DNA of 64,000 nucleotides, taken from the NCBI GenBank assembly GCA_030765065.1, contig CM060981.1, forward strand, positions 231,267,152 through 231,331,151, in the 5' to 3' direction. Shown piece by piece: positions 1 through 64,000 of the stretch. Numbering within the stretch: position 1 is the stretch's first letter; the number at the start of each line of letters is the position of its first letter. The notes beneath the pieces were generated by a model. It did no database searches, was not told where the DNA came from, and was given only the letters and a program-made list of their open reading frames with translations. The translations under genes and the position numbers were made by a program. This DNA is from Deroplatys truncata (taxonomy: Eukaryota; Arthropoda; Insecta; Mantodea; Mantidae).

Positions 1-573
1 ACAAAAAAACAACAACCATATTTACACTCCATTATCTATTCATCTACTTGTCGCAGTGCTACACGCCACTGAGAAGTGCAAAGTCAAGCTCTGTGCGTGA
101 GGCGATGAATACTTGCGTCAGCGGAATTCATGACAGACGTTTGCTTTCGACACTTACCGTTCATGCAGAATTGTATGTTTATGAAAGCAATATCTGTGTT
201 TCTAAGTTTGTGAACCAAAATTGCTGTACCCTTCCGCGTGTGTGGAATGTCTTACGTATCTTGTGTTGCGTAATTCGTGGAGGATACCTGTGCCTTTCCT
301 GCCTTCATCCCCTTGTGTATTTTGAGCCTTTGATTAATTTATTTTATTTATCTCCCTTATTTATTTCTCCGTCATGTTAGTGTTGATTCTGAGGCGGCAT
401 CGGTTGGTGTTGCCAGAATTATAATTCCCTGAGGTGACGTGTGCTGTGGTTCCGCCGTGGTCGAGTTTGAAGAGTTCGCCTTTTCCTTACAAAATTTCTT
501 CAATATTCTGTATGCTAACAAGGCCATGACTACTATGCAAACAGTCATAAATACTATTTCTATGATTTCGACG
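1..573. other. Unassigned sequence
   Basis: An open frame of 110 codons (48-380, +) has no recognisable motif and cysteine-rich, unpatterned composition. I see no repeat from the rest of the window here and no supported gene. Confidence 0.4.
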
Positions 574-1104
574 AGTGATTAAAATATAATATGTTTAAGA
601 TATTTTCATGACAAATGAAATGTATATCTTGAATTTTCTGGGAATGTCCCCGTAAGTCCTCTTCATTCTGAATGGCTTTTGTATAACTGGTAAACCGTAA
701 GAGATAGACACGCTTTTTCGACACAAAAATGTAGATCTCGTAAAAACACACAATTTATGTCATATACAGATTTTTTGTGGTTTGAACCATTTCCTAGATA
801 TTCCTTGTTATTTGTTTGAATTTTCAATACTTATACTTTTTCTGAAATGGGAATTCGTTATTCGTTTCTTTTGTACTGGACGTGCAAAGTGAATGAAATG
901 CTCCACATAGCAACGAACTCTTAAAAGATTTGTCTATGCTTAAAGCCTACCATATTCTCCCTGCACCTAAAAGAAAATTAACAAAAAGATTTCTAGAAAT
1001 GTTTATCTCGATTAACATGAAGTAGATGGAGAATAAACATTTGTAAAAATAGTTTATACAAGACTAGAGAAAGTCATGTGAATGCAACACATATAAGATT
1101 TTTT
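574..1104 (+). mobile_element. HINE-like element, 5'-truncated
   Basis: This copy contains the internal and 3' parts of the dominant repeat family, ending in the 3' inverted repeat (AGAGAAAGTC), the hairpin region and AAGATTTTTT at about 1104. The 5' terminal palindrome and TG microsatellite are missing. It is non-coding. It abuts a fragment of another copy in the opposite orientation at 1108-1199. Confidence 0.75.
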
Positions 1105-1107
1105 AAA

Positions 1108-1199
1108 ATACGGCGTATTTGATTTCAGGGGACCTCAAATCACGGATTTACGAAAATACAATACTTCCTCTACTTACTGTTAGTAAAGTAAAAATGTTT
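1108..1199 (-). mobile_element. HINE-like element, 5'-terminal fragment
   Basis: About 90 bp match the 5' end of the HINE-like family on the minus strand: the block preceding CAATACTTCC, a decayed terminal palindrome (CTACTTACTGTTAGTA) and the AAAGTAAAAA end. The palindrome has lost several bases relative to better copies. Confidence 0.6.
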
Positions 1200-2233
1200 G
1201 TTTTAGGTTTTTGTGTACATGCATTGCAGTGAAACGTCTATGGTAGCTGATGGACGTTTGGTTACATCGAGGAAAGTTGCGTTGCATAATGCTGGGATGC
1301 TCCATTCTGCATACTAACGCAGTGACGAGGTAAGTCATTGTAACTGTGGGCCAGTAGGACAGCGCCTTCAGTTAGGTCAGCCATTCCTTATGTGTTCTCA
1401 TCGATATTCTGGCAGCAAACTTAGCGATAATGAGAATGTTTACTGCGAAGTTTCGGGCATTGCCTTTTTATTAGCTGTATTTAGTTACACGGAAACAGAG
1501 AAAGATACAAAAACACCTGTTGTGTTATACTCGCATCACTTTCTCTAACCACTGTTCTGAGTAGCTAAATATAAAATTATAACCATAGGAAAATGAATAA
1601 TCAATAAAAGTAGGAATAGTATTATTAAATAAGACTGGGAAGTGAATATTACATCTACAGGTGAATATGGGTTGAAAAGACAGTGCCCGCAGCAGGCCGG
1701 AAATGTAGTGGCTTTTTTCCCTCATTCTAGCCCAGTGAGAAGAGAATACGCTTTGTTAGTGTACCGTTAGGTTGCCAGAAAATCACATGTGAAGAAAACG
1801 GCCAATGCTTCCGATACTTCAGGCATCCAATAAGAAAGAAGGCAGAAATCATGTGATAGTGAAATGGGGAGATGGGAAATTTGAAATAAAGAAACATGAG
1901 AGTTTAGAAGACCACTTCTTCTGCGTGGTATTTCCTTAGAGGTGGTTCTTAAATAATGTGTCGACAGATAGGGGTGATAGTATGAAGCGCAGCAGTAAAG
2001 AAATGCGCGCGTGTGTGTGGCGAGGTAACATCGGGAGTCAAATTTTAAAAAGGTGACGGGAAATAAACGGGCAGGGAAATGAATCAGTCGTATTAACCAC
2101 TAACCTTAGATCCAAGATCCATGCAAATCCCTGGGCTAGCATCGAGCCCGGGACCATTCCTGCAAATCCTGTGCCGCAAAATTGGCGCTCAACACCTGTA
2201 CCGCCGCAATACACACAACGTTCTCAGCGCATC
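1200..2233. other. Unassigned sequence
   Basis: About 1 kb with short open frames only. I recognise no protein motif, terminal inverted repeat or SINE head. The part nearest 2200 grades into the HINE-like copy that follows. Confidence 0.4.
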
Positions 2234-2533
2234 CTTCAACAACTATTCTTACAAATCCTTATTCTTCTATATACCTCAAGTTGATCAAGATAAACATTTA
2301 TAGAAGTGGTTTCATTACCCATTTCCTTGTAGATACAATGAGAACAGGGCAATGCAGCAGGCTTATGTGATAGTCAAATCTTTTAAGAGCTGATCGCTAT
2401 GTGATAGCTTTGAAACTCCGTTCTCTTTACATAACCACGAGGGAAAAAAACGAATAAGGATTTCCCATTTGAGAAACGTATGTAATATTTCAAAATTCAA
2501 ACCAATAAACAGAAATGGTTAACTGTATAACCT

Positions 2534-3549
2534 TTCTCTACTCTTATTGCTAATTTTCTTGTAGGTGCAAGGAAAATGTCGTCCTCCGTGGTCTAGGGGT
2601 AGTATGCTAGCGTGTTTTCCGAGGTTGCGGGTTCAAACCCCGCGGAGGGATGGATTTTTTTGTGCGTAAAAAATCCTTAGTGTGGCTTTATTCGGAAGAA
2701 AACTAAAGTCGGTGGTCCCGTGTCGCAGATTTACGGCACGTTAAAGAACCCCAAGCCTGATAAAGAGACCTCTGAGCAACATTCCTCGTCTTTCACGCCC
2801 AATATAGAATGGGACGCTAAGGACCATCATAGTTAAAGAGCGTCCATAAATAAAACTCTATTTTATGTTTCTTTTTCAAGGGGAATATGGTAGGCTTTAA
2901 GTGATAGTCAAATATTTTAAGAGCTGGTTGCTATGTGGAGCATTCCATTCTCTTTGGATGTTAAGAAAAAAAAAGAATACCGAATTCCCATTTGAGAAAA
3001 AGTATAAGTATTGGAAAATTTAAATAAATAACAAGGAATATCTCGGAAATGGTTCACTCCTATATATGACATAAATTGTGTTTTAGCAAGATCTACATTT
3101 TTTGTATAGAAAAATTTCGTCCATCACTTACGGTTTACCATTATGCAAAATCCATTCAGTAGGAAGACTTTTCCCAGAAAATTCAAGATATACATTTTAT
3201 TTGTCATGAAAATACCTTAAATGTACAATATTTTAATGAAAATCGTTAAAGCCATTTTTGAAAAAATCAAAATGTTCTAAAATTGTTCCATGTAAAGGGT
3301 AGTCTGGGGTGAAGCGATTTTCTTTAAAATCTTATTTGAAGGATATTGAACCTAACTACCAAGTATGGTATTAATACGACTTTTCACTTTTGAGTTATGC
3401 TGTTCACAGTTACACAGACAGACACACGCATGGACCTTTTATTAGGGGCCTCAAAACATGTATTAACGGTGAAATCTCAGTATCGAATTTTTGGGTGGAA
3501 TGCAACACTTCTCCTACTTACTATACGTAGTGGTGTACGTGGAGAAAGT
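2534..3549 (-). mobile_element. HINE-like element nested in another copy
   Basis: This inner copy begins at a truncated 3' end (CTTTCTCTACTC) and ends at the 5' end (GGAGAAAGTAAAAA). It carries a SINE at 2579-2876, making a three-level nest. The insertion lies at the A-run preceding ATGTATATGAC in the outer copy, the same internal site used at 62073. Confidence 0.75.
2579..2876 (+). mobile_element. tRNA-headed SINE, about 298 bp
   Basis: The head has an A box (TGGTCTAGGGG), a T-arm GCGGG-TTCAAAC-CCCGC containing the B box, and a 7-bp acceptor-like stem (TCCTCCG with CGGAGGG). The body includes CACGTTAAAGAACC and ends near AATAAAACTC. A target-site duplication (CAAGGAAAATG at 2568-2578, CAAGGGGAATATG at 2877 on) bounds it. 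A second copy lies at 24984-25273, so this is a retrotransposed repeat rather than a tRNA gene. Confidence 0.85.
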
Positions 3550-4054
3550 AAAAATGATGATATTTGACATAAGTAGGTGTGCTTTATCGAGATCTATGTT
3601 TTTCGAGTAGTAAAAGTTTCTCTATCTCTTACGGTTTACCAATCATACAAAAGTCATTCAGAATGAACGGGACTTCAAACATTATTCCCTAAAATTCAAG
3701 ATATACACAATTCATTTCTCATGAACATTTCTTAAACATATGGTACTTAAATTGAACTATTAGAGCCATTTTTAAGAAAATCAGCATTTTCGAAGCATTT
3801 TGCTTGTAAAGGGTAAATGGGATGGGCGGAATTTCTTGAAAATCTTCGTATCGCATCCTTGGAGGATGCTGAACTTATATACCAAGTTTGGTATTTAACC
3901 AATTGTTCGTTTTTGAGTTATAGTGTTCACACACATACACAAACAGTCATACACGCGGATATTTTTCTAAAAACGATTTTTTTCGGCTTAAGCGGGACTC
4001 AAAGATGTATTTACGGTGAAATATCGAAGTCGAATTTTTGGGTGGAGTTTACAT

Positions 4055-4290
4055 GATATTCACAGAAAATTCTTGATATATTCGTACATTTTATTGGCTG
4101 TGTAAGTATATTAAACATATAGTGTATTAATCAAAATCATTAGATCCACTTTTGAGAAAATACAGAATAACGACCTTTTTGAATATAAGGGGCAGTTTGG
4201 AAAGTTCAAATTTTCTTACAATCTTCGTGTCCTATCCTTGAAAAATGCTGAATTTAAATACGAAGTTTTTAAGTAAATAGAAAGTAAATA
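4055..4290 (-). mobile_element. HINE-like element fragment
   Basis: Diverged internal portion of the HINE-like family, recognisable from the blocks equivalent to GAGCCATTTTTGAGAAAAT and ATACTGAACCTAAATACCA. It starts inside the family sequence and is followed by a SINE. Substitution load is higher than in the nested copies. Confidence 0.6.
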
Positions 4291-4298
4291 TTAAGTAA

Positions 4299-4766
4299 CC
4301 GAGCAGGATGGCTAGGTGGTAACGTCTGTGGCCCGCACTCTGGAGGTCGTGGGTTCGATTCCCGAGGCCGACCTTACCACCCATGGGGTTTTTCGGGGAT
4401 TACCTCGGTCGCCAGGCTAATGCCTGGGAAGAATCATTACATCCCCCGAGCTTTCTGTCCCACCATTTCATCTCCATTCTGATTTCACTTCTGTTTGGTT
4501 TCTTTCAGGGTTGCAAGTGTCGACGGGAGGTCTCGGCATATGCATGGCAGAGGAAAAGGTTGCTTTGAGAAAACCTTCGTCCTCGGACTGCGAACGGTCT
4601 CTGGGTCCCGGGACCTCCAGGCATGCCCTCCTGGTGCGGCCGCCATCTGTCTCCTCTCACCTCATCCCTCCCTCCCGAGAGTGCCCTGTGGTGGGTCTAG
4701 GTACAAAAGATCTGCATAGGTCGAGGCGCTAAGTCCCCCTCCGTTTCTAGTCCTATCCTAAGTGTG
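4299..4766 (+). mobile_element. Long tRNA-headed SINE, about 470 bp
   Basis: The head reads CCGAGCAGGATGGC with B box GTGGGTTCGATTCCC. The body begins CCCATGGGGTTTTTCGG, followed by CGCCAGGCTAATGC, a pyrimidine-rich block and a GC-rich distal third. It is the same family as the SINEs at 8803, 19273, 29715, 47015, 50645 and 60818. AAGTAAATAGAAA (4271) and AAGTAAACAGAAA (4767) may be the duplicated target. Frames inside it are not genes. Confidence 0.8.
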
Positions 4767-4825
4767 AAGTAAACAGAAAAATATGCTCTTGCAAGAATAA
4801 TTTGCGGATGCTATTTAAATAATAT

Positions 4826-6500
4826 AATATGTTACATGGACATGACCTTCTCTATCGTTTATTTTTATATGTATAGCTTTTGAATACTATTCTTATAAAA
4901 TACTCTGCTCCATTACACATTTTACTATAGGTGCAAGAGAGCTGACTATATGCTGGCGTTGAAATTCCATGATATCGCAAGAAACAACTGAATGGCGACA
5001 GTGCTGCTAAAGATACCAAGTATAGCAAAACTCAAATGGTGGATGTTCTTTACCCCCCAAAAGAGAAACAGAATAGAAAATGAATACATACATATTTGAA
5101 ATAATTTCTGCTTTAAAGACATCTACGTTTTTGGTGTATGTTGCATACCTGTTACATTTTAGCGGTTAAATAAAATTACACAACGTTTATTCAGAAGGAA
5201 CAGGACTTTACAGTTTTTTCAAAGAAAAATCAAGATATGCATTTTACTACTCATGTAAATATCTTAAACATTTGGTATTTTAATCAAAATCGAATGAGGC
5301 GTTTCCTAACAAATAAAAAATAATGAATATTTTTCCATGTAAACAGCAGTTTCGAGTGTAGAATTTCGTCAAAAACCTTCGTGTCCGTGTCGCATCTTTG
5401 GAAGTTGCTGAACTTAAACTCGAAGTTTGGTATCTATCCGACAATTCACTTTTTACTTTCTCTACTACGTATAGTAAGTGGAGGAAGTATTGTGAACCAC
5501 CCAAAAATTCAATAACGAGATATCACCGCAAATATATGTTTTGAAGCCCCCTGAATCCAAAAAAAAGCATTTTTGCAAACATGTCTGTGTGCGTGTCTGT
5601 GAACAGCATAACTCAGAAATGAACAGTCGGATAAACACAAAACTTGGTATTCAGGTTCAGTATCTTCCAGAGATGCGACAAGAAGGTTTTAGAGAAAATC
5701 CCCCCCACCCCAGTTTACCCTTTACATGGAACATTTTTCGAACATTTTAATTTTCTCAAAAATGGCTCTAACGGTTTCCATTAAAATATCATATGTTTAA
5801 GATATTTTTATGACAAATGAAATGCATATCTCGAATTTTCTGAGAATGTCTCCAAAAGTATTCTTCATTGTGAACGACTTTTGCATAACTGGTAAACCAT
5901 AAGAGATAGACAAAATTTTACTATACAAAAATGTAAATCGCGTTAAAATACACAATTTATGCCATATACATTTTTGCTGTTGAGTGAACCATTTTCGAGA
6001 TATTGCTTGTTATTCTCTTAAATTTTCCAATACTTATATACTTTTTCTCAAATTCGTTATTCATTTTTTTTATGTACTGGACATGCAAAGAATGGGATAC
6101 TCCACATAGCAACCACCTCTTAAAATATTTGACTATAGCTTAAAGCCTACCAATTCCCCTTACATCTACAAGAAAATTAGCAATAAGATTAACATCTCGA
6201 TATCTCGATTAACATGAAGCATATGGAGAATAAGCGTTTGTAAAAATAGTTTGTAAAAGAGTAGAGAAAGTCATGTGAGTGTAACACATCAGATTTTTTG
6301 TTCTGATGTTCACAAGCTCAGATCCACGCACACAAGATTACATATGTACACGCAGCAAGAACCTTTTTCTGAGAATAATAGTTTTGAATTCAGGGGACCT
6401 GAAAACATGTATTTCCGTTGAAATCTCAATATAGAAGTTTGATTGAACTACCATACTTCCTACATCTACTCTAAGTAGGAGCTAGAGGAGGTAAGAAATT
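4826..6500 (-). mobile_element. HINE-like subfamily B copy, interrupted by an A copy
   Basis: The outer copy consists of 4826-5454 and 6300-6500. Subfamily B is told from A by blocks such as TTAAAATTTCATACTG and CGCGAGAAACAGCTGAA near its 3' end. The break falls in the T-run of the family block CGTTTTTGAGTTATG, after which the rest of the CA region and the 5' terminal block follow at 6300-6500. Both ends are diverged. Confidence 0.75.
5455..6299 (+). mobile_element. HINE-like element, full-length inner copy
   Basis: A near-complete copy of about 845 bp, from TTTTTACTTTCTCTACTACG to GTAACACATCAGATTTTTT. It shows the 5' inverted repeat, terminal palindrome, short TG block and 3' hairpin. It sits in a T-run of the surrounding subfamily B copy, with T-runs retained on both sides. 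Confidence 0.85.
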
Positions 6501-6502
6501 AT

Positions 6503-6555
6503 AATGGCTAGAGAAAGTCCTGTGAATGTAACAGATAAAGCTTTTTGAAGACCTA
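6503..6555 (+). mobile_element. HINE-like element, 3'-terminal fragment
   Basis: About 50 bp containing GCTAGAGAAAGTCCTGTGAATGT and ending in a T-run. This matches only the 3' inverted repeat and hairpin of the family. Confidence 0.45.
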
Positions 6556-6727
6556 ACGTCATTCATTTGTATCTCGCGATGTCGTGGAAAGAGTATTTAT
6601 TTAAAAGCAATTCTAGTAAGTATCTCCTACGTTTTCCGTAACAAGAATGCATCATTAAAACGTCAGAGACGTATTGAAAGATTAAAAACAAAAAAACAAA
6701 AAAAAAATACGGATAAAGACAGATACT

Positions 6728-7273
6728 AAATAAAACTTATTTCAAATAAATTGCGTGTTTTAAAGAGTTTTGCATTTTTTGCGAAATATATTTTTGTCCC
6801 TCTCTCACGGTTTACTAATTATACAAAACTCCTTCCTAATGAGGAAAACTTCATAGCTTTTCCCAGAAAATTCAAGATATACATTTTAATTTGTCAAGTA
6901 AATATCTTAGATATATGATATTTTAATCAAGATCGTTAGAGTAATTTTTGAGAAAATAAAACAAAATTCGAAAAACCTTCCATGGAAAGAGTAATTTTTG
7001 GTGAGGGAATTTTCTTGAAAATCTTCATGTGGAATATTTGGAAGATACCAAACTTAAATACCAAGTTTGGTGTTTACCCAACATTTCCTTTTTGAGTTAT
7101 GCTGCTCATAGACACACACGCCTACAGATACACTTATGCATGGGCTTTTTTGTAAAACTACTTTTATTCAGGGTGTCTCAAAACATATATTTCCGGTGAA
7201 ATCTCAGTATCGAACTTCTGGGTGGAATACCTTCTCTACCTACTATATATGTGGTGGAGAAGTTAAAATGGAG
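6728..7273 (-). mobile_element. HINE-like subfamily B copy, truncated
   Basis: It begins within the family at TTATTTCAAATAAATTG and runs to the 5' end at about 7270 (CTACTATATATGTGGTGGAGAAGT). The 3' hairpin third is absent. The CA block is short and interrupted. An A copy in the opposite orientation follows 130 bp later. Confidence 0.7.
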
Positions 7274-7402
7274 GAGCTATGTTTATTATGAAAGGAGGAG
7301 ATGGTGAAGAGATTTCGATAAAATTATTTCAAACTTGATGGATCGTTATCTCCAAATTCGAGCCATGAATGAAATAGTCGGCACAATATCGTTGGTTGAC
7401 TT

Positions 7403-8222
7403 ATTACTTTCTCTACTACGTATAGTAAGTAGGGGAAGTATTGTATTCCACCCAAAAATTCGATACGGAGATTTCGCCGGAAATATATGTTTTGAGGCCC
7501 CCTGAATCCAATAAAAAGCATTTTTGGAAACATGTCCGTGTGTGTGTCTGTGAACAGCAAACTTGGTATTTAGGTTCAGTATCTTCCAGAGATGCTACAC
7601 GAAGGTTTTCAAGAAAATACCCCCGCCCCAGATTACCCTTTACATGGAACATTTTTCGAAAATTTTAATTTCTTCAAAATAGCTCTAACGATTTTGATTA
7701 AAATATCATATATTCAAGATACTTTCATGACAAATGAAATGCATTTCTTGAATTTCATGGGAATGTCTCCAAAAGTATTCTTCATTATGAACGACTTTTG
7801 CATAACTGGTTAACCATAAGAGATAGACAAAATTTTACTACACAGAAAATGTAGATCGCGTTAAAATACACAATTTATGTCATATACATTTTTTTTGTTG
7901 AGTGAACCATTTTCGAGATATTGCTGGTTATTCTCTTGAATTTTCCAATACTTATACTTTTTCTCAAATGGGAATTGTTATTCATTTTTTTTTGTCCTGG
8001 TAATGCAAAGAGAATGGAATACTCCACATAGCAACCAGCTCTTACAATATTTGACTATTGCTTAAAGCCTACCAATTTCCCTTGCATCTACAAGAAAATT
8101 AGCAATAAGATTAACATCTCGATATCTCGATTAACATGAAGCATATGGAGAATAAGCGTTTGTAAAAATAGTTTGTACAAGAGTAGAGAAAGTCATGTGA
8201 GTGTAACATATCAGATTTTTTT
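7403..8222 (+). mobile_element. HINE-like element, full length
   Basis: About 820 bp from TTACTTTCTCTACTACG, through the palindrome and TG block, to GAGTGTAACATATCAGATTTTTTT. It is one of the best copies for defining both ends. Several short frames overlap it on both strands; none resembles a protein domain. Confidence 0.85.
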
Positions 8223-8296
8223 ATTGCATTTCTACATAATGAAGGTTTAAGGTGTTATACGGTTTTCTCGTTATTATTACTCTAAATAACGTTTTG

Positions 8297-8376
8297 GCTG
8301 GACCTGTAGTTCAGACGGTAGAGCACCTGCCTGCTGTGCGAGGGGTCTCGGGTTCGATTCCTGGCTGGGGGTGGGA
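8297..8376 (+). mobile_element. tRNA-like SINE head
   Basis: CTGTAGTTCAGACGGTAGAGC is a canonical A-box region and TCGGGTTCGATTCC a B box, spaced as in a tRNA, with CTGCTGTGCGAGG in the anticodon arm. Stems are imperfect and the sequence runs into a body and a TG array, so a SINE is more likely than a tRNA gene. Confidence 0.6.
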
Positions 8377-8434
8377 ATGTTTCTCTAACCAAGATTGTTT
8401 CCTATCCTCACCAGAGTCTGGAAGTACGAGTGAG

Positions 8435-8437
<3 letters not shown>

Positions 8438-8493
<56 letters not shown>
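8438..8493. repeat. (TG)n microsatellite
   Basis: Uninterrupted TG dinucleotides for about 56 bp downstream of the tRNA-like head. Open frames reading as runs of V/C or T/H here are artefacts. Confidence 0.95.
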
Positions 8494-8496
<3 letters not shown>

Positions 8497-8802
8497 ATCT
8501 AACGATTGAAACCAAAAAGTGCAAGAAACCCAACGACAAGAGAGTTTGAGTTAACAAACACCATTGCCAATAGGCAATAAGTTCCAAAGGAAAGGCCGCC
8601 GATAAGAGCAATGTACCCGAGGTTAAAGGAACTAAACAAAAATTTTGAAAATGTCTGATTATTCTCAATTGGTTTCCCATGTAACATACTTTTTGAGGTG
8701 GCAAAATTTATCTACCACGCTACACTTCACAAGGATTGTTCTTATTCTTATTCGTATTGACTAAACAGTGTTTTATTTTTGTTCAATGTCTATGCAAACT
8801 TT

Positions 8803-9300
8803 GCCGAGTGAGTTGGTTCTGGGGAGGTCCTGGCTTTGATTCCTGGAGCCGACCGCTGACCATGGGTTTTTCTTTGTTTTTCTGTTGACAGGGCGAATGT
8901 TGGGGTGGTTTCGCTTCTACCACGAATTCCTTTCCTCTCATTTCACTCCCGCTTTCATGTTTTGGTTGGGGCTGTGCAGTGTCGGTCGGTGTGGGACAGA
9001 TGGCGCAGATACTGCTCGTTGGAAAGATTTTCTCGGCTCTACCAGATGGCAGCCTTCTTGAGTCACCTCCGATGGGTCGAGTTCTCCCCGGTTCTGCTAG
9101 AGGAAGTCATCTCAGCAACTCGTCAGTGTGACCGGGTCATGAAGCTTGGAATTGTTAGGCACCTCTGCGCGTCTTTGTCGGCAGGCCTTCCTGCGGGCTA
9201 TATCGCCTTATACGTTCCTCCTGGGGGTGATAAGGACAGGTGATCTGCGTTGGGTTGAGCTACGAGGTGTCCCCTTCGTTCCCTGGTCATAGTTATAGTC
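8803..9300 (+). mobile_element. Long tRNA-headed SINE with perfect target duplication
   Basis: The 498-bp insert is flanked by perfect 11-bp duplications ATGCAAACTTT (8792-8802 and 9301-9311). It begins GCCGAGTGAGTTGG; the B box has decayed (GCTTTGATTCCTGG). The body CATGGGTTTTTC, GGGCGAATGTTGGG and the GC-rich distal part match the other long SINEs. The bounded length fixes the unit of this family near 500 bp. Confidence 0.88.
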
Positions 9301-9311
9301 ATGCAAACTTT

Positions 9312-9864
9312 CAGCCCGTCACCTGATAGGCCCCAGGAACAAATCCGCGAGGTTTTCCATTAGGCCGGTACCTATTTTATGTACCAGATCCCCTGGTTCG
9401 CCAAGCCGAGATCAGGACACAGACCTCCTCTCGCTTCCTGCTCCACAGGTGGTTACGCCACTTACTGCTTCAGCTCTAATATAGGGGAAGACTACCTAAG
9501 ACCTCGGTGGGGGCGACAGTGTCTAGCCACTGTCTACCACCTCTCATGGTGGGTGCCGGAGAACATCGGGGTGTCTCGCAATCCCACTTGGACGGGGTTT
9601 TCCAGCCAGGCATATCCAAACTCAATGAGTTTCGGGAACCGCTGCCGTTCGAGTCTAACCCAATCCGAACAACTCCCTTCCGATAAGGGTTCCAATGTTC
9701 GGCCCGGCATACTTCTAGTAACGTCAGAAGTACCACGAGTGCTAGGGGTCAGAACCTCCCCCCCCCCCTCAACGGGGAGACATATAGGAGACAGACCTTT
9801 CCTGATAATTCTACTTTTTGGAATGCATTACTGCCTCTTATTTAGAGATAGAGAAAGCAGAAAT
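9312..9864. other. Unassigned GC-richer stretch
   Basis: GC content is visibly higher than the surroundings, and a 178-codon open frame (9379-9915) crosses it. Its translation has no recognisable domain, and the opposite strand is also partly open, as expected for stop-poor GC-rich DNA. It may be part of an unrecognised element. Confidence 0.3.
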
Positions 9865-9940
9865 GAGCCCACCATCGTGGTGTGGTGTGTCTACATCGCA
9901 TTTAAGAGATCCTAAGTTCGAATCTCGGTTAGGGTAAGCT
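9865..9940 (+). mobile_element. tRNA-like SINE head fragment
   Basis: A-box-like TCGTGGTGTGGTG is followed at tRNA spacing by the B-box-like TAAGTTCGAATCTC. Pairing is poor. It is probably the head of a decayed SINE. Confidence 0.35.
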
Positions 9941-10099
9941 ACGCGGCTAAGATTTCTTCCGGGGTTTTCGCTTATACTGAGAAGACGAATATCGAACAAC
10001 TTTAAGCTCTATGATCCCGGGCTCATTTGAGCATAATTTCACCGATTTCATTCACTCACCCTCCTATAGTATTTACCAAGCTAAAGGTGGTTAAAACTT

Positions 10100-10918
10100 T
10101 AAAAAAGTCTGATGTGATACATTCACATGACTCTCTCTACCTTCTATGTTTGTTAGTGGGTATAGAAATTATTCTTACAAACGTTTCTTTTTCTATCTAC
10201 TTCATTTTAATTGAGATAAACTTTTGCAGAAATAGCTGTATTAGATATTTCGTTAGGGTATAAAGGGAACACCGATTAGTTAAGTGTTTAAGAAGTCCAC
10301 CCTATATGCTGGCCTTAAAATTTCATACTGTTTCTATGCAATCGCGAGAAACAGCTGAAAATCGATGGGACTTTAAGAATGACAAAGTATTGAACAAATC
10401 AAACCATTAATAACGCATATCTCGGAAATAGCTGATGCCGCAAAAAAGTTATTTGAAAAAATTGTGTGTTTTAGAGGGCTCTGCATTTTTTGTGTGGCAC
10501 GTTTTCGTCTATCGCTTAACGTTTACCAGTTATACAAGATTATACAAAATTCCTTCCGAATGCAGAGGACTTCAAGACTATTTCCAGAAAATTCAAGACA
10601 TATATTTTATTTATCGTGTAAATATCTTTAATATATCGTATTTTAATCAAAATCATTACAACCATTTTTTAGAAAATAAAACATTTCGAAAAATGCTCCA
10701 TGTAAAGGATAGTTTGTGGTGGCGGAGTTTTCTTGAGAACCGACACACACACACATACACACATACACACACACACACACACGGACATGTTTCCAAAAAT
10801 ACTTTTTTTTTGGATTCAGGAGGTCTCAAAACATGTATTTCCGGTGAAATCTCGGTATCGAATTTTTGGGTGGAATGCAATACTTCCCCTACTTACTATA
10901 CGTAGTAGAACAAAGTAA
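10100..10918 (-). mobile_element. HINE-like subfamily B copy
   Basis: It runs from AAAAAAGTCTGATGTG to the 5' palindrome and AAAGTAAAAA. Its hairpin reads ATGTGA-TACAT-TCACAT, a longer stem and different loop from subfamily A but at the same place. Sequence between the TCTTGAGAAC block and the CA array is deleted. The last 180 bp face the next copy head to head, suggesting local rearrangement. Confidence 0.8.
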
Positions 10919-11713
10919 AAATTTTTGGAAACATGTCCGTGTGTCTGTCTGTGCGTGTCTGTATGTGTGTCTGTGAACAGCATAACTCAGAAACGAACAG
11001 TCGGATAAACACCAAACTTGGTATTTAGGTTCAGTATCTTCCAGAGATGCGACACGAAGGTTTTCAAGAAAATCCCCCCACCCCAGATTACCCTTTACAT
11101 GGAACATTTTTGAAAATTTTAATTTTCTCAAAAATGGCTCTAACGATTTTGATTAAAATATCATATGTTTAAGATATTTTCATGACAAATGAAATGTATA
11201 TCTAAAATTTTCTGGGAATGTCCCCAAAAGTGTTCTTCATTGTGAACGACTTTTGCATAACTGGTAAAGCATAAGAGATAGGCAAAATTTTACTATACAA
11301 AAGATGTAGATCGCGTTGAAATACACAATTTATGTCATATACATTGTTTTGTTGGGCGAATCATTTTTGAGATATTACTTGTTATTCCTTTAAATGTTCC
11401 AATACTTTTTCTCAAATTCGTTATTCATTTTTTTACTGGTAATGCAAAGAGAATGGAATGCGGTACATAGCAACCAGCTCTTAAAATACTTGACTATCGC
11501 TTAGAGCCTACCAATTCCCCTTACATCTACAAGAAAATTAGCAATAAGATTAACATCTCGATTAACATGAAGCATATGGAGAATAAGTGTTTGTAAAAAT
11601 AGTTTGTACAAGACTAGAGAAAGTCATGTGAGTGTAACACATTAGGTTTTTGAGTTATAGTGTTAATGCAATACCTTCTATACGTACTATGTACGTGGTA
11701 GAAAAATTAAAAA
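10919..11713 (+). mobile_element. HINE-like copy, 5' end missing, plus flanking fragment
   Basis: 10919-11651 is an A copy starting at TTTTTGGAAACATGTCC, so its first ~115 bp are absent, and ending CACATTAGGTTTTT. Directly after, 11652-11713 reads GAGTTATAGTGTT and then a decayed 5' end of a minus-strand copy. The A copy therefore sits in the TTTTTGAGTTATG site of another copy, as at 5455. Confidence 0.75.
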
Positions 11714-12295
11714 ATTAGAAATGATTGAACAGGAATGGAAATGTACTGTAGAGCTGCTTTACATAATTATAACACATATTTCGAAGCATATGAAACATGT
11801 GTTGCTTTCTTGCTGTGAAACAAGACAATGGAGCAAACATTTTCTATTCACTAAGTTTGACATGCAAAAGGTATACTCCGACCGAAAGCTAGCCCCAAGC
11901 TATCACTGCATTGTGCCATTCTTCCGTGTATGGGAAAGGAATAACTGGAAGGAAAGAGCGTGGTATTGAACTACAATTCTTTTTGTAACAAAGAATTATG
12001 CGGTGACTTTCACAGTCATAATAAGTTAAACATGACAATGAAATGCTGAGATTACAAGATCAATATTTACTTTCCCTTTTTTGTGCTTAAGAGTTCATTG
12101 CTCCTCTGCTAGATGGTGCTGAACGGGAGGTATTTAACCGTTGAACAACTCAACCCGTTTGTCTTTATTTTTCTTCCTTTTCATTGCTTCATTTATCGAG
12201 TAATCTGCTATTTTTGCAGTAGATGGTCTTCTTTATTTTACTTAACTTAAAAGTGCATGTACATTTATTTATCATATATCGTGCATAAGTACGTA
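11714..12295. other. Unassigned sequence
   Basis: An 82-codon frame (11721-11969, +) is the longest open stretch and has no motif I recognise. No repeat from elsewhere in the window is visible. Confidence 0.35.
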
Positions 12296-12317
12296 TATAT
12301 GTGTCGATGATGAAGTA

Positions 12318-13297
12318 CTGTTTCAGAAATACTTTTACAAACTTCGGGTACGGGTTACTCACACCAAAAGAAGGAAAAAAGTTCATCTGAACATTTGTCC
12401 CATAATCCTTGATTTTCGCGTTATTCCTGTCACAATGAAAGTGTGAGTTCAACGGCCTTCGGGGTTCAACCTCAAAACTTCATTTCTCTATGCATTCATA
12501 GAAGGCGTTGACCCATTGTACTACATGCGGTAGATGGCGAAGTGTTGCCATGGAGACTTGTTTACGTTTGTCATTTGTCATTAGTCTGTCTTCAATGTTT
12601 GAATTGTGTACATGTAGTGAGTTAACTGCACGTGTTTCGTTTCACCATTGCTGGATATTCATTTCGTGAACAGGCAGACATGATTTTTATGTATGGTCGT
12701 GCGAATGGTAATGGACGCGAGGCTGCACGGCTCTATCAGATGGAGTTTCCAGACCGAAGACAACCGAGTTATCCAACCTTTGTCGCTGTTTATTGTCGCC
12801 TTGCTGATAAATGTGATAAATGCCTGGATCCGGCACATTTTGCTCGCTTGCTCGAGATGCACTGACTGGTATCTACCATGACCGATGGATAGGCAGAGGA
12901 GGACCAGTTCCATGACCTGCACTTTCTCCCGACCTCAATCCTGTGGATTTTTACCTCTAGGGGCATCTTAAAGCACTGGTTTATGCAGCAGCCATCCCAG
13001 ATGCAGAAACGCTTCATCGACGTGTCATTGAAGCATGCGAAACCATTCGACACCATCCCGGAGTTTTTGACAGGGTGCGACATTCCATGATTCGACGAGT
13101 ACGCATGCATAGAAGCAAGAGGAGGACATTTCGAGCATTCATTATGAGTTTTGTGTGTTATAAGTGTACCACTGTGTTGAACACCTCCTAACGAGAAAAC
13201 AAAGGATTATGCGACATATGTTCATATGAACTTTTTTCCTTCTTGTGGTGTAAGGAACCCATACCCGAAGTTTGTAAAAGTATTTCTAAACATCCTG
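12318..13297 (+). mobile_element. Mariner-type element, internally deleted
   Basis: Inverted terminal repeats of about 90 bp (12318-12410 against 13205-13297) share AGAAATACTTTTACAAACTT, each end abutting TA. Inside is a transposase remnant with a large central deletion. The element is also flanked by 22-bp direct repeats (12296-12317 and 13298-13319, one mismatch), far longer than the TA duplication expected for this superfamily. Confidence 0.85.
12632..13190 (+). pseudogene. Mariner-type transposase remnant (HTH plus C-terminus)
   Basis: The N-terminal helix-turn-helix (DUF4817-type) is clear: FREQADMIFMYGRANGN, then AARLYQMEFPDRR at about residues 30-45. The frame then jumps into a GAPAHFAR-like block (read as DPAHFARLLEM), losing the first catalytic Asp and most of the core. 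A second segment reads SPDLNPVDFYL, a stop replacing Trp, GHLKALVYAAAIPD, and a basic C-terminus (RVRMHRSKRRTF). Two Trp codons have become stops. It cannot encode an active enzyme. Confidence 0.85.
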
Positions 13298-13319
13298 TAT
13301 ATGTGTAGATGATGAAGTA

Positions 13320-14259
13320 TATTAGTATAACTTTGAAGGATTACTATTGTTCTTTCTAGAAATTTTGCCACTTGTAGTAAGTCAAATTGAGGTTTGGTAC
13401 GAATGTTTTATCATCTATATCTTTTTACGTAAGATTGTTACATCAAAGCGCCGAATTAATCTCAATACATTTCTGCACATTTCAGAACAATAAATACTAT
13501 CAATAAATGTCTACTATATTCTGAAGGCATATAATTGTACAACTTTAAGGTGCCGTAGTGCCCAATGCACAAAACACAAGAAATTCTAACCACTATTAGC
13601 CCTTAAATATCATAATACATTGAGATTTTTGCGTATTTTTAGTGTTGTGAAATATTCTTTGTCTAAAATAGCGTTTTGTGTCTTTGTGTGCTTTGTGTCA
13701 GTCTGCTGAAGCCTCGAGAGACGATAAAACCATTTATCAAGGAGTGCAAAGCTCGAAAAGAAGGGAGGCATAGATGAGGAGAAGATATAGTATCTGTTCC
13801 CATAATGTTGGCACAGGATATTGCCAGTTTACATTTCAGTTACAGCTAGAGTAGCTCTAAAATGAGTGTTTACACCAAGAGAGATTATAGTTTCTGCAAT
13901 TACTCTAGTTAGAGTTCTGTAATGACTCTAAACTCTAACTGGTCTCTGTGTTTATAGTAAATCAGAGAAACACACTACTGTGGCGATTTCATTTTCAAGA
14001 GGAAGGGAGAGAGAGATGTGAGCGACATGCAACGTTGACTTAATGGGGGCTAATGTACTTGATTACAAAATTTGTCTGCCATGTGCCAAGAACTATAAAC
14101 TACCATTTTTTTCTGTAAAGGAAAATTTTGAGGAAACGTTTCAACGAAAGGGACTTAAGGAATCAGACTTTTCTATTAATCTCTTGCGATAATCAGAGGA
14201 AAAAATGACAACCAGAAAATAGTGAAACGGGGAACAATAAAAATTAACTCAAATATTTA
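13320..14259. other. Unassigned AT-rich sequence
   Basis: No coding or repeat match is visible. A small hairpin (GTTAGAGTT paired with AACTCTAAC, 13909-13940) has no obvious function. Confidence 0.35.
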
Positions 14260-14705
14260 CCGAGCGAGATGGCTCCCCGTCTACCACACAATCTTAACTT
14301 GAGTTTTTCATGTTATCCCTGGTCGATAGGCGTATACTGGTATAGTTTCTTATCTACTACGATATCCTTTCCATAATTTACCTTTCATTCCACCTCCTCA
14401 TCTTTCAGGTGTATTTCTAGGTTTCGTGGCTTATGGCTTTGTCGGACAGATGGCGCGGATGCTTCCTCAAAGGAAAGGGCACTCCGCGTGGACACTACGG
14501 GCTGCTTGGTCGATGGGTCGTTCATGCCCTCCTTAGGCAGCTGTAGAAGTGGGACTGGTCTTCGAGTCTGCAACTGTTACGGACTTCCGCGCGTGTCTGT
14601 GGCCTATATGCCTAGCCTCCTGTGTTTCCTTCACTTCATCCCTTCCTCCTAGGCAGTGGTAGCCGCAGTGCAGTGCGGGAGGTGTCCCCCTCCGTTGTGT
14701 AACCT
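14260..14705 (+). mobile_element. Long SINE with deleted head
   Basis: It starts CCGAGCGAGATGGCTCC, the usual A-box side of this SINE family, but the B box and neighbouring bases are missing. The body follows (CCCTGGTCGATAGGCG, CTTTCAGGTGTA, GGACAGATGGCGCGGATGC) and ends near GGTGTCCCCCTCCG. The deletion would remove the internal promoter. Confidence 0.7.
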
Positions 14706-15335
14706 ACATCTATACGTAACACAAATATTCAGTGAGCAGGTTAGATCTTCTATATGAGTGGTTCGCAAACTAGGAGCGCGTCCTATCCATGGGAAGGCGT
14801 GAAAGTTTTCCAAGGGAATGTAGGAGCTTGTGCATTTTAACACCTCATTCAAGTTCCTTGTTTATACTCTTTGGGGTGTTTACTTAGTATTGACGTCTGT
14901 TGTGGTTATCTGTGTTATTGACTGATATGTTTTGTTTACATTACTATGCAAACAAGGAGAGGAATAGATTATTATTTATCTACTTTAACTACATGGTCAT
15001 ATCACGATGGATCTGTTAGTAGATAACTCGTGGATCGATGTGTGCCGGACACTTAGCCTTCTAGGTCTCGTCCTTGTAACCATGCCATCTTACTTCGCCA
15101 CGAGTCCACAGAGACTTAGTGCATAGCAACTGTATCTTCTGCTTCGTACCGTGCAAATGGCATTAGAGTTCCGTCCAGCCTACTTGCTTTCATTGTCTGT
15201 GGATAGATGGCACAGCGTTCGCTATTACCACCTATTTTTCATATTTACTATTGTTTTACACTTAAGGTGGGACTTTGGGTCGTGGTATTAAATATACAAT
15301 CCGGTATACCACGAAGAAACTTCAGTCAAATTGGT
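14706..15335. other. Unassigned sequence
   Basis: No recognised element. A 9-bp inverted repeat (TCGTGGTAT with ATACCACGA, around 15278-15315) lies just before the SINE head. Confidence 0.3.
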
Positions 15336-15412
15336 CGGCCCACGGGATTTTAACCCGGGGTCTCTCGAATGCGGGTCACAGACGTTACCGCATGAGCCAT
15401 CCCTCTCGGTTG
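15336..15412 (-). mobile_element. SINE head only
   Basis: On the minus strand the sequence reads CCGAGAGGGATGGCTCATGC, then a B box (GGGTTAAAATCCC), the tRNA-related start of the long SINE family. No body follows. Confidence 0.6.
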
Positions 15413-15521
15413 AGAAGAATAGAGTTTATTACACAAAACTCGGTGTTAATTATTCCTTCAAATCTTCACTTCCTAATCATATACAGGGAGCATAAAAGAA
15501 AGAGGTGATGGATAGAGAAAT

Positions 15522-15625
<104 letters not shown>

Positions 15626-15759
15626 ATATTTATACTGCATTATCCACCATACAAGCTTTCTGCCTATATTAAAGTAGAAAACACTTAAAATTACGTTAGA
15701 AATATGTCTTAATTTCAATTTATATATAATTATCTATGTTTTACACAGAACTCTTTATA

Positions 15760-18543
15760 CAAATTATTAAAAAAAGGAACAGAGTTTAAATATTTATTTC
15801 TAAAGAACGATAATAGATCGACATATGAACATCACTGGATAGAGGAAAGTTCAAAGTTTCAATATGAGACCCATTTATTATGCGAGGACCAGTGTTTTTC
15901 CCTTTGCATATTCTTCTACGAATCTCTTGTATCAATTGTAAATTTGTTTATGACGAGTTGACTCTTTGTCGAACTTACAATGAAATGCACGCTGTACTAA
16001 AACAATGGATTCTTTACCTTTTCTTTTAAAGCCTTCTCCACTCTTCAGCAGTTGCCTGTTTTCCCATTCGCCATTCTTCCCGATTGAACAAGTCATCCTC
16101 CTCCAGGCATCGATCATTCATCATTCTATGAATCTGTCCTCTCCAGGTTGCTCTTGGCCTACCTCGCTTTCTTCTTCCACGAGGTGACCATTCTAAAAAG
16201 GTCTTAGGACACCTATCATCCTCCATTCTTTTCATATATCCATACCATTGAATACCGCGCCTTTCAATTATCTCCCGCTCTGTTTCCTCCATATTCATCA
16301 TCTGTCTCTTCACTTCTCCTTCTTTTCATCCCTGATAGTCTAGCACTACGTCTTATGCCGTCCATTTCAACTGCCAAGATCTTAGATTTTTGTCCCTCTA
16401 CCAAGTCCACGCCTCAGCACCATAGGCCATTATACTTTCCACCACAGTCCTCAAGATCCTTTTTTTTGTACAAATCGACATGGATCTACTCCACAAAAGC
16501 CCATTCAACATTTTTATAGCTCTTCGTGCTTGTTCTATCCTATTGTCCACATCCACTTTACAGCTACCTACTTCATCAATAAGCGATCCCAAATATTTAA
16601 AGTTTTTAACATCTTTAATAATTCCTTGGGGTAGTGAGATGTCCCGTCCACTTCCTCCTACTACCAGTAATTCCGTTTCATCCATATTTACTCGTACCGT
16701 CCTAGTTCAAGCACATCCAAAATTTTCCGTTATATATTTCACATCCTCACGATTCTGAGCCATCACCACCTGGTCATCTATAAATAGTACAGTACCACCT
16801 TGAACTGGTATACCCATACCTCCACAGGACCGATTCCATATTTTTAGTACATGTTGAATATATATTTTAAATCAAGTAGGGGACATACTACAACCTGTAT
16901 TAGGCCTTTTGTGGTTCTGAATGGAAAGGATAATATCTTCCCTATTTTAACAGAAGCCTGACACTGTTGGTACAACCGCCGAATAAGTTAGATCATTGGT
17001 AACTCAATACCAATTACCCACCATTGTGTCCCATAGCTAATTAATAGGCACTGAGTCATAGGGCTTTTCTAAATCAACAAATATCAAATGTATCTCTTCA
17101 CCCTTTGCATGTGATTTTTCTGTAATCTGTCCCACACTAAAAATATGCTCCATACATGATTTTTCTTTTGTAAATCTTGCTTGATCTTCTAACATTTTCC
17201 CCTCGTTAGTATGTTCCAATCTGTTTGTAATAATAGTGCTGAAAACTTTACTAATAGACGACATTACACCATTCCTCTATAATTTACAGGGTCTTTACAA
17301 TTCCCTTTGTATATACAGGTGCTTTTGTATCTCATCACCCTCTAAAATCTGGTTGAACATTTTACATATCAATCTTTTGAATATAGGCGTTCCATATTCC
17401 ACAATTCTATCTTTATTCTACCAGGACGACTAGCTATTCCATTCTTTGCTTTTTTCAATGCCTGGTTTACTTCTTCCTCCAAAATGGGTTTTACACATAA
17501 TTATTATCACCATGCTTAGTATTTTCACTCAATTTCCCCTTTCTGATCTACATCAATAGATTTTTAAAATGTTTCTCCCATTGTTCCACACTTACAAGAT
17601 TTATAATTCTCTGCTGATCTATATCCTAATGATTGATCAATTTCGGCACAAACCTTTTCCCACGATTCTTCTTTACACTTTCTTATAACTTTCTTTAGCT
17701 GCTTCTTACATTCTCTATACCTTTTTAAATCTTCTTCACTCTTGCCATTTAACCACTGATAATACAGTCAGTTTTTTTCCTTAATAATTTCCAATGATTC
17801 TGTAGACATCCACTCTGTCCTTCCCACATTTCTTTTCTCCCTTCCCAGGCTTCCTCAGCTACTCCACTAACACATTATTTTAAAAAACCATAGAGGTCTT
17901 TAGCATTCCAATTCTCTTCTACTATTTTTTATCTTTCCTTATATAGGTATCGCACACTATCTTCCTGTAATAAATGCACCATATATCTTGCGTCATTTAT
18001 ATTAATTGTTTCTTTATTTTTTCAAATTTCATTCTTTTTTGATTTAGTTTTCCTTGGAAAGGTGATTTTAGAGACAACCATATAACGGTCCGATCCACAT
18101 TCTAACTTCCTCCGCAGTCTAACATATTGTATTTTGATCAAACGTTCTTGTCTTACTATTACATAGTCTATAATAGATCTCAAATTCCTGAAAGGGTTTA
18201 CCCAGGTGTATTTGTGAATGTCTTTATGCTTAAACTTTGTTATCATGATGGCACATTCCTGCTCTCTACAGAATTCATTTATTCTCCTCCCATTGTCATT
18301 TTCTATATATTGGATTCACTAAATGGATTCACTTGTTGCATATCATAACTCGCAAAACCACTTTTCCTGTAGCGTCAGTCTTCTAATAAATAAATCGCAG
18401 CGCCGTGTAGCAATTCAATGGAACCAATTGGGGGCTTAAAACTTTGAACTTTCCTGTATCGGTGATATATCTATGTTTCGCTACCTACTGTCGTACATTG
18501 GGAATTTATATTTAATATCTGCCCCTTCCTTTTGAATAATCCT
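15760..18543 (-). mobile_element. Mariner-type element split by a LINE
   Basis: The terminal repeat at 15760-15860 (AGGAACAGAGTTTAAATATT) is inverted at 18440-18543 (TTTAATATCTGCCCCTTCC). The same ends and interior occur uninterrupted in the 480-bp copy at 29219-29698. Short stretches of an N-terminal transposase (VQRAFHCKFD, 15932-16000) survive on the minus strand. Positions 16013-18321 are a LINE inserted in the coding region. Confidence 0.8.
16013..18321 (-). pseudogene. 5'-truncated LINE: endonuclease end and reverse transcriptase
   Basis: Read 5' to 3' on the minus strand: the end of an endonuclease domain (TWVNPFRNLRSIIDYVIV, SDRYMVV; 18022-18246); RT fingers and motif A (QARFTKEKSC, VDLEKPYDSVP; 17037-17264); an RT active-site box decayed to FIDDQVV (about 16790); a C-terminal FKYLGSLIDEVG block (16398-16685); and GRPRATW (16026-16313). 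Frameshifts and stops separate them. AATGGATTC at 16004-16012 and 18322-18330 is the target duplication. CR1/Jockey- or RTE-like; the clade is not resolved. Confidence 0.85.
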
Positions 18544-18544
18544 T

Positions 18545-19059
18545 CTTCTTCTTCTTCTTCCTCTCCCCCTCCACCAAGCATTAAATCTTTCCAAGGCTTG
18601 TTGCGTGCTCCAAATGTTTAATTTATTGATTTATCCAGCGTTTCCTGGGCCTTCCGGCATTTCGTTTTCTTAGGTATGTAGTAGAGTATTTTCCTTGGGT
18701 AGTGTTCCTCATTCATTCTCTCTACGTGTTCTATTCGTACCGCGGCCAGGGGATTATACAATTACTGATCAGCTCCAAATGAATAATCCTTTATCTCTTA
18801 AATATTTTGCATTTTGATTCTTACTTTCTTTGATAATTTATTGAACGGATGCGGCATTGTAACAAACAATCCCTATTTATTATTTTGGTATTAAAGACTT
18901 CGGTGCGCATTATACAACAGCTTGTGTTATAAACACAAATTTTATTATCAGTTTTATATTATCCTTTTTGTCTCATAAATAGATAATACTTCAACAGATA
19001 TTCTAAAAAAAACATTTTTCTCCATCCAATTGATATTCTTCGTTCTTTTGAGCTACATC
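18545..19059. other. Unassigned sequence
   Basis: It opens with a short TTC run and is otherwise AT-rich with no recognised motif. Confidence 0.3.
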
Positions 19060-19950
19060 ATATGATGTTAAAAATCATGCATTCCCATCAATTTCTCTAC
19101 TCACTCTTCTACAAACTATTCCTACAAAAGCTTATTATCCCTTTCATTTCTTGTTAATCCGGATAAACTTTCAATTCACTTCAGAGATTTCGTTGTAGGA
19201 TACATTAGGCTAAAGCGATTGTCGATTTTAAAAAACCGGTTCGCTATGTGATTGTTTTGAAATGACTCCCAGTTAGGGTAAAATAGGATAGGACGAGTCA
19301 ACGGACGGGATACCTTGCACCACGACCCCAGTGAATCTATTGTGCGTACACCCCCGGGAGGAACGGTTGAGGTGAGGGAATAGCAGGGAACGAAGGGATT
19401 GCAGAGCGAGGTCAGCGCAGGTCGATTGAGACGCACAGAGTTGCCTAAAAGTTCCAGGCTTGACCACCCGACCACGGGAGGACCGCTCGGAGACGTCACT
19501 CTAGTCGGACCGGGCAAACACTTCAAAAGCGCAAACCTCTGCGCCATCTTCCCGACGCCGACCGACCCACAGACCCGGAGTCAACCTGAAACCTGAAACG
19601 GAAATGAAATTAGAGGAAACGGAGGAGAGGGGAAATCGTAGTAGAATACATCACTCCAGCATTCGCGTATGTCAACCAGCAAAACCATAGTTAGAGTGGG
19701 CGGCCGCCGGGAATCGAACCCGGGACCTCCCGAATGCTCACATGTTACCGCGGAACTATCTTGCTCGGTAATGACTCTCAGAAAAAAACGAATAGCTACT
19801 TCCCAGTAGATAAAAGTATAAATATTTGAAAGTTCAAACGAAACAAAGAATATCTCGGAAATGGTTAATGTCATAAAAATATTTAACACACCTTGTGTGC
19901 TTTAAGGTAACTACAGATTTTTTGCAGTAAGATTTTGTCTGCCTCTAGTT
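19060..19950 (-). mobile_element. HINE-like subfamily B copy split by a SINE
   Basis: 19060-19272 and 19770-19950 together make the 3' half of a diverged copy (TTTCTCTACTCACTC, then TATCTCGGAAATGG and TCTGCCTCTAG blocks). The SINE at 19273-19769 separates them. The copy stops before the TG block. Confidence 0.65.
19273..19769 (-). mobile_element. Long tRNA-headed SINE, 497 bp
   Basis: The minus-strand head reads ACCGAGCAAGATAGTTCC with B box GGGTTCGATTCCC, and the distal GC-rich body extends to 19273. A 12-bp target duplication (AATGACTCCCAG 19261-19272, AATGACTCTCAG 19770-19781) bounds it. The flanks rejoin into continuous HINE-like sequence, confirming the boundaries. Confidence 0.88.
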
Positions 19951-19954
19951 TAAA

Positions 19955-20025
19955 ATTAAATAGACAGAAGAGTTTGTAAGAATAGTTGTACAAGGGTGAA
20001 TAGAGAAATTCATGTGAGGCAACAC
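19955..20025 (+). mobile_element. HINE-like 3'-terminal fragment
   Basis: GAGTTTGTAAGAATAGTTG, then ATAGAGAAATTCATGTGAGG and a T-rich end, match the 3' inverted repeat and hairpin of the family. Confidence 0.5.
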
Positions 20026-20531
20026 AACACTTTTATTTTTAACAGTCCAGGTCTCTACTCAATAAAGCGTTATTGGAGGAGCTACTTCAACTGCTTTTTC
20101 GTCGCTGTGTTCCTTAAGCTTCGATTGTTCTACATATGCCTTGATATTTACCTACCTACCTCTTTGACTTTAGAAACAACTCTTTGGTATTGACTAACTT
20201 AACGTCGAGTTTATGCATCAAGTTTCGCTTTTTCACATTTGACAAACCCTGCAAAGGGCAAGGAATGATTCTTACTAAAGAAAGACCTCTTCGTCCATCC
20301 GGGAATCGTTACTGGTGCTGTATGCTTCCTTGTGTTATTGCTTTACGATTATGCTCATTCTATTCCCTCGCCAAACGAGTGAGCTAGTGTGGCCTCTGAA
20401 ATGCAGTGTTAAATCGTCCACCAGATGGTGTACATGTCGCAGCGCTGTAAGGAGTAGTGTCATAGTGTACTGCTTCGCCTTCAAGTTTTGCAAACATCTC
20501 TGAAAATGTACGTCGAATTAGATACGTTGAA
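20026..20531. other. Unassigned sequence
   Basis: Two overlapping frames of 60-67 codons are open, with no recognisable domain or repeat. Confidence 0.3.
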
Positions 20532-21268
20532 AAAAAAAAGTCTGATAAGCTACATTCACGCTTTCTCTACCCACTGTCGATTACTTTTATTTAGCTCTTG
20601 CAAACCATTCTTACGAGAGCTTAATTTTATATCTACTTCATGTTAATCGACATAAACCTTTGCTGAAATTGTTTCATTACACATTTCATTGAACGTTCAA
20701 GGGGGATAGAGGAAGTGGAATGCATACTCAGATGTCTAAAAGCGACTTTGAAATTCCATACTGTTTCCATGGTATCGCAGAGAAAGCACTGAATAGCGAC
20801 AGCACTTTAAAATGAAATAAATATTCACAAATTTAAACCAGTAATGACGGATATGTCCTTAATGACTGATGCCATAAAACAGTCATTTGAAATAAATTGT
20901 ATATTTTAAAGAGATCTCACTTTTTGTGTAGTACGTTTTTGTCTATCTCTAAGGGTTTGGCAGTTGTAAAAAAATATACAAAACTCCTTCCAAACAAAGT
21001 GGACTTTACAGGCTATTCCCAGAAAATGCGGGATATACATTTTATTTGTTATGTAATTATTGAATTATATGGTATTTTAATTAAAATCATTGGATATTTC
21101 TGAGAAAAATAAATAGAAAAGTCGAAAAATTTTCCATATAAAGGCTGCTTAGGGACGGGAGAAGTTTATTGAAAATCTTCTGTGGCATCTTTGAGCAATA
21201 CTGAAATTAAATACCAAGTTTGGTGTTCATCAGAATTTTCGTTTTAGAATTAAGATGTTCTCCCTCTC

Positions 21269-21334
<66 letters not shown>

Positions 21335-21405
21335 CGGATGTTTACTAAAAACGCTTTTTTTTATTTTATTTTATTTATTTTTTATTTATTCGGAGGGCTT
21401 CAAAG
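20532..21405 (-). mobile_element. HINE-like subfamily B copy
   Basis: It runs from AGTCTGATAAGCTACATTC (3' end, hairpin decayed) to the CA array (21275-21330) and a T-rich block. The 5' terminal palindrome is lost after GGCTTCAAAGCATG. The CA array is long and nearly pure here. Confidence 0.75.
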
Positions 21406-21871
21406 CATGCCAGCCAGCCGATCGCTTAGCACCATTTTAACGTCTTGTTTAAAATACGCGAGTTATAGCAGATCCATTGTTTACAACGGTGGGATACAAT
21501 GTCGAGTAATGAATAATATGATTTTTATCTATGGGAGAGGGATTCTTCATTCTTCATAAACCGAAAATGAAAACAGGCGAGTGCTCATTGAAACTATGAT
21601 AGTTACAGAAGGTGTTTCAGAATTTTCTATGCCGTTGTGATCTTTACATCCAGAAAGATGAACATGAACATATTGTGATCGCTACCTGAGGGTAACTGGT
21701 AAGCACATCCCGGTCCGACCCTGGGTGGGGCCCTCGACCGTCCTTCAGAAGAATAGGCGTATAATGAACCCATTATGTGCTACTACCCCGCAGTTTTACT
21801 GCTCCAGAAGAATCTTTCAGGCGTTTCCAGTAGCTTCCCCTTCTAGAACATTCCGCTTTGTATGCGGGGCA

Positions 21872-21910
21872 TATATAAGGGAATGATCTACCTAGTGAGG
21901 GAGCTCAGTT
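21872..21910 (+). promoter_or_regulatory. LTR promoter: TATA box and initiator
   Basis: TATATAAGG at 21872-21880 is followed about 32 bp later by TCAGTT (21905-21910), the arthropod initiator consensus and spacing. Transcription would start near 21906, giving an R region to the AATAAA downstream. Confidence 0.6.
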
Positions 21911-22141
21911 CAGCTAAGAAGTTAAGTGTGATCAAGTAGTCGAAGAGTTTGGACAGTTACGAGTTCGTAAACGTCGACAGTGCTGAGTGCAGTTCTGTTG
22001 GGAGTTGAGACTTTGCAGTTCAGTCGTTAGTTGTGATTCAACAGTTCACTTATGATTCGTCGGATCAGTTGTGTTGTGTTCTGAGTGTGTGTCAAAAGGT
22101 CTCAAGCGAAAGTTTGTGCTACGCTGAGCAGCTAAGTGATA

Positions 22142-22147
22142 AATAAA
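22142..22147 (+). terminator. LTR polyadenylation signal
   Basis: AATAAA is followed by a GT-rich stretch (GTGTGTTTAG, AAGTGGTGT), about 35 bp before the LTR end. This is the order expected of an R/U5 boundary. Confidence 0.55.
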
Positions 22148-22470
22148 GTGTGTTTAGTAGCAAGTGGTGTCCTCATTTGCAATATTCTTTGGTAAATGGC
22201 AAGAGTAACCGTATGTTTGCTTATTATCTTCTATTGGTAGGCCCAATCTCCGCCATTCACCGCACATTGGTTTTCGTATTTTGCGAGAGCGCGCTCGCAT
22301 CTCCTCAGTAATCGAGCGCGCACGGCCCACTAGAACGCCGGCAGATTTGAAATAGTCCGCACTGTATTTTTACTTTCCCTGCTACTTATAGTAAGTAGGG
22401 AAGTGCTGCATTCCACCCAAAAACTCGATACAAAGATTTCACCGAAAATATGTTTTGAGACCCCTGAATA

Positions 22471-23368
22471 AAAAAAAAAAATCTGATGTGTTACACTCAC
22501 ATGACTTTCTCTACTCTTGTACAATCTATTTTTACAAACGCCTATTCTCCATATGCTTTATGTTAATCGAGATATCGAGATGTCAATCTTATTGCTAATT
22601 TTCTTGTAGATGCAAGGGGAATATGGTAGCTTTTAAGCGATGGTCAAATATTTTAACGCTGGTTGCTATGTGTCGAATTCCATTCTCTTTGCAAGTCCAG
22701 GACATAAAAAAATGAATAACGAATTTGAGAAAAAGTATAAGTATTGGAAAATTTAAGGGAATAACAAGCAATATCTCGAAAACGGTTCACTCAACAAAAG
22801 AAATGTATATAACATAAGTTGTGTATTTTAACGAGATCAACATTTTTTGTGTAGTAAAATTTTGTCTATCTCTTATGGTTTACCAGTTATGCAAAAGTCG
22901 TTCACAATGAAGAATACTTTTGGAGACATTCCCAGAAAATTCGAGATATACATTTCATTTCTCATGGCATTATCTTAAACATATGATATTTTAAACAAAA
23001 TCGTTAGAGCCATTTTTGAGAAAATTAAAATTTTCGAAAAATGTTCCATGTAAAGGGTAGTCTGGGGTGGGGGGATTTTCTTGAAAACCTTCGTGTCGCA
23101 TCTCTGGAAGATACTGAACCTAAATACCAAGTTTGGTGTTTATCCGACTGTTCGTTTTTGAGTTATGCTGTTCACACACACACAGACACACACACAGACA
23201 CACACACACACAGACACACAGACACACACACGGACATGTTTCCAAAAATGCTTTTTTTGGATTCAGGAGGTCTCAAAACATGTATTTCCGGTGAAATCTC
23301 GGTATCGAATTTTTGGGTGGAATGCAATACTTCCCCTACTTACTATACGTAGTAGAGAAAGTAAAAAC
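22471..23368 (-). mobile_element. HINE-like element, full-length inner copy
   Basis: It runs from AAAATCTGATGTG to GTAGAGAAAGTAAAAA, about 898 bp, with an intact ATGTG-TTACACT-CACAT hairpin, a CAGACACACA array and the full 5' palindrome. It reads in the opposite direction to its host copy. Confidence 0.9.
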
Positions 23369-23384
23369 AGGTTTAGACAAAGGC

Positions 23385-23386
<2 letters not shown>

Positions 23387-23431
<45 letters not shown>
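23387..23431. repeat. (GT)n microsatellite of a HINE-like copy
   Basis: Pure GT run at the position where every full HINE-like copy carries its dinucleotide array; it belongs to the outer copy. Confidence 0.9.
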
Positions 23432-23433
<2 letters not shown>

Positions 23434-23959
23434 TGATCAACATAACTCAAAAGCGAAAAGTCGGATAAATACCAAACTTTGTATTTAGGTTCAGTATTTT
23501 TCAAAATGCGACACGAAGACTTTCGAAAATCCCCTACCTCACACTACTCTTTACATGGAACATTTTTGGAAAATTTTGATTTTCTCAAAAATGGCTCTAA
23601 CGATTTTGATTAAAATATCATATATTTAAGATATTTTCATGACAAATAAAATGTATATCTTGAACTTTCTGGGAATGTCCCCAAAAGCCCTCTTCTTTCT
23701 CAATGGTCTTTTCATAACTGTAAACCGTAAGAGATAGGCACAATTTTACTACGCAAAAAATTTAGAGCTCGCTCGTTAAAACACACAATTTATGTCATAC
23801 GCATTTTTGTTTTGTGGAGTGAACCTTTTCCGAAATATTCCTTGTTATTTGCTTGAATTTTCCAATAGTTATACTTTTCCTCAAGTGGGAATTCGTTATT
23901 TGTTTTTTTATGTCCTGGATATACAAAGAGAAGAAAGCTTCACATAGCAACCAGCTCTT

Positions 23960-24144
23960 TTTTTTTTTAAAAAAAAGAAGTTCCCTTGTACCCAGTTTAT
24001 GCTACTGTGTTTTACTGTTTTCATACCGCTTATTTCCGCAACACACATACATACACAAACACCCATGCCCGTGGCGGGACTCGAACCCGCGACCCTAAGC
24101 TTAGGGGAGCGACCACTCCAGCGACCACGGCTACGAGGGCCGGC
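23960..24144 (-). mobile_element. Short tRNA-headed SINE, about 185 bp
   Basis: On the minus strand the head reads GCCGTGGTCGCTGGAGTGG, and the T-arm GCGGG-TTCGAGT-CCCGC is perfect. A short body leads to an A-rich tail that appears as the T/A run near 23960. The surrounding HINE-like sequence resumes at CTCTTAAAAG. It is a third SINE type, unlike the 290- and 500-bp families. Confidence 0.7.
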
Positions 24145-24290
24145 ATCTCTTAAAAGATTTCACTGTCGCTTAAAGCCATACGATCATTTCTGCAAATGGT
24201 TTATCTCGATTAACATGAAGCATATGGAGAATAAGCGTTTGTAAAAATAGTTTGTATAAGAATAGAAAAGTCATGGGAGTGTAACAAATT

Positions 24291-24972
24291 TTATTATTTT
24301 AATTCCTGGTGTAATAATATCACGAGATAACTACACATTATGGTCACGGATTTTCATGTAGGATTCATAGCTAATTACATCATCTTGCAGGGTTGATTGC
24401 GTATGATTTGTAACAGAATGCCCAGGTGTGCGACCTCCAAGCAGAGAAGGCACATGAAAACTAAATAAATCCAGGAAACGGCTTCAGTTCTCGATAGGAA
24501 CCAAAATTAAAGGGGCACATGTTTGTGGAGAAGAAATTAGACGAAATTTGTGAACGATTAAAACTCTTGTCAAAAATGTCTGCGAATGTCATGTCATTTT
24601 AATGAGTTCAGCGTAGGGAGGTAATTAATTCTTACATTTGAACTATAGAAGATCCTGTTCTTCACGAACTGCTGTCATGTAGTAAGCAGAGTCTACTAGA
24701 TTTCTATAACTGAATTTTAGGAATTGATCTAAATTTAATAATATTCTCTGAGAAGCATGGTTCCAATTATGAGGAATAAACGATATTGGAACAAGGAAGA
24801 ATCGAGGAAACCCCATTACCTCAGAACGAAATCTCTCATAAGATCAGTTTGTGTATCGTACGTAAAATAAAATGAATTTATTTCCGGTGTTTCGTAAAGT
24901 ACTTTTCGTAAGTCTGTTTTCTTATTTTTATGCTCCGTAGATATTTTTGTGTAGTGATCGTATAGGTCATTC
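24291..24972. other. Unassigned sequence
   Basis: AT-rich, no long open frame, no repeat shared with the rest of the window that I can see. Confidence 0.35.
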
Positions 24973-24983
24973 CGTGAGAGGGT

Positions 24984-25273
24984 GTCTTCCTCTGTGGTGT
25001 AGTGGTTACCATGTTACTCTCTAGTGGTTCAAACTTGGCGGAGGGCGATGAATTTTTCCGGGCGCAAAACTCCTTAGCATAGTTTCCTTCGGAAGGGAAG
25101 TAAAGCCGGCGGTCACGTGTCGTAGATTTACGGCACGTAAAAGAACCTTAAGCCTGATAAAGAGGCCTCTGAGCAAAGTTTCCGGCCTTTCACGCCCAAT
25201 ATAGAATGGAACGCTAAGGACCACAGCAGTTAAAGAGCGTCCATAAATAAAACTCAATTTAATTTCTAATTTT
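24984..25273 (+). mobile_element. tRNA-headed SINE, 290 bp
   Basis: Second copy of the family at 2579-2876: head CCTCTGTGGTGTAGTGG, body GATTTACGGCACG, AAGCCTGATAAAGAG and CACGCCCAATATAGAATGG. A perfect 11-bp duplication CGTGAGAGGGT (24973-24983 and 25274-25284) fixes the ends. The B box (GGTTCAAACTTGG) is weaker than in the first copy. Confidence 0.9.
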
Positions 25274-25396
25274 CGTGAGAGGGTTGTTTCTTTATGTGTT
25301 TATAGCCTTTAATATTCCATTACATGGATAACTCGCCACGTTGGTACCAAACGGGCTGTTGGGGGTCGGCTTGCTGAAGCTGTAAACGTGTCATAT

Positions 25397-25585
25397 TTTT
25401 ACTTTCTCTACAACCTACTATAGCAGATGAGAAGTATCGTATTTCACCTAAAACTCGATATCGAGGTTTCACCGGAAATGCACATCTCAGGATCCCCTGA
25501 AACCATAAAGAGCATTTTTGGAAGAAGAAGAAGAAGAAGAAGAAGAAAAAGAAGGTCCGTGGGTTTGTGTGTGGGTTGTCCTTGT
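25397..25585 (+). mobile_element. HINE-like 5'-terminal fragment
   Basis: TTTTTACTTTCTCTACAACC, the TTTCACCGGAAATG block and AGCATTTTTGGAAG are followed by a GAA run (25519-25555) in place of the next bases, then a short TG block. The rest of the element is missing. Confidence 0.7.
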
Positions 25586-25904
25586 TAACAAATATATAAT
25601 CTCTTTTGTCGAGTGTACTGTCGTTGATCCCTTCGCCATATTAGCTCAGCTGTTTCACGCTCTCTTGCGATTGGCTGCTGTTTGTGTTTCAGTTTGTCGT
25701 TATGATTGACGCCTTGACAAATTAATCACACTAGCTTTATGCTTAAGTTTTACGTTGGTATGTTCAGCGTTTAATTTTCATTGTGAATGGCCCTAAAGCA
25801 GTCACCGGCAGGATTTGTCTGATCGAGCTCTGCCCTTGCTCGCCATTGGCTGAGAGTCCCAACGCGGATCTTGGGATAATGGAACTAAACATACAGCAGA
25901 TGAA

Positions 25905-27065
25905 ATTATCTAACGTGAAAGTCCAATAACAGTGAACCAGTATTCTACATTTTTAGCATTACAAAGTACTTACATCCATGGAATTACAGACATATTTATT
26001 ACAATTTATCAGAACATTTATCACACATAGTTCTACATTACACTAACATAGAAAACGTTATCTCTCATCTATTTGATTAATATAATTATTTTGTACATAT
26101 ATGTATAGTAACTTAACCAGAAGGAATAAAACAGAAACGCTGGTTCCATGTTTAACTGATCAACGCTTAACGTAACAGGAACAATATTGTATTTCAGAAC
26201 ACAAACCCAAGACAGATAATACAAACAGCAGAATTTAAGATATAATTGTTTGGAAATAATTTATAAGTAAGTAATAGCAATCATAGAATGGAATAAAATG
26301 AAACTGTAACTTGAATTAAGTGTTTTATTTTGTTGTTGCTAAGTTTGCCCTTCATCAATCTGAGGATATTTGGGCTGATATTTTGTGCTGCCTTGATTCT
26401 GAGAATTGCATTTAGATTTTCATCAAACAGGTTACTTTGCTGTCACGTGTTCTTAATTTCAAACCAAAGAAAAGCTGCTTACATATATTAGTGGTACCGA
26501 ACATGCACAAGGTTTTAGCTGCGTTTTAGGCGAGGAAATCGTAAACAAGGAAAACATTGGCAAAAATCAACCATGTCCACTTTGTTATTAAACGTGTCTT
26601 TCAGTTCTCTGTCACATTCTAAGTCAATAATTTCTAACTGTAAGTTTGCAGCAACCGAACCAACATTTACTGAGGGTAGCAAATATTTTAAATTGGTTAC
26701 TAGATCTTTCAAGTCCTGGAATTGTATTTCAAATTTTCCTGCAATGTAGTAAGAATTTCTGCATACTCTTTAAAGTCATGCTGGGCACCAACTTGGTAAA
26801 TATTATTTGCATGTTGATGTTCCCACAATTGAAGTTTCATTTTGAAAGCCTTCATTTTATCTCACATCTGCCATTTCCCTTGCAGAGGCACATTAAGTGC
26901 GTTCAAATGCAAAGTTAAGTCAGCAAGCAACTCAAGATCACATATCCGCTTTGAATCCTTGAAAACCCACTACATTGGCAAGTTGTCCTCAGTTGAGACG
27001 TCACCTATCGCTGCCCGGCGGACGTCCCTTGGCTCTGCCTGCTGCCCTTTCCTCAAAAGTAGCTT
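25905..27065 (-). pseudogene. hAT-type transposase remnant, copy 1
   Basis: Minus-strand translation gives ADLTLHLNALNVPLQGK, KMKAFKMKLQLWEHQ, QHDFKEYAEI, NLQLEIIDLECDRELKDTF, then FCQCFPCLRFPRLK (26515-27000). This order and wording are typical of the C-terminal half of ZBED/GTF2IRD2-like hAT transposases. Several stops interrupt it. Sequence down to about 25905 is non-coding and is shared, with gaps, with 39205-41515. Confidence 0.75.
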
Positions 27066-29218
27066 ACCTGCCGGCCCTAAAGACTAGTAAAGTTTCCGAG
27101 TAGTATGTATGATGGATATGGGCAAGAGAACGAATATACACATATAAAACATTCTGTCTATACGAATAATAGAAATAGAATCTGGTGCAGTTAGATAGGT
27201 GTTGAAGTCCTTCTAATGATAGCTTGCTCAAAACACGACAACTGTACAATGTAGTGTTGTACAACTGTGTTTCAAAATCGTCGAGGTGGTTAGTTTTCAA
27301 GGGTTGCTATACCGGAAATATATTTCTTATAGATATCTCCATGAATAGAAATTCAGGAGAATCCGAGTACTTACCGTCTTTTTTAATATAGAGTCAACTG
27401 AAAAATTCAATGCCACAACCGGAATTTGAACACGGTTCTCCCGCTCTTCGTGCGGTTGCTGTAATCATTGAGTTAGTGGGACACAATTACCTAACTAGCT
27501 CAAATTATTTCCCAGATTGACCAACAAGGCATCTTACTTATAGGGATTTTTTTTCGACGTTGGTGAAGTGGTTTTTTTCTTTACCTGTGATGATATTATC
27601 GTTGTTGTGTCCGGTCCAGCAGATCGTCGCAGTTGTTGGGTCCAGGTTGAATCTCAGGGTCGACCCTTCTCTTCTCGGCTATGAAAAGTAATTGTGGGTA
27701 ATGTCCAAGGATACAGGATTCAGGTATATGGTGCACCAAAGGAAAAACACGATAATTCACTTTCATTAAAGCTATCAGAATCACTATGCCGCACTAAAAA
27801 TATTCCCTTTGCTAATCTGCCGTTCTTTTGTTTTTACTTCTCCGACATACTCGTGTACATGGTTCTCGCGCGGCGATTTATGATCTATCACTTGACTTCT
27901 TTTCAACGCCAGAATTAGTCATACATTTAGTACTTTCCTTGTTTAACTGCTTATAGATTACAATACTTTACCATGTGTCATTATTTTCAATCACTGATAT
28001 AGACTGCGAGGAATTAAAATCTCCTCTCGCGAAACGTAACTGTTACATAATTTCTGAGAGCCACCGGACTCGACTTGTTACACATAGATTTATACGTCGA
28101 ACTCGACTGCAACCACTGAACTGACTTTTTCATCCCCGACTGGCAGCATACCTACGTGATTTCCACACGTCGCCAACCTTTATCGTCTTCCCATTGGTTA
28201 TTTTCCTTTCTGCTAATCTTTTGTGATTTCTAATTGGTTACTTCAAACATTTTATATTTTTAACTGACTTTTAAAAGACGCTGTGTATCCCAAACGGCTC
28301 GCTGAAGCCCCTAACTGTACACAATAGACTACACGTCACCCACGCTACCGTGTTTGAAATATAACAAAGACACGAACGGTCTCTAAATTTTCTGCGGAAA
28401 ACCTTGCAAGTAACACCACCTGATTACGGGCTCATTTATTAATTAATATATACAAGGTTTATAACATAATGGTAGTTTTCTACGGGCTTTCTAATGGTGC
28501 TAACGTCAATTTCATAATGCCAAAACTCTGGAATTTTGTCAAATTTGATTTTTATTAACATTTGATCATATATTAATAAGTGCCATTTAACAATTTCTTT
28601 TCTGACCATCATAAACATCGCCTAGAATCCTTGATAATGGTTAGGGAGGCTCTGAGCGTTGGCATGCGCCGCCTACAGCTATTATGGAGGATGCTTTAAA
28701 TTTTAAAATGTATATCACTGTCTTACAAAATGAAATTAAGGTATAATAACGCGAAAAGTAAATAATTTCATAGCATATAAAATACGAGTATTCAGTTACA
28801 AAAGAAGATGGAGTAAATGCATACATGGAGTTCAAAAGCAAAAGAAATTCTCCAAACGTAATTGCAGTGGTTGACCTGGCAGTAAATCGTGGCTTTAGGC
28901 GCGTGGGATTACCAGTTAGTCTAGATCGCAAAGCTTATAGGAAAGTATCTCTATTTAATAGCAGTCCTCAGCCACTTAAGCTTCTCATTTTCCACTAGAC
29001 GACTTTCTTCAGTAATAACACGAATGCTGATAAATTTCCGCCGATTTAATTGAGGTAAACGAATGCTTGTTGTCTGATAATTATTTTGAGACCGAAGGTC
29101 GACAAATAACTATCACAACAAGCATGATTTTGAAAGTTGAATTAAATTACCCAAGAAGTGTTATAAGACGAGAGCGATTCGGTAAGATAATAAAAATGCG
29201 TTTTTGTACTATTTAGTA
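27066..29218. other. Unassigned sequence with one tRNA-like fragment
   Basis: About 2.1 kb, mostly without recognisable features. 27410-27500 on the minus strand resembles a SINE head (A-box-like CCCACTAACTCAATG, B-box GTTCAAATTCC). The remaining open frames are under 100 codons and match nothing I know. Confidence 0.35.
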
Positions 29219-29698
29219 CAGGGTTATTAAAAAAAAGGAACAGAATTTAAATATTTATTTCTAATGAACGACAATAGATAGCGACACATACGAAACATCA
29301 TTGAATAGAGGAAAATTCAAGGTTTAAAGTTCCAATCTATTAGTTCCATTCAGTGCCTATAGGGACGTTGTGTTTGTTTACGAGAAAATGGCGACCCCAC
29401 AGGAAAAGTCGTTTTGTATGCTGCATTATGCAAAGAGTGACTCCATTGTTTCATCGCAGCGTGCATTTCGTTGCCTCGTCATAAAAATTTAGAATTAATA
29501 CAATAAATTCGTAGAAGATGGTTGCGTATGCAAACGGAAAAGTACTGGTCGTCCTCGCATAACAAATGGTGCTCATTTTGAACACACAAAATAAAATGTT
29601 GTACTTCTCTCTATTCAGTGTATCGAATGTGTCGCCATCTACTGTCATTCATTAGAAATTAATATTTAAAGTCTGTTCCTTCTTTTTGAATAATCCTG
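29219..29698 (+). mobile_element. Mariner-type deletion derivative, 480 bp
   Basis: Inverted terminal repeats of roughly 100 bp (CAGGGTTATT at 29219, AATAATCCTG at 29689) are flanked by TA (29217-29218, 29699-29700). Inside, the start of a transposase remains: MATPQEKSFCMLHYAK from 29388, then SQRAFR, a stop, and CVCKRKSTGRPR. Everything from the catalytic core on is deleted. It is the intact counterpart of the LINE-split element at 15760-18543. Confidence 0.85.
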
Positions 29699-29714
29699 TA
29701 TAATCATCGAATAC

Positions 29715-30213
29715 GAGTGAGGTGGCAGGCAGTAGCTCGTGACTCGCATTCGGAAGATCGTGGGTTTGATTCCCTCGGTCGACCTTTATGACCCATGGGT
29801 TTTTGGGTGGTTTCCCCGGGTCGCTAGGCGAATGCTGGGAATGTTAATTACATTCCCCGGATTTCTTATCCCTCCATTTCACCTCCTTTCTCATTTCACT
29901 CCACCTTTCGTCTGCTTGGTTTTTCTCAAGGTTGCAAGTGTCGGCGGGAGTCTCGGCATTGCATGGCAGGGAAAAAGGATGTTCTCTGTAAACCTTCGTC
30001 CTCATGGCGGTCTGCGAGTCCCGGGCCCCCAGGTGGGGGGGCCGGATATACCAGCTGCCACCGGGGAGTTTCAACCTGGAAAATGTAGACCTTCCCTTTG
30101 TGCTGATTCGCCGCCCTCTGTCTCCTTTCACCTCACCCTTCCTCCTGGGGGCCTAGACACAAAACATCTCTTAGGTCGAGGTGCTAAGTCCCCTTCCGCT
30201 CCTGGTCATACGC
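29715..30213 (+). mobile_element. Long tRNA-headed SINE, 499 bp
   Basis: Head GAGTGAGGTGGCAGGC with B box GTGGGTTTGATTCCC; body CCCATGGGTTTTTGGGTGG, CGCTAGGCGAATGC and a GC-rich distal third. The target duplication is TATAATCATCGAATAC (29699-29714) and a slightly diverged repeat from 30214. The site starts at the TA of the preceding mariner-type element, so the SINE came later. Confidence 0.85.
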
Positions 30214-30232
30214 TATAATCACTGAATAATAC

Positions 30233-30824
30233 GAAGCCACAGAACGAATAAGAAACCAGGTTCTTGGAGCTACCGCAAAACTAGAAACAGGCCCCAATCT
30301 ATGAGACAAATACTGCAGATAACCAAGAATGTAGATATTGAACCTTAGATTAGAAACCAAGAAGAGCACAACATTTTTAGTCTATGGTGCTTAAAGGGAA
30401 ACCTGCTTCCGAAGTACTACTGCTACCACCACTATCACTACTGCTGATTAGTTTTAAGTGTAGACAACTTAGAGACAGTTATTACAAGAAGCCGTCAAGC
30501 ATGAAATGTAGTGAAAACCCTTGCAAAAGTAATAATGACGACCAAAGAAAAGGACAAAACAAATAAAGTAGGTAGCTGCCACTTTTAAGTAATGGCATCA
30601 GAGTTCCAAAATGGTATGCGGATATGGTAGTGGTTTTTTAGTTGGTGGGAATCCAACTCGCCAAGCTAATGTCTTTCTAAGATTTTCCCATTGCCGAAAA
30701 AAAAGCTGCTGCTGCATCACTGAAGTGTCCTACTGTTTCATCTTGTATTATGCGGCATTAGATCTGTTACCACTTCAGCTGAACCTCACTTACCCGTCAT
30801 TCACTCCTATGTTTGTCTCATAGA
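30233..30824. other. Unassigned sequence
   Basis: No recognised feature; short open frames only. Confidence 0.3.
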
Positions 30825-31784
30825 CAGAATGTAATAAAAATGTATGGCACAAATTGCAGGACACATTCCTCACAATAGACGAAAAAATTATGTTATATGA
30901 ACATGGGGCTGGAAACGCTTTGTTTCCATGTTACAACTCATTTTCTTCAACTCATTAATCATGGGAAACGCACACGAACAGAATGTTAGAATCATGGGGA
31001 ACATGCACCCTTGGTTACGTCTGGTTACGTTGTCATTATCGTAGGTGCACCGCCAGTGTTTTGTTTTACATGTCCCTGTTCCCATGCGACTAACATCATT
31101 GATTGTTTACAGGTAACATCAACTGTTCCAGTGAGCAGTACGACCTTGACAAGCACACGGGTTACTACGTACTAGTAGAGTTGACCACAGACTTGACTCG
31201 TGTAATGGCAGTGTAGAGAAATGCAGAGATGGCAGATGTCCATTTGATGTATGGATTAGCAGACGGCAATGACGCTTGCGCTCAACGTTTGTACCGGGAG
31301 AGATTTTCAGGACGAAGGTGCCCCGACAGGAAAACATTTGAAGCCATTGATCGTCGTCTTAGGGAACATGGGGCATTTCAGTCTGATACTCGCAACCTGT
31401 GGAGGCCTAGAAGGACGACGACACCGCAACGGGAGGTGGCAATTCTTCAGGCAGTTGACGACGACCCTAGTGACAGTACAAGACAAGTAGCTGCAACAAT
31501 GAATGTTGCCCACATGACTGGCGAGTGTTACACGAGATCCAGCTGTATCCATACTATTTAGAGAGTGTATGCAGGCACTATCAGCAGCTGATTTTCCTGC
31601 AGTTGCATGCGGTATGCTGGTACGTTCTAATTTTGTGTGTTTACCATGATTAATGAGTTGGAGACAATGAGTTGTAACATGTAAACAAAGCGTTTCCAGA
31701 CCCATGTTCATATAAAATAATTTCTTTGTCTACGTGTGAGGAATGTGTTCTGAAATTTGTGCTGTACATTTTTGTTACATTCTG
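30825..31784 (+). mobile_element. Mariner-type element with very long inverted repeats
   Basis: The ends CAGAATGTAATAAAAATGTA (30825) and TACATTTTTGTTACATTCTG (to 31784) begin inverted repeats of about 160 bp, sharing GGAAACGCTTTGTTT and CAACTCATTAATCATGG. TA follows the right end. The interior is short and contains the N-terminal part of a transposase only, so this is a non-autonomous derivative. Confidence 0.85.
31229..31561 (+). pseudogene. Mariner-type transposase N-terminus
   Basis: The first ~50 residues are a DUF4817-type helix-turn-helix: MADVHLMYGLADGN, then RLYRERFSGRRCPDRKTFE. A second HTH-like stretch follows (REVAILQAVDDDPS, TRQVAATMNVAHMT). The frame ends where the DDE/D core should begin; the catalytic domain is deleted between here and the right inverted repeat. 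Confidence 0.85.
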
Positions 31785-31786
31785 TA

Positions 31787-32898
31787 TACGCTCATTTTTA
31801 GACAGCGAACTCGGTCTATTAATAGTTCTTTCAATTTTACTTTTTTCGGTTGTACGTTTTCTCATTAGTACGTCACATTTGTCTAGTCCCCACTGAGCCA
31901 GATTGCTCCTCCCCATTCATAGACATTACTACGCTGGTTTCGGTTTGGGAAACTCTCTGCTATGCTGAACATTGTGTAGTGGATTCCTTCTGTCTACCTA
32001 GGCGAAATTATCAGCGGCAACAGCTCGCTGTATTATCGGCTGGGTTCCTGTAGAAAACCTCTTAGTATATGTCAGCGTAGAGAAGTGTAAACGTGACGGT
32101 GTGTCACTCCATGACGTCAGCATCACGTGAGGGGAAGGCTTGAGCCACCCCGGGCATCAAGAGAACGAGTAATATAGTCTACAGTCTTGAGATCGACGTC
32201 GTGAAGAAGAGAAGCCTTAAGCTCAGGTCTAGGGAAACAATATGGTGCACATGCTAAAATTTCGGCCTTTTCAAAATTCGACACGAAACATCTTTGTAAG
32301 TACTTCTCAAAATTTAGCATTAGAGCGTATGCCGATTTAACTTGGAACTGTGGAATTGCGGGAGAATAATTATTTTTTGTATACAATTGTAAAACTTGCA
32401 ACGCACGTAAATATGGTAAGAAGAACTAATAGCTTGAGGGCAAATTAGTAAAGGTGTTTCTTTTGCATTGTAATGTTAAAACGTATTACATTTCTTTGAG
32501 AAAGAATACATATTATTGTATGGAGTAGGAATCGAAAACCTAATTGAGTTTGTTGTAGAAGCCTTAAATTATATTCCTTCCTGCTTTACCAATAATTTAA
32601 AAAATTAAATCCTCTGGGACACTTCAAGTTTGAAGTGTAGACAATAGGCCTAGCACTTTGTATTATGTATTATATCAGCATAGTGAACTTATCTTCCATA
32701 TATTCTATAGATCACATTTAAAATAAAATCAAGATCCACATTTATAATATTGTAGGAGAATCATGATAGAACATTTTAGTAAAAAATAAGCCTACGACAT
32801 TTTCGTGCTACACCACATATGAAATATACTATTTACTTACTCATTTATGGGTTATGCTTGTGTTATGTCAATATATATTATGCATGCTTTCTGTATGG
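31787..32898. other. Unassigned sequence
   Basis: About 1.1 kb, AT-rich, no long open frame or repeat match. It separates the mariner-type and Tc1 elements. Confidence 0.35.
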
Positions 32899-32900
32899 TA

Positions 32901-34105
32901 CACTATATGATCAAAGGTATACACACACCCCACAAATATACGTTTTTCATCTTAGGTGCATGGTGCTGCCAACTACTGCCTGGTACTCATTATCCGCAAC
33001 CTCAGTAGTCATTAGACATCGTGAAAAACCAGAATGGGACGCTCCGTGGAACTCACGGACTTCGAACGTGGTCAGGTGATTAGGTGTCACTTGTGTCAGA
33101 AGTCTGTACGCAGGATTTCCACACTCCTAAACATACCTAGGTCCACTGTTTCTGATGTGATAGTGAAGTGGAAACGTGAAGGGACATGTACAGCACAAAA
33201 GCGTACAGGCCGGCCTCGTCTGTTGACTGACAGAGACCGCCGATATTTGAAGAGGGTCGTAAAGAGTAATAGGCAGACATCTATCCAGACCATCACATAG
33301 GAATTCCAAACTGCATCAGGATCCACTCCAAGTACTATGGCGTGAGCTGAGAAACCTTGGATTCCATGGTCGAGTGGCTGCTCATAAGCCACACATCACG
33401 CAGGAAAATGCCAAACGACGCCTCGCTTGGTGTAAGGAGCGTCAACATTACACGATTGAACAGAGGCAAAACATTGTGTGGAGTGACGAATCACGGTACA
33501 CAATGTGGCGATCCGATGGCAGGGTGTGGATATGGCGAATACCCGGTGAACGTCATCTGCCAGCGTGTGTAGTGCCAACAGTAAAATTCAAAGGTGGTGG
33601 TGTTATGGTGTGGTCGTGTTTTTCCTGGAGGGGCTTGCATCCCTTGTTGTTTTGCGTGGCACGATCACAGCGCAGATCTACATTGATATTTTAAGCACCT
33701 TCTTGCTTCCCACTGTTGAAGAGCAATTCGGGGATGCCGATTGCATCTTTCAACGCGATCGAGCACCTGCTCATTCTGCACGAGCTGTGGCGGAGTGGTT
33801 ACACGACAATAACATCCCTGTAATGGACTGGCCTGCACAGAGTTCTGACTTGAATCCTATAGAACACCTTTGGGATGTTTTGGAACTCCGACTTCCTGCC
33901 AGGCCTCGCCGACCTCAGTTCCGCACTGCCATTCCCCAAGAAACCTTCCAGCACCTGATTGAAAGTATGCCTGCGAGAGTGAACGCTGTCATCAAGGCTA
34001 AGGGTGGGCCAACACCATACTGACTTCCAGCATTACCGATGAAGGGCGCCACGAACTTGTACGTCATTTTCAGCCAGGTGTCTGGATACTTTTGATCACG
34101 CAGTG
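32901..34105 (+). mobile_element. Tc1-like element, 1205 bp
   Basis: Inverted ends CACTATATGATCAAAGGTAT (left) and, reading inward, CACTGCGTGATCAAAAGTAT (right) extend over about 29 bp. TA duplications flank both (32899-32900, 34106-34107). Length and layout are those of a full Tc1 element with one transposase gene, which is broken. Confidence 0.93.
33034..34023 (+). pseudogene. Tc1 (DD34E) transposase, three lesions
   Basis: The N-terminus shows two HTH motifs (LTDFERGQVIRCHL, STLLNIPRSTVSDVI) and the GRPR linker. The catalytic triad is readable: D in WSDESRY (about 33480), D in RDRAPAH (about 33765) and E in NPIEHLW, with 34 residues between the second D and E. A stop lies at 33298-33300, a frameshift near 33330-33370, and another in a G-run near 33630. 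Length matches the family at about 340 codons, so decay is recent. Confidence 0.93.
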
Positions 34106-34107
34106 TA

Positions 34108-35086
34108 TATCTTTTGTGTCGCAGCACAAAACGGTAGGCATGTTGGGAGAGGCTGCATATTTTTGGAACGCATTATTGCTGTGCCCGTGTTAACAATACC
34201 ATCTGAGAAGGTAATTCTTCAAGTTGCTGCTGGGATGCAGATGATGGCGGTGATGAAGAAATACGCCTAAATAATAAAGTGCCCCCTATGTGCATGAGGC
34301 AAATTAAGCTCTAGAAATTACACAATTTTTATCATGGCAAATCATAAATGACAGTATTTGTGTGATTAGAGCATATTATCGCAGTTTGAATTTCAGGGGA
34401 TGTTTGGAGGCGCTCAAGGGGCGCTTTCACCAAATATCACGGCGGGAAGTACGCTCAATCAAGCGCCTCAGACCAAATGTTGGAGTTAGATTTACAGGGG
34501 TAAGGAGAGGGTGCCTATCAAGACTCAGGTAACTACAACACATATCACGAATAACGGGGGTAGCTCAGAGGGATCTCAAAGGGGGTGACTAATTCACAGG
34601 TAGCAGCAGATCTGCGCGTCTCAAACCACTCGGAGAGCGACTCACACGAGATGGAAGTCCCGGACTAAGGGAAGGTCTTTAAGAGTGCCTAGCATATAAA
34701 GCACATGACCAAGGGGAAGGTGTCAGTATAATCCTAAACGTTTACATAGTGACCCAACAAGAGCATACAAATATAGAGGCTCGATGCCGCCTACGGGGCA
34801 TGCTAATCTGAGACGAACTGGTGCTGCCCGATGCATGGTGTTGTCTTGCCTGACGCAGATTCGTGTAGTAGTCCTTCTGTAGTTTCCCCTCGTTCCAAAA
34901 GCCAGGGGGTTTTAATGGTGTACACCTGCTACCTCAGCAGTCCTTCACCTCCTGGGCGAACGTCCTAGCTCTGGTCAGCACAACGTTTCTGTGTTCAATG
35001 AAAACTGACGATGAGCCTAGCAACGACAGGTGCTTGGAGATACATTCGGCGTGTCAGCCTTTTTAACTTTTATGGTGCAGTAATTT
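34108..35086. other. Unassigned sequence
   Basis: No frame over 60 codons and no repeat match seen. G-rich stretches around 34550-34590 are unexplained. Confidence 0.35.
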
Positions 35087-35963
35087 TCAACGCTACTGAG
35101 CGCAACAACAATGCTACAAAATTAATAAAGTTAATCCATGCATCCTGGCAATATAATCAACTAGTGTGTGAAAACAATTAAAGTAAAGAAACACTGACTA
35201 TTTTTTTAAACAGTGTAAAGCACCAGTTCTCTTATTTCCTTTTTCTTTTTTGTTTTGTTTATTTATGAATAACAGTAGGTACTGATATGCATCTAGATCT
35301 CTAAATAGTAAAAAAAAAGAAAGTATTTTCTGTTTTTGTTTCATTTGTTGCTTTTTTGTATGAAATAATATGTGATTAGTTTGAATAATAATCTAGTAGA
35401 ATAGTTTCAGTTCCATAAGAAAATTAACTTTTACATTTTCTCATTTATACACGACTTTAGCCCTTTTCCTTTGAAACTGAAGTAGAAATTCTTATTTTCA
35501 ATTCGCATATCACAAAATCTCGCCATTTTTATATCAACCGCCAATAGTGAACAGGAAAATGGATGAAAATAGGCAGTGTCGGTGGCTGAGGTATTCTATT
35601 GGCGGTGCAAAAAAGAAAAGAAGGAAAACAAATGAAAACAAATTCCTCAAATATGTTTACCAACTTCGTGCAGTGGCTCGAACAATTGACAAGAATTGTA
35701 TATACCTTCATTTTAGACCTATGTGCCCAATATACCAGTCTTATACCAATACACATCTCCCCCAAAAAACATCCAAGGAAAACGAAAAAAGAGCACTGCT
35801 TTCCTCACAGCCACAAATTCATCTATTCTTTTGGTAAATTTCCAGTCTGAACTTACGATATCGGTTTTTGTTTGCTATTGCAAACTAGTTGATTATATTG
35901 TCAGATGCATGGATTTACTTTATTAATTTTGTGGCATACAAATATGCTGAAATTTACTGTTTT
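35087..35963. mobile_element. Candidate inverted-repeat element, unidentified
   Basis: 35111-35166 and 35882-35937 are inverted copies of one another (shared core AATATAATCAACTAGT and CCATGCATC). Weaker similarity extends outward to CAGTAATTTTCAACG and CAGTAAATTTCAGCA. The 715 bp between them hold only short frames of simple composition. No target duplication could be fixed, so the exact ends are uncertain. Confidence 0.5.
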
Positions 35964-35964
35964 A

Positions 35965-36865
35965 TCTGATTTTTTTTCTTTTAGAGTCCGTTGCTAAATG
36001 GAGATTTTACTAATTCACTTACTTTGTTCGTGTTTATAACTTGCACATATAACTGGATATTCACTTACATTCTACACACCGTTACACTGGTTTAGTTACC
36101 TGACTTCACAGTGAGACATAACGTCGTTGGACTGAACTGTTACTACACGAAGATGAACAGAAATACTTGAGTATTGTTTTGAAAACTGGCGCTCAACACA
36201 TCGTAAATACGTTAGTTTTTTTGTACTATGGTGGGTGAGATACCGTGTATTGAATCATTACCAATTACCCTGTTGCTGTGAAATGTACAAATATTGAAAT
36301 AATGCCTCTTAATTTCAAAACCTAATGGCATAATTATATTAAAAATCATATATTTGTATTTATAAGGATATTTTGGTAATTATTTCTGCATTCGATTTAA
36401 GCATTGATTTGCCTTTCCAAATGCATTAGCATTAACTTGCAGCAAGATGGTGACATTGTATTAAAGGAAGGTTGAGCGGGGAATATATTCTTCCATTGTT
36501 GTTAGATTCTATGTTTTACTGCGCTCTAGCGGGTGGAACATAAGCTCTGAGTCAGAGCAATGTTTGCCCCACTTCTCCCATAAGAATCATGTAGAAATGT
36601 ACACCCTAGCCTTATACACAGTGCTTATGAGCATAGACGGTGTCAACCTGGAATTGGCTCCAAGCTTCACAAAACTACCGGCAGAGCGCCCGCCTCTTCA
36701 AACGAGGAAACACATACTCGGAAACAATGTTTTATTCACAATTCCTATACACCTCTCTTTTTCTCTTTTTGACACAAGTGGTGCCATGGCACAACGGCAC
36801 TACTCCAGAAGCCGCCCTGGGAATAGACTTCCTAGATCCCCAGGAAAAGATTATAGGAATAAAAA
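35965..36865. other. Unassigned sequence
   Basis: Frames of about 120 codons at 36564-37008 run from this stretch into a HINE-like copy and are therefore not credible genes. No other signal recognised. Confidence 0.35.
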
Positions 36866-37732
36866 ATCTGATGTGCTGCACTCACATAACTTTCTCTACT
36901 CTTGTACAAACTATTTTTACAAACTATTTTCTCCATCTATTTCATGTTAATCGAGATAAACATTTGCAGAAACTTATTACTAATTTTCTTGTAGGGGGAA
37001 TATGCTAGGCTTTATGCGACAGTGAAATCTTTTAAGAGCTGGTTGCTATGTGGAGCATTCCATTCTCTTTGCATGTCCAGGACATAAAATAAAAACAAAG
37101 AAAGAAAGAAAAAAAACGAATAACGAATTCCCATTTGAGAAAACGTATAAGTATTGATAAATTCAAACAAATAACAAGGAATATCTCGAAAATGGTTCAT
37201 TCGACAAAAAAAGTATATGACATAAATTGTGTGTTTTAACGAGATCTACATTTTTGTGCAGTAAAATTTTGTCTATCTCTTGGGTTTACCAGTTATGCAA
37301 ATTTAATTCAGATTGAAAACGACTTTTGGAAACTTCCTAGAAAATTCAAGACATACATTTCATTTACCATGAAAATATTTTAAACATATATATTTTTATC
37401 AAAATCCTTAGAGCCATTTTTGAGAAAATCAAAGTTTTCGAAAAAACATTCCATGCAAAGGGTAGTCTGGGCTGGGGGGATTTTGTTGAAGATCTTCGTT
37501 TCGCATCTTTGAAAGATACTAAATCTAAATACCAAGTTTGGTATTTATCCAACTTTTCGTTTTTGAGTTATGCTGTTCAAAGACACATAGACACACACAT
37601 CTTTTTCTAAAAATGCTTTTTTGTTTAATTAAGGGGCCTCAAAAAAGTATTTCCGGAGAAATCTCGGTATCGAATTTTTGAGTGGAATGCAATACTTTCC
37701 CTACTTACTATGCGTAGCAGAGAAAGTAAAAA
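36866..37732 (-). mobile_element. HINE-like element, full length
   Basis: From AAAAAATCTGATGTGCTGCAC to GTAGCAGAGAAAGTAAAA, about 867 bp. Both ends are present; the hairpin loop carries substitutions (ATGTG-CTGCACT-CACAT) but the stem is intact. The CA array is very short in this copy (GACACATAGACACACAC). Confidence 0.9.
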
Positions 37733-37734
37733 GG

Positions 37735-38261
37735 AATGTAAAAAGATAACTATCAGTTATCACCATGCTTTAAACTATCGATTAAATTCGATTCTGATTG
37801 GTGAACTTAACCTAGGTTATCGTAAGACAGACAAGACACTTCAAAGCAGCTGCTAAGGCTCCAAATTAGTGTCTGGTTTTTTATGTCTTCAGTGAACATT
37901 CTGGAAAGTGTCAAGTTACCTTGTGATATTTTCATCCGGGAGTTTCTCCAAGTTTGTTTACGGATCAGGTTTCCGTGACTAATGAATATTAAAAAGGTTG
38001 CATCTCTGTAACTTCTTTTCTATTGTAACTCTATGAATATGGACATTTGCAAGAAAAATGAATGGTTATGCAATAGTTCGAGTCACTATTCCATAAGACC
38101 TATATTCACAAAGATGTTGAGAAATGTATGCAAATGCATATTTGTAACATGGACCATGGTGACATGTCTTAATGATTATATGCTTTGATGACGCATGATG
38201 GTACTTACATCCATAATTCTGTATAGCTTCGACATTAGTCGTATTTCCATTGTTCATACAT
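37735..38261. other. Unassigned sequence
   Basis: No recognised feature between two HINE-like copies. Confidence 0.3.
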
Positions 38262-39062
38262 TTTTACTTTGTCTACTATGTAGAGTAAGAGATTTCAACA
38301 GAAATGTGTTTTGAGGCCCCCTGAATCCAAATAAAGCATTTTGGAAACATGTCTGTGTTCTGTGTGTTTGTGAACAGCATAACTCAAAAACGAAATGTCG
38401 GGTAAGTACCAAACTTGGCATTTAGGTTCTATATCTTTCAGGGATGCGACACAAAGATTTTCAAGAAAATCCTCCACTCTCAACTACCCTTTACATGGAG
38501 CATTTTTCGAAAATTTTGATTTTAAAAACATTTTCTGAAATTTTTTTGATTAAAATACCATATATTAAAGACAACTACATGACAAATAAAATGTATATCT
38601 TGAATTTTCTGGGAATAGCTTTTGAAGTCCTTTTCATTCGGAAGGAATTTTGTATAATTTGTACAATGCTAAACGTTAAGCGATATACGAAAACGTACTA
38701 CATAAAAATGTAGATCTCTTTAAAACACACAATTTATTTCAAATAAGTTTTTTCGTGCCATTAGCCATTTCCGAGATTTCCGTTATTAATGGTTCGTAAG
38801 TCCTTTCAACATTTAGTTGTTTCTTGCGATTGCATGGAAACAGTATGGAATATTAAGGCTAGCATATAGCATCCAGTTCTTAAACATATGACTATCGCTG
38901 TTCTCTTTATACCCTAACGAAATGTATAACCTAATTATTTCTGCAAGGTTTATTTGGATAAAAATGTAGTATATAGAGAAATAAGTTTTATTAAGACTAG
39001 TTTATATACCCAGTAATAAAGATAGAGGGTAGAGAATGTCAGGCGAATGTATCACGTCATGT
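38262..39062 (+). mobile_element. HINE-like subfamily B copy
   Basis: It starts TTTTTACTTTGTCTACTATG and ends near GTATCACGTCATG. Subfamily B blocks (GTTATTAATGG, TTGTTTCTTGCGATTGCATGG) lie in the 3' half. The terminal palindrome is eroded (CTATGTAGAGTAAGAG). Confidence 0.8.
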
Positions 39063-39551
39063 ATTTTAATTTTCTGCAAGTAATATTGTTTTCCTGTCTT
39101 CTGCAATTCGTAAAATGTGTACCCTTTAATGCGTCTTAAAGTTCACATTAGTATTTAAGATAAGATTTAGCGTGACTAATCACACAGCAGGTCAATTTAT
39201 CTACGTAACCTGAAAGTCTAATAACAGTGACCAATATTCTATTACAAAGTACATGCATGAATTATGGACATATTTATTACAATTTATCAGAACATTTTTC
39301 ACACCTAGTTCTACCTCGCATTACGGTAGAAAATTAGCTCTCTCTTTATCTATTTGATTGATATAATTTTTATACATATATGTATAGTAAATTAATCAGA
39401 AGGAATGAAACAGAAACAATGATTCCACGTTTAACTGTACAACACTTAACGTAACGGGAACAAGATTATATTTCAGAATACAAAACCGAAGACACGCAAT
39501 ACAGAGAGTTTAAGATATAGCCGATTATAAATAATTTATAAGTAACTTATA

Positions 39552-40366
39552 CCTGCGTTCGTAGATCGGCCGGACCGTTTCGCGACGGCATTGGACTGGG
39601 TGAGGAGTGGCGCGCCTGCCGCCAGAGAGTAGCGCTTAACGTTCTTCACCGATGAAGCGTGGTTTTATCATCAAGGTCACATTCCTACTCAGAAATATCT
39701 GCTACCGAAAACCCCCATAATATTCATGAAGTTTCTCACCACGCTGCAAAAGTTGGAGCTTGGTGCGCAGTGACTGCGCGTAGAATTACCGGTTCCATAT
39801 TTTTCGACACAACAGTCGACTCTCACGTTTATGAAAATTCAATTATAAACTTTTTTCCCCGCAACTAACAAGAAAATAAAGATTATGTGGCTCGTTTCAG
39901 CAGGATTCAGCTACAGCGCTCACTGCTGCGAATTCTATGCATAAATTGTGAAGTGTGTATGGCGACAGAATAATTAGTCGAGGATTGCGGCCACCTCGTT
40001 CCCCTGGTTTATCTCCATGTGATTTTTATTTATGAGGAAAATTAAAGAATAAAGTGTACGCATCAAATCCGCACACGTTACAAGAATTGAAGAAAACATC
40101 ACGGGAGAAATACACACTATCAGTCAACATGAATGCGAGTAAACCAGAACTGTTTCCAGAGATATAGGGAATGTACCCTGCGTTGAAGTTCATCATTTTC
40201 AACATCTGTTGTGACGTAGGTAAGCCTAATGTAAGTTAGTACAGTAGTTAGTGTTCCGTACCCATGACTTGCCGGTCGTTTACGTGTAACTCTGGCGGAA
40301 GGCGCGCCAATCCTCACCCAGTCGAATGCCGCCGCGGAGCGGTCCGGCCCATCTACGAACGCACTG
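39552..40366 (+). mobile_element. Mariner-type element carrying catalytic-core remnants
   Basis: Inverted ends of about 70 bp (GCGTTCGTAGATCGGCCGGA at the left) are flanked by TA. The interior keeps the core: FTDEAWF (first Asp), ENPHNIHEV, KVGAWCAVTARRI, FFDTTV, QQDSATA (second Asp), then RSPGLSPCDFYL-stop-GKLK (third acidic residue, with Trp changed to a stop). A frameshift follows the first motif, and the N-terminal HTH is deleted. Confidence 0.85.
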
Positions 40367-40736
40367 TAGAAATCACATATAGGTAATAGAAAAAAAAAAT
40401 GAAGCTGCAATTTGAATAAAATGTTTTATTTTTGTTGCTAAGTTTTCCCTTGACTAGCCTCTGAATATTTGGGGTGATTTTTGTGCTGCGTTCAGATTTT
40501 CATCAAACAGGTTACTTTGCTGTCCGCGTTTTCTTAATTTGAAACCGGAGAAGAGTCTTCACACACACATATATAAGTTACACCGAACATGCACAAGATT
40601 TTAGCTGCGTTTTAGACGAGTAAATCGTAAATGAGTGAAAGGTTGGCATAAACCAACCAAATCCACCTTCTTATTAAACTTGTCTTGCAGTTCTCTCTCA
40701 CATTTTAAGTCAATAATTTCTAATTTTAAGTTTGCG

Positions 40737-41072
40737 GGTGGAGCTGTGGCCGAGTGTTAGACAGCTCGCCTCCCAACAAGGCAGCCCGGGTTTGATTCCA
40801 GAGGCCCTCATATGGAATTTGTGGTGGACGAAGCAGCGGATTTTCTTCGGGTGCTCCGGTTTCCCCCAAATTCATTTCTGCAATTGCTCCATCATCACTT
40901 TTCCTTTCATCAATTTCGCCTTCATTTCGTATTATCTTGTTTCTCACTTTCATACCTGGTTATGGCCCGATCCCTCGTTCCGTTTGTTTGCTCCTCGACA
41001 GGCCTTTGACCCTAGACACGGTTAGTCCTAGGGGTGTAAACCCTACACACTAGGAGATTAACCCGGCTAAGT
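40737..41072 (+). mobile_element. tRNA-headed SINE, 336 bp
   Basis: A-box region GTGGCCGAGTGTTAGAC and B box CGGGTTTGATTCC. The body ends with CTCGACAGGCCTTTGACCC and CCTACACACTAGGAG. Duplications AAGTTTGCG (40728-40736) and AAGTTTGTG (41073-41081) bound it. It differs from the 290- and 500-bp SINEs; its distal body resembles the copy at 42733. Confidence 0.85.
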
Positions 41073-41987
41073 AAGTTTGTGAGAACTGAATCAACATTTA
41101 CTTAGAATGGGCTAGGGAATATATCAAATTGTCTTTCTAGGCCTTTCAAGTCCTGGGATCGTATTTCAGATTCTTCCAGCAATGTAGTAAAAATTTCTGC
41201 ATATTCTTTAAAGTCATGCTGAACATCAATTTGAAGAGAGGTAAGCTTTGGAAAGTGGGAAGTATTGTTATTTGAAAGTTGCATTTTGAAGGTCTTTATT
41301 TTACCTCACATTTGAGTATAACCTGTCATTTCAATTGCAGAGATACATTCAGTACATTCAAATACAAGGCCAAGTCAATAAGCAACGCGAGATCACATAT
41401 CCAGGTTGAATCCTTGAAACCTCACTGCATTAGTAAGCTGTCCTCAGCTGAGATTCACCTATCGCTGTCGGTGAACGGTTCTTTGGCTCTGTTTACTGCT
41501 CAAAAGTAGCTTACCTGCTGGTGCTTGTTTTAAAGTGAAACCTGAGTTATGAGTTATATGAAATTTCACGCGGTTTCGTTCTGTGGAGGAAATAGGGTAG
41601 CAGTATTGTTAATAACTATGATAGTTAATGTTTTGTGAAATATTCTTAAAACTCGCATTTTCAAAGGTTCTTAGCATAAACTATCTTTAATTCGGTACAG
41701 ATTTCATCTAAATGTTAAATATGTGAACCAACGTGCTTTAAAAATCTGCACAAAAAGTTTCACTTCGGTATGTACACCTTGCCACCCAAAAGTCGGATTT
41801 TTAGGAGGTTCTCCATAAATTATGCTTACCTTTGTACCGATTTCAATTACATTTTAAATTGTTGATGAATGTTACTTATAAAATTTCAGCTAGCATATGT
41901 GTTAGATAGGCTTAAAATACATAACCGTTATATAAACTGCCGTTAGTGTTACTTAAATTTCAAATACAATATGTGCTCCTGTATATA

Positions 41988-42325
41988 CAGAGTAGACCGT
42001 TTAAGTTGAGACTGTACAATACCTTCAAAACTAAGCGTTGTAGACAGAAATGTCTTTAATATAAGTTGCTTGATATTATGGGGGGAAGTAAATGCCATTA
42101 GTCGTGATGTTGTGATGGTCATTTTAGGGTCAATTAAATTTGACTCTAATTGTAGGTTCCCATTAAAAAAATTAAATTTACAATATCATAACGTCCTCCA
42201 AATAAAACACGACTAATGGCATTTACTTTCACCCATAATATCAAGCAACTTTTATTTAAGACATTTCTTTCTAAACGCTTAGCTTTGAAGGTATTGTACA
42301 GTGTCAACTTAAATGGTCCATCCTG
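41988..42325. mobile_element. Foldback MITE, copy 1, 338 bp
   Basis: Left CAGAGTAGACCGTTTAAG and right TTAAATGGTCCATCCTG are inverted, and similarity continues almost to the centre (shared GTTGCTTGATATTATGGG and CTAATGGCATTTACTT). TA lies on both sides. It has no coding capacity and would fold as one long hairpin. A second copy is at 56611-56952. Confidence 0.9.
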
Positions 42326-42732
42326 TATATATGTATAGGTATATGTATATACACATACACTCATACTGTAAAATCTACACAACATATTGCAGTGGTTCTA
42401 TCCTTATTTTTGTACGATTTGAATCAAATTTGAAACATGTTCACAATTTTTTTACAACATTTCGTCTCCTCACACACAGACGCTTTTGAGATATTCCCGG
42501 AGTACGAACGATGGACGGACAGAGGGTCAAAGAAATGCTAGGAGGTGCGCAATAGTGATGCGATAAAAGATCCATGGAGGCGCGTGTGTTAGGACAAGCG
42601 TACTTCAAAATACTTAGGCTTAGAGGAAATTCTTCATTTCTAAAAGCCTTTACATAAAACCATTTCTATAATTTTTATTTTCTCAAAATCTTTTGATTAA
42701 AATATACTAAGTCTAAGGCTGCGAATAACTGT

Positions 42733-43045
42733 CACGCCGAGTTGGACCCGCGGTAGCGTTGCATTCGGGAGATCCCAAGTGCGACCAACTGACTGAAGGT
42801 TTACTCACGGTTTTCCTCAGTTACTAGGCGAATGCTGGGTTGGATAATTTGATCTGAGTGTTTTCCTATCATTTCCTTCATCATTACATTTCATTTTAAT
42901 TCTTCTTCACCACCATACTAGGCATTGGTCTGATCACACATCCTGCATATGCTATGCCCTAGGGTTTGCTTGCTTCTCGACAGCTACTGACCTAGCATTG
43001 GCTTGCAAGTCCTTGGGATTGGAACTCCTAAAGAGAGTAAGATAA
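42733..43045 (+). mobile_element. Decayed tRNA-headed SINE
   Basis: Head GCCGAGTTGGACCCGCGG, with the B box degraded (CCCAAGTGCGACC). The 5' body resembles the long SINE family (TTTTCCTCAGTTACTAGGCG), while the distal part (TGCTTCTCGACAGCTACTGACC) resembles the SINE at 40737, suggesting a shared or mosaic origin. Confidence 0.6.
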
Positions 43046-43049
43046 TCCG

Positions 43050-44082
43050 TTGAATAAGAAAACAAAACCCAGTTTAAGACAAATAAGCTTTTTCAGGAAT
43101 TGAAGATTTCTGGAGTACTCCCTGCTGATAGCTTAAACTTTTATAGATTTTAAAGCTAGTGCATCTTAAAACGGTATACATAATTTCTTTTCTTTTTTCT
43201 ATCTTTCCCAGCTCGTGATTGGAGTACTATTATATTAAAACTTCAATATTGCTACGGTCTACTGCCTATTATATCATTTGTTTTGCGTGATAGTAGGTAT
43301 TACCTAAATGAAACCATTTTCTAAAGAGGTATTAATTGTCGTGATTAAGACGAGCTGAAGAAAGAACTGGTATTTTGTTTGGTTTAAATGTTAGTTATGA
43401 AATGGTAATGTGTAATGAAAGTCATGTGGCTGTTGCGCATAAGATTTTTCATTTACTACATAGAGGTAGTATTTCTTGCCTTAAGCAATTATCATGATGA
43501 TAATATGTACATTAATGCAATAAAATAATAGCCCGCCTACCACTGATAAGTAATCTATGAAATTATATAAGCAAGATATATTATTGGAAATAAGGATGCA
43601 TATTTTTGTGCAACGTATTTACGTTTAGAAAAGTTTGGAGCTGTAACATGCTAGAATGGCAACAAGTTGTGTGAAGTCGACAGCCATAAAAGCAGACCAT
43701 AAGGAAAGTAACGATAGCGTTAACATTGGTGTGGGAGTACAATAGAGAAGATGCCTTGAGAAAATTCTTTAAGTCAACAGCAGAGAACGCTGCTAACGTA
43801 AGGATTTTGAATATAGTCACGTGTAAGTTAAAACCCAATAAGAGGCAGAAAAACAGCCAATGAGACTGAGATGATAGGAGATTTAAAAATTTAAGTTTAG
43901 GACGCCAGGAAGAGCGCACCCAAGCCAATTTAGTTCATACTGGTGAACTCTTATGGTGCAGACGTGTAATATCTTGCTAGTTAAAGTAGTAAATGAGAAT
44001 AATTAAGTTCCGCCGAAAATGTAGATAGGTTAATATAAACACTAAGGTGATTTTGTTAAAAAGAAGCGTCAATCTTATTATT
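43050..44082. other. Unassigned sequence
   Basis: A 115-codon minus-strand frame (43581-43928) reads as a hydrophobic, Leu/Phe/Cys-rich peptide without a family resemblance. No other evidence for a gene. Confidence 0.3.
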
Positions 44083-44172
44083 TGTATGTTACTAGAACTA
44101 AACTTTCTTTACCCGTACCACGCCCTGATAACAGTATTGCTCGACCTGCTAGGACTGATGCAGCCGAGACCT
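44083..44172 (+). repeat. Fragment of the 46-kb LTR-like repeat
   Basis: GTACCACGCCCTGATAAC and GGACTGATGCAGCCGAGAC match the distal end of the repeats at 46043 and 57527 (CACCACGCCCTG, CTGAAGCAGCCGAGG). Confidence 0.5.
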
Positions 44173-44885
44173 AATTACTAGAAGTATTGACGAATGAACG
44201 AACCCAATAGTAACATACATAAATATCAAAGATCCTGTAGCCCAATATAAATTAAAGCCAGTATGCACCCGCAATATTTATTATGAGTATTGTCAATATG
44301 AATCATGTAGCAGGGGATTTCAGATTGCGGAAGGTACAATGTATTGTACCAGATAATTAGTGCTTAGTTTCCGCAAAACATAATTTAATATGTGGTTTGT
44401 TTCAACGGTTATAGCAACTGCTTTCTACTGCATTTGGAATTTAGCACCTACCGGTTTCTTAATGAATTTATGATTAAGCAAAAAATATTTGCTGGTTCAA
44501 GTTTTAGTCACAGAGAAAGTTATTGGAAGAGCTTTCGGTTTCGGTTTAGTATTGACCGAGAAGGGAAAATGAGTAGGAATACTTACGAAATGACTTACTT
44601 AAGACGAGTATTTACTATAATCCCGAATGAATGAAGAATTATTTAAACAGGAGATGTTGGCTCGACGAAGTCATTTTGTGCAACCTTTTTAGCGACTGTG
44701 TTTATATAGCAGAACCTGGCGACATTTTGTGATAGGTTTGTGGGCTAAAGGTCGCTAAATGACATATATCGTATAAAGACGCTGAAAACTAAAGTAAGGG
44801 TTTAGCTTCACAGATCCTACAGCTGCGCCCTGTTGTAGTTCCGCAGTTATGACCTAAACTGCTTCACTCCCCTACTCATTAAAAA
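44173..44885. other. Unassigned sequence
   Basis: An 80-codon frame (44392-44634) is open but unrecognised. No repeats seen. Confidence 0.3.
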
Positions 44886-45738
44886 AAATGTTTGATGTGA
44901 TACATTCAATGACTTTCTCTACCCTCTATTGTTTATTAGCGAGTGTACAAACTATTCTTACTCAAGCTTATTTTTCTATCTACTACATTTTTATCCACAT
45001 AAAACTTTACAGAAATAGCTACATTACGCATTTGTTATAGATTCAAAGAGAACAGCAATAGTCAAATGGGCGCTATATGCTAGCCTTAAAATTTCATACT
45101 GTTTCCATGCAATCGCGAAAAACAACTGAATGTTGAAAGGACTTTAAAGAATGACCAGAATTGAAAATTTGAACATTTAATAACGGATATCTCAGAAATG
45201 GTTTATGCCACAAAAAACTTATTTGAAATAAATTATGTGATTTAAAGAGATCTACGTTTCTTGTGTAGTACGTTTTCGTCTATCGCTTAGCGTTTGCCAG
45301 TTACATAAATTTATACAAAATTCATTCCGAATGAAGAGGACTTCAAAGGCTAATCCCCAAAGATTAAGATGTACATTTTATTTTTTATGTAAATATCTTT
45401 AACAAGTGGTATTTTATTAAAAATCGTGTCGTAATTCTTTAGAAAATCAAAATTATCCAAAAGACGTTGCGGTGGGGATTTTCTTGAAAATCTTCGTGTT
45501 GCATCCTTGGAAGATACTGAACTTCAATATTTGGTACTTGTCCAACTTTTCGTTTTTGAGTTATGCTGTTCACAGGCACACAGACACTTAGATAAGCACA
45601 CGAATCCTCTTCTAAAAATGCTTTTCTTGGATTCTGGGGCCTCAAAACATGTATTTCCTGTGAAATCTTGGTAACGAATTTTTGGGTGGAATGCAACATA
45701 TTCTCTACCTACTATGTACGTGGTAGAGAAAGTAAAAA
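44886..45738 (-). mobile_element. HINE-like subfamily B copy, near full length
   Basis: From AAAAATGTTTGATGTG to GGTAGAGAAAGTAAAAA. Its terminal palindrome reads CTACCTACTATGTACGTGGTAG. The CA array is short (CACAGGCACACAGACAC). One base of the 3' hairpin stem is lost (ATGTGATACATTCAATG). Confidence 0.85.
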
Positions 45739-46042
45739 TCCCTCAGCTACCTTAGCGGCTTAGGCGCTTAAATAAGCAGCAACGACCCGCTTCAGTGTTG
45801 GCAGCAGCAGGACAGCACAAGCAACGTTCCCATGATACCTCGGGTGGGATGTATTTGATGAGTTTTGTGTTACTGCTTATAAGGGACAATTAGTGCCAAT
45901 AATTAACATAAATGTGTTAAAGTATATTATTTAAATAGTATATACAACGCATATATTCATCCCTTATATGTATTTATAGCTCTAAAGCAATAAAATAACC
46001 ACGTAGATGCATATGTGTCATGTGTATAGCGAGTCTGGTTTG

Positions 46043-46765
46043 TCACCATTGAGGCAGTATTTTTAACACTTAAATAATTTCAGTGTAATTATATAATATA
46101 TAAATTCAATAACAGCCCGCCTTGAAGCAATATGTGTATGTAATAATTTGTAAAATGTATGTAACAGTCATTGTATATGTTCATATTAATGTATGAATAT
46201 ATTACGTAATTTAATAATGTAGGAGCTGTGAGAATAATAGGTTAAAAGTTGCTAACAATGAGATAACCTTGAGAAAATAATGAGTTTGAGAGTTTGAATG
46301 TTACTTGTGATTCTTGGAAGCAATAATGTAATTTTAGTGACAGTTTATAAAAATAGACAATCAACAACCAGAAAAAGCTTTAGTTAAATGAAGGTATTTT
46401 ATTGGATTAGGAATAGCCAATCAGAGACTTGAAATACAGAAATTTACAAGTTTAGACGGTTGAAATCAATTCAGTTGATTGCAGACAGCGTTAGTAACCG
46501 GATGCGAGATGTGTCCTCGAGAGATTTAATACGTATTCGTGTGAGACGAAAAATAAGTTTACGTGTTAAAAAGCGCAAGTATTTAATTAAAGAATCCCAC
46601 AGCTCTCTATATCAGTGAAGTGTTACTTAAATCATATCAAGCATTAATAAAAGAAGTGAAGTAAAATTATAATCTGTGTAAGCCTACGTTCTTGTCGCAC
46701 CACAACCCTGGTAAGAGAAACGTGTCTCTAATAATAATACTGACGCAGCCGAGGCAAACATAAAT
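46043..46765 (+). mobile_element. LTR-like repeat, copy 1
   Basis: About 720 bp shared with 57527-58240: starts TGAGGCAGTATTTTTAACACTT, contains TTCAGTTG (an initiator-like TCAGTTG), GGATGCGAGATGTGTCCTC and AATAAAAGAAGTGAA, and ends with GCAGCCGAGGC. Promoter-like, polyadenylation-like and non-coding character suggests an LTR. No target duplication or internal region was identified, so the class is provisional. Confidence 0.5.
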
Positions 46766-47014
46766 ATATAATATTTAAAGAAACAGTAAAATTACAAAGT
46801 TAATATTTTTTTTAACTTGGAGCAACGGCCACCTAAAGTACATTTGGGGCGAAGGCTACCGGAAACTGTTTACTTTATGTGCGGTTGCAACTACTACAAG
46901 TTCGGCTCCCCAACAGTTGAAATGCGATACAACTCCTTCTAAAATACTCCTTTTTCACCATGTATGTAATAATAACCGAGCGTTCTTACCTAATTTTTAA
47001 ACCACAGCCACACA

Positions 47015-47510
47015 AAGCGAGATGGCTCCGGGATAACCTGTGAGGCTCGCATTCGGGAGATCCCGGGTTCGATTTCCGTTGGGCCGCCCACTCTGACTTT
47101 GGATTTTTTCCGGTTTTTCCTGGTTAGTAAGCGAATGCCAGGGTGGATTATATAATGCCGCGAATTTTCTTGTCGCCCACTTTCTGCCATGCCATTTCCT
47201 TATCATGTTTCAGGTCTAAGGATCAGGCGAGTGGATGGTGGTGGAGTTTGCTTTGAGGAATGGTCTACCCAGGCGTTCGAACCTCTCCGTGGTAAGAGAT
47301 AGGCCTCTGTGGGAGGTCCCGCTCACATCAGAATGTAATATCTGAGATGTTAGGGACCCCGCCTGCTCCAAGCTGCCATCCCGGATTTTGTCGCCTTCTG
47401 TGTCCTTCGCTTTATCCCTGCTCCTGAAGATTTCCAGAATCATAATAGGCCTTGATGTGCGCTTAAGTGCCGAAATCCTCCTCCTCTTCCTGATCACCAT
47501 CACCACAGTT
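47015..47510 (+). mobile_element. Long tRNA-headed SINE
   Basis: Head AAAGCGAGATGGCTCCGGG with B box CCGGGTTCGATTTCC. The body (GGTTTTTCCTGGTTAGTAAGCG, GCCGCGAATTTTCTTGTCGC) and GC-rich distal part match the family, to about 47510. Target duplication unclear. Confidence 0.8.
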
Positions 47511-48305
47511 ATAATCACTAGGCCCGGCATCATCAACTGTCCAGTAGTTCGATTCTGAGCGTGGTATTGACAGCCGTGCAGCGATATTGAGCAGGTAGAA
47601 GGTAGCGATATTGATATTTCACCGAAAATACATGTTTTGAGACCCCTGAATAAAAAAAGTATTTTTAGAAAAATGTCCGTGTGTGCCTGTGAACTCAAAA
47701 ACGAAATGTCGGATTACCAACCTTGGTATTTCAGTTTCAGTATCTTCCAAAGATGCGGCACGAATATTTTCAAAAAACATTCCCAACCACAAACTATCCT
47801 TTACATGGAGCATTTTTCAAATCTTTTTATTTTCTGAAAAAATGGCTAAATATTTTGATTAAAATATTATATATTAAAGACATTTACATGACAATAAAAT
47901 GTATATCTTGAGTTTTCTGAGAATTTTCAAGTTCTTTTAATTCGGAAGGAAATTAAATAATCTTGCATAACTGGTAAACGGTAAGTGAATACACGAAAAC
48001 GTACTGCACAAAAAATGAAGACCTCTTTTAAACATACAATTCATTACAATAGCTTTTTTGTGACATCAACCATTTCTGTGATATCCGTTATTAATGGTTC
48101 GAATTGTTCAATAATTGTTTTAAGTGCTGTCGATTTTCAGCTGTTTCTCGCGATGTCATGGAAAGCGTCCAATGGTATTTTGAGGCCGGTATACAGCATC
48201 CAGTTCTAAAACAATTGACTGTCGCTATTTCCTTTGTATGTATAATGAAATGTGTGAGGCAGCTATTTCTGGAAAGATTTATCAGTATTATAATGAAATA
48301 GATAG

Positions 48306-50106
48306 AAAAAAATCTGATGTGTTACACTCACATGACTTTCTCTACTCTTGTACAATCTATTTTTACAAACGCCTATTCTCCATATGCTTCATATTAATCG
48401 AGATATCGAGATGTCAATCTTATTTGTAATTTTCTTGTAGATGCAAGGGGAATATGGTAGCTTTTAAGCGATAGTCAAATATTTTATCGCTGGTTGCTAT
48501 GTGGCGCATTCCATTCTCTTTGCATGTCCAGGACATAAAAAAAAAATCTGATGTGTTACACTCACATGACTTTCTCTACTCTTGTACAATCTAATTTTAC
48601 AAACGCTTATTCTCCATATGGTTCATGTTAATCGAGATATCGAGATGTCAATCTTATTGGTAATTTTCTTGTAGATGCAAGGGAAATATGGTAGCTTTTA
48701 AGCGATAGTCAAATATTTTAACGCTGGTTGCTATGTGGCGCATTCCATTCTCTTTGCATGTCCAGGACATAAAAAAAATGAATAACGAATGTGAGAAAAA
48801 GTATAAGTATTGTAAAATTTAAGGAAATAACAAGCAATATCTCGAAAACGGTTCACTCAACAAAAGAAATGTATATGACATAAGTTGTGTATTTTAACGC
48901 GATCTACATTTTTTGTGTAGTAAAATTTTGTCTATCTCTTATGGTTTACCAGTTATGCAAAAGTCGTTCACAATGAAGAATACTTTTGGAGACATTCCCA
49001 GAAAATTCGAGATATACATTTCATTTCTCATGACATTATCTTAAACATATGATATTTTCATCAAAATCGTTAGAGCCATTTTTGAGAAAATTAAAATTTT
49101 CGAAAAATGTTCCATGTAAAGGGTAGTCTGGGGTGGGGGGATTTTCTTGAAAACCTTCGTGTCGCATCTCTGGAAGATACTGAACCTAAATACCAAGTTT
49201 GGTGCTTATCTGAGTGTTCGTTTTTGAGTTATGCTGTTCACAGACACACACACAGACACACACACACACAGACACACAGACACACACACGGACATGTTTC
49301 CAAAAATGCTTTTTTTGGATTCAGGAGGTCTCAAAACATGTATTTCCGGTGAAATCTCGGTATCGAATTTTTGGGTGGAATGCAATACTTCCCCTACTTA
49401 CTATACGTAGTAGAGAAAGTAATGAATAACGAATTTGAGAAAAAGTATAAGTATTGGAAAATTTAAGGAAATAACAAGCAATATCTCGAAAACGGTTCAC
49501 TCAAGAAAAGAAATGTATATGATATAAGTTGTGTATTTTAACGCGATCTACATTTTTTGTGTAGTAAAATTTTGTCTATCTCTTATGGTTTACCAGTTAT
49601 GCAAAAGTCGTTCATAATGAAGAATACTTTTGGAGACATTCCCAGAAAATTCGAGATATACATTTCATTTCTCATGACATTATCTTAAACATATGATATT
49701 TTCATCAAAATCGTTAGAGCCATTTTTGAGAAAATTAAAATTTTCGAAAAATGTTCCATGTAAAGGGTAGTCTGGGGTGGGGGGATTTTCTTGAAAATCT
49801 TCATGTCGCATCCCTGGAAGATACTGAACGCAAATACCAAGTTTGGTGTTTATCCGACTGTTAGTTTTTGAGTTATGCTGTTCACAGACACACACACACA
49901 CACACAGACACACACACAGACACACACACACACACAGACACACACACAGACACACACACACAGACACACACACGGACATGTTTCCAAAAATGCTTTTTTT
50001 GGATTCAGGAGGCCTCAAAACATGTATTTCCGGTGAAATCTCGGTATCGAATTTTTGGGTGGAATGCAATACTTCCCCTACTTACTATACGTAGTAGAGA
50101 AAGTAA
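48306..50106 (-). mobile_element. HINE-like subfamily A copy, middle layer
   Basis: 48306-48540 and 49423-50106 join as one copy. The left part ends GTCCAGGACATAAAA and the right part begins ATGAATAACGAATTTG, which are adjacent in uninterrupted copies (for example near 48770). The long CAGACACACA array is at 49885-49975. Confidence 0.92.
48541..49422 (-). mobile_element. HINE-like subfamily A copy, innermost layer
   Basis: A full-length 882-bp copy with intact hairpin (ATGTG-TTACACT-CACAT) and 5' palindrome. It is inserted in the A-run of GGACATAAAAAAAATG of the middle copy. Similarity to its host is very high, indicating recent activity or conversion. It defines the element ends exactly. 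Confidence 0.93.
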
Positions 50107-50196
50107 TAAACTTTCGCAAAAATAATAATCACCACTAATAAGCGATAGAGGGTAGAGAAAGTCGCGTGAATGTAACGCATGAGATTTTTTCATTTG

Positions 50197-50644
50197 TGTT
50201 AAATTGCCAAAAATACTTTTTTGGAAATTATAAAGTTTGTCCCTACTATTTAAATACAGCTGAGAGCTCCGAAATCTGCCGCAGCGTTACAGATGTATGA
50301 AATGCAAATATCTCGTATTGAGTTCAAATTTTCCTTTGAGATTAGTCAGTAAGTTTTAATTGTTTGGTATTTGACTGAAAAGTCAGCTATCAAGTCTGAG
50401 GAACGAGTGCTGTAAGACGTGTTTTTTCTCAGTTCCCGAGTGAGAGGTGCAAAGGAATGAGCACACTTCGAATCAGACAAGTTAATTTGCAATGATTTAC
50501 TGAATGTGAATGTCAAGTCCATTTAGAGTAGAAAGCTGAATGCTAGTATAATACCTGACATATTTACAGTCTAGCTGTTTAAACTATCAAACAGGATCTG
50601 CAGGGGCATTCACGTGAATATCATATGGCGCATGTTACGTGCAG
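50197..50644. other. Unassigned sequence
   Basis: No recognised feature. Confidence 0.3.
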
Positions 50645-51176
50645 CCTTACCTAGTAGTGTGCGACTCGCATTCGGGAGGTCCCGGGCTCGATCTCCGGCA
50701 CACTCTGACCCATGGGTTTTTCGTGGTTTCCTGAATCGGAGGGCAAATGCCGGGGAGGTTTATCTTCTACCATGACTCTCCTGCCTCTCAGTTCCTGTAC
50801 CCACCATCTTCCTTGTCATCTGCTTCAGGATTGTAGGACCCGGCGACGGTGTTCGGAGGGTTGCGGCTGGGCGGTGTGCGCGCTGTGAAGGTTGCTTCCC
50901 TGGCGTCGCTGCGGAACTGCTCAGTTAGTACCCACCACCAGGTGCTCTCGGGCGGGCACCCCTTCGGAGTACTCTTTGTGTGCGAGTCCGGGCGACGTTG
51001 GATGCTTTCAATCTGGAAACGTTAGGGACACCGCCCATGCTTGCGCCCATTGTCATCCGAATCTGGTTGCCCTTCGGTTCTCTCCCATCATCCCTCCCTC
51101 CCAGGGGGCACGGTAGAAGCAAAAGGGGCACTGTGGCCTACTTGCAGTGCTCTGTCCCGGTTTCGGGGGACCGTAC
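50645..51176 (+). mobile_element. Long SINE, first of a tandem pair
   Basis: Head fragment TACCTAGTAGTGTGCGACTC with B box CCGGGCTCGATCTCC. The body includes CCCATGGGTTTTTCGTGG, TCTACCATGACTCTCC and CTGCTCAGTTAGTACC, ending TGTCCCGGTTTCGGGGG. This subtype matches the one at 60818. A second SINE follows without a gap. Confidence 0.8.
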
Positions 51177-51660
51177 CAAGCGAGATTGCTCCTCGGTAAC
51201 TTATGAGGCTCGCATTCGGGAGGTCCAGGGTTCAATTCCCGTCGATCACCCACTCTGACCTTCGGTTTTTCGCGGTTTTCCTTGGTCGTTAGACGAACAT
51301 TGTGGCGTCTCATCTGTCACGATTTCCTTTCCATCATTTGTCTTTCATTCCGTTTTCTTCTCATCTTTCAGGTGTACTTCCAGGTTTCGTGGCGTACGGC
51401 GGTGCGGACAGATGGGCTTGCTCAAAGAAAAGGGTACTCCTTATGGACACTAGACGGTTGCTTGGTTGACGGGTCGTTGATCGCCCTCTGTGGGCAGCTC
51501 CAGTAATGGGACGTGTGGAAGTGTGAGGCACTCAACGTGTCTCTGTGGCCTGTCGCCGGTAGCCTCCTGTAGTTTCTTCACTTACTCCTGGTAGCCCAAT
51601 AGATCGTAAGTCACAGTGTATGAGGTTTCACCATCTGTGTGTAGCCTTTGTGAGCAAATT
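51177..51660 (+). mobile_element. Long SINE, second of a tandem pair
   Basis: Head CCAAGCGAGATTGCTCC with B box CAGGGTTCAATTCCC; body CACTCTGACCTTCGG, CTTTCAGGTGTACTTCCAGG and GGACAGATGGGC. Its subtype resembles 14260 and 52428 rather than its upstream neighbour, so the pair is two insertions or a dimer, not a duplication. Confidence 0.8.
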
Positions 51661-52417
51661 GATTCTGGTAATTAGGATTTAAGCTCCAAATGTGTATGGC
51701 ACATGCACATGCTTACTCTTGCATGCTGCAGGGGCTTAAATTACTCTGTAGGTACTTATTCCTGAAATGCTCTCAGCTACCTGGATTGATACTTTAAGAC
51801 TGACTTGTTAGGGATAGTTGTTGGTTCGGAGTTCGAGCTAAGTCGTACTCAAGGAGAGCAGGAGGTGGTTTTAGACACTAAGTCCAAAGAAGAGAGAAGA
51901 ACAACATTTATTAAAAGAACTGACGTAGTGTCGTGTAGAGCTCTCTTGGTCCCATGCACTTGCCTCTTTTAGGACTATTTATACAATTCTAAAGACAAGT
52001 AAGGAGGGCGGAGATTTTACCAACAAATAGTTGCATAGTTTATATATTGGAATATTCAAGAATGTTCTAGAAAAATATTACATAATATTTTTTATAGGAA
52101 CACACATACACGTACTAACTCCAAGTTCCTGGCTGGAAGTTTAACCTCTTGACCTAGTTGTTTGAACAGTATGGCCTTGTGATGAGTGATATAACCTTTT
52201 CCTTGCGTAAGAGACCAGACTTGAATATACAATATTTAGTGTCTTCAATTGTTATTTCCTAACACTGATATGATATTCACACATAGGTACGTATTAAATT
52301 CCTGAAGTATCTTCAATGTGTCCAAAGTTCATGAAATTGAAACCAGAAGGATAGGCGGGAGTTCTCACCTTAACTAGTTCAGCTCAGCTAAACTAAATTC
52401 TTAGCAATAATTTTAAT
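51661..52417. other. Unassigned sequence
   Basis: No long frame or repeat seen between SINEs. Confidence 0.3.
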
Positions 52418-52427
52418 AGAGCAATAA

Positions 52428-52811
52428 AACAAGCGAGAGGGTAACCTGTGAGGCTCGCATTCGGGAGCTCCGGGTTCGTCTCTCGTCGTCCGCCCACTCC
52501 CTTAGATTTTCGTGGTTTTCCCTGGTCGGTAGGCGAATATTGGGATGACTTCTCATCTATTACGATTTCCGTTCCATCATTTCCTTTTCATTCCGTTTTC
52601 TTCTTTTCAAGAGCCCTGCTAGGTCTCGTGGCATATGGCGGTGCCGGACAGATGTCACGGACGCTTGCTCGAGGCAGCTCCAGTAGTGGGCCTGTAGCCT
52701 CCTGTGGTTCCTTCACTTAATCCCTTCCTCCTGAGGGTGGTAGTCGAAGCAGATCTCACATAGATCATAGTGCACGAGGTGTCCCCCTCTGTTGTACACC
52801 CTATACCCTAT
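52428..52811 (+). mobile_element. Long SINE, internally deleted
   Basis: Starts AACAAGCGAGAGGGTAACC; B box CCGGGTTCGTCTCTC. A perfect 10-bp duplication AGAGCAATAA (52418-52427 and 52812-52821) bounds 384 bp. About 100 bp present in sister copies between GGACGCTTGCTC and CCTGTAGCCTCC are missing. Confidence 0.85.
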
Positions 52812-52917
52812 AGAGCAATAATATTCACTGTTGTGATAAATGCTACTAACGTGTATTTCCAGGTTCAATTTTTGTTACTTGATAAATCAAAATTCAACCA
52901 TTGAGTTGTTGAAAATC

Positions 52918-53170
52918 TTCTTATCTCTTCCAACCTAACGCTTCGTTTGATGTTATTTTAGGTAGTCTTTGTTTACGGTTTACTTTTAACTCTTGTTTGA
53001 CTTCCATATTTCCTTTGTGTTCTGTTCTTTGATAACCAGCAACTTTTCTAAGGAATATAATTTCAGCTATTTGATTTTCTGTCTGAACCTTTGTGCTAAA
53101 GCTCCTTGTACATGATGAAATTTTTGTCAAATTCAGTACTTTACAAGACTTTTCAAGAGCTGTCACAACT
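52918..53170 (-). pseudogene. LINE reverse-transcriptase C-terminal fragment
   Basis: The minus-strand frame reads IAEIIFLRKVAGYQRTEHKG followed by MEVKQELKV, the conserved block after the RT domain in CR1/Jockey-like LINEs (usually FLR-VAGY-DHxRN-IRxEL). Nothing else of the element is adjacent. Confidence 0.65.
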
Positions 53171-53339
53171 TTATAACTTCACAACCTTTCTTGTCAAATT
53201 GCTTCCAGTACTTTTAGTCTTGAAAGCAAATGACATGCTCTAAACGGTCAAAGATTTGACAATGACATGATAGCTTTGGCCAATGAAATGTGAGTATTTA
53301 GAGTGTGTCACGAAATCTGCAACATGGCTGAAAGAGAAA

Positions 53340-54248
53340 AAAAATCTGATGTGTTACACTCACATGACTTTCTCTACTCTTGTACAAACTATTTATACAA
53401 ACACTTATTCTCCATCTATTTCATATTAATCGAGATAAACATTTGCAGACTCTATCTTATTGCTAATTTTCTGGTAGATGTAAGGGGAATATATATTTAC
53501 AAGGGCAATATAGAAATACAGTAGCCTTTAAGCACATACATATCTCTTAATAGTTGGTTGCTAGGTGCAGCACTATTCCCTTTGCCACAGATTAATACTC
53601 TTTGCATATCCAAGACAAAAAAATGAATAACGAATTCCCATTTGAGAAAATAAGTATTGAAAAATTTAAGGGAATAACAAGCGATATCTCGAAAATGGTT
53701 CACTCAACAACAAAACTGTATATGACATAAATTGTGTATTTTAACGCGATCTACATCTTTTGTGTAGTAAAATTTTGTCTATCTCTCATGGTTTACCAGT
53801 TTACCAAACGTCGTTCACAATGAAGAATACTTTTCGAGACATTCCCAGAAAATTCAAGATATACATTTTATTTGTCATAAAAATATCTTAAACATATGAT
53901 ATTTTAATCAAAATCGTTAGAGCCATTTTTGAGAAAATTAAAATTTTCGAAAAATCTTCCATGTAAAGGGTACTCTGGAGTGGGGGGATTTTCTTGAAAA
54001 CCTTTGTGTCGCATCTCTGGAAGATACGGAACCTAAATACCAAGTTTGGTGTTTATCCGACCGTTCGTTTATGAGTTATGCTGTTCACAGACAGACACAC
54101 AGACACACACATGGACATGTTTCCAAAAATGCTTTTTTTGGATTCAGGGGATCTCAAAACATATATTTCCGGTGAAATCTCGGTATCGAAATTTTGGGTG
54201 GAATACAATACTTCCCCTACTTACTATACGTAGTAGAGAAAGTAAAAA
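53340..54248 (-). mobile_element. HINE-like element, subvariant with extra block
   Basis: Full copy from AAAATCTGATGTG to GTAGAGAAAGTAAAAATG. It carries an extra segment (ATTTACAAGGGCAATATAG, AGATTAATACTCTTTGC) not found in ordinary A copies but shared with 62074-62751, so these two form a subvariant. Confidence 0.9.
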
Positions 54249-54739
54249 TGTCTACCCGACCAAGGTATGTCATATGCGAACTGATTAGGTTATACATAAG
54301 CTGGCCATGTGTGTACGTAGAGGGCTCCGTGGATTACCACAAGATGAAGCAGATGAAGACATATGAAGAAATAATTGTCAAGCAGATTTCCGAACTAAGT
54401 ATACATTAATGCAACGTTATACAGTATGGTTAACCTATCAGTTGGTGTTATTTCCATTGTATTCCACAGCTGTAATGTGATTTCATTGGATATAATATGT
54501 GAAAGTGCTACATAACATTAGCAAAGAACAATATTTCATTGCAAATTGTTACACTCTGACGCAAATAGTAAATTCCTTTGCGCGTGGTAAATTATCGGTG
54601 TGTTCTGAAGAGTTTCAGTTTGTTGAAGAGACAACTTGTAAGTACACATTTATGAATTATCAAGTCTTACCAGGTCTCGTCAAGTCTTGTCCAATATTTT
54701 CACACATTAAAAATGTTTGACAATTTATCTTATAAGCTC
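54249..54739. other. Unassigned sequence
   Basis: A 73-codon frame (54499-54720) without recognisable motif. It could be decayed LINE sequence given the neighbour. Confidence 0.3.
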
Positions 54740-55210
54740 TTGAATTGAAAAAAATCTGAGCATGTACAAAGGGCTTTAGAGCCCAAATTTCACTATTGTA
54801 TAAACATTTTGGAAGGCTATTCTTTCATATACTTTAATTAATGCTTCTCTGCTTCTGTAATTGTTTAAAAACAGATAGTATAATTTACAGGTATGTCTAA
54901 ATAGGTTAATTTTAATATCTTGATCTTCCATATAAGATGAGTTGTAATCTTTTACTGCCTAAATCTATTTTAGCACTTTAACGTGTTTTCCCTTCAGTTT
55001 TACTTTTGTTCTTATATCCAAAACATTTAAGTTACAATTTGCGGCATGAAGGCTGAAGGTAAATGCTGATAGTTGAAGATCCTCTTCTATTTCCGCAAGT
55101 AATACCTGGTTAACTACGTTTAAACATCGGGGCAGAGAAATAGTACACATTGAAAATTTCCTATGTAAAAACTCAAAGCAGTTAGTCGATTTTGTAACAT
55201 TATTTAGCAT
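54740..55210 (-). pseudogene. LINE reverse-transcriptase fragment
   Basis: The minus strand reads IEEDLQLSAFTFSLHAANCN, LNVLDIRTKVKLKGKH, then after stops EDQDIKINLFRHTCKLYY and REALIKVYERIAFQ. This order is the thumb region of CR1/Jockey-like LINEs (DLQ...KTKVMAFKGK...FRYMCGTI...KFYKxMA). Heavily decayed. Confidence 0.6.
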
Positions 55211-55213
55211 AAA

Positions 55214-56053
55214 AATCTGATGTGTTACACTCACATGACTTTCTCTACTCCTGTAGAAACTATTTTTACAAACGCTTATTCTCCATATGCTTCATGTTAA
55301 TCGAGATGTTAATCTTATTGCTAATTTTCTTGTAGATGCAAGGGGAATGTGGTAGGTTTTAAGCGATAGTCAAGTCTTTTAAGAGCTGGTTGCTATGTGG
55401 CGCATTCCATTCTCTTTGCATGTCCAGGAAATAAAAAAATGAATAACGAATTTGAGAAAAAGTATAAGTATTGGAAAATTTAAGGGAGTAACAAGCAATA
55501 TTTCTAAAATGGTTCACTCAACAACAAAAATGTGTATGACATAAATTGTGTATTTTAACGCGATCTACAATTTTTGTGCAGTAAAATTTTGTCTATGTCT
55601 TATGGTTTACCAGTTATGCAAAAGTCGTTCAAAATGAAGAATACTTTTGGAGACATTCCCAGAAAATTCGGGATATACATTTCATTTGTCATGAAAGTAT
55701 CTTAAACATATGATATTTTAATCAAAATCGTTAGAGCCATTTCTGAGAAAATTAAAATTTTCGAAAAATGTTCCATGTAAAGGGTAATGGGGTGGGGGGA
55801 TTTTCTTGAAAACCTTCGTGTCGCATCTCTGGAAGATACTGAACCTAAATACCAAGTTTGGTGTTTATCCGACTACTCGTTTCTGAGTTATGCTGTTCAC
55901 AGACACACAGACACACACACGGACATGTTTCCAAAAATGTTTTTTTTTTTTGGATTCAGGGCGTCTCAAAACATGTGTTTCCAGTATCGGAATCGGATTT
56001 TTGGGTGGAATACAATACTTCCCCTAGTTACTATACGTAGTAGAGAAAGTAAA
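55214..56053 (-). mobile_element. HINE-like element, full length
   Basis: From AAAAATCTGATGTG to GTAGAGAAAGTAAAAATG, about 840 bp; short CA array and a small deletion in the block before the 5' palindrome (TTTCCAGTATCGGAATCGG). Directly abuts the LINE fragment. Confidence 0.9.
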
Positions 56054-56094
56054 AATGTTAGTATAGGAAGCTCAAAGCCCTTTTTCTTCGGAAC

Positions 56095-56137
<43 letters not shown>
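56095..56137. repeat. (AAT)n microsatellite
   Basis: About 14 uninterrupted AAT units 40 bp past a HINE-like 5' end. A (TTTC)n run lies at 56381-56410. Confidence 0.95.
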
Positions 56138-56608
56138 CTATGTATTGGGTGTTATTTCATTCCAAATCCAAGGAATAGTTCTTGATCTTTCCATTTTCCG
56201 CTTGGACGCCGTTGGTAAAATGGGTGGTCTACTCTTGCATGTGCCTCATGAATACATTAACTTCCAGATTTAATATTTTAAGTCACAGTCAAAGAATTAC
56301 TAGTGTTATTGAAGAGAGTATAAAATTTATTAAACATCTTGAATGAGCAGCGATTACTTTTTCCTTCTTCTATATATCTATCTTTCTTTCTTTCTTTCTT
56401 CCTTCCTTTTGTGTGTCTATTTCTTTTTAACTTCTTCTACCTGTGGTAGAATAAAGCAGATGTTGTATTCACTCCAAAAATTCAGATATTCTTGGTCATC
56501 TAAATGAGAGGGGTTATGGGACACGTATATGTGCTGATATCTCCAAAAGAAACAAAATATAAAGAGATATCCATACCCATTGGCAATTGTTTGAGTTCTG
56601 CCAGTACC
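56138..56608. other. Unassigned sequence
   Basis: Holds a (CTTT)n run and nothing else recognised. Confidence 0.3.
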
Positions 56609-56610
56609 TA

Positions 56611-56952
56611 CAGGGTGGACCATTTAAGTTGAGACTGTACAATATCTCCATAACTAAGTGTTGTAGAAAGAAATATCTTTAATAAAAGTTGCTTGATGTT
56701 ATGGGGGAATGTAAGTGGAGGGCATTGAGATGGTCATTTTATGGTCAATTCAATTTGACCCTAATTGTAGGTTCCCATTTAAAAAAAATTAAATTTACCA
56801 TAAAATGACTATCATAATTTCCTCCAAACAAACCAGGACTAATTGTATTTACTTTCCCCCATAATATCAAGCAATTATTATTCAAGACATTTATTCCTAC
56901 AACGCTTAGTTTTGGAGATACTGTACCGTTTCAGCTTAAATGGTCCACCCTG
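56611..56952. mobile_element. Foldback MITE, copy 2, 342 bp
   Basis: Left CAGGGTGGACCATTTAAG and right CTTAAATGGTCCACCCTG are perfectly inverted, and pairing continues for about 140 bp per arm with GTTGCTTGATRTTATGGGGG inside. TA at 56609-56610 and 56953-56954 is the target duplication. It retains cleaner ends than copy 1 at 41988. Confidence 0.93.
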
Positions 56953-56954
56953 TA

Positions 56955-57387
56955 TAATGACATTTTTAATCATGTGCGACAGTAATGGCATTTTAATGCT
57001 TTATTATGTTACTCAAGATAAACTAATAAAATGTTTCTCTCCTATTAATACAATTCTCTTTCATAGCCACGTTCTATTGGACACTCATATTAAATGTTCA
57101 AAATAAGCTCCGCCCTGATCTGCACTCACCGTAACTCTCATTAGGCCTTCCGGCACCCACCGCAGTGTAGAAGTCGAAGAGGCACTTACTGCTCTAAATC
57201 TGATGATGAAGTAACGTAGATAAATCGTGGTAAACGCGGTTTCTGTACAAACTGTCCATGAGTGTAACATCGAGATCTACTATCCATCTACTGAGATAAT
57301 AATATCCTGTTTAGTATCCGCCGGGCCTGGAGTGCCGTGTATGCGGGATGGTCATTTTGCTGAAAGAGCATACAGGTATAGGTTATT
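56955..57387. other. Unassigned sequence
   Basis: No recognised element; frames are short. Confidence 0.3.
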
Positions 57388-57526
57388 AAACGGAAGGTGA
57401 CACTCCAGGAGGAAGAGATGAGGTGAAGGAACCACAGGAGGCTATAGGCCGTAGGCAGACAGGCCACACAGACGCGCGGAAGCCTCTAACATTTCCAAGC
57501 TTGCAGACCCGCCCCACTACTGTGAG
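57388..57526 (-). mobile_element. SINE 3' fragment
   Basis: The minus strand reads the distal end of the long SINE (CCGCGCGTCTGTGTGGCC, TATAGCCTCCTGTGGTTCC, ending TCCTGGAGTG). It is truncated where the LTR-like repeat begins at 57527. Confidence 0.7.
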
Positions 57527-58240
57527 GCAGTATTTTTAACACTTGAATTATATAATATGTAAATTCAATAACAACCCGCCTTGAAACAATATGTATGTAA
57601 TAATTTATAAAAATGTATGTAACAGTCATTCCAAATGCTTATATTATTGTAAACATGTTTAATAATGTTATGTGAATGCATTATGTAATTTAATAGTGTA
57701 AGAGCTGTGAGAATAATAAGTTTAACGTTGCTAACAATGAGGTAACAATGAAGTAGCCTTGAGGCAATAATGAGTTTGAGAGTTTAAATGTTACTAGTCA
57801 TGATTAGAGCAACGATAATGTAAATCTTGTGACAGAATAAAAATTGGCCAACCAATAGCCAGAAAAAGCTTTAATTAAATGCAGGTATTCTATTGAACTA
57901 GGATTAGCCAATTACAGACTTGAAATACAGAAGCTTACGGGTTTTGACGGTTGAAATATGTTCAGTTGCCGGCAGACCTTGGTAGTGACCGGATGGAAGA
58001 TGTGTTCTCTAAAGAAATATTACGTATTCGTGTGAATCGTAAAATATGTATATGTTAACAAAGTGCAAGTATTAAATAATCTCACAGCCCTTAATATCAG
58101 TGTAGTGCTATTTAATTTGTGTCATGGATTAATAAAAAGAAGTGAATTTAAACTTAAAATCTGTGTAAGCCTACATTCTTGTCGCACCACGCCCTGTCTA
58201 AGAGATACGTGACTCTAAAACAATGCTGAAGCAGCCGAGG
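57527..58240 (+). mobile_element. LTR-like repeat, copy 2
   Basis: Colinear with 46043-46765 with small gaps: TGAGGCAGTATTTTTAACACTT start, GTTCAGTTG, GGATGGAAGATGTGTTCTC, GATTAATAAAAAGAAGTG and GAAGCAGCCGAGGC end. Similarity continues a little beyond the proposed end. Confidence 0.5.
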
Positions 58241-58504
58241 CAGAAACAAACATAAATAATATCTATAGAACCAGTTTAATAACAATAATTAATAATACTT
58301 TTTAAAGTTTGAGTGTAACAACAAAAATACATCTTCAAATCGGCTTCTCATACGTAACAGCTTATTACGTAACAAACAATCTTCTTCAAAAATTTACGTC
58401 CATACGTGGAGAGAAATAAATAAACTCCAAGAACAATGCTACTTCAAGTTTGTCTTCCCAAGCGTGTGGCTAATAAATTACGTAAACAATAATAACTTTT
58501 TCAA

Positions 58505-58797
58505 CTGGAGCCGCCCACAAATCAAGCAGCCCTCTGGTGACCACGGGTAATGCTCTTTCCACTGAGCACGCACCGCCAAACCCTAGAAGTACACCTGAAA
58601 GATGAGAAGGAAACGGATTGAAAGGGAAATGATGATAAGGAAATCGTGGTAGAGAAGAAACCACCCCAGCATTCGTCTGCTGATACCGGGGAAACCACAA
58701 AAAACCCATAGGTCAGAGAGAGCGGTCGCCGGGATCCGAACCGGGACCTCCGAATGCGAGTCGCAAACGTTACCGCGGCGCCACCTCGTTCGGTTGC
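58505..58797 (-). mobile_element. Long SINE, 3'-truncated or deleted
   Basis: The minus-strand head reads CCGAACGAGGTGGCGCC with B box CGGTTCGGATCCC. The body begins CTGACCTATGGGTTTTTTGTGG and stops early near 58505, where the last part is unlike other copies. Confidence 0.75.
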
Positions 58798-59423
58798 TGA
58801 AGCAGCATAATATTGTGACAAATTTCCAATGTCACATTCTCTAACAAATGTTCCTCTAGTAAGGCAGTATACTTGCAGCAGCGATCTTTTCGTTGATTAA
58901 CTGAGGAGCCTAAATGGCGATCACATTTTAAATTTTTTGTGCAGTGGTCTACAAAATTGGATATTTTTTCCTTAATTTGATATGTATTTCATCACTGTAG
59001 GCACAATAATTATATTTTAAAAATATTTTTAAGAATTGCACTGCATCTGTCATTTTGTACGTGAAATCTGCACCACTTCACAGAAAGAAGTCCTAATCCC
59101 TGCGCATTTTGGAGTAGAGAAATAAACTTTAGCCCATATTTTAAGGGAAGTTTCACTCTACAAATTGACACTACTATAATATGACAGCTTATGTGTACTC
59201 AAGCCATTTGGTTTCTTTCTTCTCAAGCGTATGCGAGTTTGTTTTCTTCAATTTTTGGTATAAATTGCCCGTTTCCTCATAAACTATTGAGATTAAACTC
59301 AATTTCAGGGCGACAAAAACAATCCCAAATTGCCTTGTGGATCCACTTTGATATTAATAATATGATTGGTTGTTTCTTAAAAAAAATAATTGCAGAGAAA
59401 ATGTTACCCAAAGTATTCTAATT
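58798..59423. other. Unassigned sequence
   Basis: No recognised element; one 76-codon frame (59191-59421) without motif. Confidence 0.3.
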
Positions 59424-60252
59424 AAAAAGCTGACGCGTTACACTCACATGACTTTCTCTACTCTTGTACAAACTATTTTTACAAACGCTTATTCTCCATA
59501 TGCTTCATCTTATTGCTAATTTTCTTGTACATGCAATGGGAATGTGGTAGGCTTTAAGCGATAGTAAAATATTTTAAGAGCTGGTTGGTATGTGGAGTAT
59601 TCCATTCTCTTTGTATGTCAAGGACATAAAAAAAACCAAATAACTAATTCCCATTTAAAAAAAGTATAGGTATTGGAAAATTCAAACAAATAACAAGAAA
59701 TACTTCGGTAATGAATCACTCCAAAAAAATGCACCTATATGACTAATTGTATGTTTTAACGAGTTCTACATTTTTTGTGAACAAAAATATTTTGTCTATC
59801 TCTTAGGGTTTACCGGTTATTCAAAGCCATTCAGAAAGAAGAGGATTTTGGGGTAATTCCCATAAAATTGGGAAACCATAAGTGGTTTTACTTATCATGA
59901 AAATATCTTAAATATATGACATAACCAAAATCGTTAGAGCCATTTGTTGTAACAAATCAAAATTTTTGAAAAATGTTCCATGTAAAGTGTAGTCTGGGGT
60001 GAAGGATTTTCTTGAAAATCTTCGTGTTGCATCTTCGAAAGATACTGAAACTAAATACCAATTTTGGTACTTATCTACTTTTTGTTTTTGAGTTATGTTG
60101 TTCACAGAAATACACGGACCTTTTTCTAAAATTTCTGCTTTTTTTGGATTCAGGGTGCCTCGAAACATGTATTTCCGTTGAAATCTCCGTATTGAATTTT
60201 TGTGTGGAATGCAATACACCCCTACTTACTATACGTAGTAGGGAAAGTAAAA
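59424..60252 (-). mobile_element. HINE-like element, full length
   Basis: From AAAAAGCTGACGCGTTACACTC to CGTAGTAGGGAAAGTAAAAAA. Array shortened to a few CA units (CACAGAAATACACGG). The hairpin stem is weakened by C replacing T (ACGCG-TTACACT-CACAT). Confidence 0.85.
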
Positions 60253-60344
60253 AATCGTCGTATTTTACTTAATATCTCTCTGGATAAAAGTGGATTAGTG
60301 AACTAGGAAAACATTCATCTACATAATTTCAGTTTTCAATTAAT

Positions 60345-60570
60345 GGGTCAAGAAGTTAGCAGCTTTAATATTGATAGGATAGGGCTTCCGATCTCTCCTT
60401 AATTGGGGGGCAATGACCTGGTCGTTCATTATGCTCATCCAAACGTTGACAGCGAAGTGACCTTGGATGTATAGTTCTTTTCGGTAATGTGGGTTGTGGT
60501 CGACGTAATAGCGTTCGTTGTAGTGGTCGATGCTGCGATGACTTCCAAACACACATTCATCTGTTCATAA
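60345..60570 (-). pseudogene. Mariner/Tc-type transposase core fragment
   Basis: The minus-strand frame reads TDECVFGSHRSIDHYNER, then HNPHYRKELYIQ and FAVNVWMSIMNDQVI. TDE carries the first catalytic Asp, and the HP-WxxGI-like VNVWMSI block follows at the usual distance. Neither the N-terminal HTH nor the remaining catalytic residues were found. Confidence 0.7.
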
Positions 60571-60571
60571 T

Positions 60572-60708
60572 ATTTGTCGTAAAAAAAACGAAAGTTGCCA
60601 ACGTCCTTCCTGTCAACCTAAAAAGACCGACAAATTACATATTTGTCGTAAAAGAACGATAGTTGCCAACATCTTCCCTGTCAACCTACAAAGGTTGACA
60701 AATTACAT
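60572..60708. repeat. Tandem duplication of a 69-bp unit
   Basis: 60572-60640 and 60641-60708 both begin ATTTGTCGTAAAA and end GACAAATTACAT, with shared GTTGCCAAC and CCTGTCAACCTA. Each unit has inverted ends (ATTTGTC with GACAAAT), so each could form a hairpin. It adjoins the transposase fragment. Confidence 0.85.
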
Positions 60709-60817
60709 AATATTTCACTTACGATACGTTAAACATTGTTACTGTGTCAGATAATATCTCTTTTATAACATATATTGAACACATGATACTACTTGATTAG
60801 CTATCCATCGCAAACCA

Positions 60818-61331
60818 GGCGAGGTGGCGCCGAGATGAGGTGTGGGCCTTTCATTCTGGTGGTCCAACGTTCGGCTGTCCGCTCTGACGTATTGGTTTAT
60901 CGTGGTTTCCCTGGGTTGGCAGGCGAATGCATGGTTCATCTTCTACCACGACTCTCCTGCCCACCATTTCCTGTACCCATCATCTATTTTGCCATCTGTT
61001 TCGGGTTGTAGGTCCAGGGGACGGTGTTCGGCAGGTTGCCGCTGGACGGTGGCTGTGCGCTCTGTGTAAATTTCATCCTGACATTCCTGTCGGCTGAAAC
61101 CCGTCTCTGAGTACTTTCGGGCGGTAGCTCCTTAGGGGGACATCGGCGTTGGGGGCGTTCAATCTGGAATCATTAGGAGCCCCGTTTGTACTTTTGCCCT
61201 CCGTCATCCGGATCTGGTGTCCTTCTGGTCTCATCCCCTCCCAGAGGTCAGGGTAGAAGTACAAGAGGCCGGCTGGTCTGCATGCGACGCTCTGCCCAGT
61301 TTCGTCGGTATCTTTACTTTCACTTATCCTT
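60818..61331 (+). mobile_element. Long tRNA-related SINE, about 514 bp
   Basis: Head AGGCGAGGTGGCGCCGAG; B box damaged (GGTCCAACGTTCGG). The body matches the 50645 subtype (GGTTTCCCTGGGTTGGCAGGCG, CGGTGTTCGGCAGGTTGCC). A near-perfect duplication TCGCAAACCA (60808-60817) and TCGCAAAACACC (61332) bounds it. Confidence 0.8.
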
Positions 61332-61341
61332 TCGCAAAACA

Positions 61342-61749
61342 CCATACGTCGAGCAGGATCTCCAGGGTACAACCTTTGTGTTGTATGTCGTTTGTACGGA
61401 TGCTACTGCAGGTTGTACTTGCTTATTCTGTTCACTCTCGCAAGATCCAATTGCAATTCATGAGTAACAGTCCCGCAGCTTACATCAGGATGTGCGACAA
61501 TGTCTCTAAGGCATTGGTAACCGCAGGATTCCTCTGACGCACGCGTATTCTTCGCATGAAGCATTTTGTTCTTCCAATAGGAATTTTTGCTAATGACTAT
61601 TAATCTATTATTTTATATTCATACTTACCTATATATCTTGTAATCGGAGTTAAGGAGATTAAATTCTCGATAAATGCCCCGTTTATTCAATGAGCCTGTT
61701 TTAAATACATAAAATACAGGTTCAACAAAACCTAAAATACACTCTTTAA
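61342..61749. other. Unassigned sequence, possibly continuation of the 63.3-kb coding segment
   Basis: If the nested HINE-like copies are removed, the minus-strand sequence just below 61746 would follow the recombinase-like segment. It reads plausibly but not convincingly in one frame (KECILGF then VEP), so no gene is called. Confidence 0.25.
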
Positions 61750-63250
61750 AAAATCTGATGTGTTGCACTTTCTCTACTCTTGTACAAACTATTTTCACAA
61801 ACGCTTATTCTCCATATGCTTCATGTTAATCGAGATAAACGTTTGTAGACTCTATCTTATTACTAATTTTCTTGCAGGTGCAAGGGGAATATGGTAGCCT
61901 TTAAACGATAGTCAAATCTTTTAAGAGCTGGTTGCTATGTGAAGCATTACATTATCTTTGCATGTCCAGGACATAGAAAAACTAATAACGAATTCCCATT
62001 TGAGAAAAAGTATAAGTATTGGGAAATTCAAACAAATAACAAGGAATATCTCGGAAATGGTTCAAAAGACAAAAAAAATCTGTTGTGTTACACTCACGTG
62101 ACTTTCTCTACTCTTGTACAAACTATTTTTACAAACGCTTATTCTCCATCTACTTCATGTTAATCGAGATAAACATTTGCAGACTCTATCTTATTGCTAA
62201 GTTTCTTGTAGATGTAAGGGGAATATATATTTACAAGGGCAATATAGAAATACAGTAGCTTTAAGAATATGCATATCTCTTAATAGCTGGTTGCTAGCTC
62301 CAGCACCACTCTCTTTGTCACAGATTAATACTCTTTGCATATACAAGACAAAAAAATGAATAAGGAATTCCCATTTGAGAAAAGTATCAAAATCGTTAGA
62401 ACCATTTTTGAGAAAATTAAAATTTTCGAAAAATGTTCCATGTAAAGGGTAATCTGGGGTGGGGTGATTTTGTTGAAAACCTTCGTGTCGTATCTCTGGG
62501 AGATACTGAACCTAAATACCAAGTTTGGTGTTTACCCGACTGTTCGTTTCTGAGTTATGCTGTTCACATACAGACACACAGACACACAAACAGAAACACA
62601 CACGCACACACACACGGACATGTTTCCAAAAATGCTTTTTTTGGATTCAGGAGGTCTCAAAACATGTATTTCCGGTGAAATCTCGGTATCGAATTTTTGG
62701 GTGGAATACAATACTTCCCCTACTTACTATACGTAGTAGAGAAAGTAAAAATGTATATGACATTTGTGTGTTTTAACGAGATCTGCATTTTTGTGTACAA
62801 AAATTGTATATCTCTTTCGGTTTAGCAGTTATGCAAAAGCCGTTCACAAAGAGGACTTTGGGGACATACCCAGAAAATTCAAGATATATATTTCATTTGT
62901 CATAAAATATCTTAAACATACGATATTTTAATTAAAATCGTTAAGAGCCATTTTTGAGAAAATCAAAATTTTCTAAAAAAGTTCCATGTAAAGGGTAGTA
63001 TGCGGTAGGGGGATTGTCTTGAAGATCTTCGTATCTCATCTTTGAGAGATGTTGAACCTAAATACTAACTTTGGTATTTATCCGAGTTTTCGTTTTTGAG
63101 TTATGCTGTTCACAGACACACAGGCACACACGCGGACCTTTTTCTAAAAATGGTTTGTTTTATTCAGGGGCCTCAAAACTTCTATTTCCAGTGAAATATC
63201 GGTATCGAGTTTTGGGTGGAAGACTATTACGTAGTAGAAAAAGTAAAAAT
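61750..63250 (-). mobile_element. HINE-like outer copy, inserted in a coding segment
   Basis: It consists of 61750-62073 and 62752-63250. The left part ends CGGAAATGGTTCAAAAGAC, and the right part begins ATGTATATGACATTTGTGTG, adjacent in uninterrupted copies. The 5' end (TAGTAGAAAAAGTAAAAATG) abuts the recombinase-like coding sequence. Confidence 0.9.
62074..62751 (-). mobile_element. HINE-like inner copy with internal deletion
   Basis: From AAAATCTGTTGTG to GTAGAGAAAGTAAAA, about 678 bp. It carries the extra ACAAGGGCAATATAG block shared with 53340-54248. Sequence between CCATTTGAGAAAAGTAT and CAAAATCGTTAGAAC is deleted. Confidence 0.9.
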
Positions 63251-63555
63251 GCTTTAATTTTTGATACTTACTAATATCAATATTATCATTAATCAAAACA
63301 GTTGATCTCACCATGGAACATTCACTCCAAAGACTCGAAGACGTAATACTTTTCGACTTCTCATAAAAATACGCCAACAAGGAATCTTCATTTACGTCTG
63401 CTTCATTACCCACACACCAGTCCTGAATTTCGTATACATCTTGGACTGCTTTTAACATTTTTCCTGATGAACCGTGAAAATCGCCTTCTTCGGTCATTTT
63501 TACTTTAAATTCACATATGAAATTAGCATCCAAAATTGCAGAATATAAAAACAAA
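63251..63555 (-). CDS. Partial coding segment resembling a Crypton-like tyrosine recombinase N-terminus
   Basis: The minus-strand frame begins about 63554. Its informative part reads YEIQDWCVGNEADVNEDSLL, AYFYEKSKSITSSSLWSECS, MVRSTVLINDNIDISKYQKL. This wording (Y-x-x-F/W-x-W..., L-AYF-EL-K..STLWS-YSM-R-L....I-I--Y-KL) is that of the SAM-like N-terminal domain of Crypton-like tyrosine recombinases common in insect genomes. The catalytic domain is not present. The frame runs into the 5' end of a HINE-like copy after KLKHF, so it is interrupted. It may be an exon or an element remnant; the start codon is not determinable. Confidence 0.5.
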
Positions 63556-64000
63556 GTTTGTTGATTTATCGTGCCTTTATTTTTCCAGAGCCCACAATAC
63601 TCCTTCTCTAAACATATCGTTTCCGCAATAAATAAATTTAATTAAATATACTAAATACACAACATATACTAAAATAATCTTAACATAGATAAAATATTGT
63701 AGACAACACGTTACAAATTATGTTTAGTAACTCCCATCGGCCGTGTTCTAACTTGAGCCTCTCGTTACTAAACCTCGACTTTTGTAAATAGTCCTAAATA
63801 ACTATTCCACTATTCCTATAAATATTTTTTGCCACTCAACAAAGAACTGTAGAAAACAGCACTTGAATTTGGTGGATGTCATACAAGATACTGATTTAAT
63901 CCATAATCTCTTGGGGGCTTTTCTTTTTTTACCTAATTCGATCTTCTCTGTATCAACTGTCAATATTTCTTCTAGAATTAATTCTTATTCCTTTCCTGTC
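63556..64000. other. AT-rich sequence with a coding-like minus-strand stretch at the window edge
   Basis: Around 63830-63990 the minus strand reads LILEEILTVDTEKIELGKKR followed by KAPKRLWIKSV, charged and protein-like, open to the window edge region. It could be an upstream exon of the recombinase-like segment or part of another transposon. Not assigned. Confidence 0.25.

Follow-up and report, generated by a model that had tools for sequence, protein, structure and literature searches.

The repeat at positions 7404-8222 (plus strand) is one of many similar ones in the window, by which we mean the whole 64,000-nucleotide stretch of Deroplatys truncata DNA analysed here, and it raises the question of what kind of transposon is so abundant at one locus. 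Seven copies used as BLAST queries gave 36 merged stretches, amounting to 18,909 bp (29.5% of the 64-kb window); the family copies had no match in three control sequences generated with a second-order Markov model. The motif ACTTTCTCTAC, allowing at most one mismatch, was found 41 times in the window (mean of 1.32 and largest value of 5 in 100 shuffles). Chaining the matches by hand resulted in 35 elements or fragments, 15 of them with both ends; this list omits a 24-base BLAST stretch (1155-1178) and takes in a 3' end at 4817-4854. The preliminary description had put the number of copies, full or partial, at about 28; the family itself was recovered, and the gap between the two counts reflects the way in which fragments are chained. 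Uninterrupted copies with both ends measured 804-908 bp, one deleted copy measured 677 bp, and the body as well as the ends was common to the aligned copies. At about 30% of 64 kb, the family is a heavy transposon load on one locus.

We consider this family very probably a non-autonomous rolling-circle transposon of the Helitron2/Helentron branch and of the HINE/DINE-1 type. A helentron/HINE-type family without autonomy had already been proposed for this DNA, and the anatomy reported below (subTIRs, 5' inverted repeat, T-run target and no sign of coding) supports that proposal. It looks like a known kind of element, at most an undescribed family, and general understanding of rolling-circle transposition is unchanged by it. 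What it adds is a well-resolved HINE/DINE-1-type family in which four self-nested insertions double as empty sites.

The reported copy belongs to subfamily A and has both ends. The 5' end consists of TT, the subTIR ACTTTCTCTAC (7406-7416 in the reported copy, plus strand), a short spacer and a complementary repeat, which is GTAAGTAGGGGAAGT in subfamily A and GTAGGTAGAGAA in the subfamily B copy at 44882-45735 (minus strand, both ends). The subTIR and the adjoining complementary repeat make up the 5' hairpin (7406-7439, plus strand). The palindrome CTACTACGTATAGTAAGTAG, reported previously as a feature of its own, is present but forms the inner part of this longer hairpin, which spans the whole 5' subTIR. 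At the 3' end, the subTIR GTAGAGAAAGT (8183-8193, plus strand) is typically followed by CATGTGAGTGTAACACATCAGA and then by the T-run; approximately 22 nt, which include a small stem-loop and CAGA, separate the subTIR from this run. The termini of the family are therefore TTACTTTCTCTAC at the 5' end and GTAGAGAAAGT-stem-loop-CAGA-T(n) at the 3' end. Inverted repeats of 11 bp, terminal at the 5' end and about 22 nt internal at the 3' end, had been described beforehand, and this asymmetry was seen in the aligned ends. The family thus has two of the characters by which HINE/DINE-1 elements are recognised: subTIRs of 11 bp or more that are nearly terminal at the 5' end and internal at the 3' end, and an inverted repeat adjoining the 5' subTIR.

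The 5' hairpin was folded in two copies and gave z values of -2.95 (reported copy) and -3.74 (B copy 44882-45735). In an alignment of 13 of the 18 5' ends (8 distinct; ends with indels or lost repeats were excluded), the 5' helix was 85% paired, compared to 41-52% when slid. Two pairs with double changes were observed, a number equalled by 152 of 500 shuffles, indicating that covariation is not above that of the shuffles. The 3' stem-loop of the reported copy (8195-8211, plus strand) has a 5-bp stem and a 7-nt loop; the hairpin ATGTG-AGTGTAA-CACAT given in the preliminary description was confirmed by sequence, except that one stem base is decayed in the reported copy (ATGTG..CATAT). The five-pair stem was aligned in 22 of the 24 3' ends (19 distinct), excluding those of copies 22370-24300 and 61748-63246, whose stems are damaged; 85% of the cells paired, compared to 7-59% when slid. 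There were no compensatory pairs in these 22 ends, and all 500 shuffles paired equally often or better. The z value of the 3' stem-loop was 0.68 for the reported copy and -0.46 for a young copy, both of subfamily A and both folding weakly, and -2.90 for a B copy. The 5' hairpin is thus present, the 3' stem-loop is present by sequence but weak by energy in the A copies, and covariation within the family proves neither of them.

The (TG)n/GTCTG array noted earlier was found about 135 bp into the reported copy, where it is short (7538-7552, plus strand); its length varies among copies, and it is longer in several others. Other tandem repeats within the family were short two-copy ones, and a long central array was not seen. 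Tandem Repeats Finder indicated an array with a 234-bp unit at 48306-48778, which was considered as a rolling-circle tandem array and dropped, as nested insertion accounts for it: one copy inserted in another juxtaposes the last 234 bp of both copies. The family shows no sign of coding capacity, as in HINE/DINE-1 elements. The longest stop-free frame in a nine-copy consensus (860 bp) was 95 codons, and a stop-free stretch of 157 codons in copy 10101-10918 (at 10432-10905) had no Pfam match above cut-off. No Helitron or PIF1-type helicase was matched by Pfam in 57 scanned stop-free stretches, out of 303 in the window that measure 60 aa or more; weak matches to CKS and PRC2_EED_ins were below the curated cut-offs.

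Target sites were analysed in 18 curated 5' ends; opposite-strand palindrome matches, motif-poor ends and matches outside the BLAST copies (e.g. 43422) were dropped and two ends were added by hand. TT was directly upstream of the 5' subTIR in all 18 ends (background 11%), and this TT may be the element's own; TTT was present in 15 of them (background 4.6%). The base before the 5' T-run was A in 15 of the 18 ends, compared to 49% for the T-runs of at least three bases in the window (p 0.003). A constant run of five Ts (13 of 18 ends) was also considered and discarded, not being clearly unusual against the T-run lengths of the window. A T-run at the 5' end had been part of the preliminary description; this holds for the family but not for the copy placed there at 7403-8222, which is directly preceded by TT alone (CTTATT up to the junction, ACTTTC beyond it). 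At the 3' end, a run of at least four Ts was located at positions 16-30 past the subTIR in 23 of the 24 ends (background 13%), a count that is partly circular because the BLAST queries for most of these ends contained the run.

Four nested insertions served as paralogous empty sites. Copy 48540-49422 (minus strand, both ends) is nested within 48306-50106 (minus strand, both ends), which itself splits 47606-50190 (plus strand), a subfamily B copy whose 3' end is kept. Copy 22475-23364 (minus strand, both ends) is nested within the older copy 22370-24300 (plus strand), which is split both by it and by unrelated sequence containing a tRNA-like B box. Copy 62072-62748 (minus strand), which has both ends and is internally deleted, splits 61748-63246 (minus strand), which has both ends and has lost the 5' half of its 3' stem. 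In all four cases the break was in a T-run (read on the insert's strand) and no non-T base was duplicated. The filled site of insertion 48540 had 12 Ts, compared to 8 in the nearest paralogue and 7-9 in other copies; that of insertion 48306 had 9, compared to 5 in two B copies; and that of insertion 62072 had 13, compared to roughly 6-9 in other copies. In the case of insertion 22475, the host copy is too diverged for counting Ts. With four Ts gained at each of the two best-aligned empty sites, Ts carried by the element are indistinguishable from a TT duplication; Thomas and colleagues likewise describe the division of the Ts between the element's ends as unclear (PMC4067079). The T-run targets at the 5' and 3' ends, together with these four sites, bear out the earlier claim of insertion between Ts. 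Insertion in TT or T-rich sites without duplication of non-T bases is a further character of HINE/DINE-1 elements, and a pure TT duplication is compatible with it.

Further copies with both ends are located at 5453-6299 (plus strand), 10101-10918 (minus strand), 36861-37729 (minus strand), 38264-39067 (plus strand, B-like), 53338-54245 and 55211-56052 (both on the minus strand) and 59424-60250 (minus strand, more diverged). In the 15 both-ended copies, matches between the flanks anchored at the boundaries (T-runs set aside) comprised 0-1 base in 13, three bases in 10101-10918 and five in 36861-37729. The latter is the sole copy of the 15 with a five-base word (ATTCC) common to its flanks beside the T-runs, which may be chance or an odd insertion event. 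The 150-bp flanks of the 15 copies gave six same-strand matches, all of them in flanks that are other family copies, and the copies therefore look like separate insertions and not like the result of segmental duplication.

The same ends and target sites can be read as those of a MITE, mobilised by a DDE transposase of the cut-and-paste type with duplication of a 2-bp TT target. The element is short and has inverted repeats, the gain of four Ts leaves room for a TT duplication, and DINE-1 itself was once argued to be a MITE on similar grounds (PMC2374699). A decayed Tc1-like transposase is also present in the window (33025-34023); however, the family is absent between 25,528 and 36,861 (BLAST stretches in the window), so that this Tc1 remnant is not bounded by family ends. 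The inverted repeats are asymmetric, the 3' one lying about 22 nt internally and, in most of the 24 3' ends, having a stem-loop sequence of its own behind it, and a subterminal repeat of this type is called unusual for a MITE in PMC2374699. No consistent non-T duplication was found in the 15 both-ended copies. Terminal repeats and a short fixed duplication, which usually mark MITEs of the TIR/DDE kind, were not found, leaving a pure TT duplication as the form such an event could still take. Neither a DDE or reverse-transcriptase partner with the family ends nor fixed-length duplications were seen within the window. We consider movement as a MITE highly unlikely. Still less probable, to the point of deserving almost no weight, is a SINE or another retroposon moved by a LINE. 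The 3' T-run and the high copy number would suit such an element, but both ends are fixed in 15 copies, the boundary flank matches do not exceed five bases in any of them (tested to 12 bases) and ARAGORN and Rfam gave no matches in the window.

As a non-autonomous rolling-circle transposon, the family was compared with published elements of the HINE/DINE-1 group. In HINE-Mo, known from the mite Metaseiulus occidentalis, and in Helentrons, the subTIRs are described as lying 2-4 nt inside the 5' end but internally at 3', with a 3' palindrome, a T-rich target, an unmodified target in paralogous empty sites and no coding, all of which resemble the present family, the 3' palindrome by its sequence (PMC4067079). 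By contrast, HINE-Mo has 38-60 bp between its subTIRs and the 3' end, compared to about 22 nt up to the T-run here; these subTIRs are palindromic themselves and have no separate inverted repeat, and HINE-Mo has a known autonomous partner, while the present family is known from the non-autonomous copies of the window (PMC4067079). In DINE-1/INE-1 of Drosophila, PMC2374699 describes a subTIR with an adjoining partial inverted repeat, a GTCY-rich microsatellite in the 5' part and a 3' stem-loop a few nt past the 3' subTIR, as here, where the stem-loop is recognised by its sequence. Insertion takes place in TT within WTTTT in DINE-1/INE-1, compared to a T-run preceded by A in 15 of 18 ends of our family. 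DINE-1 differs in its subTIR (ATACCCGTTACTC in D. melanogaster, 13 bp instead of 11), in its stems (7-11 nt instead of 5) and in a long central tandem repeat that was not seen in the present family (PMC2374699). Cg_HINE of Crassostrea gigas is similar in its 11-12 bp subTIR, short spacer and complementary inverted repeat, in its left-flank microsatellite such as GTCY, in its 3' subTIR and palindrome and in its TT target without duplication; unlike the body of the present family, it has satellite-like arrays mid-element (PMC7492417).

Canonical Helitrons (Helitron1) are described as having a 5' TC, a 3' CTRR and insertion between A and T (PMC5148889); the ends of the present family are TTACTTTC and CAGA followed by a T-run, and it was not assigned to them. 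Within the preferred rolling-circle reading there is a sub-question, not exclusive of it, namely whether the driver is a Helitron2 without endonuclease domain, in which case the strict "HINE" label would be wrong. Helitron2 is described with asymmetric terminal inverted repeats, a hairpin at both ends and insertion between TTTT and T or C (PMC5148889), and five or six Ts precede 15 of our 18 5' ends. On the other hand, the microsatellite and the 5' inverted repeat fit the animal DINE-1/Cg_HINE plan, and Helentrons are reported to be widely distributed in invertebrates (PMC4067079). We regard a driver lacking the endonuclease as a minority possibility, rather unlikely but deserving real weight.

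From the anatomy of the family and published work on the group, we infer rolling-circle movement. A Rep-helicase supplied by an autonomous element, none of which was seen among the 57 stretches scanned, would recognise the 5' subTIR hairpin and nick at the TT junction; one strand would be peeled off during its replacement, peeling would stop at the 3' subTIR and stem-loop, and the single-stranded copy, perhaps circular, would be joined into a T-run. Common ends, T-run targets mostly after A and repeated dispersal, including nesting, are what is observed in the window. Joined-end PCR products are described for the fungal Helitron2-like FoHeli1, unconfirmed by rolling-circle amplification (PMC5148889).

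Divergence among the aligned subfamily A copies ranged from 2.5% (22475-23364 compared to 48540-49422) to about 20%, a spread suggesting that insertion came in more than one wave. The B copy 44882-45735 was 26-30% different from the A copies. In the last 60 bp, four B members were 62-69% identical to the A consensus; for two other A members the identity was 84 and 89%. Under a published rule, sharing a subTIR of 11 bp or more places elements in one family (PMC4067079); as the A copies and B copy 44882-45735 have the same 11-bp subTIR at both ends, they belong to a single family, in which there are at least two subfamilies.

Copy 10101-10918 combines a subfamily A 5' module with a subfamily B body. 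Its first two 75-column windows were 97-98% identical to young subfamily A, and the switch is placed, at or past the microsatellite, no more precisely than from about column 150 to about column 450 of the alignment. This chimera would make the microsatellite a swap point between subfamilies, a proposal that we hold to be improbable; it is a single case, and nested insertion followed by deletion explains it equally well. If this were general, template switching or recombination within the (TG)n tract could supply such elements with new 5' recognition ends, and a true swap point would help to explain the recurrent position of the microsatellite in DINE-1, the oyster elements and the present ones. 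The chimera is head to head with copy 10921-11651 (plus strand), which is without its first 117 bp; these were not seen just past the 3' end of the chimera.

Full-text search for five end sequences of the family gave no papers, a weak result as few papers print such sequences. Exact-pattern searches found no relative of the 3' end in IMG/VR or in GTDB genome contigs, nor of the 5' end in IMG/VR, and the reported copy had no relative among plasmids and phages; exact patterns and viral or prokaryote collections have little bearing on a eukaryotic family.

Several other features were observed in the window. The Tc1/mariner-type transposase at 33025-34023 (plus strand) is broken, in overlapping frames, and matched the Pfam families HTH_SB, HTH_Tnp_Tc3_2 and DDE_3. 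A helix-turn-helix DUF4817 match (Pfam, E 4.5e-6) was located at 31217-31558 (plus strand); repeats of arthropods commonly contain this domain. The tRNA-type B box GGTTCGANNCC was found four times, at 4352, 8351, 19710 and 24077 (0.16 expected), without any tRNA detected by ARAGORN; these sites are perhaps tRNA-derived SINEs, and one of them sits inside copy 22370-24300. Minus-strand stop-free stretches in 16001-18315, which we take to be similar to LINE remnants, had no Pfam match, and GC skew was strong (-0.40) at 16001-18000. A perfect (TAC) microsatellite of 34.7 units is present at 15522-15625.
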